Assembly: GCF_005239225.2 (NCBI RefSeq)
Contig: NC_133300.1
Span: 2,199,875-2,263,874 of the forward strand
Length of the DNA: 64,000 bases
Source of the DNA: Populus alba
Lineage: Eukaryota; Streptophyta; Magnoliopsida; Malpighiales; Salicaceae
Direction: 5' to 3'
Under the pieces are notes generated by a model. That model did no database searches. It was given only the letters and a program-made list of their open reading frames with translations, and was not told the origin of the DNA. The translations under genes were made by a program, and so were the position numbers. Shown here piece after piece: positions 1 through 64,000 of this stretch; the stretch's first letter is position 1; every line of letters starts with the position of its first letter.

Positions 1-564
1 GCAACCAAAGCTTCTTTCAAACATGTGCGTTGATTTATTACTCCCGATAATATTTTGGATGTTCGTCCTTTTAAGGATTTCTTCATCCAAACATTAGCGG
101 TGAACAATAACCACAACTTCTCCTCCCAAAATAAGATTTTTATAGTTTTTGGAATATTGGCCAATACCCTTTGGAGTTTTACAAACAGGTTGTAAAATCC
201 ACAAATGCAAGAAAATGATTTTTGTGTTTAAGAAATCTATGCGACAACACATTTTCAAAACTTCCAATATTTTTTTTTATATATAAAAAGAACATTCAAA
301 ACATGCTAGTGTATTGGCCGTATGCATGAAAACAAAACATTTTTTTTTTATAAACTCTTTTTTTTTTTTTACGAAAACAGGTGTTTTTTAAATACTGAAA
401 TTATATCCCCATAGTAAAAAAAAAATGCAAATCAATATATACCAAGAACAACAATATTTTTTTTTTTACTTTTCAGAATTTTTTTTTATTTTTTTGAGAA
501 AGAAAAAAAAATACATATATACACACATGCATAATATAATAATATAATATAATATTAATATATT

Positions 565-790
565 AAATGGGCTGGGCCGGCCTAATTAATTGGGCCGGAC
601 TCCAGCCCCAAAAAGACGTTGGGCCGGACTCGGCCCAACAGTGTCTTGTCTTCTGGGCCGGACCGGCCCAGACCCATATCATTGGGCCCGACCCTGTCTG
701 GCCCAAAAGAAAAACAGAAATGAACGGGGGGGGGGGGAATTATTTTCCCCCCTGTGCCTCCTGCATGCAGAAACGATTCTGCATGCAGGG
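565..790 (-). repeat. Hairpin cluster inside gypsy LTR
   Basis: Several palindromes of the type TGGGCC-n-GGCCCA lie at about 567-702. They are followed by a G-run/C-run inverted repeat (about 725-752) and by a 12-13 bp stem CTGCATGCAGAA/TTCTGCATGCAG with loop ACGA (761-788). The same three hairpin types recur in the other three LTRs of the window. Confidence 0.75.
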
Positions 791-1163
791 GGCAAGAATT
801 AAAACAAGATTAACAAAAATGTGCAGGGGAGGAGGCGTACCTGGCGCGGCGGAGACGATGGCTTGCTGGCGGTGCTGCGGTGGAGGCGGTGGCAGTGACC
901 TACTCCTGTCGACTCCTCACGGCGAATTCCAAGTGGTCCGGCGACGTCCTCTCGGTTCGTTTGCTTGGTTTCGGTTTTCTCACTTCCCTCCTGGTTTCAA
1001 ACCTTCCCTTTGCTTTCGGTTTTCTTGGGTTTTTTTGTAACTCTCTCCTCTGTTATGGTGTTTCTCTCTCTTCCTCTCTCTCTCAACTGTCTCGGTTTTT
1101 TTTCTTTCTTTTTCGGGTCACTTCATCGGTCCCTCCTTTTTTCTTCTCACTCTGCTTCTTCTC

Positions 1164-1171
1164 TATTTATA
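1164..1171 (-). promoter_or_regulatory. LTR TATA box
   Basis: The minus strand reads TATAAATA, at the same LTR position as the TATA motifs in the three other LTRs. It probably marks the U3/R region of the retroelement promoter. Confidence 0.6.
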
Positions 1172-2188
1172 GGCATATCGGGGCATGCATGGGGGAATGA
1201 GGCGTGCTGGTCGGTCGGTCGGTCGGCAGGCGCCGCTGCCAAGGTGCTTCTCTCGGGTTCGGTGGCGCGGCGGGTGGTCGACCAGCGGCTTCGGTTTCGG
1301 GGGTCCCAAGGTGTGGGGCGTCGGGCCATGGCACGTGAGGAGAGAGGCGGGGACAAAAACCCCGGTTTTCCTCTCCTCTGCTACGCCTGCGGGGGGAAGA
1401 AGAAGAGAAACAGTGCCGTTCAAAACGGCACCGTTTGGTCTTTTTTTTTTTAAAAAAAAAAAAAAACGCATGAAACGGCGTCGTTTTGGAGAAAACGCGC
1501 CGTTTCATTTAAATGTGGCGCCAGAAATGCGCCAACGTTCACATCAGTCCCCCAATTATTTTTGTTCCTTTCAATTGCGTCCCTGCCAATTTCGGTCTTG
1601 TCCGCCAAGTTGGCCGCCTTTTCCACTTTGGTCCTTGGCCTCTAAATTATGCAATTTAGCCCTCAATTGATCAATAAACTTTCAATTTCTTCAATTAGGC
1701 CCCTCAATCAATTCCAAACAGCCCCCCTATCTTTGCGCCTTTTCAAATTGGTCCCTGGTTTCGGATTTTCACAATTAAACCCCTAATTGGCCATTAAACT
1801 TCAATATTTATGCAATTAAGCCCCTGATTTGACTTAATAAATTCCTAAAAATCATAATTTGGCCCCAGAACTTTAATTTCTTCAATTTAAAGCCCAAATT
1901 GACTTAAAAAATCAATTTTCTTGCAATCAAATCCTATAAATCCAATAAAAAATCAATTAAACCCATAAACATCCAAATTTGGGCTTCTCTCCTCAAAATT
2001 CAAAATTTCCTTCTCAATAGGGTTCTCATCCTTCAAGAATATATTGTCAAAAATCCAATCTTTGTATCTTTATACTCCTTGACCAATTTTCTGACCATTT
2101 TCTGAGCGCTTCTGCCTCTTGTCATTTTTCTAACCATCTTTGGCTATTTATTTTATTTTTTGCGGGGACCCAAAAATGGGTTACAACA

Positions 2189-2319
2189 GTAATTATATAG
2201 GAAATATTGTAGTCATATTCTTATGTGGTAATCTCCACCTTTACTATTGTATATTGCCCTACTCATATATATAGAAAGGGTTGACTAACCTATTATGTTA
2301 AGCCTCCTAATTATTCTCA
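2189..2319 (+). mobile_element. Ty1/copia 5' LTR (first bases missing)
   Basis: The sequence from GTAATTATATAGG to ATTCTCA is repeated at 6855-6985 with two substitutions in about 131 aligned bases, so the insertion is young. It carries a TATATATAG box at 2266-2274. The 3' copy has about 11 more bases at its start (TATTATAGAAT), so this 5' copy is interrupted right after its start by the gypsy LTR ending at 2188. Confidence 0.85.
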
Positions 2320-2322
2320 ACT

Positions 2323-2334
2323 TGGTATTAGAGC
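2323..2334 (+). promoter_or_regulatory. Copia primer binding site
   Basis: TGGTATTAGAGC directly follows the 5' LTR. It differs by one base from the plant copia consensus TGGTATCAGAGC, which pairs with the 3' end of initiator tRNA-Met and primes minus-strand synthesis. Confidence 0.8.
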
Positions 2335-2380
2335 CTCCTAATATTTTCTCTCTTTGCAGCCGGCCCTAATTTTCTCCCCC

Positions 2381-4111
2381 ATGGACTCTCCTCCTGCTGC
2401 CGTTGCTCCAACCTCTCCCTCCACCGGTGATGCATCATCACCGGCCAGCCCTCTTCCTGCTGCTGGCTCTGCCGTTCCTCTGCCTCTTATGGGAACACAA
2501 TCTCCAATGGTTCCTCTATCAAACACCCACCATGTTGTGTCGTTGAAACTTACGAACACCAACTATCTTTATTGGAGAATGCAGATGAAGCCATATCTCC
2601 TTGGTCAAGGTGTTTTTCAGTTTGTTGACGGCTCCTTGCCGTGTCCTCCATCTCATATGATTGATGCTTCGGCTGATTCTTCTTCTGCCATCAGCCCCTC
2701 TTTTCTTCGTTGGAAGCAACAAGATCAACTTATTTTGAGTGCTCTTCTCTCCTCTCTTTCCGTGGATGTGCTGCATCTTGTCGTCGATTGTTCTACTTCA
2801 CATTGTGTTTGGCGCACGCTTGAGAAGGCACTTGCCTCTCCATCTAATTCTCGGATCATGCAACTACATGGCTCCTTTCAAGACCTTCGGCAAGGTGATG
2901 CATCGGTTAGTATGTATATACAGCAAGCCAAATCGTTATTTGATGAATTGGCTGCTACTGGTCGCCCAATGTCCCTTGAAGATTTCAATCTCTATGTGTT
3001 TCGTGGACTTCACGGTGAGTTCAAAGACTTGGTAACTAGTCTCATAACCAAGGCTGAACCGCTATCGTATGCTGATCTTCATAACCATCTCCTTACCCAT
3101 GAGTTTCTGCACAAGAACTCTTTTCACTCCATGGCTGTCGGTTCATCCTCTTCATCACTGCTGTCTTCTTCTTCTCTGCCGCAGCAGCCACCATTGCTGC
3201 CAACACCTCCGAATTCTGCTTATTATGCCATGACTAATCACAGCCGAAACAGGGGACGTTCTAGAGGTAATTGGCGCTCAAACACCAACCGATTTCAGGC
3301 CCCAAATAGAGGTCACTCCGCTGCAGATTGGAGGCAAAATCAGTGGCAGAACAGGCGCACCTCTGCTGCAGATTTTCGGCCAAATCAGGGGCAGTGGTCT
3401 GGACATGTCCGCTGCCAATTATGTTCCACTCCTGGCCATTCAGCTCTTCAATGCTATCAGTTTCGCAGCAGCACACAGCAGCCCTCTGCTCACCTTGCTG
3501 TTGCGAATGATTCTGCTGCAACGACTTGGTTTCCCGACACCGGCGCGAATCAACATGTGACGCCTGATCTTGCAACTCTAACTGATTCTGCTCCTTATCT
3601 TGGTAATGATTTCTTGCATGTTGGTGATGGTAAGGCCCTTGACATATCCCATGTTGGACATACTACTTTATATTCCCCCAAACGCTTGTTTACATTAACT
3701 AATGTTCTTCGTGTGCTTCACATTACCAAACCGTTGTTATCTGTTCAGAAATTCTGTCGTGATAATCATGTTTATTTTGAATTTCACGATTCTGTGTTTT
3801 ATGTGAAGGATCTCGTCACCAAGGAAGTTCTTCTTTCCGGTCGGAGTCATGATGGTCTTTATGTTCTCTCCGAGTCCTCGGCTACGTCAGTTCCTCAAGC
3901 TTTTTGGTCTCCTTGCATTTCCGCGACTGCCGACTTGTGGCATCGTCGTTTAGGTCATCCAACTCCTCGCATTCTAAATTTGTTAGTTTCTGATAATAAA
4001 ATTATTTGTACGTCTAAACGATCTTTTACTCAATGTCAAGCATGTCCTTTAGGCAAGTCATCCCGTTTGTCATTACGACCGACGGGTCACAAAAACTTCT
4101 ACCCCACTTGA
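2381..4111 (+). pseudogene. Copia gag-protease-integrase N-terminus
   Basis: This is the first part of the copia polyprotein. The ATG at 2381 (MDSPPAAV) is the first in frame after the leader. It begins with a low-complexity Ser/Pro/Ala N-terminus, then a retrotransposon gag (UBN2-type) domain, then a CCHC zinc knuckle at about 3413-3457 (C-x2-C-x4-H-x4-C). The aspartic protease active site DTGA is at 3536-3547, and the GAG-pre-integrase region with LWHRRLGHP at about 3937-3963. The frame ends at a stop at 4109-4111, shortly after the integrase zinc-binding cysteines. The next codons of the conserved integrase continue in another frame, so the stop comes from a frameshift near 4088-4098. Confidence 0.88.
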
Positions 4112-4475
4112 ATTAATTTTTAGTGATGTTTGGGGCCCTGCTCCAATGTTTTCTTCTGATGGTTTTCGTTATTTTGTTATCTTTGTTGATGCGCACACTA
4201 AATATATCTGGTATTATCCGCTTGTTGCGAAATCTGATGTATTTTCCACGTTTCAACGTTTTCAGACACTTGTTGAGCGTCAGTTTTCTCTTAAAATTAA
4301 ATCTGTTCAAACTGATTGTGGTGGTGAATATCGTAAATTAAATACATTTTTTTCAAACAATTGGTATTCATCATCGATTAATTTGTCCTCATACTCATGA
4401 ACAAAATGGCACAGTTGAACGTCGTCATAGACATATTTGTCGAAACTGGCCTAACCCTCTTAGGACAGTGTAATG
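4098..4475 (+). pseudogene. Copia integrase core, broken by frameshifts
   Basis: The DDE integrase core is visible in pieces. The first Asp motif (FVDAHTKYIWYYPL) and the second Asp region (QTDCGGEY) are in one frame up to about 4345. After a T run at 4348-4354 the homology moves to another frame (HEQNGTVERRHR). It shifts again near 4438 before joining the frame that continues to 6836. With the shift near 4095 this makes three one-base lesions in about 350 bp, while the rest of the element is open. The integrase is therefore inactive as assembled. Confidence 0.82.
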
Positions 4476-6836
4476 CCCCATTGCATTTTTTGGAACTATG
4501 CTATGGAATCATCGGTCTATCTTATTAATCGCATGCCTACTCCTGTTCTTCAAAATAAATCTCCTTTTGCGTGTCTGTTTCATCGCACTCCTGATTATAA
4601 TTTTCTACGCACTTTTGGGTGTCTTTGTTTTCCATTTTTACGTCCATATCATGCTCATAAATTAGATTTTCGGTCTTCTCCTTGTGTGTTTTTAGGCTAT
4701 AGCTCGTCTCATCTTGGTTATCGGTGTCTTGATTTAGAGTCTGGTCGTGTCTATGTCTCCCGTCATGTTCGTTTTCATGAATGTGTCTTTCCTTTTCAAA
4801 AGTCTGAACAGGTAACAACACCCCCGGTTCCCCCCACTCCACCTACCTATCTTCCATCACTGCAACCCCCTTCCTGTTTTCAGCCTCTTCCTTCCCAACT
4901 CGGCAAAACACACAACTCACCTTTGCCCCTTGCCGCAACCCCCCAGCTTGCTCCCCTGCCCGTTGATTTAGCCGACCCTGCCTCACCACCCCACACAGCC
5001 ATACTATCACCACATGCTTGTCTTTCCAATGATTATTATGCAGGAACAGGTTCTGACGTGCAGGATTCAGTTGCGGCACAACCCCGCACCTCCCCGGCTT
5101 CACCTCCTGGTCTGCAACTTTGTGTTGATCTCTCCTCTTATCCTCTTCAGCACATTCCAGGTACAGGTGTTGCTACTCCATGTCCCGTTGCTCCTAAACA
5201 CCCCATGGTTCTTCGTCCGAGACAACCCAAGACAACGCTGATCACCACCACGGCAGCCACCTCTGCTGCTTCCTTCAGTCGGGTATCTTCTCCTCCCTCG
5301 CATGAGCCACTTATTTTTCCTGATGCTAACAGATATGAGGCGTGGCATAATGCTATGCGAGAGGAAATTCAGGCCTTACGCGCAAACAGAACATGGACTT
5401 TAGTGCCATTTCATCCGTCCATGAATGTTGTTGGTAGCCGATGGGTCTACAAAATTAAACGCAAATCTGATGGAAGCATTGAGAGGTATAAGGCGCGCCT
5501 GGTTGCTAGGGGCTTCACTCAGCAAGAAGGTATTGATTACTCAGAAACTTTTAGTCCTGTTATCAAACAGGCAACAGTCCGCTTAGTGTTCTCCATTGCA
5601 GTTTCGAGTGGTTGGAAAATTCATCAGCTTGACATTCATAATGCATTTCTAAATGGAGTCCTTGATGAAGAGGTTTACATGAAACAACCTCCAGGTTTTG
5701 TTGATTCTGCACTCCCAGGTCATGTATGTCGATTGCATAAATCTCTATATGGGTTAAAACAGGCTCCGCGGGCTTGGTACACTCGTCTGAATGATTTTCT
5801 ATTATCCATTGGTTTTCGTGCTTCTAAAGTGGATACCTCATTGTTTATCTTCTCGGTTGGTAGTGACATTTGTTATCTTTTGGTTTATGTTGATGATATT
5901 CTGCTTACGGGTAATAATGGAACTCTGCTACAACGACTCATTCAGCTACTGAGCTCCGAATTTAAACTTCGGGATTTGGGTGATGTTCATTATTTCTTGG
6001 GTATTGAAGTGCAGTGTACTAGTCTGGGACTTATGCTTTGTCAACATAAATATACACTTGATATCCTCACACGAGCTGGTATGTTATCCTGTAAACCAGT
6101 TGATACTCCTATTTCGGCATCCAAAGCCACCATTATGCCGGATCCATTGTTTTCTGATGCTACTCGTTTTCGGCAACTTGTTGGTGCTCTCCAATATCTC
6201 ACTTTCACACGCCCGGATATTTGCTTTGCTGTTAACCGGGTCTGTCAATTTATGCATGCTCCTACAGAATCCCATTGGGCTGCCGTGAAACGCATCTTGC
6301 GTTATCTCCGTGGTACGGCATCACATGGTTTACATATTACTCTCAGCTCTTCCTTTGCTTTACACGGTTTTACAGATGCAGATTGGGCAGGTAGTATTGA
6401 GGATAGAAAGTCTACAGGTGGTTATCTTGTGTTCTTTGGTCGGACGCCAATTTCATGGAAATCGAGTAAGCAACGCACTGTTGCTCGTTCTTCGACGGAA
6501 GCTGAGTACAAAGCCTTAGCCGATGGCACGGCTGAAGTTATCTGGCTTCAGTACTTGTTAACGGATCTTCAGATTCCGACTCATTCTGCTCCTATTATCT
6601 GGTGTGACAACCTTGGTGCCACGTATTTGTCCGCAAACCCTATATTTCATGCTCGCACAAAACATATTGAGATTGATTATCATTTTGTCCGAGATACAGT
6701 TGCGAAGAAGGAGATTCAGATTCGTTTTATTTCCTCTCAGGATCAACTTGCCGATGTCTTCACTAAGCCACTTCCTGCTGCTTCATTTACTACTTTTAAA
6801 TTCAAGCTTCGGGTTGATCCTCCACCCTCAGCTTGA
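4473..6836 (+). CDS. Copia integrase C-terminus, reverse transcriptase, RNase H
   Basis: This is a long open frame covering the end of integrase (CVFLGYSS region, about 4685-4800), a Pro-rich linker (about 4810-5300), and the Ty1/copia reverse transcriptase. The RT shows the opening TWTLVP motif, the FSPV motif, the QLDIHNAFLNG motif and the catalytic YVDD at 5886-5897. The RNase H domain follows (DADWAG at about 6376, then STEAEY and CDN motifs). Translation would not begin at 4473: in the intact family this is the middle of one polyprotein, and the ATG there is only the first after the last frameshift. RT and RNase H motifs are complete, so the lesions are confined to integrase. Domain order PR-IN-RT-RH is diagnostic of Ty1/copia. 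Confidence 0.9.
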   Translation: MPHCIFWNYAMESSVYLINRMPTPVLQNKSPFACLFHRTPDYNFLRTFGCLCFPFLRPYHAHKLDFRSSPCVFLGYSSSHLGYRCLDLESGRVYVSRHVRFHECVFPFQKSEQVTTPPVPPTPPTYLPSLQPPSCFQPLPSQLGKTHNSPLPLAATPQLAPLPVDLADPASPPHTAILSPHACLSNDYYAGTGSDVQDSVAAQPRTSPASPPGLQLCVDLSSYPLQHIPGTGVATPCPVAPKHPMVLRPRQPKTTLITTTAATSAASFSRVSSPPSHEPLIFPDANRYEAWHNAMREEIQALRANRTWTLVPFHPSMNVVGSRWVYKIKRKSDGSIERYKARLVARGFTQQEGIDYSETFSPVIKQATVRLVFSIAVSSGWKIHQLDIHNAFLNGVLDEEVYMKQPPGFVDSALPGHVCRLHKSLYGLKQAPRAWYTRLNDFLLSIGFRASKVDTSLFIFSVGSDICYLLVYVDDILLTGNNGTLLQRLIQLLSSEFKLRDLGDVHYFLGIEVQCTSLGLMLCQHKYTLDILTRAGMLSCKPVDTPISASKATIMPDPLFSDATRFRQLVGALQYLTFTRPDICFAVNRVCQFMHAPTESHWAAVKRILRYLRGTASHGLHITLSSSFALHGFTDADWAGSIEDRKSTGGYLVFFGRTPISWKSSKQRTVARSSTEAEYKALADGTAEVIWLQYLLTDLQIPTHSAPIIWCDNLGATYLSANPIFHARTKHIEIDYHFVRDTVAKKEIQIRFISSQDQLADVFTKPLPAASFTTFKFKLRVDPPPSA

Positions 6837-6843
6837 GGGGGCG
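6834..6843 (+). promoter_or_regulatory. Copia polypurine tract
   Basis: A TGAGGGGGCG stretch lies right after the pol stop and just before the 3' LTR, the expected place of the plus-strand primer. Confidence 0.65.
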
Positions 6844-6988
6844 TATTATAGAATGTAATTATATAGGAAATATTGTAGTCATATTCTTATGTGGTAATCT
6901 CCACCTTTACTATTGTATATTGCCCTACTCATATATATAGAAAGGGTTGGCTAACCTATTAGGTTAAGCCTCCTAATTATTCTCAACT
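6844..6988 (+). mobile_element. Ty1/copia 3' LTR
   Basis: This is the second copy of the short copia LTR (about 140 bp), ending near ATTCTCAAC. The flank after it (GCTTCAATAGTT) matches 17703 and 52829, where the same duplicated flank has no insertion. The LTR start is placed at TATTATAG after the polypurine tract, with an uncertainty of one or two bases. Confidence 0.8.
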
Positions 6989-6989
6989 G

Positions 6990-7200
6990 CTTCAATAGTT
7001 AATTATTTATTTCTGTATTTTAAAAATATTTTTTAAAAAATAATTTTTTTATTTTTTTTATTAATTTCAAATTAATATGTTTTTAGTATTTTCAATTTAT
7101 TTTGATGTGCTAATATTAAAAATAATTTTTTTTAAAATAAAAAAAATATATTAAACATGCATTTTAACACGAAAAATTATTTAAAAAATAACCATAACTA
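6990..7200. repeat. AT-rich MITE-like dispersed repeat
   Basis: The pattern is T-rich start, then TTAATTTCAAATTAATATGTTTT, then TTTTGATGTGCTAATATT, then A-rich end. It recurs near 17735, 52862, 54480, 55230, 62800 and 63390. The two halves are roughly self-complementary, as in small non-autonomous DNA transposons. No clear target duplication was found. Confidence 0.55.
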
Positions 7201-8420
7201 TATTGCCAAACAAACTTGACATTGAGTATTTTTTTTTTGAGCAAAAAAGAACTCTTACATGTGGTGATGCAATATTTCAACTGTCCTTCATTCATTTGGT
7301 CTTTTGCGCTTTGAAAATAAATGAAAGGTGAAGAAGTCTTCAAATATGTGTGACAAATTAAACCTACCCCTCCGACTGCGAGCCCTAGCAAGTTGAATAA
7401 TGGGCAGGCTTGCATGTGGAATGAATTTCCCAAAATCTTCATGTTCATACTCATAAAGAGAGAATAAGCTATAAATTAACATAATAATAATAATAATAAT
7501 AAGGGAACTGACATATCTCTCAATTTACACATAATTATCTACTAGATCCACAAACAAAAGAAGAGAAATAGGCCCTCTTTTTTTATGATTGTAAAAGGCA
7601 AAAACCTTAAGGCAAGGGTTGATTGTGTATTTCTCAGTAGATGATAGATACAATTTTTTTTTCTAGAATTCAATTGAGAATTGGTTGATGGTTAGGGGAT
7701 ACTTAGAATATAACCCAAAAATTAATCTTGAAATTTAAAAAGCATAATTAAATGGATTCATCAATTAATTACCAGCTTTGTTCTTGTCCTTGGGACAGCC
7801 TTCCAACATCAGGATGTTATGGATGTGTGTAATCGATTCATAAATTCCTATAAGTAGCATGCCTTTTAAATTTATTTTAATTTTAACAATATATGAGAAA
7901 TAATATCATGGATAATTTGGATCTTATAATTCAGGGCCTTCTCATATATTTTTCTCAATCAAAACTTTAAATTCCTTACAAAACATATATTTTTTTTAAT
8001 CCAAAACATACAATTTGAGTGGAATCTATAATCAAATATGAACGGAAAGATTTAGTCAAACATGGCACCATGAGGACCAAATGGAAAAGGTTGGGAACTC
8101 AATTTGCATCAATGGAGAGCCTAATTGAACAAAAAATGATAATTTAGGACCAAATTGAAGAAATATATTGAGTATTGGGGCAGACTTGCAAAATAAATAA
8201 ATTTAGAACCTTAATTGAACTTTTAATGGGCCTTATTAATTTAATTAACAGCTTAAACCAAAATAAAATTAAGATTGAAAGTTAATTTGATCAAAATTAA
8301 AAGGATTAATTAAATTCAATGATTTCATTAAAAATTTAATAAGTTTAATTTAGCCAAAATGCTACATTCAGTCCCCTATCCGAGCAACAGATCCATTCGG
8401 AGCCACAACAAAGATAGTCA
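7200..8420. repeat. Duplicated flank (copy of 53050-54400)
   Basis: Noncoding sequence that aligns with 53050-54400 with few differences, including the (AAT)n run at about 7481-7500 and the segment around 8360-8470. Short frames seen in both copies are not conserved as frames. It is part of the segmental duplication that spreads the CNL cluster. Confidence 0.75.
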
Positions 8421-9084
8421 GATGTTTGCTTTCCTTTATGTCATATTCGGAACTCTGCCTTGCCAACACTAGTCAAAAGGTGCTCGGAAATAAAAGAGTT
8501 TCTTTAGCGAGAGTATTGTGGAGGAATTTGTATAAAAAAAAAGAGATGTGGGAGAGGGAATCCGAGATCATGGAGAAATACCATTTTCTTGAGGACAAGT
8601 AAGAGTAGAAAGTTAATTATTTTAAAAATATAGTTTTTTTAAATCAGATTTTAAAGATAAAGATAAATCATTTGGAATTCGTAAAAGAAAATGGTTGTTT
8701 TTTTTTTTGTTGGAAAAAAAGGTTTATTAGGAGAGGAGAAGTACCATTTATTCTCCGGAACAGGTAAAATTGAGGGTAAAAGTTTTATTAGGAGAGGAGA
8801 ATGTGAAATCTAAGTATAAAACTTTACAAAAAAAAAAAAAGCATGTTAAACTGCAATGTCAAATGAGCCTTACTTGGCTAATCGTGTTTCCATGAGAAGC
8901 AAAAGACTCGATACAAATTAACATCTTTAGCATAGTTTGATAAAAGAATTCAGTATGTAACATAAGATAGAAAAGTATTAGGTAAATAGTATATTTTCAC
9001 TAACTGCTAATAAAAAACACATTTTTTTTAAAAACCGCTAATAAAAATATAATTGTATTAAACAAACATTATTTTTATCCTCAA
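8421..9084. other. AT-rich intergenic sequence
   Basis: No coding frame, RNA gene or clear repeat is seen here beyond poly-A and poly-T runs. Confidence 0.6.
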
Positions 9085-9258
9085 AGGGCGTGGCGTGGCG
9101 ACAAAGGACTTGAGATCTGCACAGCAGGTCTCGAGTTCGAGTCATGGCATGTACTTCTTGTAAGAGTATGGGACAGCCGGAGTTTTACTCGCTCACCTGA
9201 ACTCACAAAGTGCGCTTTCTGGGGATGGGGTTTCCTCAAATTCAAAAAAAAAAAAAAA
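9085..9258 (+). mobile_element. tRNA-derived SINE
   Basis: A short GC-richer island of about 170 bp ends in a 15-base poly-A tail (9244-9258). It contains a B-box-like GAGTTCGAGTC at 9133-9143 and an A-box-like TGGCGACAAAGG at 9096-9107, spaced as in a pol III promoter. The body resembles plant SINEs known from legumes and Salicaceae. I could not find a convincing target site duplication. Confidence 0.75.
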
Positions 9259-10061
9259 GTTTATATGGAACAACTGTTAATAATAATAGCGGTTGTTTAT
9301 TAAACATACCCATTTCAATTTTAAATAACCATTATTAATAGAAATAACAGTTATATTAAACAACCATTATTAATGTTAGTGTCTGTATTCAATCGATCGT
9401 TATTCATAAAAAAAATATATAGAAAATTAATTAAAATAAAAAAATAAAATAAAATTTAAATTGAAAAAAATCACTTAAAAAAAGAGAGACTATTTTTGCT
9501 TTAAAATTGAAATAACCGCTATTGTCGTTTTAAAAATTAATTTTGATATAGTTTATTAAAATAATTAAATTTTTTAAAAATAAAAAATTTATTTTAAATT
9601 TAAATATTTTTAAAATAAAAAAATAAACAAGATTTAATTCAATAAAAGAGCCATGATAATGGCGGGCAGTTCTACCAGCTGTACATGTCGAATCCTTCTT
9701 TGCTTGTGGCGGTTACTAAAGTAACACGAAACAATACTAAAGTAAAGGCTTAGATAGGAATAAGAAAAGCAGAGTGGAAAAAAAAAAAAAAAACACTAAT
9801 TGAGAATGATAGATATCTATAAATAAATTATTTTTTTCCCTTCAAATTAGAATCGTTATTTTCTATACACTATTGTCGCTAAAATTATAAAATCATTTTA
9901 TAATTTATCATTATTTTCTATGCATTATTGTTGCTTTTTTTTTTCATATATATATTACAACATTTTAGCTAAATAAATAAAGTTTGATGCCTTAATCATG
10001 CTTACAAAAAAGACTTACCACATTGATGTCTTTTTTTTTTTTTTTCCCTTTAAAAAATCTC
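9259..10061. other. AT-rich intergenic sequence
   Basis: Noncoding. Parts match other flanks: 9670-9710 resembles 62315-62340, and about 9985 resembles 57283 and 62222. This marks old duplications of CNL flanking DNA. Confidence 0.55.
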
Positions 10062-10190
10062 TGGAGTTGAGTGGAGGTCAATTATCTGTGCTGTAATTGA
10101 GGTTTTGGTCCCCAGGCTGTCCTCTCCTGAGGTTCGAGGCTTTTTCAAAAGGCACAAGCTCAATCAATGGAAAAGTTGAAGCTCATCTTT
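10062..10190 (+). pseudogene. CNL exon-1 relic
   Basis: Translation in patches gives the start of the CNL coiled-coil region (ILSAVIEVLV, then SSPEVRGFFK). It matches the first ~40 codons of NLR1 exon 1 at 11935-12045, with stops and substitutions. The start codon is lost. It lies 1.7 kb upstream of NLR1 in the same orientation and is a degenerate duplicate. Confidence 0.75.
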
Positions 10191-11740
10191 AAATTATTCT
10201 CCTTTTTTATTTTTTCACAAGTATTTAACCGTTCAATTTGTAAGAACATCGGTCTTTTTTACAAGCCAACAATTACACTTTTTAAATTTGGTATTATAAT
10301 AATTATTATTTATGTGATAATTTCATCCATGTTTTTTTAGCCTTCTACCAAATACCTTCTAATAGTAATGCCAAATGAAGTTTTTAAAAAAATATTTCTG
10401 AACTAATTTTATGTGTTTATATTTTAGCTGTAAACTTCATTTCCCACATGTTTCACTCTTTGACTATTGAGTTTTGTTCTTGGAAATTCTCATTAAAGTT
10501 AACTGTAGTTTCTATTTTTTTTTCATATCCTTGTAGTTTTAGCTATTTATATTTAATTTTAAAAATTTATTTTTTTCACATTTTAATTCCTTGATGTAGC
10601 GAGTATAGAGAGAAAAATGCTAGGAAAAAAGAACAAAAAAGTATTTTGGTGAGTCATATTTCAAGAACATAAATATTGATTTTAGTGTTAATAGATTTGC
10701 CTTTAAAAAGGAAGATAAATCAATGTGATTTTATTGATTTTAGTGTTATTTGTTCTATTTCAAAAAAATCTGAGACAAATAACATGTTGTATGCTTATAT
10801 ATATATATATATATATAAACACGCAAGCCTCACCTCTTAGATTCAATAGAGGCTGATCATGTAGCAAATCAAGCATTTGAGGCTAGCCTTTCAAAGCATG
10901 GGTGCGCATGAGCTTCATTCACTTGGCCTTTAAATATTGCACATGAATCTTTACAGAGGAATAAAATATATATTTTGTTATTGTGAATTTTTATTTTGTT
11001 TATGTGAATTAATTATTCTTTTATTTTTCCTTACAAGCGCATAAAAATTATAAAGACATAAATTTTTTTTTTACTGAAACTTTCTTTTCAAATCATGATG
11101 ATTTTTTATTTTAAAAAAATGCTTCTAATAAAAAAAGACATGTTTTCTTCAAAATAAAAAACAAATAAATAAGGAAAAGGGAGTTTTGACCAAAGAAACG
11201 TTTTTTTTTCCCTCATGGATTTAAATTATTAGAATTCTTGAGAATATTGGTTTTAATATCTTTAAGTGTTAATTGAAAAAAGGGTTTTATTAATAAAAAA
11301 TATGTGTTTATTCAAAACAGGAAAAAAATATAAGAGATGAAGAATTTGAAAAAAAAAATTCTATAAAATTTAAATCATCCAAACTCTTTCAAATATTTAT
11401 TTTAATTGCCATATAATTAAATAAAAATTAACTATAAAAATGGTCTCGCTGTCTTTTCTATTTCCTTTATTATAATATTTATATGTATCTATGTTTTGCT
11501 TTTTTATTAGAAAAATCAACTTTTAATTTAAATTTAATCTTGAATTAACATTCATGTTTTTTTTTTACAGTTTATATATTTTTAAATTTATTGTATTAAA
11601 CACATATATTATCTTTTTATTCTTCGATTAACAAATTTATTTATTTATTTTTGTTGAAATTTGTTAAGATAGTATAAAACACAACAATAATACCTGTACC
11701 TGAATCGTGGAGCGCTGATACAATATAATATAATTAATAT
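10191..11740. other. AT-rich region upstream of NLR1
   Basis: No gene seen. It contains a (TA)n run at 10797-10817. The stretch 10609-10720 is paralogous to 32912-33020, the right flank of the second gypsy element, and so gives that element's approximate empty site. An AT-rich TATA-like stretch at 11721-11741 lies about 190 bp before the NLR1 start codon. Confidence 0.5.
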
Positions 11741-11743
11741 AAT

Positions 11744-11927
11744 TTTCTTGTCTCTTCTTTTCCTATAAAGTCTACGTATTCCCATCATGCAATTCAGTGG
11801 CCTAATTATCACTCTCTCTCACATAATCACTTTCTCACCCTTTCTGCAAAAATCCACCAAGCCTCCTGCTTTCCACTACTCCTTCTCTCACATATTCCCA
11901 CCCTCACCGTTTCTGCAAAAATCCACC
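11744..11927 (+). promoter_or_regulatory. NLR1 5' leader with duplicated segment
   Basis: This region is conserved with 34723-34910 upstream of NLR2, and the homology begins at TTTTCTTGTCTC. It holds an internal tandem duplication of about 70 bp: TTTCTGCAAAAATCCACC occurs before CAAG at about 11839-11857 and again before ATGG at 11910-11927. An upstream ATG at 11787 is in frame with the NLR1 start and would add 47 residues; the matching ATG in NLR2 is out of frame. Confidence 0.6.
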
Positions 11928-14900
11928 ATGGCTCTGGAGTTGATCGGCGGATCAATTCTCTCTCCTGTCATTCAGGTTCTGGTCGACAGGTTGGCCTCTC
12001 GTGAGGTTCTGGGCTTCTTCAAAAGCCACAAACTCGATGGTGGTCTTCTGGAAAAGCTGAATGAAACACTGAATACTGTCAACGGACTACTCGACGATGC
12101 GGAGGAGAAGCAGATTACAAATCGTGCTGTGAAGAACTGGCTCAATGATGTTAAACATGCTGTCTATGAAGCTGAGGACATATCGGAGGAGATTGATTAT
12201 GAATATCTACGATCCAAGGACATTGATACCCCTCGACCTGGCAGCAGTTGGGTAAGCATAAGTTCTTGCACCTATAGACCTTGCTTCCTCATAAAAAGTT
12301 TGTTTGTTTTTTTGTTTGTTTTTTTTTTTTTTTAACTTTCATGTATGCTCTCTAGTCTGTAAACGAGGAAAAAAATAATTTTAGGCATGGTTGTTGTCTT
12401 TCTGTGAGTTTTAATTAAAGAGTATTCATTGTTATGCATGCAACTAATATCATTGGCTTTAATCTGGTGTCTCTGGCGAAATTATGCTTGCAAATTCTCA
12501 TTTATTAATTAGTTTTCTAGACATGGGCTTTGGATTTTTAAAATCTGAATTATTTATATAAATTTTGTCAATTTTAATTAAATTATATTTTTTTTTTATA
12601 AGAGCATAAATAAATTTTAATTGTTCTGAAAAAATAAGGGATATAAAATTGAATTGTCTTTCAATATTTTTCATGATGAATAATTAGGACTTACGAGATT
12701 CAAAACCCATTATTATAAATATTAAATTTCTTAGTATTTATATATATAATAATCACCAAGAATTATGCCCTTATTTTTTGTAAGCACAATTAGAATCTGA
12801 AATAATATTTTATGTTGTGCATACTGGACCGAAAGCAAACAGAAATAAAACACAAACAAGCAGATTTATGTGGTTCCCTAAAATCGAGTATGTCCACGGA
12901 GGCAACAGATTATATATTATTGGAGGAATGATACAAAAACTCAACTCAACCCCAATACAATCCCACAAAACCTAGTGTTTCACTCTTATGCTCAGTGTTT
13001 CTCTCAAATCTGTATTTTTCACTCTCACACACGTTGCACTTCACGTACACTCACAGCACACTCTTGCACTCTCTTTGTCTCCATTTATAGGAGAAGTGAA
13101 AGCTCTTGGCAGCAACAGAACCAACTACTACAATAAATATTGTGGTTGATGGTAGTTGAGAAAAATGTTGACAATTGCAAATGTTGACAATTTGCTACAA
13201 TTTATATATGAAAGCTTCATATCTTTGTTTTAAGTATTAAAAATAAATACTTTAATTTTAATATAATATAATAAGGGCTATGAAAATCACTAATGACATT
13301 TAATCACTATCTTTTTAAAACTTGAATTTTACTGCGTGCATTAAGTTAGCATCAACAATTGTAAATTCTCGAAAAAGATCTGTAGAAAGAAAACTTATTA
13401 ATTCTCTAGATGTAAAAATCTTAATGTTTATGTTTTGATATTAAAAAATTATAATGTTTTCCTGAATTCTATCTCATATATTTAGTCCACCATTGCAGGC
13501 AAGGAATCTGGTTCCATTTCTAAATCCAGCTAATAGAAGGATGAAAGAGATGGGAGCAGAGTTACAAAAGATCCTTGAGAAGCTTGAACGTTTACTTAAA
13601 CTAAAGGGTGATCTGCGCCACATAGAAGGTACTGGTGGATGGAGACCATTGTCAGAGAAAACAACTCCACTGGTTAATGAACCTGATGTATATGGAAGGG
13701 ACTCTGATAAGGAAGCCATAATGGAGTGCTTGTTGACACAACACAAGACAGATGACTCAAATTTAGTTGTGGTTCCTATTGTGGGCATGGGAGGGGTTGG
13801 TAAAACCACTCTTGCTCAGCTTATCTACAAAGACAGAAGGGTAGATGAGTGCTTCGAGCTCAAAGCCTGGGTCTGGGCTTCACAACAATTTGACGTCACC
13901 AGGATTATTAAGGATATTCTTGATAAGATCGACGCAACTACTTGCCGCACCAAAGAACCAGATGAATCTCTAATGGAAGCAGTGAAAGGGAAAAAACTTC
14001 TTCTTGTTCTAGATGATGCGTGGAACATTGAGTACAATGAATGGGATAAATTACTGCTGCCTTTGCGGTATGTGGAGCACGGAAGTAAGATTGTCGTGAC
14101 AACACGGGATCAAGATGTAGCAAAAGTCACGCAAACTGTCATCACCCCTCACTGCTTGAAAGGAATACGCTATGAAGATTGCTGGAAGTTGTTTGCAAGG
14201 GATGCATTTAGTGGTGTAAATTCTGGAGCAGTCTCACACTTGGAAGCATTTGGCAGAGAAATAGTGAGAAAGTGCAAAGGTTTACCGCTGGCAGCAAAAA
14301 CTCTTGGTGGTCTTTTGCACTCCGTAGAAGATGTCACGCAATGGGAGAAGATATCCAATAGCAGTTTGTGGGGTCCGTCGAATGAAAACATCCCTCCAGC
14401 TCTAACATTGAGCTATTATTATCTCCCTTCACACCTCAAACGTTGTTTTGCTTATTGTGCAGTATTTCCCAAGGGTTCTAAAATCAAGAAGCATAGATTA
14501 ATCACTGAATGGATGGCACAAGGTTTTTTAGTCCAGCCCAGAGGCGTTGAGGAGATGGAAGAAATAGGTGAAAAATACTTTGATGATCTTGTCTCCAGGT
14601 CACTTTTCCAGCGATCAACTCGTGATTCTTTTTTCAGCATGCATGACCTCGTAAGTGATTTAGCTGAATACGCTAAATTGGGCTCTGGGTTGGAGGGTCA
14701 ACATTTGCGCGCCTTGTTTCTTACTAGGAAAGTTGATAATGAGGCACTGAATGACATCTTGCCAAATCTTAAGAGCTTGCGAACGCTATCTTTATTTAAT
14801 TCAAAACATATTTCTTCTCAGTTGCTCAATTCCATTGGCAACTTAAAACATTTGCGGTACTTGGACCTTTCTCGTACCGCCATAGAAAGGTTACCTGATA

Positions 14901-15769
14901 GTGTGTGCACCTTGTACTATTTGCAAAGTTTATTGTTACGAAAGTGTCGACATCTCATGGAGTTGCCATCCAACATCTCCAACTTGGTCAACTTACAACA
15001 TCTTGATATTGAAGGGACAAATTTGGAAGAGATGCCACCAAAAATGGAGAAACTCACAAAGCTTCGATATTTGGAATACTACATCGTGGGAAAAGATAGT
15101 GGGTCTAGCATGAAAGTGTTGGGGAAGCTCTCTCATTTAAGGAAAAAGCTTTCTATTGGGAATCTCAGAGATGTTGCAAATGCTCAAGATGCTTTGGATG
15201 CCGATTTGAAGGGTAAGAAGAAGATTGAGGAGTTGGGGTTGAAGTGGGATGGCAATACGGATGACACACGGCACGAGAGAGAAGTACTTGAGAGATTGGA
15301 GCCTTCTGAAAATGTGAAACAGCTTTTCATTACTGGTTACGGGGGTACAACGTTCCCAGGCTGGCTCGGAAACTCTTCCTTCTCAAATATGGTAGTGTTG
15401 TTTCTTTATGGATGCAAGAACTGCATCCTCTTGCCACCACTGGGGCAGCTGCCATCTCTAGAAGAGCTCCAAATTAAAGGACTTGATGAAGTTGTGGCTG
15501 TTGGTCCTGAGTTCTATGGAAGTGACTCTTCGATGGAGAATCCATTTAAATCCCTCAAAATATTAAAGTTCGAGGGGATGAAAAAATGGCAGGAATGGAA
15601 AACAGATGTAGTTTTCCCTCATCTTGCAAAGCTCTTCATAAGAGGTTGTCCTGAGTTAACACATGCCATGCCTCCTCGTCGTCGTCTCCTTCCTTCTTTA
15701 TTGATTCTTTCTATTAAAGAATGCCCGCAGCTTGGGGACAGATATTGGAAACGTGTAAAAAAATTTTGA
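11928..15769 (+). CDS. NLR1: CC-NB-ARC-LRR disease resistance protein (RPP13-like 1 type)
   Basis: Two exons, 11928-12251 and 13499-15769, with a phase-0 intron (GTAAGC donor, TTGCAG acceptor), give 864 codons. The ATG at 11928 has a good context (CCACCATGG) and gives the standard CNL start MALELIGG. Domains: Rx-type coiled coil with an EDVID-like motif (EAEDISEEID) in residues 1-110; NB-ARC with P-loop GMGGVGKTT (about 204-212), kinase 2 LVLDDAW (about 278-284), RNBS-B VVTTRD, GLPL (about 368) and MHD (about 489); then leucine-rich repeats to the end. As a family, such proteins are cytosolic ATP/ADP-switch immune receptors that detect pathogen effectors. The LRR is short for the group. Relative to its paralogues it lacks 45 residues right after MHD (in-frame deletions of 33 and 102 nt). 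It is the only copy open in both exons. Confidence 0.9.
12252..13498 (+). other. NLR1 intron
   Basis: A GT-AG intron of 1247 bp separating the coiled-coil exon from the NB-ARC-LRR exon. The NLR2 intron aligns with it but is 776 bp, mainly because NLR1 carries the insertion at 12813-13199. It is otherwise AT-rich and noncoding. Confidence 0.85.
12813..13199. mobile_element. Solo-LTR-like insertion in NLR1 intron
   Basis: This 387-bp segment is absent from the NLR2 intron (empty site near 35787). It starts with TGTTG, ends with CTACA, and is flanked by TTTTA (12808-12812) and ATTTA (13200-13204), a 5-bp target duplication with one mismatch. TG...CA ends and a 5-bp duplication indicate a solo LTR or TRIM unit. 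The orientation is unknown. Confidence 0.75.
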
Positions 15770-17261
15770 TCCCCGGTCCAAGCAACAGATCCAAAGCTAT
15801 TACAGAGATCTTGTCCAATTCTTTTGCCTTCCTTCTTTTACTTTTCTAGCTATTTTTTCCTACTTTCTACAAGCTTCAGATTCTTATATTGTATAGAGAA
15901 TTTGATTCTAGTTTTTTAACGGTTCATAAGCCTCGATCCATTTTGTGAATTTTCAAGGTGATGTTGTGAGAATTTCAAAAAACTATTTGCATGCACATAG
16001 TTACAGAAAATTTTCAAGGTGATCATTAAATAATGTTTTTATCTCTTTCTAAAAACATTTAACCATTTAATTTATAATTACACAAAACATGTTTAAAAAC
16101 CAACTTTCACACCCTAAAATGAACACTTGTAATCATTGCTTCTATAATAATTCATCCCTATTTCTCAATTTCATACGTACTAATGCTGCCTAAGATTAAT
16201 ATTAGAGATGCTATGTGTTTGTTAATGTAGTACGTATGCTTTTGCAAAATCACGTTTGGGTTGGAGAAGTGCTTTTGCAAAATTACGTTTGGGTTGGAGG
16301 AATGCTTTTTGTTAATAAGTAAAAACCATCAAAATATATCAATTTAATTAAAAAAAAGACATTAATTCAAAGTTTTTCTATACAAAACATACTTTGAAAA
16401 TCACTTACAAATACAATGTACGAAAGCATGCATATTGTCGAAAGGCGTCCTAATAATTACATAAACAAATAATAATAAATCGATAGGTGATAATGTTTAT
16501 AAATGTCATAATGGTAATATCACATTAATTGAAAGATCTACTCAACCATGATTTTAAAAGTTTTTCCTTGATGAAAAAGCCATGTCACTTAGCCAAGAAA
16601 ATAGCCAGTATGGTATCTCCGGTGTTGCAGGGCAATTTTTAAAACTTATTTATATTTAATTTTGTTGTAATTAAGCTAAATATTTGTAGGAATTCTAATA
16701 ATTTAAATTGTGGAGAATAAACTCATTTCTTTATTCAAAACTCCATTTTTTTTATTTTGACAAAAATATATTTTATATTAACAACATGGTTTGTTTTTTT
16801 AAAAACAAAAAAAACCTTAAGGTGATTTAAAAAGATATTTATATAAGAATCCAATTATTTAAATTCATAACCAAACATCCGTTTTCTTATCCATAAAAAT
16901 ACAAAATAAATATTGTTTCAAAATAATTATAAGTGAATTTCTATTTTTTTTTTTAAATATACATAGATCTGGCATAATTGTCAAGTTTAGATGTTTTGGT
17001 TAAAAACTAAAATTAAAAAATATTAAAAAATAATAATGTAAAAAAAAAATATATTTATATTTATATTTTAAAATTTTAAGGATTAATTAATTAGTTTTAT
17101 TTAATCCAAAAAGAAAAGTTTTATTGTCAATCGAATAAATTATAATTAATGCTTTTAAGCTAACTTTTTTCTTTCCTTTTCCATTCGTTGAACATCTTAT
17201 TATGTTCTTCTCTACAATTCTCTGCTTCTGCTTCCTTCCAATTCTCTGGGAAGATCCCATC
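15770..17261. repeat. 3' flank of NLR1, duplicated at 50056-52378
   Basis: The stretch starts with the presumed 3' UTR (CCCCGGTCCAAGCAACAG) and continues as AT-rich noncoding DNA. It aligns with 50059-52378, where no CNL gene precedes it. About 17160-17261 is the conserved upstream sequence of the exon-1 stub. No gene is seen. Confidence 0.75.
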
Positions 17262-17475
17262 ATGGCTGTGGAGTTCATTGGAGGATCAATTCTCTCCGCT
17301 GTCATTGAGGTTCTGAGCGAGAAGCTGACCACTCCTGAGATTCTGGGCTTCTTCAAAAGCCACAAGCTCAATGATGCTCTTTCTCGGAAAGTTGAAAGAA
17401 ACACTGAATACTCTCAACGGACTTCTCAGTGATGGTCTTCTGGGAAAGTTTGAAAGAAACACGTATAACATTTAA
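17262..17475 (+). pseudogene. CNL exon-1 stub (coiled-coil start only)
   Basis: The ATG at 17262 opens MAVEFIGGSILS, the start of a CNL coiled coil. After about 45 codons an extra T in CTCTTTCTCGG shifts the frame, and translation stops at 17430-17432. The homology runs on to about 17475 and includes a small internal repeat of the GLLGKLKET segment, shared with the stub at 52379. No EDVID motif, intron donor or NB-ARC follows. Confidence 0.8.
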
Positions 17476-18976
17476 CAGTGAAGTGTGTTAACTCAAATTA
17501 ATTTAAAATAATATTTTATTTATTTTAAAAAACAATTAAAATAACATGGTTTTGATTTCATATAATTTAATTTAAAATGAAGAATCATTGAGTTGATTTG
17601 TTAGGTCTAATTAAATTTAATAACATTGTTTGGAACAACACTTCTTTGACGAATTAAAGTAAGGCTCTTGACCTAAAACCTTAATCATGGATTATCAATT
17701 TGGCTTCAATAGTTAAGAAGCATATTTAGACTTATTTGTTTATGTATTTTAAAAAATATTTTTGAAAAAAAATTGATTTTTTTTATTAAATTCAAATTAA
17801 TATATTTTTAGTGTTTTCTATTCATTTTGATGTGCTGATGTTAAAAATATTTTCATAAATAGACTAGAAAACTAAACGTTAGCTTCTTCTTCTCCTCTAA
17901 ACTACCGGCTAGTGCTAAAACAACCATAATAGAAAAAACAAATTGAGACTTACTCATTAAAACCTTTGAACTAAGATTTAAGACAAAATAAGTGAGGGAA
18001 TGAGTATTGAACACATAGTACAATCCTATAAATTTGTTTTCAATTTGCATTTGATGAAAAATATACAAGGAATCATAAATGAATCAACTCAAGCATTGTG
18101 AAGAAAATATCAAGATATCATAAATGTGTTGACTTTGGTTAAAGTTTTGGAACAACAAATTCAAATTCAAATTCAAATAATAAAGGATGAAAATATTTAG
18201 ATGATGATAATTTATTAATTTATTTGTGAAAGAAAAGCATTAATATGAATATGTATATTCTTATTAGTTGATGAAACAATTTGAAAGCATCAAAGTACTT
18301 TTTTGTAAAAAAAAAAAAACTAATAAATGGTACACCCGAGGCAAAACTGCAGCCAATATAGCTTGTTGGCCAAGGAAAAGAGTCTTTCCCTTTGTAGTGT
18401 TGGAGTGGCAAATAATGGCTTATGATAAGCAAAAGTTGATTCATCTTGCTTAATTCTATCCATCTATTTTCTTCATAGTTGAGCTTGCAGCACTTGTAAT
18501 CAACTTGAAACTTATATTCTTGACATGAGATCCTGTGAAGAATTTCCAAAGCTAAAAGGAATCAATGATGTTGCTCAAAAATTGGTGGAGACAAACCATT
18601 TTATTAATAAAAAAAATATTTTCAAGGATTAAATTGGTTAAAAGTTGGTTATGCAATCAAATCAAAGATGATTGATTAAATGATTGTTTGATTATGATTA
18701 GTTATATAAAAAAATATATATTTAAAAGTGTTAAATAATGAGAAAATCCTATAACGTTTTTAATATGTAAAATCTTGCAAAGAACAATTATAAATTATAA
18801 ATTATAAAAATATAGAATTTCATGAATCATCTTTTTATAATACATAAATAAATTTTAAGCTTTATATTAGAAACTTATAATTTTAGATTTTTTTAAATCT
18901 TAATTAATTTAGTTATATATTTATATTATTTTATACTTTAAAACTCGGGTCCATCCTTCATCTTAATGGCACAGAT
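17476..18976. repeat. Duplicated flank (matches 52605-52860 and 58470-62200)
   Basis: Noncoding. The first part matches 52605-52860. From about 17850 it matches 58470-58813 and 61544-62150, the two sides of the solo LTR, so it supplies the empty site for that insertion (about 18180-18200). A MITE-like AT-rich repeat lies at about 17735-17860. No convincing coding sequence. Confidence 0.7.
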
Positions 18977-19970
18977 TGTCACACCCCCACAAAAAAATTT
19001 TATAAAGGCACGACATCGGCTGGCGATTTTCGTTGTGTTCTAAGGATTTGGTTCTTTGGAGTCGCCACCTAGTATTTGGTCACTAGGAACCCTAACTGGT
19101 CTTTCAGAGATTCTAAGGCAAAGGACTGGTTGCGTAAAGGGAAGGTATTAGCACCCCTAATACGCCCTACCTAAGGTAAGCTGCTTGGTGTTTGGTTTGC
19201 TCCATAGTCTATGGTGTTGGTGTCTTCTAAACCCGTCAATTTATTTTGGATAGAAATCTAAGGAAATTCCATGTGCTATGAAAGTTCGTTTTTTCCTTTA
19301 GTATTTCAAAAGTCGGTGACTCGTAAACCGTGGAGAAAAAAAATTAAAATTTTGAAATGTTCTCGATCGCAACCAAAGCTTCTTTCAAACATGTGCGTTG
19401 ATTTATTACTCCCGATAAATATTTTGGATGTTCGTCCTTTTAAGGATTTCTTCATCCAAACATTAGCGGTGAACAATAACCACAACTTCTCCTCCCAAAA
19501 AATAAGATTTTTATAGTTTTTGGAATATTGGCCAATACCCTTTGGAGTTTTACAAAACAGGTTGTAAAATCCACAAATGCAAGAAAATGATTTGTGTTTA
19601 AGAAATCCATGCGAAAACACATTTTTCAAAACTTCCAATATTTTTTTTTATATATAAAAAGAACATTCAAAACATGTTAGTGTATTGGCCGTATGCAACA
19701 CGCAAGAAAATATTTTTTTTTTTTTGACGAAATCGAGTATTTTTAATACTGAATTTGTATCTCCACAGCATAAAAATACAAACTAATATTAAGTCATTTT
19801 TTAAAAAGATGTACGAAAAAAATCAATAATATTTTTAAGGAATTTTTAGAATTTTTTTTTGAAAGCAAAAAAACTTATCTTTGAAAATTTCAGGTGTCTC
19901 GACTAAAATCAGATATTTCAAATACTGATTTTATACCTCCATAGTATAAAAACAAAAATACAAACCCCTT

Positions 19971-20007
<37 letters not shown>

Positions 20008-20111
20008 GGAAAATAACAACATTTTTTTTTTTAGATTTTTCAGATTTTTTATAAATATTTTATATATATAACATATACACACATATTTTATATTATATAT
20101 TAATTATTAAG

Positions 20112-20413
20112 GGGCTGGGCCGGCCCAACTAATTGGGCCGGCCTTAGCCTCACAAGTCATTGGGCCGGTATCGGCCCAAGAAAAGTGACTGGGCCGATCT
20201 CGGCCCAAGAAAAGCGAATGGGCCGATCTCGGCCCAAGGAAAAAAATAACTTGGTCTGGGCCGGACTCGGCCCAGGCCGCCAGGTTGGGCCAGAATCCTT
20301 CTGGCCCATATACATGCTTCTGGGCCAGAACCCATCTGGCCCAGAAGAGAAAACAGAACGGGGGGAATTAATTTCCCCCCGTCCCCTGCATGCAGAACAA
20401 TTCTGCATGCAGG
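20112..20413 (-). repeat. Hairpin cluster inside gypsy LTR
   Basis: About seven palindromes of the form TGGGCCGA-TC-TCGGCCCA or TGGGCCAG-n-CTGGCCCA lie at 20113-20343. A G6/C6 inverted repeat follows at about 20360-20380, then a perfect 13-bp stem CCTGCATGCAGAA/TTCTGCATGCAGG with a 3-nt loop at 20385-20413. The G/C-run stem varies between LTR copies with compensation. Confidence 0.8.
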
Positions 20414-20739
20414 AGACGAAACCTACAGCAGAAGAAGAAAACAAAAATGCAGGGGATAGAGCGTACCTGGCGGGGCTGGAGACGGTGGTTTGCTGGCAGG
20501 GCTGCGGTGGCGTGGCTCGTGGACGGCGGCTCCGGGCGGCGTTGCTGCTGTTTCTAACAATGGCTAAAAATTTTCTTCTCCTCCCCTCTCCTTCGTGTTT
20601 TTTTTTTTTTTTAGTGGCTGTTTGTTCTCGGTTTGGTTTTGGTTTTTTTTGGTTTCGGTTTCCTTCTTCTCGGTTTGTTTCTGTTCTTCTCTCTCTTTCG
20701 GGCCTTACTTCCCTCCTCCCTCTCTCTTCGGTTCCTCTC

Positions 20740-20747
20740 TATTTATA
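20740..20747 (-). promoter_or_regulatory. LTR TATA box
   Basis: The minus strand reads TATAAATA. Downstream in the sense direction come a leader and a candidate splice donor (CCAG, then GT at 20465-20466 on the minus strand). Confidence 0.65.
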
Positions 20748-21644
20748 AGGAAAAAAAGGGACCGGCGTGCCTTTTGTTAGTGCGCTTCAATCACGCAACG
20801 GCTGGTCGGCCATTTGATGCTTTCGGTGGTGGTGGTGGGGGCGGGAGAGAAGAGGCGGGAAGGTTTTCAAATTTTTCATCTTCTGTTGCTGGTAAACGGG
20901 GGAAAGAAGAAGATGAACAGTGTCGTTCAAAACGACACCGTTCTAGTCTTCTTCTTTTTTTTTTTTTTTTTATATGAAACGGCGTCGTTTTGGATAAAAC
21001 GCGCGTTTCATTTAAATGGCCAAACTTCAAATCAGTCCTTCAAATTCGGTCTCCGCCCTCTTGTTGGCCGCATTTTTCACTTTGGTCCTTGGCCTCTGAT
21101 TTATGCAATTGAGTCCTCAATTGATTAATAAACTTTCAATTTCTTCAATTAGGCCCCTGAACCGAATAATTGCAGCCCCTCCATTTACGCGCCTCTTCCA
21201 ATTTGGTCCCTGGTTTCGGATTTTCTTAATTAAGTCCCTAATTGGCCATTAAACTTCAATATTTATGCAATTAAGCCCCTGATTTGACTAATAAAATCCC
21301 TAAAAATTATAATTTGGCCCCAGAACTTAAATTTCTTCAATTTAAAGCCCAATTGACTTAAAAATCAATTTTTCTTGCAATCAAATCCCCTATAAATCCA
21401 ATAAAAATCAATTAAACCCATAAACATCCAAATTTGGGCTTCTCTCTTCAAAATTCAAAATTTCCTTCTCAATAGGGTTCTCATCCTTCAAGAATATATT
21501 GTCAAGAATCCAATCTTTGTATCTTTATACTCCTTGACCAATTTTCTGACCATTTTCCGAGCGCTTCTGCCTCTTGTCATTTTTCTAGCCTTCTTTGGCT
21601 ATTTATTTTATTTTTTTGCGGGGACCCAAAAATGGGTTACAACA

Positions 21645-21657
21645 GATGCCCCCTTTA
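21645..21657 (-). promoter_or_regulatory. Gypsy polypurine tract
   Basis: The minus strand reads TAAAGGGGGCATC directly before the LTR start. The same motif precedes the LTR at 30143. Confidence 0.75.
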
Positions 21658-21791
21658 TAGAGCTTACGGAGCGAAGGCTTTGCGCAGTAAGTTTTATAAA
21701 GATAGTCCCAACTAAACTCCCGAAAACTGATCTAGTCGAAGCTTGATCGATCTTAAAACTCTTTCTTTACAAACAATCCTCTTCGGCCCTC

Positions 21792-22585
21792 GGAATCCCA
21801 TCTGGCAATTCCCTTCAACGAAAATGAAATATGGGGTCCCTTCTGGCGACCCCTTTTTTTGAAAAATATCGAAATGCGAGATCCTTCTGGCGATCTCCTT
21901 TAATCAAAACTTATAATCCCATCTGGGATTCCTATTAACAAACATGAAGTATGAGGTCCCATCCGGCGACCTCCCAAAATAGTGAAACGCGAAATCCCTT
22001 CTGGCGATTTCAAACAACCTGGAATCCCATCTGGCGATTCCTTTTAACCAACATTAAGTGTGAGTTCCCATCTGGCGACCTCCACAATAGCGAAACACGA
22101 GATCCCTTCTGGCGATCTCAAACAACCTGGAATCTCATTTGGCGATTCCTTTTAACCAACGTGAAGTGTGAGGTCCCATCTGGCGACCTCCACAATAGTG
22201 AAACACGAGATCCCTTCTGGCGATCTCAAGCAACCTGGAATCCCATCTGGCGACTCCTTTTAACCAACGTGAAGTGTGAGGTCCCATCTGGCGACCTCCA
22301 CAATAGTGAAAAATGAGATCCCTTCTGGCGATCTCAAACAACCTGGAATCCCATCTGGCGACTCCTTTTAACCAACGTGAAGTGTGAGGTCCCATCTGGC
22401 GACCTCCACAATAGTGAAACACGAGATCCCTTCTGGCGATCTCAAACAACCTGGAATCCCATCTGGCGATTCCCTTTTATTCAAAGCTGAAATATGAAGT
22501 CCCTTCTGGCGATCTTCATCGAAAAACGAGATCCCTTCTTGCATCTCTTTTAACCAAACAACTTGGAATCTCATCTGACGATTCC
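21792..22585 (-). repeat. Array of about 22 covarying hairpins, 108-bp higher-order period
   Basis: On the sense (minus) strand each unit is a 6-bp stem around a 9-nt loop GCCAGAWGG. The inner CC/GG of that loop can also pair, leaving a bulged G and an AGAW tetraloop. Stem types seen are GGAATC/GATTCC, GAGATC/GATCTC, GAGGTC/GACCTC, GAAATC/GATTTC and GGGGTC/GACCCC: both arms change together. Three hairpins (types GGAATC, GAGATC, GAGGTC) form a 108-bp unit, seen at 22171, 22279 and 22387. The array lies between pol and the 3' LTR. Open frames through it exist on both strands because 108 is a multiple of three; I do not regard it as coding. Confidence 0.9.
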
Positions 22586-23268
22586 CTTTTACCAATTGCT
22601 ATCGATGTGTTCTTCCTGCTGGCAGGGTCTGAAAAATATTATCTTCTCTTCTTTCTGTTCTAGACTCAACTCAATATTCTTTCTTCGTCCACAATCTCGT
22701 TGGAATGCACTAAGATCTCCTCTGTAACGAAAAGAAAAAAAAAATACGTGCAATGACTTTATGATTAGATGCAAATGCATGCATTCGTACCTGGTTTTTG
22801 AAACATAGGCCCCCCATCCTCCTCTTCTAGTTCATGAGACTTCCTCGTAACATGAGCGTGCTTTTGAAGTCGTATGCCGGATTCATCTCTCGTGTTGCCT
22901 TTTTTCTTATCATATTCTTGGAGAAAAAGTAATTTGACTTTCCTCAAGTAGTCCTTTTCTCAAAATGTAAGACTTGTTCTTGCTTTTATGTCATTGCTTT
23001 TGTCAAATGCTTTAGCTTGGTTTTCAAATCTATAGGCTTCCGTAAAAACTTTTCATAAAACATCTTGTATTGCCCCCAGTGTAGAGGTGTGATCCTAGTT
23101 TGAGCTTTTTATATAGAGAAGAAATTCGTTTCAGTCGATGCTAAACTTTTTAAATGCGTGAGGAGATGCACTGTTGGGATTAATGCAAAAAATGATTGTT
23201 GTGAGATCAATGCACAAAAGGAAAGAAATCAATGGCCAAACTTTGCTTTATTAATTTAGGGAACTACA
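22586..23268 (-). other. Gypsy spacer between pol and hairpin array
   Basis: Noncoding part of the element's 3' region; most of it aligns in reverse orientation with 28641-29306. No coding frame is conserved between the two copies. Confidence 0.7.
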
Positions 23269-25853
23269 TCAAGCGTAATATCTTTTTACAGAGTCAGAAT
23301 TCACAGGCCGAGCTAGGTTCTCCATCCATTCTAGCTAACTTCAACGCTCCTCCTGAGAATGCCTTTGTTACTACATAAGGACCCTCATAATTTGGTGCCC
23401 ATTTGCTTTGATCATCTCCTGGTAATGACAATATTTTCTTCAATACTAGATCCCCTTCTTGAAACAAACGCGGTCTAACCTTCTTATCATACGCCTTAGC
23501 CATTCGTTTCTGATAAAGTTGGTGATGACATATTGCGGCCATCCTCTTCTCACTGATCAAGTTCAATTGCTCGTATCTCACTCTAGCCCACTCGGCCTCT
23601 TCTATCTCAGAATCTATTAACACTCTTAACGATGGGATTTTCCACTTCCAAAGGCATCACTGCTTCCAACCGTACACCAAAGAATATGGGGGTAGTCCCT
23701 GTTGAGGTTCGAACTGCGGTGCGATATGCATGAAGGGCAAATGGTAACATCTCATGCCAATCCTTATAGGTGACTACCATCTTTCTGAACAATCTTTTGA
23801 CATTCTTGTTAGCAGCTTCCACCGCCCCATTCATCTTTGGTCTATATGGCGAAGAATTGGAATGCTTGATTTTCCATTTAGTGCAGAGCTCTATTTATCA
23901 TCTTGCCGTTGAAATTCTGGGCATTATCAGTTATAATCTGTTCTGGGGGACCATACCGACATATCAAATCTCTCTCAATAAATTTCTTCACCACTTTTTG
24001 TGTCACATGAGCAAATGACCGGCTTCTACCCATTTTGTGAAGTAGTCAATAGCCACGAGGATAAATCTATGACCATTGCTCGCTTTTGGGTTTACAGGTC
24101 CAATCACATCAATTCCCCACATCGCGAAAGGCCATGGAGATGTTAAGTTAAACAGAGGAGCTGGTGGCATATTGACCTTTATCACTGTAAATTTTGACAT
24201 TTGTGACATTTTCTGACATAGTCGATACAATCTTTTTCTAGTGTCATCCAAAAATAACCAGCCCTTTGGATTTTCCTTGCCATCATGTGCCCGCTAGCAT
24301 GGGTTGAGCAAATCCCCTCATGGACCTCTCTTAATGCCTTTCTAGCATCTGCCTCATCCAAACACCTTAACAGGGTACCATCAAATGATCTTTTATATAA
24401 AATCTCTCCATCTAAATAGAAGTCTATAGCCAACCTTCTCAAGGTTTTCTTATCCGTGTTAGAAGCTCCCACTGGATATTCCTGATTCTGCACAAGATTC
24501 TTGATATCGTAATACCAAGGTTGTCCGTCCACCTCTCCTTCGATAAACAACAGTGCGCTGGATCATTTCTAATATCAATGTGTACCGGTTGTACCTTGCA
24601 CTTGAGGTCAATGGTTAGTCATAGCAGCTAGTGTGGCCAAAGCATCCGCAAAATGGTTCCCCTCCCTTCCTAGATGGGTGAATCTAATTTCTTCAAATTC
24701 CTTTGCTAGCATAGATAGGTATTCCTGGTACGGCCTCAACTTTTCCTCTTTGGTTTGCCATTCCCCTTTGACCTGGCAGATGATCAACATTGAATCCCCA
24801 TATACATCTATCTTCTTTTATCTTTAACTCCAATGCCGCTTCTAAACCGAGTATAACAAGCTTCGTACTCAGCTGTATTGTTGGTGCACTCAAAATGTAG
24901 TTTGACCGAAACTGGGTATTGTTTCTTATCAGGAGAGATTATTACGCCCCTGCCCGTTACCATATACATTTACTGCCCCGTCAAAAAACATGGTCCACCA
25001 CTCTGTCTTCTCTTCTTCCTTTTTCTATTTGACGATATATCTTCATCAGGGAAATCAAAATCCAAAGGTTCGTAATCTTCAACAGCATTTATCGGCCAGA
25101 TGGTCTGCAATGGCACTCCCTTTTACGGTGCTTTCCTTGTCATGTACACTATGTCATATTCTGCTAATAAAACCTGCCACCTTGCAATTCGACTTGAGAG
25201 AAAAGGCTTTATTACAAATATACCTCAGAGGATCCAATTTTGAAATCAACCAAGTGGTATAGTATAACATGTAATGTCGCAACCTCTTTGCCGCCCACAC
25301 CAACGCACAACAAAGTTTTTCTATTTCCGTGTATCTGGACTCACATTCCGTGAATTTCTTACTCAAGTAATAAATGGCTCTTTCCTTCCTTCCGGTTTCA
25401 TCATGCTGACCCAATACACATCCCATGGCTACTTCAGTTACAGTTAGATATAATACCAGAGGTTTCCCTGATACAGGAGGCACCAGTAGAGGTGGATTTT
25501 GTAAATAATGCTTGATTTTATTGAACGCCTCCTCACACTCCTCATTCCAGGTTCCAGGTTCTTTTTCCTTAGTAGTCGGAATATAGGCTCGCATGTTGTT
25601 GTTAGCTGAGCTATAAATCGAGCAATGTAATTCAACCTTCCTAAGAATCCTCTTACTTCTTTCTCCGTCTTAGGGGATGACATAGCTTGAATGGCCCTTA
25701 CTTTGTTCTGGATCCACCTCTATACCTCTATCGCTTACCACAAATCCCAACAGCTTGCCCGACTTAACTCCGAATGAACATTTTTGCAGGATTAAGCCTT
25801 AGTTCATACTTCCTCAACCTCTCAAATAAACTTCCTCAAAACTTCCACATGAT
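23269..25853 (-). pseudogene. Ty3/gypsy pol (RT end, RNase H, aRNase H, integrase), decayed
   Basis: Read from the gap leftwards, the minus strand encodes the C-terminal part of reverse transcriptase (25853-25600), RNase H (about 25594-25150), and a second archaeal-type RNase H (about 25050-24600, with NNTAEYEA-, GDSML- and FADALATLA-like motifs). It continues with the integrase zinc finger (HEG...H...CHKC, about 24300-24190), the integrase core (WGIDVIGP at about 24120; NGAVEAANK at about 23820), and a C-terminal region ending at the stop at 23269-23271. The extra RNase H before integrase is characteristic of the Tat lineage (Ogre/Retand). Several frameshifts break it into short frames. Gag, protease and the RT catalytic core are not present; they would lie beyond the gap. 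Confidence 0.88.
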
Positions 25854-26353
25854 NNNNNNNNNNNNNNNNNNNNNNNNNNNNNNNNNNNNNNNNNNNNNNN
25901 NNNNNNNNNNNNNNNNNNNNNNNNNNNNNNNNNNNNNNNNNNNNNNNNNNNNNNNNNNNNNNNNNNNNNNNNNNNNNNNNNNNNNNNNNNNNNNNNNNNN
26001 NNNNNNNNNNNNNNNNNNNNNNNNNNNNNNNNNNNNNNNNNNNNNNNNNNNNNNNNNNNNNNNNNNNNNNNNNNNNNNNNNNNNNNNNNNNNNNNNNNNN
26101 NNNNNNNNNNNNNNNNNNNNNNNNNNNNNNNNNNNNNNNNNNNNNNNNNNNNNNNNNNNNNNNNNNNNNNNNNNNNNNNNNNNNNNNNNNNNNNNNNNNN
26201 NNNNNNNNNNNNNNNNNNNNNNNNNNNNNNNNNNNNNNNNNNNNNNNNNNNNNNNNNNNNNNNNNNNNNNNNNNNNNNNNNNNNNNNNNNNNNNNNNNNN
26301 NNNNNNNNNNNNNNNNNNNNNNNNNNNNNNNNNNNNNNNNNNNNNNNNNNNNN
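25854..26353. other. Assembly gap (500 N)
   Basis: Exactly 500 undetermined bases, a conventional placeholder size. Both sides end inside the same pol gene in opposite orientations. Confidence 1.
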
Positions 26354-28640
26354 ATGAGGAGTGTGAGGAGGCATTCAATAAATCAAGCATTATTTTACAA
26401 AATCCACCTTTACTGGTTCCTCCTGTATCAGGAAAACCTTTAGTATTATATCTAACCGTTACTGGGTAGCCATGGGTTGTGTATTGGGTCAAGCATGACG
26501 AAACCGGAAGGAAGGAAGAGCTATTTAATTACTTGAGTAAGAAATTCACTGAATGTGAGTCCCAGATACACGGAGATAGAAAAGGCTCTGTTGTGCGTTG
26601 GTGTGGGGCGGCAAAGAGGTTGCGACATTACATGTTATACTATACCACTTGGTTGATTTCAAAAGTGGATCCTCTGAGGTATATATGTAATAAGCTTTTC
26701 CTCTCAAGTAGGATTGCCAGGTGGCAAGTTTTATTAGCAGAAATATGACATAGTGTATATGACAAGGAAAGCCGTAAAAGGGAGTGCAATCGCAGACCAT
26801 CTGGCCGATAAATGCTATTGAAGATTACGAACCTTTTGGATTTTGAGTTCCCTGATGAAGATATATTGTCAATAGAAAAGGAAGAAGAAAAGACAGATTG
26901 GTGGACCATGTTTTTTGATGGGGCAGTAAATGTATATGGTAACGGGGCAGGGTGGCGGTGATAATCTCTCCTGATAAGAAACAATACCCAGTTTCGGTCA
27001 AAACTACACTTCGAGTGCACCAACAATACAGCTGAGTATGAAGCTTGTATCCTCGGTTTTTAGAAGCAGCATTGGAGTTGAAAATAAAGAAGATTGATGT
27101 ATATGGGGACTCAATGTTGATCATTTGCCAGGTAAAAGGGGAATGGCAAACCAAAGAAGAAAAATTGAGACCTTACCAGGAATACCTATCCATGCTAGCA
27201 AAGGAATTTGAAGAAAATTAAGATTCACCCATCTGGGAAGGGAGGGGAACCATTTTGCGGATGCTTTGGCCACATTAGCTGCTATGAACTACCATTGATC
27301 TCAAGTGCAAGGTACAACCGGTACACATTGATATTAGAAATGATCCAGCTCACTGTTGTTTAGTTGAGGGAGAGATAGACGGACAACCTTGGTATTACGA
27401 TATCAAGAATCTTGTGCAGAATCAGGAATATCCGGTGGGAGCTTCTAAGACGGATAAGAAAACCTTGAGAAGGTTGGCTATAGACTTCTATTTAGATGGA
27501 GAGATTTTATATAAAAGGTCATTTTGATGGAACCTTGTTAAGGTGTTTAGATGAGGCAGATGCTAGAAGGGCATTAAGAGAGGTCCATGAGGGGATTTGC
27601 TCAACCATGCTAGCGGACATATGATGGCAAGAAAAATCCAAAAGGGCTGGTTATTTTTGGATGACACTAGAAAAAGACTGTATAGACTATGTCAGAAAAA
27701 TGTCACAAATGTCAAATTTACAGTGACAAGGTCAATATGCCACCCGCTCCTCTGTTTAACTTAACATCTCCAATGGCCCTTCGCATGTGGGGAATTGATG
27801 TGATTGGACCTGTAAACCAAAGCGAGCAATGGTCATAGATTTATCCTCGTGGCTATTGACTACTTCACCAAATGGGTAGAAGCCGGGTCATTTGCTCATG
27901 TGACGCAAAAAGTGGTGAAGAAATTTATTGAGAGGGATTTGATATGTCGGTATGGTCCACCAGAAAAGATTATAACTGATAATGCCCAGAACTTCAACGG
28001 CAAGATGATAATAGAGCTTTGCACGAAATGGAAAATCAAGCATTCCAATTCTTCGCCATATAGACCGAAAATGAACGGGGCGGTAGAAGCTGCTAACAAG
28101 AATATCAAAAGATTATTCAGAAGATGGTAGTCACCTATAGGGATTGGCATGAGATGTTTGCCATTTGCCCTTCATGCATATCGCACTGCAGTTCGAACCT
28201 CGACAGGGTCTACACCATATTCTCTGGTATACAGTATGGAAGCAGTGATGCCCTTGGAAGTAGAAACCCGTCGTTAAGAGTGTTAATAGATTCTGAGTTA
28301 GAAGAGGCCGAGTGGGCCAAAGTGAGACACGAGCAACTGAACCTGATCAGTGAAAAGAGGATGGCTGCAATATGTCATCACCAGCTTTACCAGAAACGAA
28401 TGGCTAAGGCGTAATGATAAGAAGGTTAGACCGTGGATGTTTTCAAGAAGGGGATCTGGTATTAAAAGAAAATGTTGTCATTACCCGGAGATGATCAAAG
28501 CAAATGGGCACCAAATTACGAGGGTCCTTATGTAGTAACAAAGGGCATTCTCAGGAGGAGCATTGAAGTTAGCTAGAATGGATGGAGAAGACTTAGCTAG
28601 GCCTGTGAATTCTGACTCTGTAAAAAGATATTATGCTTGA
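26354..28640 (+). pseudogene. Second Ty3/gypsy pol copy (RNase H to integrase), decayed
   Basis: This matches the reverse complement of 23269-25540. It shows RNase H (26366-26760), archaeal-type RNase H (about 26880-27290), the integrase zinc finger (about 27580-27720), the integrase core (about 27790-28290; WGIDVIGP, AIDYFTKWVEAG, NGAVEAANK) and the C-terminal end with stop at 28638-28640. Many one-base indels break the frame, more than in the left copy. The upstream RT and gag are missing at the gap. Confidence 0.87.
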
Positions 28641-29306
28641 TGTAAGCCCTTAAATCAATACAGCAAAGTTTGGCCATTGATTTCTTTCTTCTTGCATTGA
28701 TCTCACAACATTCATTTTCGTATTAATCCAAACAGAGCATGTCTTGGTGTTATTCTCATCACTTATTAAAAGGTTTAGCATCAGCTGAACGCATGTCTTC
28801 TCTATATAAAAGCTCAGACTAGGATCACACCCCTACGTTGGGGCAATACAAAGATGTTTTTTCGGAAGCTAATAGATTTGAAAACCAAGCTAAAGCATTT
28901 GACAAAAGCATGACAAAAAGGCAATAACAAGTCATACATTTTGAGAAAGTGACTACTTGAAGAAAGTCAAAGACTTCTTCTCCAAGAATATGATCAATAA
29001 AAAGAGGCAACACGAGAGATGAATCCAGCATACAAAAGCAAGCTCGTGTTAAGAAGGAGCTTCATAAACTAGAAAAAGATGATGGGGCCTATGTTTCAAA
29101 CAGGTACGAATGCATGCATTGCATCTAATCATAAATCATTGCATGTTTGTTTTTATTGTTACAGGAGGAGATCTTAGTGCATTCCAACAAGATTGTGGAC
29201 GAAGAAAAGAATCGTTGAGTTGATTCTAGAACAACAAGAAGAGAAGATAATAGCTTCCAAACCTTGCCCGTACGAAGAACGACATCAATATCAACTTTGG
29301 TAATAA
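28641..29306 (+). other. Gypsy spacer between pol and hairpin array
   Basis: Noncoding counterpart of 22586-23268 in the opposite orientation. No gene. Confidence 0.7.
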
Positions 29307-29995
29307 GGAATCGCCAGATGGGATTCCAAGCTGTTTGAGATCGCCAGAAGGGATCTCGTATTTCACTATTGTGGAGGTCGCCAGATGGGACCTCATATTT
29401 CATGTTTGTTAAAAGGAATCGCCAGATGGGATTCCGAGTTGATTAAAGGAGATCGCCAGAAGGGATCTCGTGTTTCGCTATTTGGAGGTCACCAGATGGG
29501 ACCTCATATTTCATGTTGGTAATAAGGAATCGCCAGATGGGATTCCAAGTTGATTAAAGGAGATCGCCAGAAGGGATCTCGGGTTTCACTATTTGGAGGT
29601 CGCCAGATGGGACCTCATATTTCATGTTTGTTAAAAGGAATTGCCAGATGGGATTCCAAGTTGATTAAAGGAGATCGCCAGAAAGGGATCTCGGGTTTCA
29701 CTATTTGGAGGTCGCCAGATGGGACCTCGTATTTCATGTTGGTTAAAAGGAATCGCCAGATGGGATTCCAAGTTGATTAAAGGAGATCGCCAAGAAGGGA
29801 TCTCGTGTTTCACTATTTGGAGGTCGCCAGATGGGACCTCATATCTCATATTTCATATAGGAATCGCCAGATGGGGTTTCCGATTTGATTAAAGGAGATC
29901 GCCAGAAGGGATCTCGTATTTCGATAATTGTCAAAAGAGGGCGCCAGAGGGGACTCATATTTTCTATTTTTAGGGAAATCGCTCAGATGGGATCC
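29307..29995 (+). repeat. Array of about 18-19 covarying hairpins
   Basis: This is the second copy of the array, read in sense on the plus strand. First three units: GGAATC/GATTCC at 29307-29327, GAGATC/GATCTC at 29337-29357, GAGGTC/GACCTC at 29374-29394, each around loop GCCAGATGG or GCCAGAAGG. The cycle repeats about every 108-111 bp. A GGAATT/GATTCC variant near 29637 keeps pairing through a G-U wobble. The last two units are degenerate. Confidence 0.9.
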
Positions 29996-30131
29996 AAAAT
30001 TTGAGGCCGAAGAGGATTGTCGTAAAGAAGGAGTTTCAGATCGATCAAGCTTCGACCAGATCAGTTTCAGAAGTTCAGACTGGGTTATCTTTATAAAACT
30101 TACTACGCCTTTGCTCTGTAAGCATTATAAA

Positions 30132-30142
30132 GAGGGGGCATC
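30132..30142 (+). promoter_or_regulatory. Gypsy polypurine tract
   Basis: GAGGGGGCATC directly precedes the LTR start TGTTGTAACCC, as on the minus strand at 21645-21655. Confidence 0.75.
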
Positions 30143-30859
30143 TGTTGTAACCCATTTTTGGGCTAAATAAATAAATAGCCGAAGAAGGTTAGAAAAATAA
30201 CAAGAGGCATAAGCGCTCAGAAAATGGTCGAAAGATTGGTCAAGGAGGTTAAAAAATACAGAGATTGGATTTTTGGCAGTATTTTCTTGAAGGATGAGAG
30301 CCCTGTTGAGAAGGAAAATGTAAATGTTTGAGGAGAAAAGCCCAAATTTAGATGTTTATGGACTTAATTGGATTTTATTTGAATTTTATAGAGGATTGGA
30401 GTGCAAGAAAAATTGATTTTTAAGTCAATTTGGGCTTTAATTAGAAGAAATTTAAGTTCTGGGGCCAAAATATATTTTTTTTAGGAATTTATTGGGTCAA
30501 AATCAGGGGCTTAATTGCATAAATATTGAAGTTTAATGGACAATTAGGGGTTTAATTGTGAAAAATCCGAAACCAGGGACCAATTTGGAAAAAGCGGGTA
30601 AATATGGGGGGCTGTCTTGATTTGATCCAGGGGCGTAATTGAAGAAATTGGGAGTTTATTGATCAATTGAGGGCTTAATTGCATAAATCAGAGGCCAAGG
30701 ACCAAAGATGAAAAACGCGGCCAACTATGGGGGCGAGGACGAATTTGGCAGGGACGTAATTGAAAGAATCAAAAATAATTGAGGGCTGAGTTGAAATTTT
30801 GCGTATTCTGGCGCCATTTTTTAAATGAAACGGCGCGTTTTCCCAAAACGACGCCGTTT

Positions 30860-30900
<41 letters not shown>

Positions 30901-31186
30901 CGAACGGTGCCGTTTTGAACGGGCACTATTCACCTTTTCTTCTTCTCCCCGAACGTGCAGCAGCATGGACGAAACCTTTGTTTAATCAGGCGGTGCCCAT
31001 CTCTCCTCGCGTGCGCTGACAGACCAAGCCCATGCACCTCGGACGATGCGAAGCCAGGAGGGCCACGCCGTGATCGACCACGCTCACCGACCAGCCGACC
31101 GGCGCTGCCCCCTACGTTTGCCCCAGCTCAACCCACCTTGTTCTGCTCCCCACGCTGGCCCATGCAGCCCCGCTCCTTTGTCCGCC

Positions 31187-31194
31187 TATAAAAG
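31187..31194 (+). promoter_or_regulatory. LTR TATA box
   Basis: TATAAAAG in the sense direction, in the same place as TATAAATA in the other LTRs. A GA-rich leader with several short AGAGAGAGA runs begins about 20 bp downstream. Confidence 0.7.
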
Positions 31195-31540
31195 AAGAGG
31201 AAAGCATGTGAAGCACGAAAAAAAGAGGGAGACCGAAACCAAGAGAGAGAGAGAAACTGAAGGAGAGAGAAACAGTGGACCTAAAGAAATAAACACCTAA
31301 AACTCAAGAAAACGAAACTGAAAAAAGGGAGAAGAGGACAGAAGCCGTGGGAGAGTTTAAAGAAAACGTTAACCGAACACGACCCGAGAGGATACACCCG
31401 AACTGTGGGGAACCGTCGTTCTGAGCCGCCGATCTCCGCTGCAACACCCGTCAACCCGTACGTTCGACCAGCAGCCTCACCTCCGCGTGCCAGGTATTTT
31501 TTCTTTCCCCCCTACGTTTTCATTTTTTATATTTTGTTAT

Positions 31541-31805
31541 CCTCCTGCATGCAGAATCGTTCTGGCATGCAGGAGGTAGGGGAAGGGAAAATAATTCCCT
31601 TCCCCGTGGGTTTTTTTACACTGGGACCGGGTTTCCGGCCCAGTTTTGTTATTATTTATTTTGGGCCAGACCGAGTCTGGCCCAGTCAAAAGAATTTTTT
31701 TGTGTTGGGCCGAGATCGGCCCATCCTCCTTGCGGGCCGAGATCGGCCCATCCTCCTTGCGGGCCGAGATCGGCCGATTCTAGCTAGGTTGGGTTCGGCC
31801 CATTC
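31541..31805 (+). repeat. Hairpin cluster inside gypsy LTR
   Basis: A stem of about 16 bp (CCTCCTGCATGCAGAA against its complement, with one extra G) at 31541-31576. Next is an 11-bp stem GGGGAAGGGAA/TTCCCTTCCCC at about 31578-31605. Then come GGCCGAGA-TCGGCC palindromes at about 31706-31800. The second stem differs from the G6/C6 form of the 18977 LTR by compensated changes. Confidence 0.78.
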
Positions 31806-32911
31806 ATTTGGCCCCAACCCGATTTGTTATTATATATATATTATGAATTATAGTATATTGTAATATATATGTGCGTATATTGTGTATAATATTTTTTTCT
31901 ACTAAAAAAAAAATATTTCAAAAAATCTAAAAAAAATATTGTTGATTTTCCTGCATGTTTTGGTCAAAAGTGTTTAATGTTGGTTTGTATTTTTATACCG
32001 TAAAGATACAAAACCAGTGTTAAAAATACCCGGTTTTCGTCAAAATATCAAAGATTTTCAGAATAAAAAATGTTTTTTTGCTTTCAAAAAAATTCTAAAA
32101 AGTCCCTAAAAATGTTGTTGATTTTTCTGCATATTTTTATCAAAGTGGATTAATATTGGGTTGTATTTTTTATACCGTAAGAATACAACCCAGTATTAAA
32201 ATGCCGATTTTTGTTAAAGCATCAAAAAATAAATATTTTCCAAAAAAAAAAAGGTTTTGTTTTCATGCATACGGCCTAGTCTCTCCAATATATATATATA
32301 ATATTATAACATCATATTTTCACACAACAAAGAAAATTTTCAAAACAATATATGTATTAGCATGCATTTTGGCTTTAATAACCAGTTTATTTAAGCCATG
32401 AGAACTAGGCCAATATTTCAAAAAAAATCAAAAAAAAAATTTTTTGTTTTCTTTTAGTATTTGGGATTACGAATTTATACGTAAAACGTATTCCTAAATA
32501 TTATTAAATGAAATTTTGGTATGGACGTTAGAACGGTTAGGATTTTACCCGATAAGATAAAGCCTTTCTTACCGAGGAGGATTTTTCTTGAACCATAGAC
32601 AGACCAACAACTAGAAAAACACGAAAAATACCTTAGATTTTATCAGACAATAAAACAATGCAGCTTACCTTAGGTAGGGCGTATTTGGGGTGCTAATACC
32701 TTCCCTTTACGCAACTAGTCCCCGTACCCGATCTTTGAGACCAGTTAGGGTTCCTAGTGACCAAAATACTAGGTGGCGACTCCCTTTCCATTTTCCACCC
32801 ATAAAAGACAATATTTTCTTGTATCCCCATAGATATAGATAGATTTACATTGTAGATAAGAAAATGGAACAAACAATACATTTTTCGCCGCGACGCCGCA
32901 CACGTGCGACA

Positions 32912-33165
32912 ACGAGTATAAAGATAAAGTCGTTAGATAAAAAGAGAAGTATTTTGGTGAGTTGTATTTCAAGAACAAAAAATATTGATAGTAGTGTCCA
33001 TAAATTTATCTTTAAACACATAACAAAAAAAATTAATATTTTTTAAAAGTGGCTCTAAACAAAATAAAAAAGAGGAGATTTTATCTATTTTTTTTTTTTT
33101 TGTTTTTTAACCGGGTCACATTATTTTATTTCTTTTCAATTGCATTCTTTATAGCTATATTTTCA
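32912..33165. other. Flank of the second gypsy element
   Basis: 32912-33020 is paralogous to 10609-10720 upstream of NLR1. The remainder is AT-rich, with no gene. Confidence 0.55.
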
Positions 33166-34370
33166 TGGCACCCATAGCTATCAAACCCAGCCTAGGGGTT
33201 AACCCCACTAATGGGCTAAGTCCTAGTTTTACACGGGTTGACTCGGGTCAACCAAGAAAAATTTAAAAGACATATTTGAGGTTTTGATATTTTATATGAA
33301 AAAATAAGAAATAATCTATATGGATATAGGCTATACATGTTGTAAACAATTAAGTTTTAAAAGATTATTTCAAAAGGTTTTTTATTCCACATTGAAAAGA
33401 TATTATCGTATTCTTCTAAGTTGAAGTATTTAAATAAAAAAAATTTTATATCCCACATTGAATAAATGTTAACTTTTTTCTTGTGAACATAGAATACACA
33501 CACACCACACACATTAAAAGACTTTAAATTTCACATTGCAGAAATAAAATATTCTTCTAATATTTATATAGTGAACTTTGAAATGAGTTAGCAAGCAATT
33601 GAAATATATGATAAAAGGGTCTTTAGGTAGGAGAAAAAAACATTTAATAAAAAAAACAATCTCTATCGGGTTTTTTTATTGGGTCACCCGAGTTCCGGGT
33701 TTTACCCGGCATGTCAACCAGTTTACTCTAGGCCACTTACAGGTCCAAATATTGAATGAAATAGACCTGGCCAAGACCCCGAGTCACCATACTTGATTTT
33801 TTATTATTTTATATGAAAATTTCAAAGAAACAATCCACGTGGATATAGGTTATACATGTTGTAAACAATTAAGTTTAAAAGATTATTTCAAAAGGTTTTT
33901 TTATCTCATATCGGAAAGATATTATCTTATTCTTCTAAGTTGAAGTATTTAAAATAAAAATGTTTTTTTATCTCATATTTGAAAAAAATATAACTTTTTT
34001 TTCTGAAGAACATATAGTGTATATACTAAAGGGCTTCAAATCCCACATTGAAAAAATAAAACATTCTTCTAGTATTTATATAGTGAACTTTGAAATGACT
34101 TAGTAATCAAATAAAAAATATGAAAAAAGAAGGGTTTTTGGGTAGGAGAAAAAAACACATTTTAAAAAAATGGTCTCTACCGAGTTTTTGCTGGTCACCC
34201 GAGTTCCAGGTTGACCCAACGGGTCGACCAGTTTACTCTGGGCCCAATTGCAGACCTAAATTTTTAATGAAACAGACTCGATCATTGCTATTGGATCCAG
34301 TTGGGAGTATGATCCTAACTCTCTATTGTAATGGTGGTTATTCTTGTTCTTTCTTTTTTTTATATATATT
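33166..34370. repeat. Tandem repeat, about 520-bp period
   Basis: Two to three diverged copies. The segment GGATATAGGCTATACATG and the following TTTCAAAAGG recur near 33318 and 33839. The segment with GGGTCACCCGAGTTCC recurs near 33681 and 34192, with a weaker match near 33230. No coding potential is evident. Confidence 0.7.
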
Positions 34371-34722
34371 TATAAAGAAATCAAAGATAAATAAATGAAA
34401 AAAGAAAAGAAAAAGAGATGCTACAATGGTTATTTTTTTCGTGGGTTCTACAGTAGTAATAGTAATTATATTGTTTTGAATTGTTGCAATTAGGGTGAAT
34501 TAAATAAGAAATGTACGAATTGTAATGAATGAATGGAGAAAGAGAAAGGATGCAAAGATAAGTTTTGAATGTTTTTTTTTTTTTTAATCAAGAAGGTTTA
34601 ACCTGTGATTCACATGTAAAAAGCAGAAAAAAATAGCTTTTTTTCATAACCAAGTTCCAATCTTGGGCACATGGTGGCCCATGATTTTTTATACATTGAG
34701 AGAAAACGCATACGCTTCCTCG
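34371..34722. other. Region upstream of NLR2
   Basis: AT-rich, no gene. Homology to the NLR1 leader starts only at about 34723, so NLR2 may have a different distal promoter. Confidence 0.5.
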
Positions 34723-34910
34723 AGTTTTCTTGTCTCTTGCTTTCCTTCGAAGCCTACGTATTCCCATCATGCAATTCAGTGGCTTAATCATTCTCTCTCA
34801 CATAACCACTCTCTCACCCCTTTCGCAAAAAATCCACCAAGGCTCCTGCTTTCCACTACTCTTTTTCTCTCACATATTCCCACCCTCACCCTTTCTGCAA
34901 AAAATCCACA

Positions 34911-37900
34911 ATGGCTCTGGAGTTGATCGGCGGATCAATTCTCTCTCCTGTCATTCAGGTTCTGGTCAACAGGTTGGCCTCTCGTGAGGTTCTGGGCTTC
35001 TTCAAAAGCCCACAAACTCGACGGTGGTCTTCTGGAAAAGCTGAATGAAACACTGAATACTGTCAACGACTACTCGACGATGCGGAGGAGAAGCAGATTA
35101 CAAAGCTTGCTGTGAAGAACTGGCTTAATGATGTTAAACACGCTGTCTATGAAGCTGAGGACATATTGGAGGAGATTGATTATGAATATCTACTATCCAA
35201 GGACATTGATCGACCTGACAGCAATTGGGTAAGCATAAGTTCTTGCACCCTATAGACCTTGCTTCCTCATAAAATGTTTGTTTGTTTTTTTTTTTTTTTT
35301 TAACTTTCATGTAAGCATAAGATTGTTTGTCTGTAAACGAGGAAAAATAATTTTAAGGCATGGTTGTTGTCTTTCTGTGAGTTTTTAATTAAAGAGTATT
35401 CATTGTTATGCATGCAACTAATATCATTGGCTTTTGGTGTCTCTGGCGAAATTAATGCTTGCAAATTCTCATTTATTAATTACTTTTTCTAGACATGGCT
35501 TTGGATTTTTAAAATCTGAATTATTTATATAAATTATGTCAATTTTAATTAAATTATATATTTTTTATAAGAGCATAAATAAAATTTTAATTGTTCTGAA
35601 AAAATAAGGGATATAAAATTGAATTGTCTTTCAATATTTTTAATAATGAATAATTAGGACGTACTAGATTCAAAACCTATTATTATAACTATTAAATTTC
35701 TTAGTATTTATGTATACAATAATCACCAAGAATTACGCACTTATTTTTTGTTAGCACAATTAGACTCTGAAATGATATTTTATATATGAAGCTTCATATC
35801 TTTATTAAAAATAAATACTTTACTTTTAATATAATATAATAAGGGCTATGAAAATCACTAATGTTAAGTTAGCATTAACAATTGTAAATTCTTGAAAACT
35901 TATTAATTCTCTATATGTAAAATCTTAATGTTTATGTTTTGATATTATAAAATTATAATGTTTTTCCTGAATTCTATCTCACATATTTAGTCCACCATTT
36001 GCAGGTAAGGGATCGGGTTTCCATTTCTAAATCCAGCTAATAGAAGGATGAAAGAAATGGGAGCAGAGTTACAGATAATCCTTGAGAAGCTTGAACGTTT
36101 ACTTAAACACAAGGGTGATCTGCGCCACATAGAATGTACTGGTGGATGGAGACCATTGTCAGTAGAAAAACAACTCCACTGGTTAAGTGAATCTCTTGTA
36201 TATGGAAGGGACGCTGATAAGGAAGCCATAATGGAGCACTTGTTGACACAACACAACACGGATGGCTCAAATTTATGTGCGGTCTCTATTGCGGGTATGG
36301 GCGGGATTGGTAAAACCACTCTTGCTCAGCTTATCTACAACGACGAAAGGGTAGATGAGTGCTTCGAGCTCAAAGCCTGGGTCTGGGCTTCTCAACAATT
36401 TGATGTTGCCAGGATTATTAAGGATATTCTTGATAAGATCAACGCAAGTACTTGCCGCACCAAAGAACCAGATGAATCTCTAATGGAGGCAGTGAAAGAG
36501 AAGAAACTTCTACTTGTTCTAGATGATGCATGGAACGTCGAGTACATTGAATGGAAAAAATTACTGCTACCTTTGCAGTATGTGGAGCACGGAAGTAAGA
36601 TTGTCGTGACAACATGGGATGAAGATGTAGCAAGAGTCACGCAAACTGTCATCCCCTGTCACCGCTTGAATGTAATAAGCGATGAATATTGCTGGGAGTT
36701 GTTTGCAAGGGATGCATTTAGTGGTGTAAATTCTGGAGCAGTCTCATCCTTCGAAGCATTTGGCAGAGAAATAGTGAAAAGGTGCAAAGGTTTGCCGCTG
36801 GCAGCGAAAACTCTTGGGGGTCTTTTGCACTCCGTAGGAGATGTCAAGCAATGGGAGAAGATATCCAATAGCAGTTTGTGGGGTTCATCGAATGAAAACA
36901 TCCCTCCAGCTCTAACATTGAGCTATTATTATCTTCCTTCACACCTGAAACGTTGTTTTGCTTATTGTGCAATATTTCCCAAGGGTTATGTATTCAAGAA
37001 GGATGGATTAATCACTGAATGGATGGCACAAGGGTTTTTAGTCCAGCCCAGAGGCGTTGAGGGGATGGAAGATATAGGTGAAAAATACTTTGATGATCTT
37101 GTCTCCAGGTCACTTTTCCAGCAATCAACTCTTGATTCTTTTTTCAGCATGCATGACCTCATAAGTGATTTAGCTGAATACGCGTTAGGAGAATTTTGCT
37201 TTAAGCTTGGTATAAATGAATCGGGCTCTAGGTTGGAGGGTGAACATTCATGCTCTCTTCCAGAAAGGACTCGTTATTTATCAATCACTTCAGCGGCAGC
37301 ATATGGTGAAGGACTTCGGATATTTCGTAGCATTCATGGAGTCCAACATTGGCGCACCTTGTTTCCACTTCGTATTTCAAGGGAAGTTGATATTGAGGCA
37401 CTGAATGACATCTTGCCAAATCTTAAGCGCTTGCGAATTCTATATTTATGTCAACCAAAAGATATTTCTTCTCAGTTGCTCAATTCCATTGGCAACTTGA
37501 AACATTTGCGGCACTTGAACCTTTCTTGGACCACCATTGAAAGGTTACCCGAAAGTGTGTGCACCTTGTACTATTTGCAAAGCTTATTGTTAAAGATGTG
37601 CCGACATCTCATGGAGTTGCCATCCAACCTTTCCAACTTGGTCGACTTACAACATCTTGATATTGAAGGGACAAATTTGAAAGAGATGCCACCAAAAATG
37701 GGGAAGCTCACGAAGCTTCGATTTTTGGAATCTTACATCGTGGGAAAAGATAGCGGGTCTAGCATGAAAGAGCTGGGGAAGCTCTCACATATAAGGAAAA
37801 AACTTTCTATTCGGAATCTCAGAGATGTTGCAAATGCTCAAGATGCTTTGGATGCCGATTTGAAGGGTAAGAAGAAGATTGAGGAGTTGGGGTTGATGTG

Positions 37901-38426
37901 GGATGGCAATACGTATGACACACCACACGAGAGAGAAGTACTTGAGAAATTGGAGCCTTCTGAAAATGTGAAACAGCTTGTCATTACTGGTTACGGGAGT
38001 ACAACATTTCCAGGCTGGCTTGGAAAGTCTTCTTTCTCAAATATGGTAAAGTTGACACTTTCTGGATGTAAGAACTGCATCCTCTTGCCACCAGTGGGGC
38101 AGCTGCCTTCTCTAAAAGAGCTCCATATTGAAGGATTTGATGATGTCGTGGCAGTTAGTTCTGAGTTCTATGGAAGTGACTCTTCGATGGAGAATCCATT
38201 TAAATCCCTCAAACTATTACGGTTCGAGGGGATGAAAAAATGGCAGGAATGGAAAACGGATGTAGATGGTGCTTTCCCTCATCTTACACATCTCTTCATA
38301 GTAGGTTGTCCCGAGTTAACAAGTGCCTTGCCTCGTCACCTTCCTTCTTTATCGATTATTGCTATTGAAAAATGTCCGCAGCTTGGGGAAGGATTTTTTG
38401 GATGCGTGGAGAAGATTTTTAATTAA
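34911..38426 (+). CDS. NLR2: CC-NB-ARC-LRR protein, exon 1 and start of exon 2 frameshifted
   Basis: Gene layout is as in NLR1: exon 1 34911-35228 (MALELIGG start), GT-AG intron 35229-36004, exon 2 36005-38426. Exon 1 has one extra C near 35007 and one missing G near 35069; the first leads to an in-frame TGA. Exon 2 has one extra T near 36020. From 36048 a frame of 792 codons is open. It has P-loop GMGGIGKTT (about residue 83 of this frame), kinase 2 LVLDDAW, GLPL, MHD and LRRs ending CPQLGEG. The RNBS-B motif reads VVTTWD: the usual Arg is Trp (TGG at 36615-36617). Unlike NLR1 it keeps the full linker after MHD. All three frame lesions are single bases in short runs and may be sequencing errors; if real, no full-length product is made. 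Confidence 0.8.
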
Positions 38427-39255
38427 AATTAAAATAAATGTATTGTTAAAGTTATATTTTTTTGATATTTCATGGAATATAATTTATTTATAATTGAATC
38501 TGAATCTGAATTGATATTATAACAACCTCTTAATCAGGATAAAATGACAATCTTATCTCAACTAGAAAACAAAATAATTAAAAATTTTTCTAAGTCAACC
38601 ATGTGTCCATGGACATGTGATTTATATAATTTGATAAAAAAAAAAGCAAAAACAAAACACAAAAACTAATTTTATAAAAAATTAAATATTGAAGAATAAG
38701 TATTTTTAAAAAAAATAATTTTTTCTCATGAAGAAACCAAAAATCAATATGTGCAAACCTTTAAAAAAAGGGGGGGGGGGCTAAGTGATGAAATCTTAAA
38801 AAAAACAATAAAAAAAAGATTAAAAACAGAATAAACATAAGTAAAAAAATAAAGATTAAATTCATTATTAAAAAATAGAAATCAAATAATGAGGAATAAA
38901 ATCAAAATAATATCTAATTAGTTGAAGGATTTAAAAATATCAAAAGAAATGATGTTTAAATTTAATATAAAAATAAAATAAAATAAAATGATTAGAGACA
39001 AATAGCAATAAATACTATTTTTATAAAATAAATATAAAAAAATCAATAAAAAAAAACTAAAAACTATATATAAATATAAGTGTTATCCGCACATATCAAC
39101 CATTGGTTCCAACAAAACAGAAAATAAAAAAACTAGACACTTGTAGTCATTAGGTCCAGACCTGCCTTAAAAGGCAGAAAGAACTGCATATGCATTTGCG
39201 ATACCATGCCACAACCAAATCAATTGTACAAAATTCATCCCTTTATTCATTATTA
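38427..39255. repeat. Spacer, tandem unit 1
   Basis: AT-rich noncoding sequence repeated at 42514-43318, 46554-47356 and, in part, 48760-49271. It ends with ATTCATTATTA, which joins directly to CNL exon-2 sequence in units 2-4. Unlike units 2 and 3 it has no TIR element. Confidence 0.8.
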
Positions 39256-41592
39256 GAAGCTTGAACGTTTACTTAAACACAAGGGTGATCTGCGCCACAT
39301 AGAAGGTACTGGTGGATGGAGACCATTGTCAGAGAAAACAACTCCACTGGTTAATGAATCTCTTGTATATGGAAGGGACGCTGATAAGGAAAGCCATAAT
39401 GGAGCACTTGTTGACACAACACAACACGGATGGCTCAAATTTACGTGGCGGTCCCTATTGTGGGCATGGGCGGGATTGGGTAAAACCGCTCTTGCTCAGC
39501 TTATCTACAACGACGAAAAGGTAGATCAGTGCTTTCCAACTCAAGGCCTGGGTCTGGGCTTTCTCAACAATTTGATGTTTGCCAGGATTATTAAGGAAAT
39601 TCTTGATAAGATCAACGCAAGTACTTGCCGCACGCAAAGAACCAGATGAATCTCTAATGGAGGCAGTGAAAGGGAAGAAACTTCTACTTGTTCTAGATGA
39701 CGCGTGGAACATCGAGTACAATGAATGGGATAAAACTACTGCTACCTTTGCGGTATGTGGAGCAAGGAAGTAAGATTGTCGTGACAACACGGGATGAAGA
39801 TGTAGCAAAAGTCATCCAAACTGTCATCCCCTCTCACGCTTGAATGTAATAAGCGATGAAGATTGCTGGAAAGTTGTTTTGCAAGGGTTGCATTTAGTGG
39901 TGTAAATTCTGGAGCAGTCTCATCCTTGGAAGCATTTGGCAGAGAAATAGTGAAAAAAGTGCAAAGGTTTTGCCGCTGGCAGCGAAAACTCTTGGGGGCC
40001 TTTTTGCACTCCGTAGGAGATGTCAAGCAATGGGAGAAGATATCCAAGAGCAGGATGTGGGGCTTGTCGAATGAAAACATCCCTCCAGCTCTAACATTGA
40101 GCTATTATTATCTCCCTTCACACCTGAAACGTTGTTTTGCTTATTGTGCAACATTTCCCAAGAGTTGTTTATTCAGTAAGGATGCATTAATCGATGACTG
40201 GATGAAACATTGGTTTTTCTAGTCCAGCCCAGAGGCGTTGAGGAGATGGAAGAAATAGGCGAAAAATACTTTGATGATCTTGTCTCCAGGTCACTTTTCC
40301 AGCGATCAACACATGATTCTTTTTTCAGCATGCATGACCTCGTAAGTGATTTTAGCTGAATACGTGTCAGGAGAATTTTGCTTTAAGCTCGGTATTAATG
40401 AATCGGGCTCTGGGTTGGAGGGTGAACATTCATGCTCGCTTCCAGAAACGACTCGTTATTTATCAATCACTTTAGCGGCACCATATGGCGGAGGACCTCG
40501 GATATTTCCTAGTATTCATGGAGGCCAACATTTGCGCGCCTTCTTTCTTAGTAGTGAAGTTGATAGAGAGGCACTGAATGACATCTGGCCAAATCTTAAG
40601 CGCTTTGCGAAGTCTATCTTTTGTTGATCTAAAAGTTATTTCTTCTCAGTTGCTCAATTCCATTGGCAACTTGAAACATTTGCGGTACTTGAGCCTTTCT
40701 TGCACCGCCATTAAAAGGTTACCTAATAGTGTGTGCACCTTGTACTATTTGCAACTTTATTGTTGAAGAACTGCCGGCATCTCATGGAGTTGCCATCCAA
40801 CATTTCCAACTTGGTCAACCTGCAACGTCTTGATATTGAAGGGACATATTTGAAAGAGATGCCACCAAAAAATGGGAAAACTCACAAAGCTTCGAATTTT
40901 GGAATCTTACATCGTCGGAAAAGAGAGTGGGTCTAGCATGAAAGAGCTGGGCAAGCTCTCACATATAAGGAAAACACTTTCTATTCGGAATCTCAGAGAT
41001 GTTGCAAATGCTCAAGATGCTTTGGATGCCGATTTGAAGGGTAAGAAGAAGATTGAGGAGTTGGGGTTGATGTGGGGTGGCAATATGGATGACACGCGGC
41101 ACGAGAGAGAGAAGTACTTGAGAGATTGGAGCCTTCTGAAAATGTGAAACAGCTTTTCATTCTTGGTTACGGGGGTACAGACGTTTCCAGGCTGGCTTGG
41201 AAACTCTTCTTTCTCAAATATGGTACAGTTGATACTTTCTGGATGTAAAGAACTGCATCCTCTTGCCACCATTGGGGCAGCTGCAATCTCTAGAAGAGCT
41301 CTATATTAAAGGATTTTGATGATGTCGTGGCAGTTGGTCCTGAGTTCTATGGAAGTGACCCTTCGATGGAGAATCCATTTAAATCCCTCAAAAATATTAA
41401 AGTTCCGAGGGGATGAAAAAATGGCAGGAATGGAAAACAGATGTAGCTGGTGCTTTCCCTCATCTTGCAGAGCTCTTCATAGCAGGCTGTCCCGAGTTAA
41501 CAAGTGCCGTGCCTCGTCACCTTCCTTGTTTATTGAAGCTTTCTATTGAAGAATGTCCGCAGCTTGAGGAAGGAATTTGGATGCGTGTATAA
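39256..41592 (+). pseudogene. NLR3: 5'-truncated CNL copy with many one-base indels
   Basis: Begins at GAAGCTTGAACG, inside exon 2 (equivalent to NLR2 36086), so promoter, exon 1 and coiled coil are missing. NB-ARC and LRR homology runs to a TAA at 41590-41592. Against NLR4 I see at least 14 one-base indels in the first 1.1 kb and no substitution. Examples are an extra A near 39390, G near 39446, G near 39479, T near 39533 and T near 39560. They break the frame into short pieces. The pattern suggests consensus error in an otherwise recent duplicate. Confidence 0.88.
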
Positions 41593-41714
41593 AATTCATT
41601 CATGAAACACTTTCCGGTTAACAGAAAATACTTTCCGTCAATAGAAAACACTTTCCAGTCAATTTCAGTTTAAAAAAAATTTGACTTGGTTTTCAGGAAA
41701 GTGTTTTCCCTTTA

Positions 41715-42510
41715 GCTGTGTTTGTTTTCCGGAAAGTGGTTTCCGAGAAATCACTTTCCCAAACTTTCTTGTGTTTGTTTGCCAGTAGGAAAGTTGATCA
41801 ATGGAAAACACTTTCCAGTAAAAGAAAAATCTGGCTTGGTTTTCAGGAAAATATTTTCCTGAAAAATTTAGGGGTAAAACTCTTTCCGGAAGTTAAGTGA
41901 AAAATTTAGAAATGTTATTATTTGCTGATTATATCAAATTTGATCCTCAAACTTTTGATTGTTGTATATATTTTGTTTTAAATATTTATTTTTCAATTTC
42001 ATCTCTTAAAAATTTTATTTTTATATTAACTTTGGTCCTTATTTTATAATTGCTATTTTGCTTTTTCCTTATCATATTTTTATTGAAATTTTTTATCTAT
42101 CAAATTTGATCCTTATTATTTTGATTGTTACTTATTTTATTTGAAATAATTTATGAAATGTTGATTATTATTATTTTAATTTCTTCATCTTTTTTTTTAA
42201 TTTTTTTAGATCTGATCTATATTATTTTGATTATTATTTATTTATTGAGATAATTTATGAAATTATATATATATTTTTAATTTCATTCTCATTCAACTTT
42301 TTAATTTGTAAGATTTGTTCCTCATTATTTTAATAAACTTGAGAAAAATAAAATATTAATAAGTTATTTTTTCAACTCATTTTCTATGACATAACCAAAC
42401 ACTAGAAAGTGTTTTCTAATTCATTTTCCATTACACTACCAAACATCGAAAAATACTTTCTCGGAATTCACTTTCCAAAAGGAAACTACTCTCCAGCAAA
42501 CAAACAGAGC
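41715..42510. mobile_element. Non-autonomous TIR element (MITE-like), unit 2
   Basis: The left end CTGTGTTTGTTTTCCGGAAA (41716-41735) is an imperfect inverted match to the right end (about 42460-42509), with GGAAAGTG motifs inside both. The interior is AT-rich and noncoding. It is absent from the spacer after NLR2 (38427). Tandem 21-bp copies of AACACTTTCC-type sequence lie just outside on the left (41615-41670). The superfamily is unclear; CCTTTA and CCTTAA at the ends could be a degraded target duplication. Confidence 0.6.
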
Positions 42511-43318
42511 CTTAAGTGAAAGTAAAAATAAATTTATTATTAAAATTATATTTTTTAATATTTTATGGAATATAATTTTATTTATAATTGAATCTAAATC
42601 TAAATTTTAATATTGTAACAACCCCTCAACCGAGATAAAATAACAATCTCATGTCAACTGAAAAATAAAGTAATTAAATTTTTTATAAGTCAACCATGTG
42701 AACATGGACATGTGATTTAGATCATTTTTAGATAATTTTATCGAAAGGAAAGAAAAAATAAAAACAAAAAAACTAATTTCATAAAAATTAAATATTGAAG
42801 AATAATTTTTTAAAAAAAATATAATTTCTCTCATGAAAAAACCAAAATCAATATGTGCAAACCTTTTTTTAAAAAAGAAAGATAAGTGATGAAATCTTAA
42901 AAAAAATCAATAAAATAAAGATTAAATTCATTATTAAAAAATAGAAATCAAATAATGAGGAATAAAATCAAAATAATATCTAATTAGTTGAAGGATTTAA
43001 AATATCAAAAGAAATGGTGTTAAATTTAATATAAAAATAAAATAAAATAAAAATGATTAGAGACAAATAGCAATAAATACTATTTTTATAAATAAATATA
43101 AAAAAATCAATAAAAAAAACTAAAAACTATATATAATATAAGTGTTATCCGCACATATCAACCATTGGTTCCAAACAAAACCAGAAAATAAAAAAACTAG
43201 ACACTTGTAGTCATTAGGTCCAGACCTGCCTAAAAGGCAGAAAGAACTGCATATGCATTTGCGATACCATGCCCACAACCAAATCAATTGTACAAAATTC
43301 ATCCTTTATTCATTATTA
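42511..43318. repeat. Spacer, tandem unit 2
   Basis: Same sequence as 38427-39255 and 46554-47356. No gene. It ends at the recurrent junction ATTCATTATTA|GAAGC. Confidence 0.8.
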
Positions 43319-45636
43319 GAAGCTTGAACGTTTACTTAAACACAAGGGTGATCTGCGCCACATAGAAGGTACTGGTGGATGGAGACCATTGTCAGAGAAA
43401 ACAACTCCACTGGTTAATGAATCTCTTGTATATGGAAGGGACGCTGATAAGGAAGCCATAATGGAGCACTTGTTGACACAACACAACACGGATGGCTCAA
43501 ATTTACGTGCGGTCCCTATTGTGGGCATGGGCGGGATTGGTAAAACCGCTCTTGCTCAGCTTATCTACAACGACGAAAAGGTAGATCAGTGCTTCCAACT
43601 CAAGGCCTGGGTCTGGGCTTCTCAACAATTTGATGTTGCCAGGATTATTAAGGAAATTCTTGATAAGATCAACGCAAGTACTTGCCGCACCAAAGAACCA
43701 GATGAATCTCTAATGGAGGCAGTGAAAGGGAAGAAACTTCTACTTGTTCTAGATGACGCGTGGAACATCGAGTACAATGAATGGGATAAACTACTGCTAC
43801 CTTTGCGGTATGTGGAGCAAGGAAGTAAGATTGTCGTGACAACACGGGATGAAGATGTAGCAAAAGTCATCCAAACTGTCATCCCCTCTCACCGCTTGAA
43901 TGTAATAAGCGATGAAGATTGCTGGAAGTTGTTTGCAAGGGTTGCATTTAGTGGTGTAAATTCTGGAGCAGTCTCATCCTTGGAAGCATTTGGCAGAGAA
44001 ATAGTGAAAAAGTGCAAAGGTTTGCCGCTGGCAGCGAAAACTCTTGGGGGCCTTTTGCACTCCGTAGGAGATGTCAAGCAATGGGAGAAGATATCCAAGA
44101 GCAGGATGTGGGGCTTGTCGAATGAAAACATCCCTCCAGCTCTAACATTGAGCTATTATTATCTCCCTTCACACCTGAAACGTTGTTTTGCTTATTGTGC
44201 AACATTTCCCAAGAGTTGTTTATTCAGTAAGGATGCATTAATCGATGACTGGATGAAACATGGTTTTCTAGTCCAGCCCAGAGGCGTTGAGGAGATGGAA
44301 GAAATAGGCGAAAAATACTTTGATGATCTTGTCTCCAGGTCACTTTTCCAGCGATCAACACATGATTCTTTTTTCAGCATGCATGACCTCGTAAGTGATT
44401 TAGCTGAATACGTGTCAGGAGAATTTTGCTTTAAGCTCGGTATTAATGAATCGGGCTCTGGGTTGGAGGGTGAACATTCATGCTCGCTTCCAGAAACGAC
44501 TCGTTATTTATCAATCACTTTAGCGGCACCATATGGCGGAGGACCTCGGATATTTCCTAGTATTCATGGAGGCCAACATTTGCGCGCCTTCTTTCTTAGT
44601 AGTGAAGTTGATAGAGAGGCACTGAATGACATCTGGCCAAAATCTTAAGCGCTTGCGAAGTCTATCTTTTGTTTGATCTAAAAGTTATTTCTTCTCAGTT
44701 GCTCAATTCCATTGGCAACTTGAAAACATTTGCGGTACTTGAGCCTTTCTTGCACCGCCATTAAAAGGTTACCTAATAGTGTGTGCACCTTGTACTATTG
44801 CAAACTTTATTGTTGAAGAACTGCGGCATCTCATGGAGTTGCCATCCAACATTTCCAACTTGGTCAACCTGCAACGTCTTGATATTGAAGGGACATATTT
44901 GAAAGAGATGCCACCAAAAAATGGGGAAACTCACAAAGCTTCGAATTTTGGAATCTTACATCGTCGGAAAAGAGAGTGGGTCTAGCATGAAAGAGCTGGG
45001 CAAGCTCTCACATATAAGGAAAACACTTTCTATTCGGAATCTCAGAGATGTTGCAAATGCTCAAGATGCTTTGGATGCCGATTTGAAGGGTAAGAAGAAG
45101 ATTGAGGAGTTGGGGTTGATGTGGGGTGGCAATATGGATGACACGCGGCACGAGAGAGAAGTACTTGAGAGATTGGAGCCTTCTGAAAATGTGAAACAGC
45201 TTTTCATTCTTGGTTACGGGGGGTACAACGTTTCCAGGCTGGCTTGGAAACTCTTCTTTCTCAAATATGGTACAGTTGAATACTTTCTGGATGTAAGAAC
45301 TGCATCCTCTTGCCACCATTGGGGCAGCTGCAATCTCTAGAAGAGCTCTATATTAAAGGATTTTGATGATGTCGTGGCAGTTGGTCCTGAGTTCTATGGA
45401 AGTGACCCTTCGATGGAGAATCCATTTAAATCCCTCAAAATATTAAAGTTCGAGGGGATGAAAAAATGGCAGGAATGGAAAACAGATGTAGCTGGTGCTT
45501 TCCCTCATCTTGCAGAGCTCTTCATAGCAGGCTGTCCGAGTTAACAAGTGCCGTGCCTCGTCACCTTCCTTGTTTATTGAAGCTTTCTATTGAAGAATGT
45601 CCGCAGCTTGAGGAAGGAATTTGGATGCGTGTATAA
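43319..45636 (+). pseudogene. NLR4: 5'-truncated CNL copy, NB-ARC open, LRR broken
   Basis: Starts at the same exon-2 point as NLR3. The junction itself makes an in-frame TAG (43317-43319), and the first in-frame ATG is at 43461. From there 395 codons are open to 44648, with GMGGIGKTA P-loop, kinase 2 LVLDDAW, VVTTRD, GLPL and MHD. An extra A in GCCAAAATC (near 44641) then shifts the frame. Further one-base indels follow in the LRR, and the homologous end is the TAA at 45634-45636. There is no coiled coil and no CNL promoter. Confidence 0.88.
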
Positions 45637-45760
45637 AATTCATTCATGAAACACTTTCCGGTTAACAGAAAATACTTTCCGGTCAATAGAAAACACTTTC
45701 CAGTCAATTTCAGTTAAAAAAAAATTTTGACTTGGTTTTCAGGAAAGTGTTTTCCCTTTA

Positions 45761-46553
45761 GCTGTGTTTGTTTTCCGGAAAGTGGTTTCCGAGAAATCAC
45801 TTTCCAAACTTTCTTGTGTTTGTTTGCCAGTAGGAAAGTTGATCAATGGAAAACACTTTCCAGTAAAAGAAAAATCTGGCTTGGTTTTCAGGAAAATATT
45901 TTCCTGAAAAATTTAGGGGTAAAACTCTTTCCGGAAGTTAAGTGAAAAATTTAGAAATGTTATTATTTGCTGATTATATCAAATTTGATCCTCAAACTTT
46001 TGATTGTTGTATATATTTTGTTTTAAATATTTATTTTTCAATTTCATCTCTTAAAATTTTATTTTTATATTAACTTTGGTCCTTATTTTTATAATTGCTA
46101 TTTGCTTTTCCTTATCATATTTTTATTGAAATTTTTTATCTATCAAATTTGATCCTTATTATTTTGATTGTTACTTATTTTATTTGAAATAATTTATGAA
46201 ATGTTGATTATTATTATTTTAATTTCTTCATCTTTTTTTTTTAATTTTTAGATCTGATCTATATTATTTTGATTATTATTTATTTTATTTGAGATAATTT
46301 ATGAAATTATATATATATTTTTTAATTTCATTCTCATTCAACTTTTTAATTTGTAAGATTTGTTCCTCATTATTTTAATAAACTTGAGAAAAATAAAATA
46401 TTAATAAGTTATTTTCAACTCATTTTCTATGACATAACCAAACACTAGAAAGTGTTTTCTAATTCATTTTCCATTACACTACCAAACATCGAAAAATACT
46501 TTCTCGGAATTCACTTTCCAAAAGGAAACTACTCTCCAGCAAACAAACAGAGC
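45761..46553. mobile_element. Non-autonomous TIR element (MITE-like), unit 3
   Basis: Second copy of the element at 41715-42510, carried along by tandem duplication. The copies differ by a handful of one-base indels. Confidence 0.6.
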
Positions 46554-47356
46554 CTTAAGTGAAAGTAAAAATAAATTTATTATTAAAATTATATTTTTTA
46601 ATATTTTATGGAATATAATTTATTTATAATTGAATCTAAATCTAAATTTAATATTGTAACAACCCCTCAACCGAGATAAAATAACAATCTCATGTCAACT
46701 GAAAAATAAAGTAATTAAATTTTTTATAAGTCAACCATGTGAACATGGACATGTGATTTAGATCATTTTTAGATAATTTTATCGAAAGGAAAGAAAAAAT
46801 AAAAACAAAAAAACTAATTTCATAAAAATTAAATATTGAAGAATAATTTTTTTAAAAAAATATAATTTCTCTCATGAAAAAACCAAAATCAATATGTGCA
46901 AACCTTTTTTTAAAAAAGAAAGATAAGTGATGAAATCTTAAAAAAAATCAATAAAATAAAGATTAAATTCATTATTAAAAAATAGAAATCAAATAATGAG
47001 GAATAAAATCAAAATAATATCTAATTAGTTGAAGGATTTAAAAATATCAAAAGAAATGGTGTTAAATTTAATATAAAAATAAAATAAATAAAATGATTAG
47101 AGACAAATAGCAATAAATACTATTTTTATAAAATAAATATAAAAAAATCAATAAAAAAACTAAAACTATATATAATATAAGTGTTATCCGCACATATCAA
47201 CCATTGGTTCCAAACAAAACCAGAAAATAAAAAAACTAGACACTTGTAGTCATTAGGTCCAGACCTGCCTAAAAGGCAGAAAGAACTGCATATGCATTTG
47301 CGATACCATGCCACAACCAAATCAATTGTACAAAATTCATCCTTTATTCATTATTA
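46554..47356. repeat. Spacer, tandem unit 3
   Basis: Third copy of the unit spacer; noncoding; ends ATTCATTATTA and joins NLR5. Confidence 0.8.
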
Positions 47357-48776
47357 GAAGCTTGAACGTTTACTTAAACACAAGGGTGATCTGCGCCACA
47401 TAGAAGGTACTGGTGGATGGAGACCATTGTCAGAGAAAACAACTCCACTGGTTAATGAATCTCTTGTATATGGAAGGGACGCTGATAAGGAAGCCATAAT
47501 GGAGCACTTGTTGACACAACACAACACGGATGGCTCAAATTTACGTGCGGTCCCTATTGTGGGCATGGGCGGGATTGGTAAAACCGCTCTTGCTCAGCTT
47601 ATCTACAACGACGAAAAGGTAGATCAGTGCTTCCAACTCAAGGCCTGGGTCTGGGCTTCTCAACAATTTGATGTTGCCAGGATTATTAAGGAAATTCTTG
47701 ATAAGATCAACGCAAGTACTTGCCGCACCAAAGAACCAGATGAATCTCTAATGGAGGCAGTGAAAGGGAAGAAACTTCTACTTGTTCTAGATGACGCGTG
47801 GAACATCGAGTACAATGAATGGGATAAACTACTGCTACCTTTGCGGTATGTGGAGCAAGGAAGTAAGATTGTCGTGACAACACGGGATGAAGATGTAGCA
47901 AAAGTCATCCAAACTGTCATCCCCTCTCACCGCTTGAATGTAATAAGCGATGAAGATTGCTGGAAGTTGTTTGCAAGGGTTGCATTTAGTGGTGTAAATT
48001 CTGGAGCAGTCTCATCCTTGGAAGCATTTGGCAGAGAAATAGTGAAAAAGTGCAAAGGTTTGCCGCTGGCAGCGAAAACTCTTGGGGGTCTTTTGCACTC
48101 CGTAGGAGATGTCAAGCAATGGGAGAAGATATCCAATAGCAGTTTGTGGGGTTCATCGAATGAAAACATCCCTCCAGCTCTAACATTGAGCTATTATTAT
48201 CTTCCTTCACACCTGAAACGTTGTTTTGCTTATTGTGCAATATTTCCCAAGGGTTATGTATTCAAGAAGGATGGATTAATCACTGAATGGATGGCACAAG
48301 GGTTTTTAGTCCAGCCCAGAGGCGTTGAGGGGATGGAAGATATAGGTGAAAAATACTTTGATGATCTTGTCTCCAGGTCACTTTTCCAGCAATCAACTCT
48401 TGATTCTTTTTTCAGCATGCATGACCTCATAAGTGATTTAGCTGAATACGCGTTAGGAGAATTTTGCTTTAAGCTTGGTATAAATGAATCGGGCTCTAGG
48501 TTGGAGGGTGAACATTCATGCTCTCTTCCAGAAAGGACTCGTTATTTATCAATCACTTCAGCGGCAGCATATGGTGAAGGACTTCGGATATTTCGTAGCA
48601 TTCATGGAGTCCAACATTGGCGCACCTTGTTTCCACTTCGTATTTCAAGGGAAGTTGATATTGAGGCACTGAATGACATCTTGCCAAATCTTAAGCGCTT
48701 GCGAATTCTATATTTATGTCAACCAAAAGATATTTCTTCTCAGATAACGATATTTCTTATATTTAAAAAAATATAA
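47357..48776 (+). pseudogene. NLR5: chimeric NB-ARC copy, LRR lost
   Basis: Starts at the same junction as NLR3 and NLR4. Up to 48049 it matches NLR4; from 48089 on it matches NLR2 (for example SNSSLWGSS and CAIFPKGYVF instead of SKSRMWGLS and CATFPKSCLF). The switch therefore falls in the shared stretch 48050-48088. At 48743, in the early LRR, CNL sequence stops. A short filler and then unit spacer follow, ending the frame at 48774-48776. From the first in-frame ATG (47499) it encodes 425 codons: P-loop GKTA, kinase 2, RNBS-B, GLPL and MHD, with neither coiled coil nor LRR. NB-ARC-only forms occur in plants, but no promoter is evident here. Confidence 0.88.
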
Positions 48777-49271
48777 ATTTCTCTCATGAAAAAACCAAAA
48801 TCAATATGTGCAAACCTTTTTTAAAAAAAGAAAGATAAGTGATGAAATCTTAAAAAAAACCAATAAAATAAAGATTAAATTCATTATTAAAAAATAGAAA
48901 TCAAATAATGAGGAATAAAATCAAAATAATATCTAATTAGTTGAAGGATTTAAAAATATCAAAAGAAATGGTGTTAAATTTAATATAAAAATAAAATAAA
49001 ATAAAATGATTAGAGACAAATAGCAATAAATACTATTTTTATAAAATAAATATAAAAAAATCAATAAAAAAAACTAAAAACTATATATAATATAAGTGTT
49101 ATCCGCACATATCAACCATTGGTTCCAAACAAAACCAGAAAATAAAAAAACTAGACACTTGTAGTCATTAGGTCCAGACCTGCCTAAAAGGCAGAAAGAA
49201 CTGCATATGCATTTGCGATACCATGCCACAACCAAATCAATTGTACAAAAAACATCCTTTATTCATTATTA
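48760..49271. repeat. Spacer, tandem unit 4 (5' part deleted)
   Basis: Corresponds to the later part of the unit spacer (from about 46855 in unit 3). It ends at ATTCATTATTA, after which the sequence continues as AAGGTCTTC instead of CNL exon 2. This marks the right end of the tandem array. Confidence 0.75.
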
Positions 49272-50055
49272 AAGGTCTTCTCGTTAACAAAACAGAAAAA
49301 ACAAAGTGAAAAAAAAGAAGAGAGATTGGTTTCAATAGCTAATGCATAAGCAAAAAATAATCAATAAAAAAACCTTTACTAAAAGAAGAAACAACACACC
49401 TTCGCCTCATGTGTTCTCCATCGGTTTGTTCAAGAAAAAAAGAGACAAGAACTGCAGCATCACCACCTCCATCCTCTCTTAGTACCTTTTTGGTTCTCAC
49501 AAGTTCTATGCCTCCTCTCCCTCTTCTAAATCATGACTACAAGTGAAGAAAACGGGACAAAAATTAAAGAGAGAAAAGATTTAAGGTTAAAGAAGAGAGA
49601 AAAGAAAAGGAAGCCACTGGAAAAGAAGAAAACACTGATAAATACTAAAATCCTAAGTAGAATAAGCAATTAAGTTTATAATCCATTAAATAAAATAATC
49701 AACAATAATTAAATCAAACCCAATAAATAATGTTTAATTAATAAATTTCAACTAAAAATTCAAATAAATTAAATTAAAACATAATCTAAAACCCAATCTT
49801 TTAATGATTTAAGCTATTTTCCAACATTTATGATCATATAAAATTATAAACAGTGTTTCAAATCTATATCCTGTCATTTTTTTTGTCTTTGTTGGAAACA
49901 AAAAGGAGGTGCATATGTTTTTGTTAGGCAAAATAAAACATATTTCCTGCCCTAAAATAAAAAAAAAGGTTGCACGTTTAGCCTTTTAACCTTTAATTAA
50001 GAAGTGAAAAGAAATGGTGGAAGCAGACACCAGGATTATCCAAAATGCTATATTT
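49272..50055. other. Noncoding sequence right of the tandem array
   Basis: AT-rich, with no homologue elsewhere in the window that I could see and no coding frame. Confidence 0.5.
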
Positions 50056-52378
50056 GATCCCCGGTCCAAGCAACAGATCCAGAGCTATCACAGAGATCTT
50101 AGCCACTTCTTTTGCCTTCCTTCCTTCTCCTACTTTTCTAGCTATTCTTTCCTACTTCTTTCTACAAGCTTCAGATTCTTATATTGTATAGAGAATTTGA
50201 ATCTAGTTTTTGAACAGTTCATAAGCCTCGATCCATTTTGTGAATTTTCAAGGTGATGTTGTTATAATTTCAAAAAACTATTTGCATGCACATAGTTACA
50301 GAAAATTTATCTATCACCGATCATTAAATAATCTTTTTATCTCTTTCTAAAAACATTTAACCATTTAATTTATAAATACACAAAACATGTTTAAAACCCA
50401 ACTTTCACACCCTAAAATCAACACTTGTAATCATTGCTTCTATAATAATTCATCCCTATTTCTCAATTTCATACTAATGCTGTCTAAGATTAATATTAGA
50501 GACGCTATGTGTTTGCTAATGTAGTACATATGCTTTTGCAAAATTACGTTTGGGTTGGAGGAATGTTTTTGTTAATATGTAAAAACCATCAAAATATATT
50601 AATTTAATTAAAAAAAAAGACATTAATTCAAAGTTTTTCCATACACAACATACTTTGAAAATCACTTTCAAATACAATGTACGGAAGCATATTGTCGAAA
50701 GGCATCCTAATAATTATATAAAACAAATAATAATGAATCGATACGTGATAATGTTTATAAATTTCATAATAGTAATAACACATTAATTGAAAGATCTACG
50801 CAATCATGATTTTAAAAGTTTTCCTTGATGAAAATGCCATGTCACTTAGCCAAGAAAATAGCCAGTATGATATATCCGGTGTCGCAGGGCAATTTTTAAA
50901 ACTTATTTTATATTTATTTTTTTTGTAATTAAGCTAAATATTTGTAGGAATTCTAATAATTTAAAATATGGAGAATAAACTTATTTCTTTATTCAAAACT
51001 CCATTTTTTTATTTTGAAAAAAATATATTTTATATTAACAACATGGTTTGTTTGTTTAAAAAAAAAACAAAAAAAAACCTTAAGGTGATTTAAAAAGATA
51101 TTTATATAAGAATCCCAATGATTTAAATTCATATCCAAACATCCGTTTTCTTATTCATATACTTCCTCTCTTTTGTTTTTAGAAAAATAAATCTTTTATT
51201 AGAAGCATGGTTTTTTAAATAAAAAATTATTGAAAAGAAAATTATAATTAAAAAATAAAATTTCAAGTCTTGATAATTTTTATGTGACTTTATGAAAAAT
51301 AAAAAAATAATCAATTTGAAAAAAATATATAAGAAAATTAAAAAAATATATTTAATTCTTGTTGAATATTCATGAACATTTGTTTTTTTTTAAATTACAT
51401 CTTATGTTCATATATAGTTACTTATAAAGTAATTGCTAATCATATTTGAAAAAGCATAGTATAATCAAATAATTTTTAAAATATAATTTTAATTATTATT
51501 TTTTAAATAATTTTATATTAAAATATATATAAAAAAATAAAACAATAAAAAAAATGTGAAAGGGTAACAAAATCAGGTGACATACATGGGCTTTGCAAAA
51601 TGAGCAACCATGTATAACCTTTTAAAAAAATATCCGGGCATGCTCAGGCTTGGAAGGATGGCCTACACTGAGCCCAAGAAAAGGTAGTGGAGTGTTATAT
51701 ATATTAAAAAAACTTTTGAATTTTTGAATTGATATATTATATTATAAAAAAAAATTATATAAATGAAAGATTTATTGTTTTTTAGAATATTTTAATTTAT
51801 ATAATTTTGTAAATTATTTTTTCATTAAAATTAGATATTCATAAAAAACAATTGAGTGAATTTTAGGGATGCATGTTGTTAATGTTCCAAAATAAAAATA
51901 TATAGAAAAGATAAAAATATATTTGGTTAAAAAAAATACAAAATTAAATATATTTTTAGAATAATTATAAGTAAGTTTCTATATTTTAAAAAAAAAATAC
52001 ACATGGATTTGGCATAATTACCAAATCCAGTGTTTGGGTTAAAAATAAAATTAAAAAATATAAAAAATAACAGTACAAAAACAAATCTAAATTTATATTT
52101 TAAAATTTTAAATATCAATTAATTAATTTTATTAAAAAAAAATTATAATTAATACTCCGAAGCTCACTTTTTGTTGTAGGGTACCTACTACTCGTCCGAT
52201 GAATTGTATAGTGATAATGTGGGGTCAATAGTTTCGAGTGGCTGAGCTGTAAGTCAACTGAGAACCCGCGTAATCACTTTGATTTTTCTTTCCTTTTCCA
52301 TTCGTTAAACGTCTTATTCTCTTCTTCTCTACAATTCTTTGCTTCTGCTTCCTTCCAATTATCTGGGAAGATCCCATC
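50056..52378. repeat. Orphan copy of the NLR1 3' flank
   Basis: Aligns with 15766-17261 from TTTGATCCCCGGTCC onward, with extra AT-rich sequence at about 51150-51950. No CNL coding sequence precedes it, so the gene once attached to this flank has been lost. The last 200 bp (52175-52378) is the conserved upstream region of the exon-1 stub. Confidence 0.72.
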
Positions 52379-52591
52379 ATGGCTGTGGAGTTCATTGGAG
52401 GAACAATTCCCTCCGCTGTCATTGAGGTTCTGGGCGAAAAGTTGACCATTCCTGAGATTCTGGGCTTCTTCAAAAGCCACAAGCCCAGTGATGATCTTCT
52501 CGGAAAGTTGAAAGAAACACTGAATACTCTCAACGGACTTCTCAGTGATGGTCTTCTGGGAAAGTTGAAAGAAACACATATAAACATTTAA
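52379..52591 (+). pseudogene. CNL exon-1 stub with an intact 70-codon frame
   Basis: MAVEFIGG start, coiled-coil beginning (VIEVLGEKL, ILGFFKSHK, LKETLNTLNGLL). The segment DGLLGKLKET then appears a second time and runs into a stop. The repeated segment suggests a small internal duplication that ended the frame. No splice donor or NB-ARC follows. The upstream 200 bp is conserved with the stubs at 17262 and 55900, so transcription is conceivable. A truncated coiled-coil peptide is possible but unproven. Confidence 0.75.
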
Positions 52592-54400
52592 CAGTGAAGT
52601 GTGCTCAACTCAAATTAATTTAAAATAATATTTTATTTATTTTAAAAACAATTAAAATAACATGATTTTGATTTTATAAAACAACTCCCATATAATTTAA
52701 TTTAAATTAATGAATTATTGAGTTGATTTATAAGATTAAATCAAATTTAATAACATTGTTTGTAACAACACTTCTTTGACGAATTAAAGTAAGGCTCTTG
52801 ACATAAAACCTTAATCATGGAATATCAATTTGGCTTCAATAGTTTAAAAGATATATTTAAGGCCTATTTGTTTTTGCGTTTTAAAAGTATTTTTGAAAAA
52901 ATTAAAAAAAATTAATTTTTTATTAACTTCAAATTAATATATATATTTTTAATGTTTTTAATTCGTTTTGATGTGCTAATACTAAAAATAATTTTTTAAA
53001 AAAAAAATATTATTGACATGCATTTTAATACAAAAAATTAACCAAATAAATTTGACCCTAGAGTATATTTTTGAGGGAAAAAATGAACTCTTACATGTGG
53101 TGATGCAATATTTCAACTGTCCTTCATTCATTTGGTCTTTTACGCTTTGAAAATAAATGAAAGGCGAAGAAGTCTTCAAATATGTGTGACAAATTCAACC
53201 TACCCCCTGCGACTGCGAGCCCCAGCAAGTTGAAACGCTACTTAATTTAAATGAATTAACAATTAAGAGGGAGTCTTCCAAAATCAGATGAAGTTTTTCC
53301 GCAAAGACTAACCCATTTAATGGGCAGGATTGCATGTGGAATGACTTTCCCAAAATCTTCATGTTCATGCTCATAAAGAGAGAATAAGCTATAAATTAAC
53401 ATAATAATAATAATAATAATAAGGGAACTGACATATCTCTCAATTTTCACATAATTCTCTACTAGATCCACAAACAAAAGAAGAGAAATAGGCCCTCTTT
53501 TTGATGATTGTAAAGGCAAAAACCTTAAGGCAAGGGTTGATTGTGTATTTTTCAGTAGATGATAGATACAAATTTTTTTTTTCTATAATTCAATTGAGAA
53601 TTGGTTGATGGTTAGGGATAATTAGAATATAACCCAAAAATTAATCTTGAAATTTAAAAGCATAATTAAATGGATTCATCAATTAATTACCAGCTTTGTT
53701 CTTGTCCTTGGGACAGCCTTCCAACATCAGGATGTTATGGATGTCAGGATGTTATGGATGTGTGTAATCGATTCATAAATTCCTATAAGTAGCATGCCAT
53801 TTAAATTTATTTTAATTTTAACAATATATGAGCAATAATATCATGGATAATTTGGATCTTATAATTCAGGGTCTTCTCATAAATTCCTTACAAAACATAT
53901 ATTTTTTTTAATCCAAAACATACAATTTGAGTGGAATCTATAATCAAATATCAACGGAAAGATTTAGTCAAACATGGCACCATGAGGACCAAATGGAAAA
54001 GGTTGGGAACTCAATTTGCATCAATGGAGAGCCTAATTGAACAAAAAAAATAACAATTTAGGACCAAATTGAATAAATATATTGAGTATTGGGGCAGACT
54101 TGCAAAATAATTAAGTTTAGAACCTTAATTGAACTTTTAATGGGCCTTATTAATTTAATTAACAGCTTAAACCAAAATAAAATTAAGTTTGAAAGTTAAT
54201 TTGATTAAAATTAAAAGGATTAATTAAATTCAATGATTTCATTAAAAATTTAATAAGTTTAATTAACTTAATTAAAGGAAAATTAAGTCTAATTTAGCTG
54301 AAATGCTACATTCGGTCCGCTATCTGAGCAACAGATCCATTCGGAGCCACAATAAAGATAGTCAGATGTTTGCTTTCCTTTATTGTTATATTCAGAATTC
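52592..54400. repeat. Duplicated flank (copy of 17476-17720 and 7000-8470)
   Basis: Noncoding. A MITE-like repeat is at 52862-53045 and an (AAT)n run at about 53401-53420. It also has a tandem duplication of the 15-bp GTCAGGATGTTATGGAT at about 53728-53760. It represents the arrangement before the copia insertion seen at 6989. Confidence 0.72.
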
Positions 54401-55660
54401 TGCCTTGCCAACACCTGACAGCCTTTTTCCCTTGCATTGTTATATTTTGTCCCATTTAGAATTGCGGGTTCTTTGTTAAAATTTAACTTTTTTTTGTTTA
54501 AAATTACTTTTTTTTTTGATGTGTCGAAGTAAAAAATAAATTTTAAAAAATAAATTTTAAAAAATAAAAAATATTATTTTAATATATTTTTAAGTAAAAA
54601 TATTTTTGAAAAGTAACTATTATAATGCTCTCAAACACCTCCTTCAAGGTTGTTTGTTTTTACATTTTAAAATTATTGTTAAAAAAATAAATTTTTTTAT
54701 TTTAAATAATTTATGTTATCATATCATTTTAATATGATGATGTCAAAAATAAATTTTAAAAATTAAAAAAAATATTATTTTAATATATTTTTAATTAAAA
54801 ATATTTTAAAAAATAATTACTTCAAAAACAACATCTTGTTCAAAGCTGGTTGTGATATTACTCCTCGTAGAACCAAATCAATCCATAAGTTACGAGATTT
54901 ATTGCAACTTTGCTTAGTTTTCCATTCCACAACGTATGCTTGGTTTCAGGCAAATGAGACGACAAGTCAACGTCAAAGGAAGATTGTTTGTTTTTCTTTT
55001 TAAAATCCTTTTCCTTGAGAAGATTCGAGGAAGGACTCGGTAGAGGGGGAGAGTGATGCAATATAAAATACTTGGAAAGAAATTGAGAAATTAAAATTAA
55101 TATTTGGGTCTTTGAGGTCAAGGTTCCCAGCTGTCTCCCTTGATCCTTGCTGCCTATGCAAATTCCTGTGGGCTTCCTACTTGAGATTACGAAGATAAAA
55201 CGTTTAGAAATGCAAGTCAATATGTGTTTTTAAAAAAATTAGATTTTTTTATTAAAAATTAAATTTTTTTTTATATTTTGAATATATGTTGATCTTAAAA
55301 ATAAATTAATAAAAAAAAAATTTAGGCTATTTTTTACCCAAAACATGCTATTCCGGCTAGTTGTGATATTTCTTTTGGGTTTTCAATTTTTTTAGAGCAG
55401 TTTTATAAGTTTATTTAAGGAGTATTAAGTATTTTGGATAGATAGATTACTTAAAAGATAAAATATTTACTAATAAAACTTTAAATTAAAATCATATGTG
55501 ATGTCGTTTCTTTCTTGTTTTGTTTCAATTGCATACAAAAAATGAGCAAGAAATGCTTAGTTAGTATAAAGTGTTTACTCACTTTAAGAAACTATTCCAA
55601 GGTTACTCTCACTCGAGCTTAGAAACTGTCTTTTCTGACTCGGCATCTTTGCCTAAAAGC
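54401..55660. other. AT-rich sequence with MITE-like repeats
   Basis: Two MITE-like copies at about 54480-54640 and 54650-54830, another at about 55215-55320. 54840-55220 is less AT-rich but has no recognisable product on either strand. Confidence 0.5.
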
Positions 55661-55669
55661 TTGACCAGA

Positions 55670-55899
55670 ACTTGTAGGGTATCCGATGAATTGTATAGTG
55701 ATAATTTGGAAATGAAAGGACTAAAGTGATAATCTGGGGTCAATAGTTTCGAGTGGCAGAGCTGTGAAGTCAACTGAGAACCCGCGTACTTCGATTTTTC
55801 TTTCCTTTTCCATTTGTTAAACGTCTTCTTCTCTTCACTGTCTTCTTCCTTCCAATTCTCTGCTTCTGCTTCCTTCCAAATCTCTGGGAAGATCCCATC
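55670..55899 (+). promoter_or_regulatory. Conserved upstream region of CNL stub
   Basis: Aligns with 52195-52378 (GATGAATTGTATAGTGATAA, GGGGTCAATAGTTTCGAGTG, then a TC-rich leader up to GATCCCATCATGG). A TC-rich leader just before the ATG is shared by all three stubs. I infer a 5' UTR and proximal promoter; no TATA box is certain. Confidence 0.5.
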
Positions 55900-55986
55900 A
55901 TGGCTGCGGAGTACATTGGAGGATCAATTCTCTCCGCTGTCAAAGTTGACCCAATCAATTTTATTTTTTTAAAATTAGCAAAATAA
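55900..55986 (+). pseudogene. CNL exon-1 stub, 28 codons
   Basis: ATG with MAAEYIGGSILSAV, after which homology ends abruptly and the frame stops at 55984-55986. It lies 180 bp before an NB-ARC fragment in the same orientation; both may be remnants of one gene after internal deletions. Confidence 0.7.
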
Positions 55987-56169
55987 ATGTTAAATATTGG
56001 TATAACAACACCGAAATTTTTTTTAGTGGAATAGCTTACTTTTACATTTTCAAACAGCAACATTAGTAAATATTTTTCAAATACTAATTATGAGTCAAAA
56101 TGTTCATATGCGTCCAATAGTTAGATTAAAAATTTTTAAAAATTATTATTTATACAGTAGTTGTTATCT

Positions 56170-56450
56170 ATTTTGATGTTGCCAGGATTATTAAGGATAT
56201 TCTTGATAAGATCAACGCAAGTACTTGCCGCACCAAAGAACCAGATGAATCTCTAATGGAGGCAATGAAAGGGGAAAAACTTCTTCTTGTTCTAGATGAC
56301 GCGTGGAACATCAAGTACAATGAATGGGATAAATTACTGCTACCTTTGCGGAATGTGGAGCACGGAAGGAAGATTGTCGTGACAACACGTGGAACATTAA
56401 GTTTGTCAAGCAATGGGAGGAGATATATTAAGTTACTAAAAAAAGGTGTT
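56170..56450 (+). pseudogene. CNL NB-ARC fragment
   Basis: Starts at FDVARIIKDIL (RNBS-A), includes kinase 2 (LLLVLDDAWN) and RNBS-B (KIVVTTR), and breaks at about 56393. The following GTCAAGCAATGGGAGGAG matches the segment that normally lies some 400 bp further on (44076 in NLR4), so it carries an internal deletion. P-loop, GLPL and MHD are missing. Confidence 0.85.
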
Positions 56451-58808
56451 TATCATTTTGTTTGGTTGTCCATAAGGTTTTGTTACGCCACTATGTAAAC
56501 ATAAAAATCATTATTTGTCGACATTACGGCACAGAATTGTTGCATTAGTGATCCTAGTAGCTCCCTTTATTTATTTAATTTTATCTTTTGGTACATCCTA
56601 GCAGCCTCCTTTACTATCGAAAGGGAGTGAGTTAAATTCATTGGTGGACTTCAATGGTTATTTCAATTCAATTTATTAATTTGGCCTCCCGAAATATCCT
56701 TGTTATATATCATAAACAATCTAAAAAATATATACAAAATACACCAATCAAATTTAATTAATTCACTGTAATTGGTTTGAATAAAAAGAGAGAAAAATAG
56801 TTTGAATACATGAAATATAGTTAAAAAAATACTAATGAGATAATAAAATTCATATTCATTGTGTCTCAAAGGAGAATTAATGCCCACTTTCTAAATATCA
56901 TAAGCAATTAAAATAAAATAAAAAATATTGTCAGTTCGGTGTATTGAATTTTGAAATTCATCCTCTCTTGCTATCGAAACCTGGAGTGTTTTTAGATTTT
57001 CAACATATAAAATCTTGCAAGGAACAATTATAAATTATAAAAAAAAATAGAATTTCATGAATCATCATTTTATATATATATATATAAAAGCTTTATATTA
57101 CAAACTTATAATTTTTAGATTTTTTAAATCTTAATTAATTTAGTTATATACTTATATTATTTTATACTTTAAAACTCGGGTCCATCCTTCATCTTAATTG
57201 CATAGATGAAAACTTATTATTCTTATCTTATTTATGCCCATTTAAAGACAGTTAATCCAAACTTAATCCACTTGATGATGCCTTAATCATGCTGATATAA
57301 AAGATTAATACAAGATCAAAAGAGAATTAATGCCCACTTTCTAAATATCATAAGCAATTAAAATAAAATAAAAAATATTGTAAGTTCGGTGTACTGAATT
57401 GTGAAATTCATCCTCTCATGCCATCGAAACCTGGGAGTGTTTTGACTTTTGGACCGGATAGCAGAAATAAAATTCTAGTTATATTAAGTTACTAAAAAAT
57501 ATTTTTAAACTGTATTTTTTAAAAAATACATTAGGTATATTAAGTTTGTCAAGCAATGAGAGAAGATATATTAAATTACAAAAAAAAATGTATTTATCAT
57601 TATATTTTTATTTCTTGTAAAAGTTGTTACATAATTGAATCAGTGATAATTGGTTGAATAATAATTTGGTTACTTATATCAAAAACAAATATGTTTGAAA
57701 GTGTTGATAATGAGAAGATTCTACAATGTTTTTGACATATGAAGTCTTGTACGTAGGAAGCAATTGTGAACTGTATATATATATAAAAATTTATGGAGCA
57801 TCTTTTTATAATATATATGAATTTTTAAACTTTATATTAGAATTAAGCTTAAAATTTTTGGATTTTTTATATTTTAATTAATTTAGTTATATTATTTTGC
57901 TATCTACTAAAACTCGATCTGAATTCGTCTTTCATCAAATGAAGTATATATCATGTTGAAACCAGTAACGAGTTTTGACAGTTAGAAAAATTAGGGGGGG
58001 AAATTAAAATACATGTGTTTTGAGAGATAAAATAATTTCAATGAATTATAATGAAAATTAAAAAATAAAAGTAAAGAAAGAACTGTGTGAACAAGTGTTT
58101 GTGTAAATCTCGGTTAAAAATCAGTAACGTTACTGTGAAATTATAGTAAATATGTAAATGAAACAAATAGTGAGATGGAAAACTAAATATATTTTGAAAT
58201 AATAAAATACTCTTGAGGTCTTAGTAAAATAACTTATATGGTTCTAGTAATTATTAAATAAGAAAATTTGAATTTCAATATAAAATCACATATTGACTAG
58301 TTTTATGTTATTGAGCATGACTCTCAATCTGACCATTTGATTAAGTTGAAAGTCCACAAGCTTCCTCTTGACACATTGCTCTATTTTGGATTAAAAGTTG
58401 AGGGTAGATCATGAGAGAATAACAACAGTTAGACTAAAAATAACATGCATGCTTATTAGTGACATTTTCATAAATAAGCTGGGAAAACTAAAAATTTAGC
58501 TTCTTTCTCCCTTCTAAATTGCCGACTAATGCTAAAACAACTAGAATAGAAAAAAAAAATTAAGAGCTTTCTCACTAAAACCCTTTAGAGAAACCAAGAT
58601 TTAAGATAAGATAGGTGAGAGAATGAGTATTGAACACATCTTGACTTAGTACAATCTTATAAATTTGTTTTCAATTTGTATTTGATGAAAAATATACAAG
58701 GAATCACAAATGAATTAACTCAAGTATTACAAAGAAAATATCAAGATATCATAAATGTGTTGACTTTGGTTAAAGTTTTGAAACAACAAATCCAAATGAT
58801 AAGGGATG
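56451..58808. repeat. AT-rich duplicated flank
   Basis: Noncoding. 56867-57000 and 57320-57440 are tandem copies (AATTAATGCCCACTTTC...). 57005-57205 matches 18770-18976, the left flank of the first gypsy element, and 58470-58808 matches 17850-18190. No gene. Confidence 0.6.
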
Positions 58809-59825
58809 AAGGATGTTGTAACCCATTTTTGGGTCCCCATAAAAAATAAAATAAATAGCCAAAAGAGGTTAAAAAAATAACAGGAGGCAGAAGCGCTCAG
58901 AAAATGATCAGAAAAATGGGTCAAGGAGGTTAAAAATACAAAGATGGATTTTTGATAGTATATTCTTTAATGATAAGAGCCCTGTTGGATAAGAAAATTG
59001 GAAGTTTGAGGAGAAAAGTCCAAATTTGGATGTTTATGGACTTAATTGGATTTTTAATTGAATTTATAGGGAATTTGATTGCAAGAAAAATTGATTTTTA
59101 AGTCAATTTGGGCTTTAATTAGAAAAAATTTAAGTTCTGGGCCAAAATATATTTTTTAGGAATTTATTAGCTCAAATCAGGGGCTTAATTGCATAAATAT
59201 TGAAGTTTAATGGCCAATTAGGGGCTTAATTGTGAAAATCAGAAACCAAGGATCAATTTGGAAAAGGCGCGAAGATAGAGGGGGCTGTATTGAATTGATT
59301 CAGGGGCCTAATTGAAGAAATTGGAAGTTTATTGATCAATTGAGGGCTCAATTGCATAAATCAGAGGTCAAGGATCAAAGTGGAAAAAGCAGCCAACTAT
59401 GGGGGCGGGGATTGAAATTGGCAGGGATGCAATTGAAATGTATAAAATATAATTGAGGGCTGATTTGGAAGTTGACGTGCTGGCGCCATTTAAATGAAAC
59501 GACGCGTTTTGTCCAAAACAACGCCGTTTCATGTTAAAAAAAAAAAGAAGGAAAAGCTCGGAACAGTGTCGTTTTGAGAACACTGTTCCTCTTTCTTCTT
59601 CCCCTGGACGTGCAACAGGGGAAGAGATAAAGATTTTTGTTATTTTCTTCTTTAAATTCTGCCGCCTCTCTCCTCCGCACGCTTCTGTCACGACCCGAAG
59701 CCCTACGCCCTTTGATGATGAGAAACCAGGGGAGCCGCGCCTTGCCAGTCGCACCCACTGGCCAACCGATCGGCGCTGCCCCGCTCCGCATGCAGCCATA
59801 ATGACGCCTCCGCTCCCTTGCCCCC

Positions 59826-59833
59826 TATAAATA
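59826..59833 (+). promoter_or_regulatory. LTR TATA box
   Basis: TATAAATA followed by a purine-rich leader, in the same place as in the other LTRs. A solo LTR may still drive transcription to the right. Confidence 0.65.
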
Positions 59834-60210
59834 GAGACTTAACGCTAGCACGCGAGAGGGGGGAGGGAATTGAGAGGACGAACGGAGAGGAAATGGAGAG
59901 AAACAGAAAATGAACAGAGGAGAGAGAACGAACCGAACAAAAGGGAACCACTGATAAACTCAAACGGAGAGGAAGGAGAAGCTTGAAACCAGGAGGGAAA
60001 CTTAAAAACAGAAAGAAAACAGAGAACCAAGAGAACACATAACCCTTTGAAACAGCCGCAGCGCCGCTTGGAGTCGCCGTCCGTGAGCCACGACACCGCC
60101 ACCGGCCTCCACTGCAACACCACTAGCGAAGCAGTCCGACCTGCAGCACCGCCTCCTCCGCGCCAGGTAAAGTATTCTTCTCCCCTGCATTTTTTTGCTA
60201 CATGAGTGTT

Positions 60211-60487
60211 CCTCCTGCATGCAGAATCGTTCTGCATGTAGGAGGAGGGGAGGGGAAAAATAATCCCCCCCCGTTGGGTCTTTCGTTGGGCCAGGCTTCT
60301 AGCCCAGCTTTGATGTATTTCTGGGCCATACCGATTCTGACCCAGCCTTGCATGTCTGGGCCGGGTTTGGCCCAGACCAAAGAGAAATTTTGTTGTGCCG
60401 AGATTGGCCCAATCTCATTTTGGGCTGAGATCGGCCCAGTCCCTTTTTTGGGCTGATGTTTGGCCCATTTATTTAGGTCGGCCCAGC
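60211..60487 (+). repeat. Hairpin cluster inside solo LTR
   Basis: A 16-bp stem with loop TCG at 60211-60245 (CCTCCTGCATGCAGAA against TTCTGCATGTAGGAGG, one G-U pair). Then a G-run/C-run inverted repeat at about 60243-60273 and a series of GGCC-type palindromes up to 60487. Confidence 0.78.
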
Positions 60488-61543
60488 CCATATTATATGC
60501 TATATTATATATTATAATGTTTTATATTATGTATGTGTGTGTGTGTGTGTATAAAATTAAAAAAAATATTTTGAAAAATCTTTGAAGAGATATTGATGAT
60601 TTTCGTGTTTTTTTTTTTGTCAAAATAACTTAATATTGGTTTGTATTTTTATATCGTAAAGATACAAATCCAATATTAAAATACCCGGTTTTCGTCAAAA
60701 CGTCAAAAGTTTTTTTAAAATAAAAAAATGTTTTGCTTTCAAAAAATTCTAAAAAAATCCCTAAAAATATTTGCTGATTTTCCTGTATATTTTTATTAAA
60801 ATGGCTTAATATTGGGTTGTATTTTTATACCGTAAAGATACAAATCCAGTATTAAAATACCCGCTTTTCTTCAGAACATCAAAAAATATATATATATATA
60901 AATGTTTTTGTTTTAATGCATACGGCCTAGTCTCTCCATGTTTTTGTATATATATATATTATAACATCATATTTTCACACAACAAAGAAAATTTCAAAAC
61001 AATATATGTATTAGCACGCATTTTGGCTTTAATAACCAGTTTATTCAAGACATGAGAACTAGGCTAATATTTCAAAAATTTTCAAAAAAATTATTGTGTT
61101 TTCTTTTAGTATTTGGGGTTACGATCTTATACGTAAGATGTATTCCGAATATTAAATTCTTTTATTAATTTCAGAATTACCCATTAAGATAAGGATCTCC
61201 TTACCGAGGAGTACTTTTCTTGAACTATACCAACAACTAGGAAAACACAAAAAGACCTTAGATTTTATCAGATAATAAAACAATGCAGCTTACCTTATGT
61301 AGGGCGTATTTGGGGTGCTAATACCTTCCATTTACGCAACCAGTCCCCGTGCTCGATCTCTGAGACCAGTTAGGGTTCCTAGTGACCAAAATACTAGGTG
61401 GCGACTCTCATTCCATCAATAAACGACAAGAATTTCTTGTCTCCCCATATTTTTCAAATAGATATAGAATATTACATTTTAGATTTAAAGTGGGACATAC
61501 TTATATGATTTTCACCGCGATGCCGCACACGTGCGACAAAGGA

Positions 61544-62606
61544 TATTGAAAATATTTAGTTGATGGGATTTTTTCCTTTTATAAAAGACATAGCATTGAT
61601 ATTCCAAAAATAAATGATGTGTTTGTCATTTGCTGTCGATCAAGGTGTAATATCCAACAATTAACAAACTTGTATTATTAACAAGCCGAGTTGTTCTGCA
61701 CAACAATTGACATACAACTTCAAGAACTTAAAAATTGTTTTACCAAGATACACACGGAGTTGCTTCCTGCATTGCATGTTTGAATCCAAGTGAGTCTTTT
61801 CATGCTTATGATAAGCAAAAGTTGATTCATCTTGCTTAATTCTATCCATCCGACTTCTCCATGGTTGAGCTTGCAGTACTTAATAATCAACTTGAAACTT
61901 ACATTGTTGACATGAGATCTTGCTCAGAAATTGGTGAAGACAAATCACGGCATCATTAGAGAGAATATTTTCAGTGATGAAATTAGTTAAAAGTCGGTTA
62001 TACACTCGAATCAAAGATAATTGATTAAATAATTGTTTGATTATGGTTATTTATATTGAAAAAGATATATTTGAAAGTATTAATAATGAGAAAATCTTAC
62101 AATGCTTTTAACATATGAAATCTTGTAAAACTTATTAATGGCATAGATTGAAAACTTATTATTCTTGTCTTATTTAAGCCCATTTGAAGACAGTTAACCC
62201 AGTCTTAATCCACTTGATGATGCCTTAATCATGCTGATAAAAAAGACACCAAGAGATAAAATTTTTAATATTGTTTGGAAGTTTTAAACCGGCTTCCATG
62301 AATTTAATACTGTACATTCGGATCCTTCTTGCCCGTGACGGTGATGGCAATCCTTGAAGAACCCAGTGATAATTAACAAGGATTAACAAAAATGAATTAA
62401 AAAATATGAAAATTTAATATTGTACATATCATTTCAGTGTGTCCCGAGGTGAAAACATTTGGCCTTTTTTTTTTTTTAATTACTGAAAACTTAACATATC
62501 ATTAAAGATTCATTTTGAAAATTAATTTGAAATAAAAATGAAAAATAATAATTTTTTTTTCAAAAAATACTTTTACATCACAAAACAAAAATTACCTTGT
62601 GTAAGG
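61544..62606. repeat. Duplicated flank right of solo LTR
   Basis: Continues the homology to 18190-18600 (for example AAGCAAAAGTTGATTCATCT at 61813 and 18429) and then to 57220-57290. Noncoding. Confidence 0.65.
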
Positions 62607-63130
62607 GACATGCACGTATCCACTTAGATATAAAACCCCAGCCAAGAAACCAAAGAAGAGAACGCTAGCTCTGTAGAGCGTTTGGCATGGAAAAATAAAA
62701 AGGCACGGTCGTATTCACCTGTTAATTTCACCGAGGTTGTATATATTCTTTGGATTTCCACATTGGCAATACATGAATTTGTTGTTATATTGAAAATTGT
62801 ATTTTATAATTGTTTTTTTAAAATATTTGCTTGAAATTAATATTATTTTATTGTTGCTAGATTATTTTGATGTGATAATATAAAAAAATAATTTTTAAAA
62901 AATAAAAAATATTTTTTTAATATATTTTTAAATAAAAAATAACCATTACCAGTTAAAAAACTTAACAATTAAGATTTCCACGAAGGTGGCAGTCAAATTT
63001 AAATTTTAGACTTGAATCCATGGCAAGAACTCAAGGACCGGTATGTATGCATCAATGTCATAAATAGAGTTTGTCTTGTTAACAAAAACGAAAGGACTGG
63101 TTGGTATGCATCAATGTCATAAATAATTAT

Positions 63131-63166
63131 CTGTGCTGTCATTGAGGTTTTGGTCGACAGGCTGTC
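63131..63166 (+). pseudogene. CNL exon-1 shard
   Basis: CTGTGCTGTCATTGAGGTTTTGGTCGACAGGCTGTC-type sequence encodes AVIEVLVDRLS, the third to fourth turn of the CNL coiled coil, as in NLR1 exon 1. Only about 36 bp remain. Confidence 0.6.
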
Positions 63167-63640
63167 ATAAATAGGGTGGAAAAGAAAAACGAAAGGACGG
63201 CATAATAATAGGGACATGCACGGTCAAGAAACCAAAGAAGAGAACGCTAGCTCTCTGGAGCGTTTGGACTTTGACATGGAAAAATGAAAGGGCGCAGTCG
63301 TATTCACCTGTTAATTTCACCGAGGTTGTATATATTCTTTGGGTTTCCACATTGGCAATACATGAATTTGTTTTTATATCGAAAATTGTTTTTTTATGAT
63401 TTAAAAAAAATATTCGCTTGAAATTAATATTGTTTTATTGTTGTTATATTATTTTAATGTGATAATATAAAAAATTATTTTTTATAAAATTATTTTTTAA
63501 ATATTTTTTTAAATAGAAAATAACCATTACCCCGTTAAAAAACTTAACAATTAAGATTTCCACGAAGGAACTATTTTGTGTGGAAAAGAAAAACGAAAGG
63601 ACGGTAGGTATGCAATTATGCATCAATGTCATAAATAATT

Positions 63641-63676
63641 ATCTGTGCTGTCATTGAGGTTTTGGTCGGCAGGCTG
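63641..63676 (+). pseudogene. CNL exon-1 shard (tandem copy)
   Basis: Second copy of the shard at 63131, with one substitution (GGTCGGCAGG). Multiplied by the local tandem duplication. Confidence 0.6.
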
Positions 63677-63720
63677 TCATAAATAGGGTGGAAAAGAAAA
63701 ACGAAAGGACGGTAGGTGTG

Positions 63721-64000
63721 CATCAATGTCATAAATAGGGTTTGTCTTGTTATATAAGAAGACTTTGAAAGTGGCTTTGTTGACTCTGCAGAGATTAAGA
63801 ATAGTCAAAAGAGTCCTCAAATTAATTCGTCTTTGCTATCCACGGCGGCGCATCATTGGTGGCTTTGGAAATTAACATGGTGCTTCCGATGCACCAAGTT
63901 ATCTCCTATCGACGGTGGAACATTATTTATGTTTAGATTTGTTTATATGTACTTAATTAATTTTATAAATTTTAAAATTAATAATTATATAAATTTTTAA
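63721..64000. other. Right end, no feature seen
   Basis: No homology to other parts of the window and no supported coding frame. Confidence 0.5.

Follow-up and report, generated by a model that had tools for sequence, protein, structure and literature searches.

Tandem repeats in the 3′ region of Tat-lineage long terminal repeat (LTR) retrotransposons are already known. Most satellites of Lathyrus sativus derive from the 3′ tandem repeats of Ogre elements (PMC7004042), about half of the recent Retand elements carry arrays (PMC11963269) and, in the accessible parts of these sources, the repeats are described as family-specific and of unknown origin and function (PMC7004042, PMC11963269; for the function also PMC3305785). 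The accessible text of PMC7004042 and PMC11963269 contains no mention of 'hairpin', 'stem-loop' or 'secondary structure'. In soybean, the Gmr9/GmOgre minisatellites are short families, interleaved in an [ABAC]n or [ABC]n pattern in the interval from the coding region to the LTR. Their A, B and C repeats are reported to be unrelated, except that B and C agree at 9 of their last 11 bp, and the accessible part of the paper describes no stems or loops for them (PMC3305785); the comparison made here is one of descriptions.

The DNA considered in the following is a window of 64,000 nucleotides (i.e. the whole stretch that was analysed) of the Populus alba genome. It contains an array of short hairpins, W1, which is like the Tat (Ogre, Retand) 3′ repeats, as far as these are described in the accessible text, in place, lineage and copy-number variability. 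A selected RNA-hairpin array in the Tat 3′ region, or a hairpin array of such kind in any plant LTR retrotransposon, was not found among the open-licence PMC papers searched. Hypervariable 3′ untranslated regions are said to have been the subject of an earlier first report.

Single W1 units resemble known RNA hairpins in part. The MS2 coat-protein operator is made of a lower stem, a 5′ bulged purine, 2 bp and a tetraloop, the stem being free to vary and the loop and bulge being fixed. The W1 unit has the same layout, but with a G instead of an A as the bulge, an AGAW loop and a natural array of ~20 copies. The retroviral dimer-initiation (DIS) hairpin exposes a self-complementary apical loop of ~6 nt; like DIS (SL1)/Psi, W1 units are self-complementary hairpins predicted to form an extended homodimer, but they have AGAW in place of a self-complementary apical hexaloop, lie in the 3′ region and occur in many copies. 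In the units with U as the last loop base, self-complementarity spans the whole hairpin and not an apical loop of ~6 nt. The AGAA and AGAU loops also fit the AGNN of yeast RNase III (Rnt1) substrates (PMC13183374, accessible part); Rnt1, however, cleaves at 14 nt on the 5′ and 16 nt on the 3′ side of the loop, which falls outside the 8-bp stems of W1. As for plant elements, the accessible part of PMC3735527 speaks of signals for dimerisation and packaging in BARE2.

The reading favoured in the following, tentatively and at rather less than an even chance, is that W1 is a cis-acting sense-RNA array of a Tat-lineage LTR retrotransposon, in which pairing and loop would be under selection and of which dimerisation or packaging would be the likeliest use.

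The host elements

Two copies of the host element, W1 and W2, lie head to head in the window, and the 5′ halves are missing in both (table 1). The W1 array is found ~140 bp upstream of the polypurine tract and LTR, on the minus strand, and that of W2 has the same placement, directly before its own LTR. Both arrays are, thus, just upstream of a 3′ LTR, in agreement with the gypsy 3′ region recognized in the preliminary description. The LTR of the family is ~2.7 kb long, and the distance from the H2C2 domain to the LTR is ~2.5 kb in W1.

Table 1. Features of the hairpin arrays and of their host elements, in positions of the 64,000-nucleotide window.
Feature	Position	Strand	Remark
Hairpin array W1	21792..22585	-	22 units; A-B-C cycle, period 108 bp
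First A unit, upper pair C8-G15 to U-A, compensated, GTCAGATGA core	22565..22585	-	clade of 30 elements
C-slot unit GAAG(A)TC/GACTTC, pair 3 altered on both arms, one bulged A	22496..22516	-	34 elements
b unit GAAATC/GATTTC, pair 3 compensated	21991..22011	-	essentially one array position
c unit GGGGTC/GACCCC, pair 2 compensated via G·U	21833..21853	-	one array position
Polypurine tract end (GGGGGCATC) and 3′ LTR start TGTTGTAACCC, W1	21634..21653	-	
3′ LTR of W1, TG...CA	18977..21644	-	~2.7 kb
Integrase zinc-binding H2C2 fragment, W1	24182..24559	-	PF17921, E 3e-9
Archaeal-type RNase H (aRH, RVT_3) fragment, W1, between RH and INT	24608..24814	-	Tat lineage marker
RT-associated RNase H, W1	25154..25666	-	PF17919, E 6e-26
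RT-associated RNase H fragment, W2	26470..26745	+	PF17917, E 3e-7
Integrase core fragment, W2	27816..28127	+	PF00665, E 4e-11
Hairpin array W2, inverted sister copy	29307..29957	+	17 units called, cycle 111-112 bp
3′ LTR of W2, TGTTGTAACCC ... CACACGTGCGACA	30143..32911	+	

An additional aRH between RNase H (RH) and integrase (INT) distinguishes Ogre and Retand, i.e. the angiosperm Tat elements, and the usual length of the target duplication is 5 bp, according to the accessible part of PMC6317226. The domain order of W1 on the minus strand is RNase H, aRH (RVT_3), integrase, and a solo LTR of the same family (58814-61538) has the 5-bp target duplication AAGGA on both flanks. W1 and W2 are, therefore, members of the Tat lineage of Ty3/gypsy, and the Tat type proposed at the outset is upheld by the location of the aRH. 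No chromodomain match was obtained among the pol fragments scanned, which were a subset of the open reading frames. In 8 of the first 100 listed LTR ends (of 290 genome-wide) the LTR is followed by GAA TGGCGACTCC, likely the primer-binding site; the flanks of most other listed ends differ from one another, which is what 3′ or solo LTRs would show.

A few observations concern the surroundings of the arrays. The stretch 21073-30714 of the window forms a large imperfect palindrome, with the junction of W1 and W2 near 25.3-26.6 kb. Short tandem repeats with the (near-)palindromic GGGCCGAGATCGGCCC are found inside LTRs at 20154-20243, 31707-31775 and 60393-60456. Beside the elements there are NB-ARC/LRR resistance-like genes (13466-15769 and 36009-38426) and, at 36-49 kb, tandem duplications of ~4 kb.

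The hairpin array and its copies in the genome

Each W1 unit is composed of a 6-bp stem, a bulged G, the CC/GG pairs and an AGAW tetraloop, with the core GCCAGAWGG, from which part of the units depart by one or two changes. All six lower-stem pairs are present, in an ungapped register, in 17 of the 22 units, three of these 17 having one G·U, and the remaining five contain a broken pair or an indel. The repeated stems are A (GGAATC/GATTCC), B (GAGATC/GATCTC) and C (GAGGTC/GACCTC), and GAAATC/GATTTC (b) and GGGGTC/GACCCC (c) occur in one copy each. The preliminary description, which had been made from the sequence of the window, was right in proposing about 22 units with a shared loop and a three-stem cycle of 108 bp, the period returned also by TRF (5.5 copies, 92% matches). 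Its five stems are all present, although two of them are single-copy here and a sixth, GAAG(A)TC/GACTTC, had been missed. The CC/GG pairing, the bulged G and the mostly invariant loop are likewise supported, with the exception that the upper C-G pair became U-A in one lineage. The folding check that it had suggested gave minimum energies below all 20 shuffles for both arrays (z -4.65 for W1 and -5.53 for W2), but such scores are non-specific, as any inverted-repeat array would fold below its shuffles. An Rfam scan of 21000-31000 (E up to 1) yielded three matches, none of which reached the gathering threshold or lay over either array; among weak matches, RAGATH-8 at 22866-23040 on the minus strand (26.2 bits versus a gathering threshold of 86.7) is most likely due to chance.

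The 16-mer GATCGCCAGAWGGGAT occurs 1,765 times in the genome (416 Mb, 96 contigs) and its reversed control not once, which shows that the abundance of the motif is not due to chance; GATCGCCAGAWGGGATC was absent from the viral contigs searched. Copies were collected through an anchor near the polypurine tract, i.e. beside the array and independent of the hairpin itself, which was found in 275 places (up to two mismatches). The first 80 of these in list order (72 exact, eight with one mismatch) and the two copies of the window make up a sample of 82, of which 80 contained hairpin units and two yielded none. Slot assignment by the linker succeeded for 1,585 of the 1,735 candidate units (A 547, B 516, C 522), a collection limited to units with at most two loop changes; the remaining 150, whose linker fitted no slot, were excluded. 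The unit trees comprised 1,472 units for the R-scape-like test, and 1,436 for event counts, where 36 bulged C-slot units were left out because, scored ungapped, they would inflate the A·C counts. The arrays have from 2 to 35 slotted units, with a median of 21.

That the array is translated and its palindromes mirror a peptide repeat is hardly credible: the A-to-A spacings of 90-130 bp are divisible by 3 in 273 of 427 cases, as would suit a coding repeat, but none of 74 arrays is open throughout in any frame on either strand, and this candidate was rejected on that ground.

Founder units and later compensated changes

The three founder units A, B and C are alike in the loop and partly alike in the linkers, and carry matched two-arm differences at pairs 2, 3 and 4. 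Most of the stem diversity is the diversity among these three founders. After them, about four shared compensated changes can be recognized: b at pair 3, c at pair 2, the first A unit at pair 7 and the C-slot unit at pair 3 with its bulge. In the sampled elements b and c are each found at essentially one array position and are, thus, single events and not recurrent classes. The reconstructed path leads to c via G·U and to the upper pair of the first A unit via U·G, while b (pair 3) and the change at pair 2 of founder A are reconstructed via A·C and not G·U, which counts against selection on pairing. The intermediate of c, GGGGTC/GACCTC, is still found in 25 elements; genome-wide, 99 places around c divide into 88 GACCTC and 11 GACCCC, and around b the single changes are six G·U and five A·C (A loop), next to 21 doubles with the A loop. 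The A·C counts for c, as those for unit E of the second family (see below), refer to the sampled loci only.

The preliminary description took the concerted change of both arms as a sign of selection on base pairing and proposed an R-scape analysis. Judged by a tree-based null, stem pairs 4, 3 and 2 show no significant covariation (E 0.99, 3.0 and 10.6, respectively), a result that counts against the claim, although stem pairs take first, second and fourth place among all column pairs; the lack of significance follows from the founders having been copied in tandem. The paired fraction, 96.8%, exceeds that of the tree null (85.1 ± 7.1%), but with 98.1% as the highest null value it is of no clear significance. 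In a later tree null only pair 2 stands out, and its reconstructed root is a mismatch, which makes the test unreliable there; for each of the other seven pairs, between 53 and 279 of the 500 nulls reach the observed value. When relatedness is ignored, 79 hairpins that come from at least two loci are 95.1% paired versus 88.8% in shuffled sets (0 of 500) and, ignoring relatedness again, their covariation is 0.411 versus 0.273 (0 of 500), with far lower values for slid structures. Of the original argument, the change of both arms stands.

These results bear on the idea of a selfish tandem repeat, in which a chance hairpin was duplicated, three founders were fixed by drift and the rest arose via unequal exchange and template slippage. 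Founder diversity as the main source of stem diversity, the spread of array size and the fact that Tat arrays are common in this region and variable in length (PMC7004042, PMC11963269 and PMC3305785, in their accessible parts) all fit such an origin. It is, nevertheless, decidedly unlikely, because it leaves the matched two-arm differences between founders to chance, and because of three further features set out below: the unequal spread of G·U and A·C variants, the constraint on the loop and the conservation of hairpins between families whose linkers have diverged.

Spread of variants and constraint

Distinct G·U-forming (11) and A·C-forming (10) one-sided variants at pairs 2-5 originated in near-equal numbers, but their fates differ: 10 of 11 G·U variants reached at least three elements, versus 3 of 10 A·C variants and 3 of 11 transversions (p 0.008 for G·U versus A·C and p 0.002 for G·U versus all breaking changes), with the proviso that the element counts of spread variants may be raised by recurrent mutation. 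Three of the G·U variants are each carried by between 21 and 29 elements of family 1, i.e. the family of the anchor-selected copies. Broken forms have also spread, namely GAGGTC/GAACTC (15 elements), GAATTC/GATTTC (7), a decayed A unit (AGGAAT/GATTATA; 28) and a GCAAGAAGG core (23).

Counted as events, changes at pairs 2-5 common to at least two elements are 22 of the G·U type versus eight of the A·C type (p 0.016 versus 1:1), and private ones are 22 versus 14 (p 0.24, not significant); when the CpG-affected pair 6 is included, the private events lean towards G·U by 41:19, which counts against selection as the cause. The baseline is 1:1 together with the linker ratio of G·U- to A·C-type events, normalized for composition as linkers are T-rich; the resulting value, 1.12, indicates little mutational strand bias.

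The ratio of shared (at least three elements) to private changes is 0.30 for loop plus bulge, 0.31 for the upper pairs and 0.41 for stem pairs 1-6, versus 0.73 for the adjacent linker (p 0.007, 0.006 and 0.013, respectively), the loop figures being biased downwards since units were recovered via the core. Stem pairs 2-5 alone, with 0.60 versus 0.73, are not significantly slower than the linker (p 0.49). Sense hairpins are slightly more stable than antisense ones among 281 distinct hairpins (151 versus 127, p 0.02).

The constraint on the loop introduces the close rival of dimerisation, a protein docking array. A single RNA-binding protein, with the Gag nucleocapsid or a host factor as candidate reader, would recognize the loop and the bulged G for export, stability or packaging, with no RNA-RNA dimers. 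Loop and bulge are indeed among the most constrained sites, with shared:private counts of 3:24 for G2, 0:7 for A3, 7:21 for the bulge and 5:11 for W4, compared with 298:336 for the linker; by the same measure, however, A1 of the tetraloop is unconstrained (5 to 5). With the points given in the last section this reading appears somewhat unlikely in itself.

A second family with G·U as the usual state

A search for GAAATC/GATTTC with the U loop identified 25 places, of which eight were fetched. Seven of these, plus L001, have diverged linkers and arrays that cycle through two units every ~100 bp, and L103 is family 1-like. What is said of this family 2 is based on eight loci (93 units, six of them outside the assignment) and on pattern counts. 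In L001 the array again precedes a polypurine tract and an LTR, which starts with TGTTGCTACCC. Between families 1 and 2 the hairpins are 0.86-0.87 identical and the homologous linkers 0.62 (shuffled 0.50).

The D units of family 2, TGAGGTC/GATCTCA, have a sense G·U at pair 4 in 34 of 40 cases, and the E units, GGAATC/GATTTC, a G·U at pair 2 in 29 of 47, with A-U in the other 18; A·C was seen at neither position among the sampled units. Genome-wide, the D hairpin is found in 778 exact G·U copies, 21 A-U and 0 A·C, numbers that refer to copies and not to events. In 36 D and 36 E hairpins, which together provide 576 pair cells, 87 cells are G·U and 20 mismatched in the sense strand, versus 15 and 92 in the antisense strand. 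Such an asymmetry between strands is better explained by sense RNA than by extruded DNA.

A function at the DNA level, by hairpins extruded from the duplex or formed in single-stranded cDNA and acting in recombination, heterochromatin or integration, is consequently highly improbable. Perfectly paired family 1 units do fold about equally well on either strand, and those with the A loop even slightly better as antisense, but the preference for sense G·U predicts a poorly paired minus-strand cDNA, and the slight stability advantage of the sense hairpins points the same way; antisense pairing was set aside as disfavoured by the mismatch counts given above.

Compensated stems may also arise with no selection at all, if a reverse transcriptase or polymerase switches template and copies one arm onto the other. 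Inverted repeats are known hot spots, double changes would be made in one step, and the passage of b and of one founder change through A·C agrees with it. Such a correction of palindromes should, however, erase G·U as readily as A·C, yet G·U prevails over A-U in the D hairpins and the three common G·U variants persist in family 1; the asymmetry, moreover, is a property of the sense strand alone. As the main cause of the matched arms it is, thus, very unlikely.

Sequence statistics, thus, give moderate support to a constraint on pairing in the sense strand, and the case for selection rests on the spread of variants, the constraint relative to linkers, the few later compensated changes and the second family.

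A different candidate motif, UGGGU-AGGUC-ACCCA followed by GACC, makes up arrays elsewhere in this genome, in related elements (232 units with up to two mismatches, at 15 loci: L001:720-1490 and 1636-1770, L002, L045, L073, L081, L092, L093, L095, L097-L102 and L104). Its closing pair is U-A in 209 units, U·G in 9, C-A in 7, C-G in 6 and G-A in 1. The loop GGUC could pair with the downstream GACC in a putative pseudoknot, the match being exact in 146 of 232, a count biased upwards by the choice of the best site in range. Four stretches of L001 were folded, and the three with the motif were no stabler than shuffles.

Possible role in dimerisation and packaging

According to the favoured reading of a sense-RNA array, each unit of the genomic transcript would take the fold described above (6-bp stem, bulged G, CC/GG pairs, AGAW tetraloop), and selection would keep pairing and loop while leaving the stem sequence free to change. 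Many copies of one loop/bulge surface may then provide multivalent recognition, and the U-loop units (A, most C and nearly all sampled family 2 units) may form same-type homodimers between two RNAs. Dimerisation of the genomic RNA and its packaging, by the array alone or by the Gag of the element, would be the likeliest use.

How a dimer could form is indicated by the sequence of the U-loop units, which contain CCA-GA-UGG; two like units could thereby anneal into an extended duplex that includes a GA/AG step. In ViennaRNA, the homodimer gains -8.0 kcal/mol over two hairpins for the U loop and -1.8 for the A loop, and no heterodimers are predicted among A, B and C(U), both being model values for isolated units; neighbouring units with A, B and C stems should, thus, not cross-pair. 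Loop position 4 is U in 98% of A slots, A in 99% of B slots and U in 70% of C slots. Whole-array partition functions for 25 arrays predict that the local hairpin is kept with a probability of 0.88 for B, 0.27 for A and 0.42 for C, the low values for A and C counting against the favoured reading, and the minimum-energy folds of the W1 and W2 arrays contain long pairings that join like units. The partition functions and the minimum-energy folds both fit a mixture of monomer and dimer-prone units, on which ground a role in dimerisation or packaging is preferred, as a model-based possibility, to docking. A docking protein would be well served by the A-loop B units, predicted to persist as stable monomer hairpins, but it would leave unexplained why the fourth loop base (U or A), and with it the dimer-prone or monomer state, depends on the slot. 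A more specific proposal, unlikely as it stands, is an RNA zipper through which the retrotransposon genome would dimerise or be packaged: each of the orthogonal 3′ hairpins would pair solely with a hairpin of like type on the partner RNA, and loop base 4 would set dimer-prone versus monomer units.

Tat/Ogre repeats near the 3′ LTR are common and able to seed satellite DNA, and, if such repeats are selected RNA structures, their function becomes testable. The array would then be a natural example of multivalent RNA whose stems are orthogonal and, were the zipper to prove true, the unexplained tandem repeats of Tat elements might, more broadly, be arrays of structured RNA motifs.
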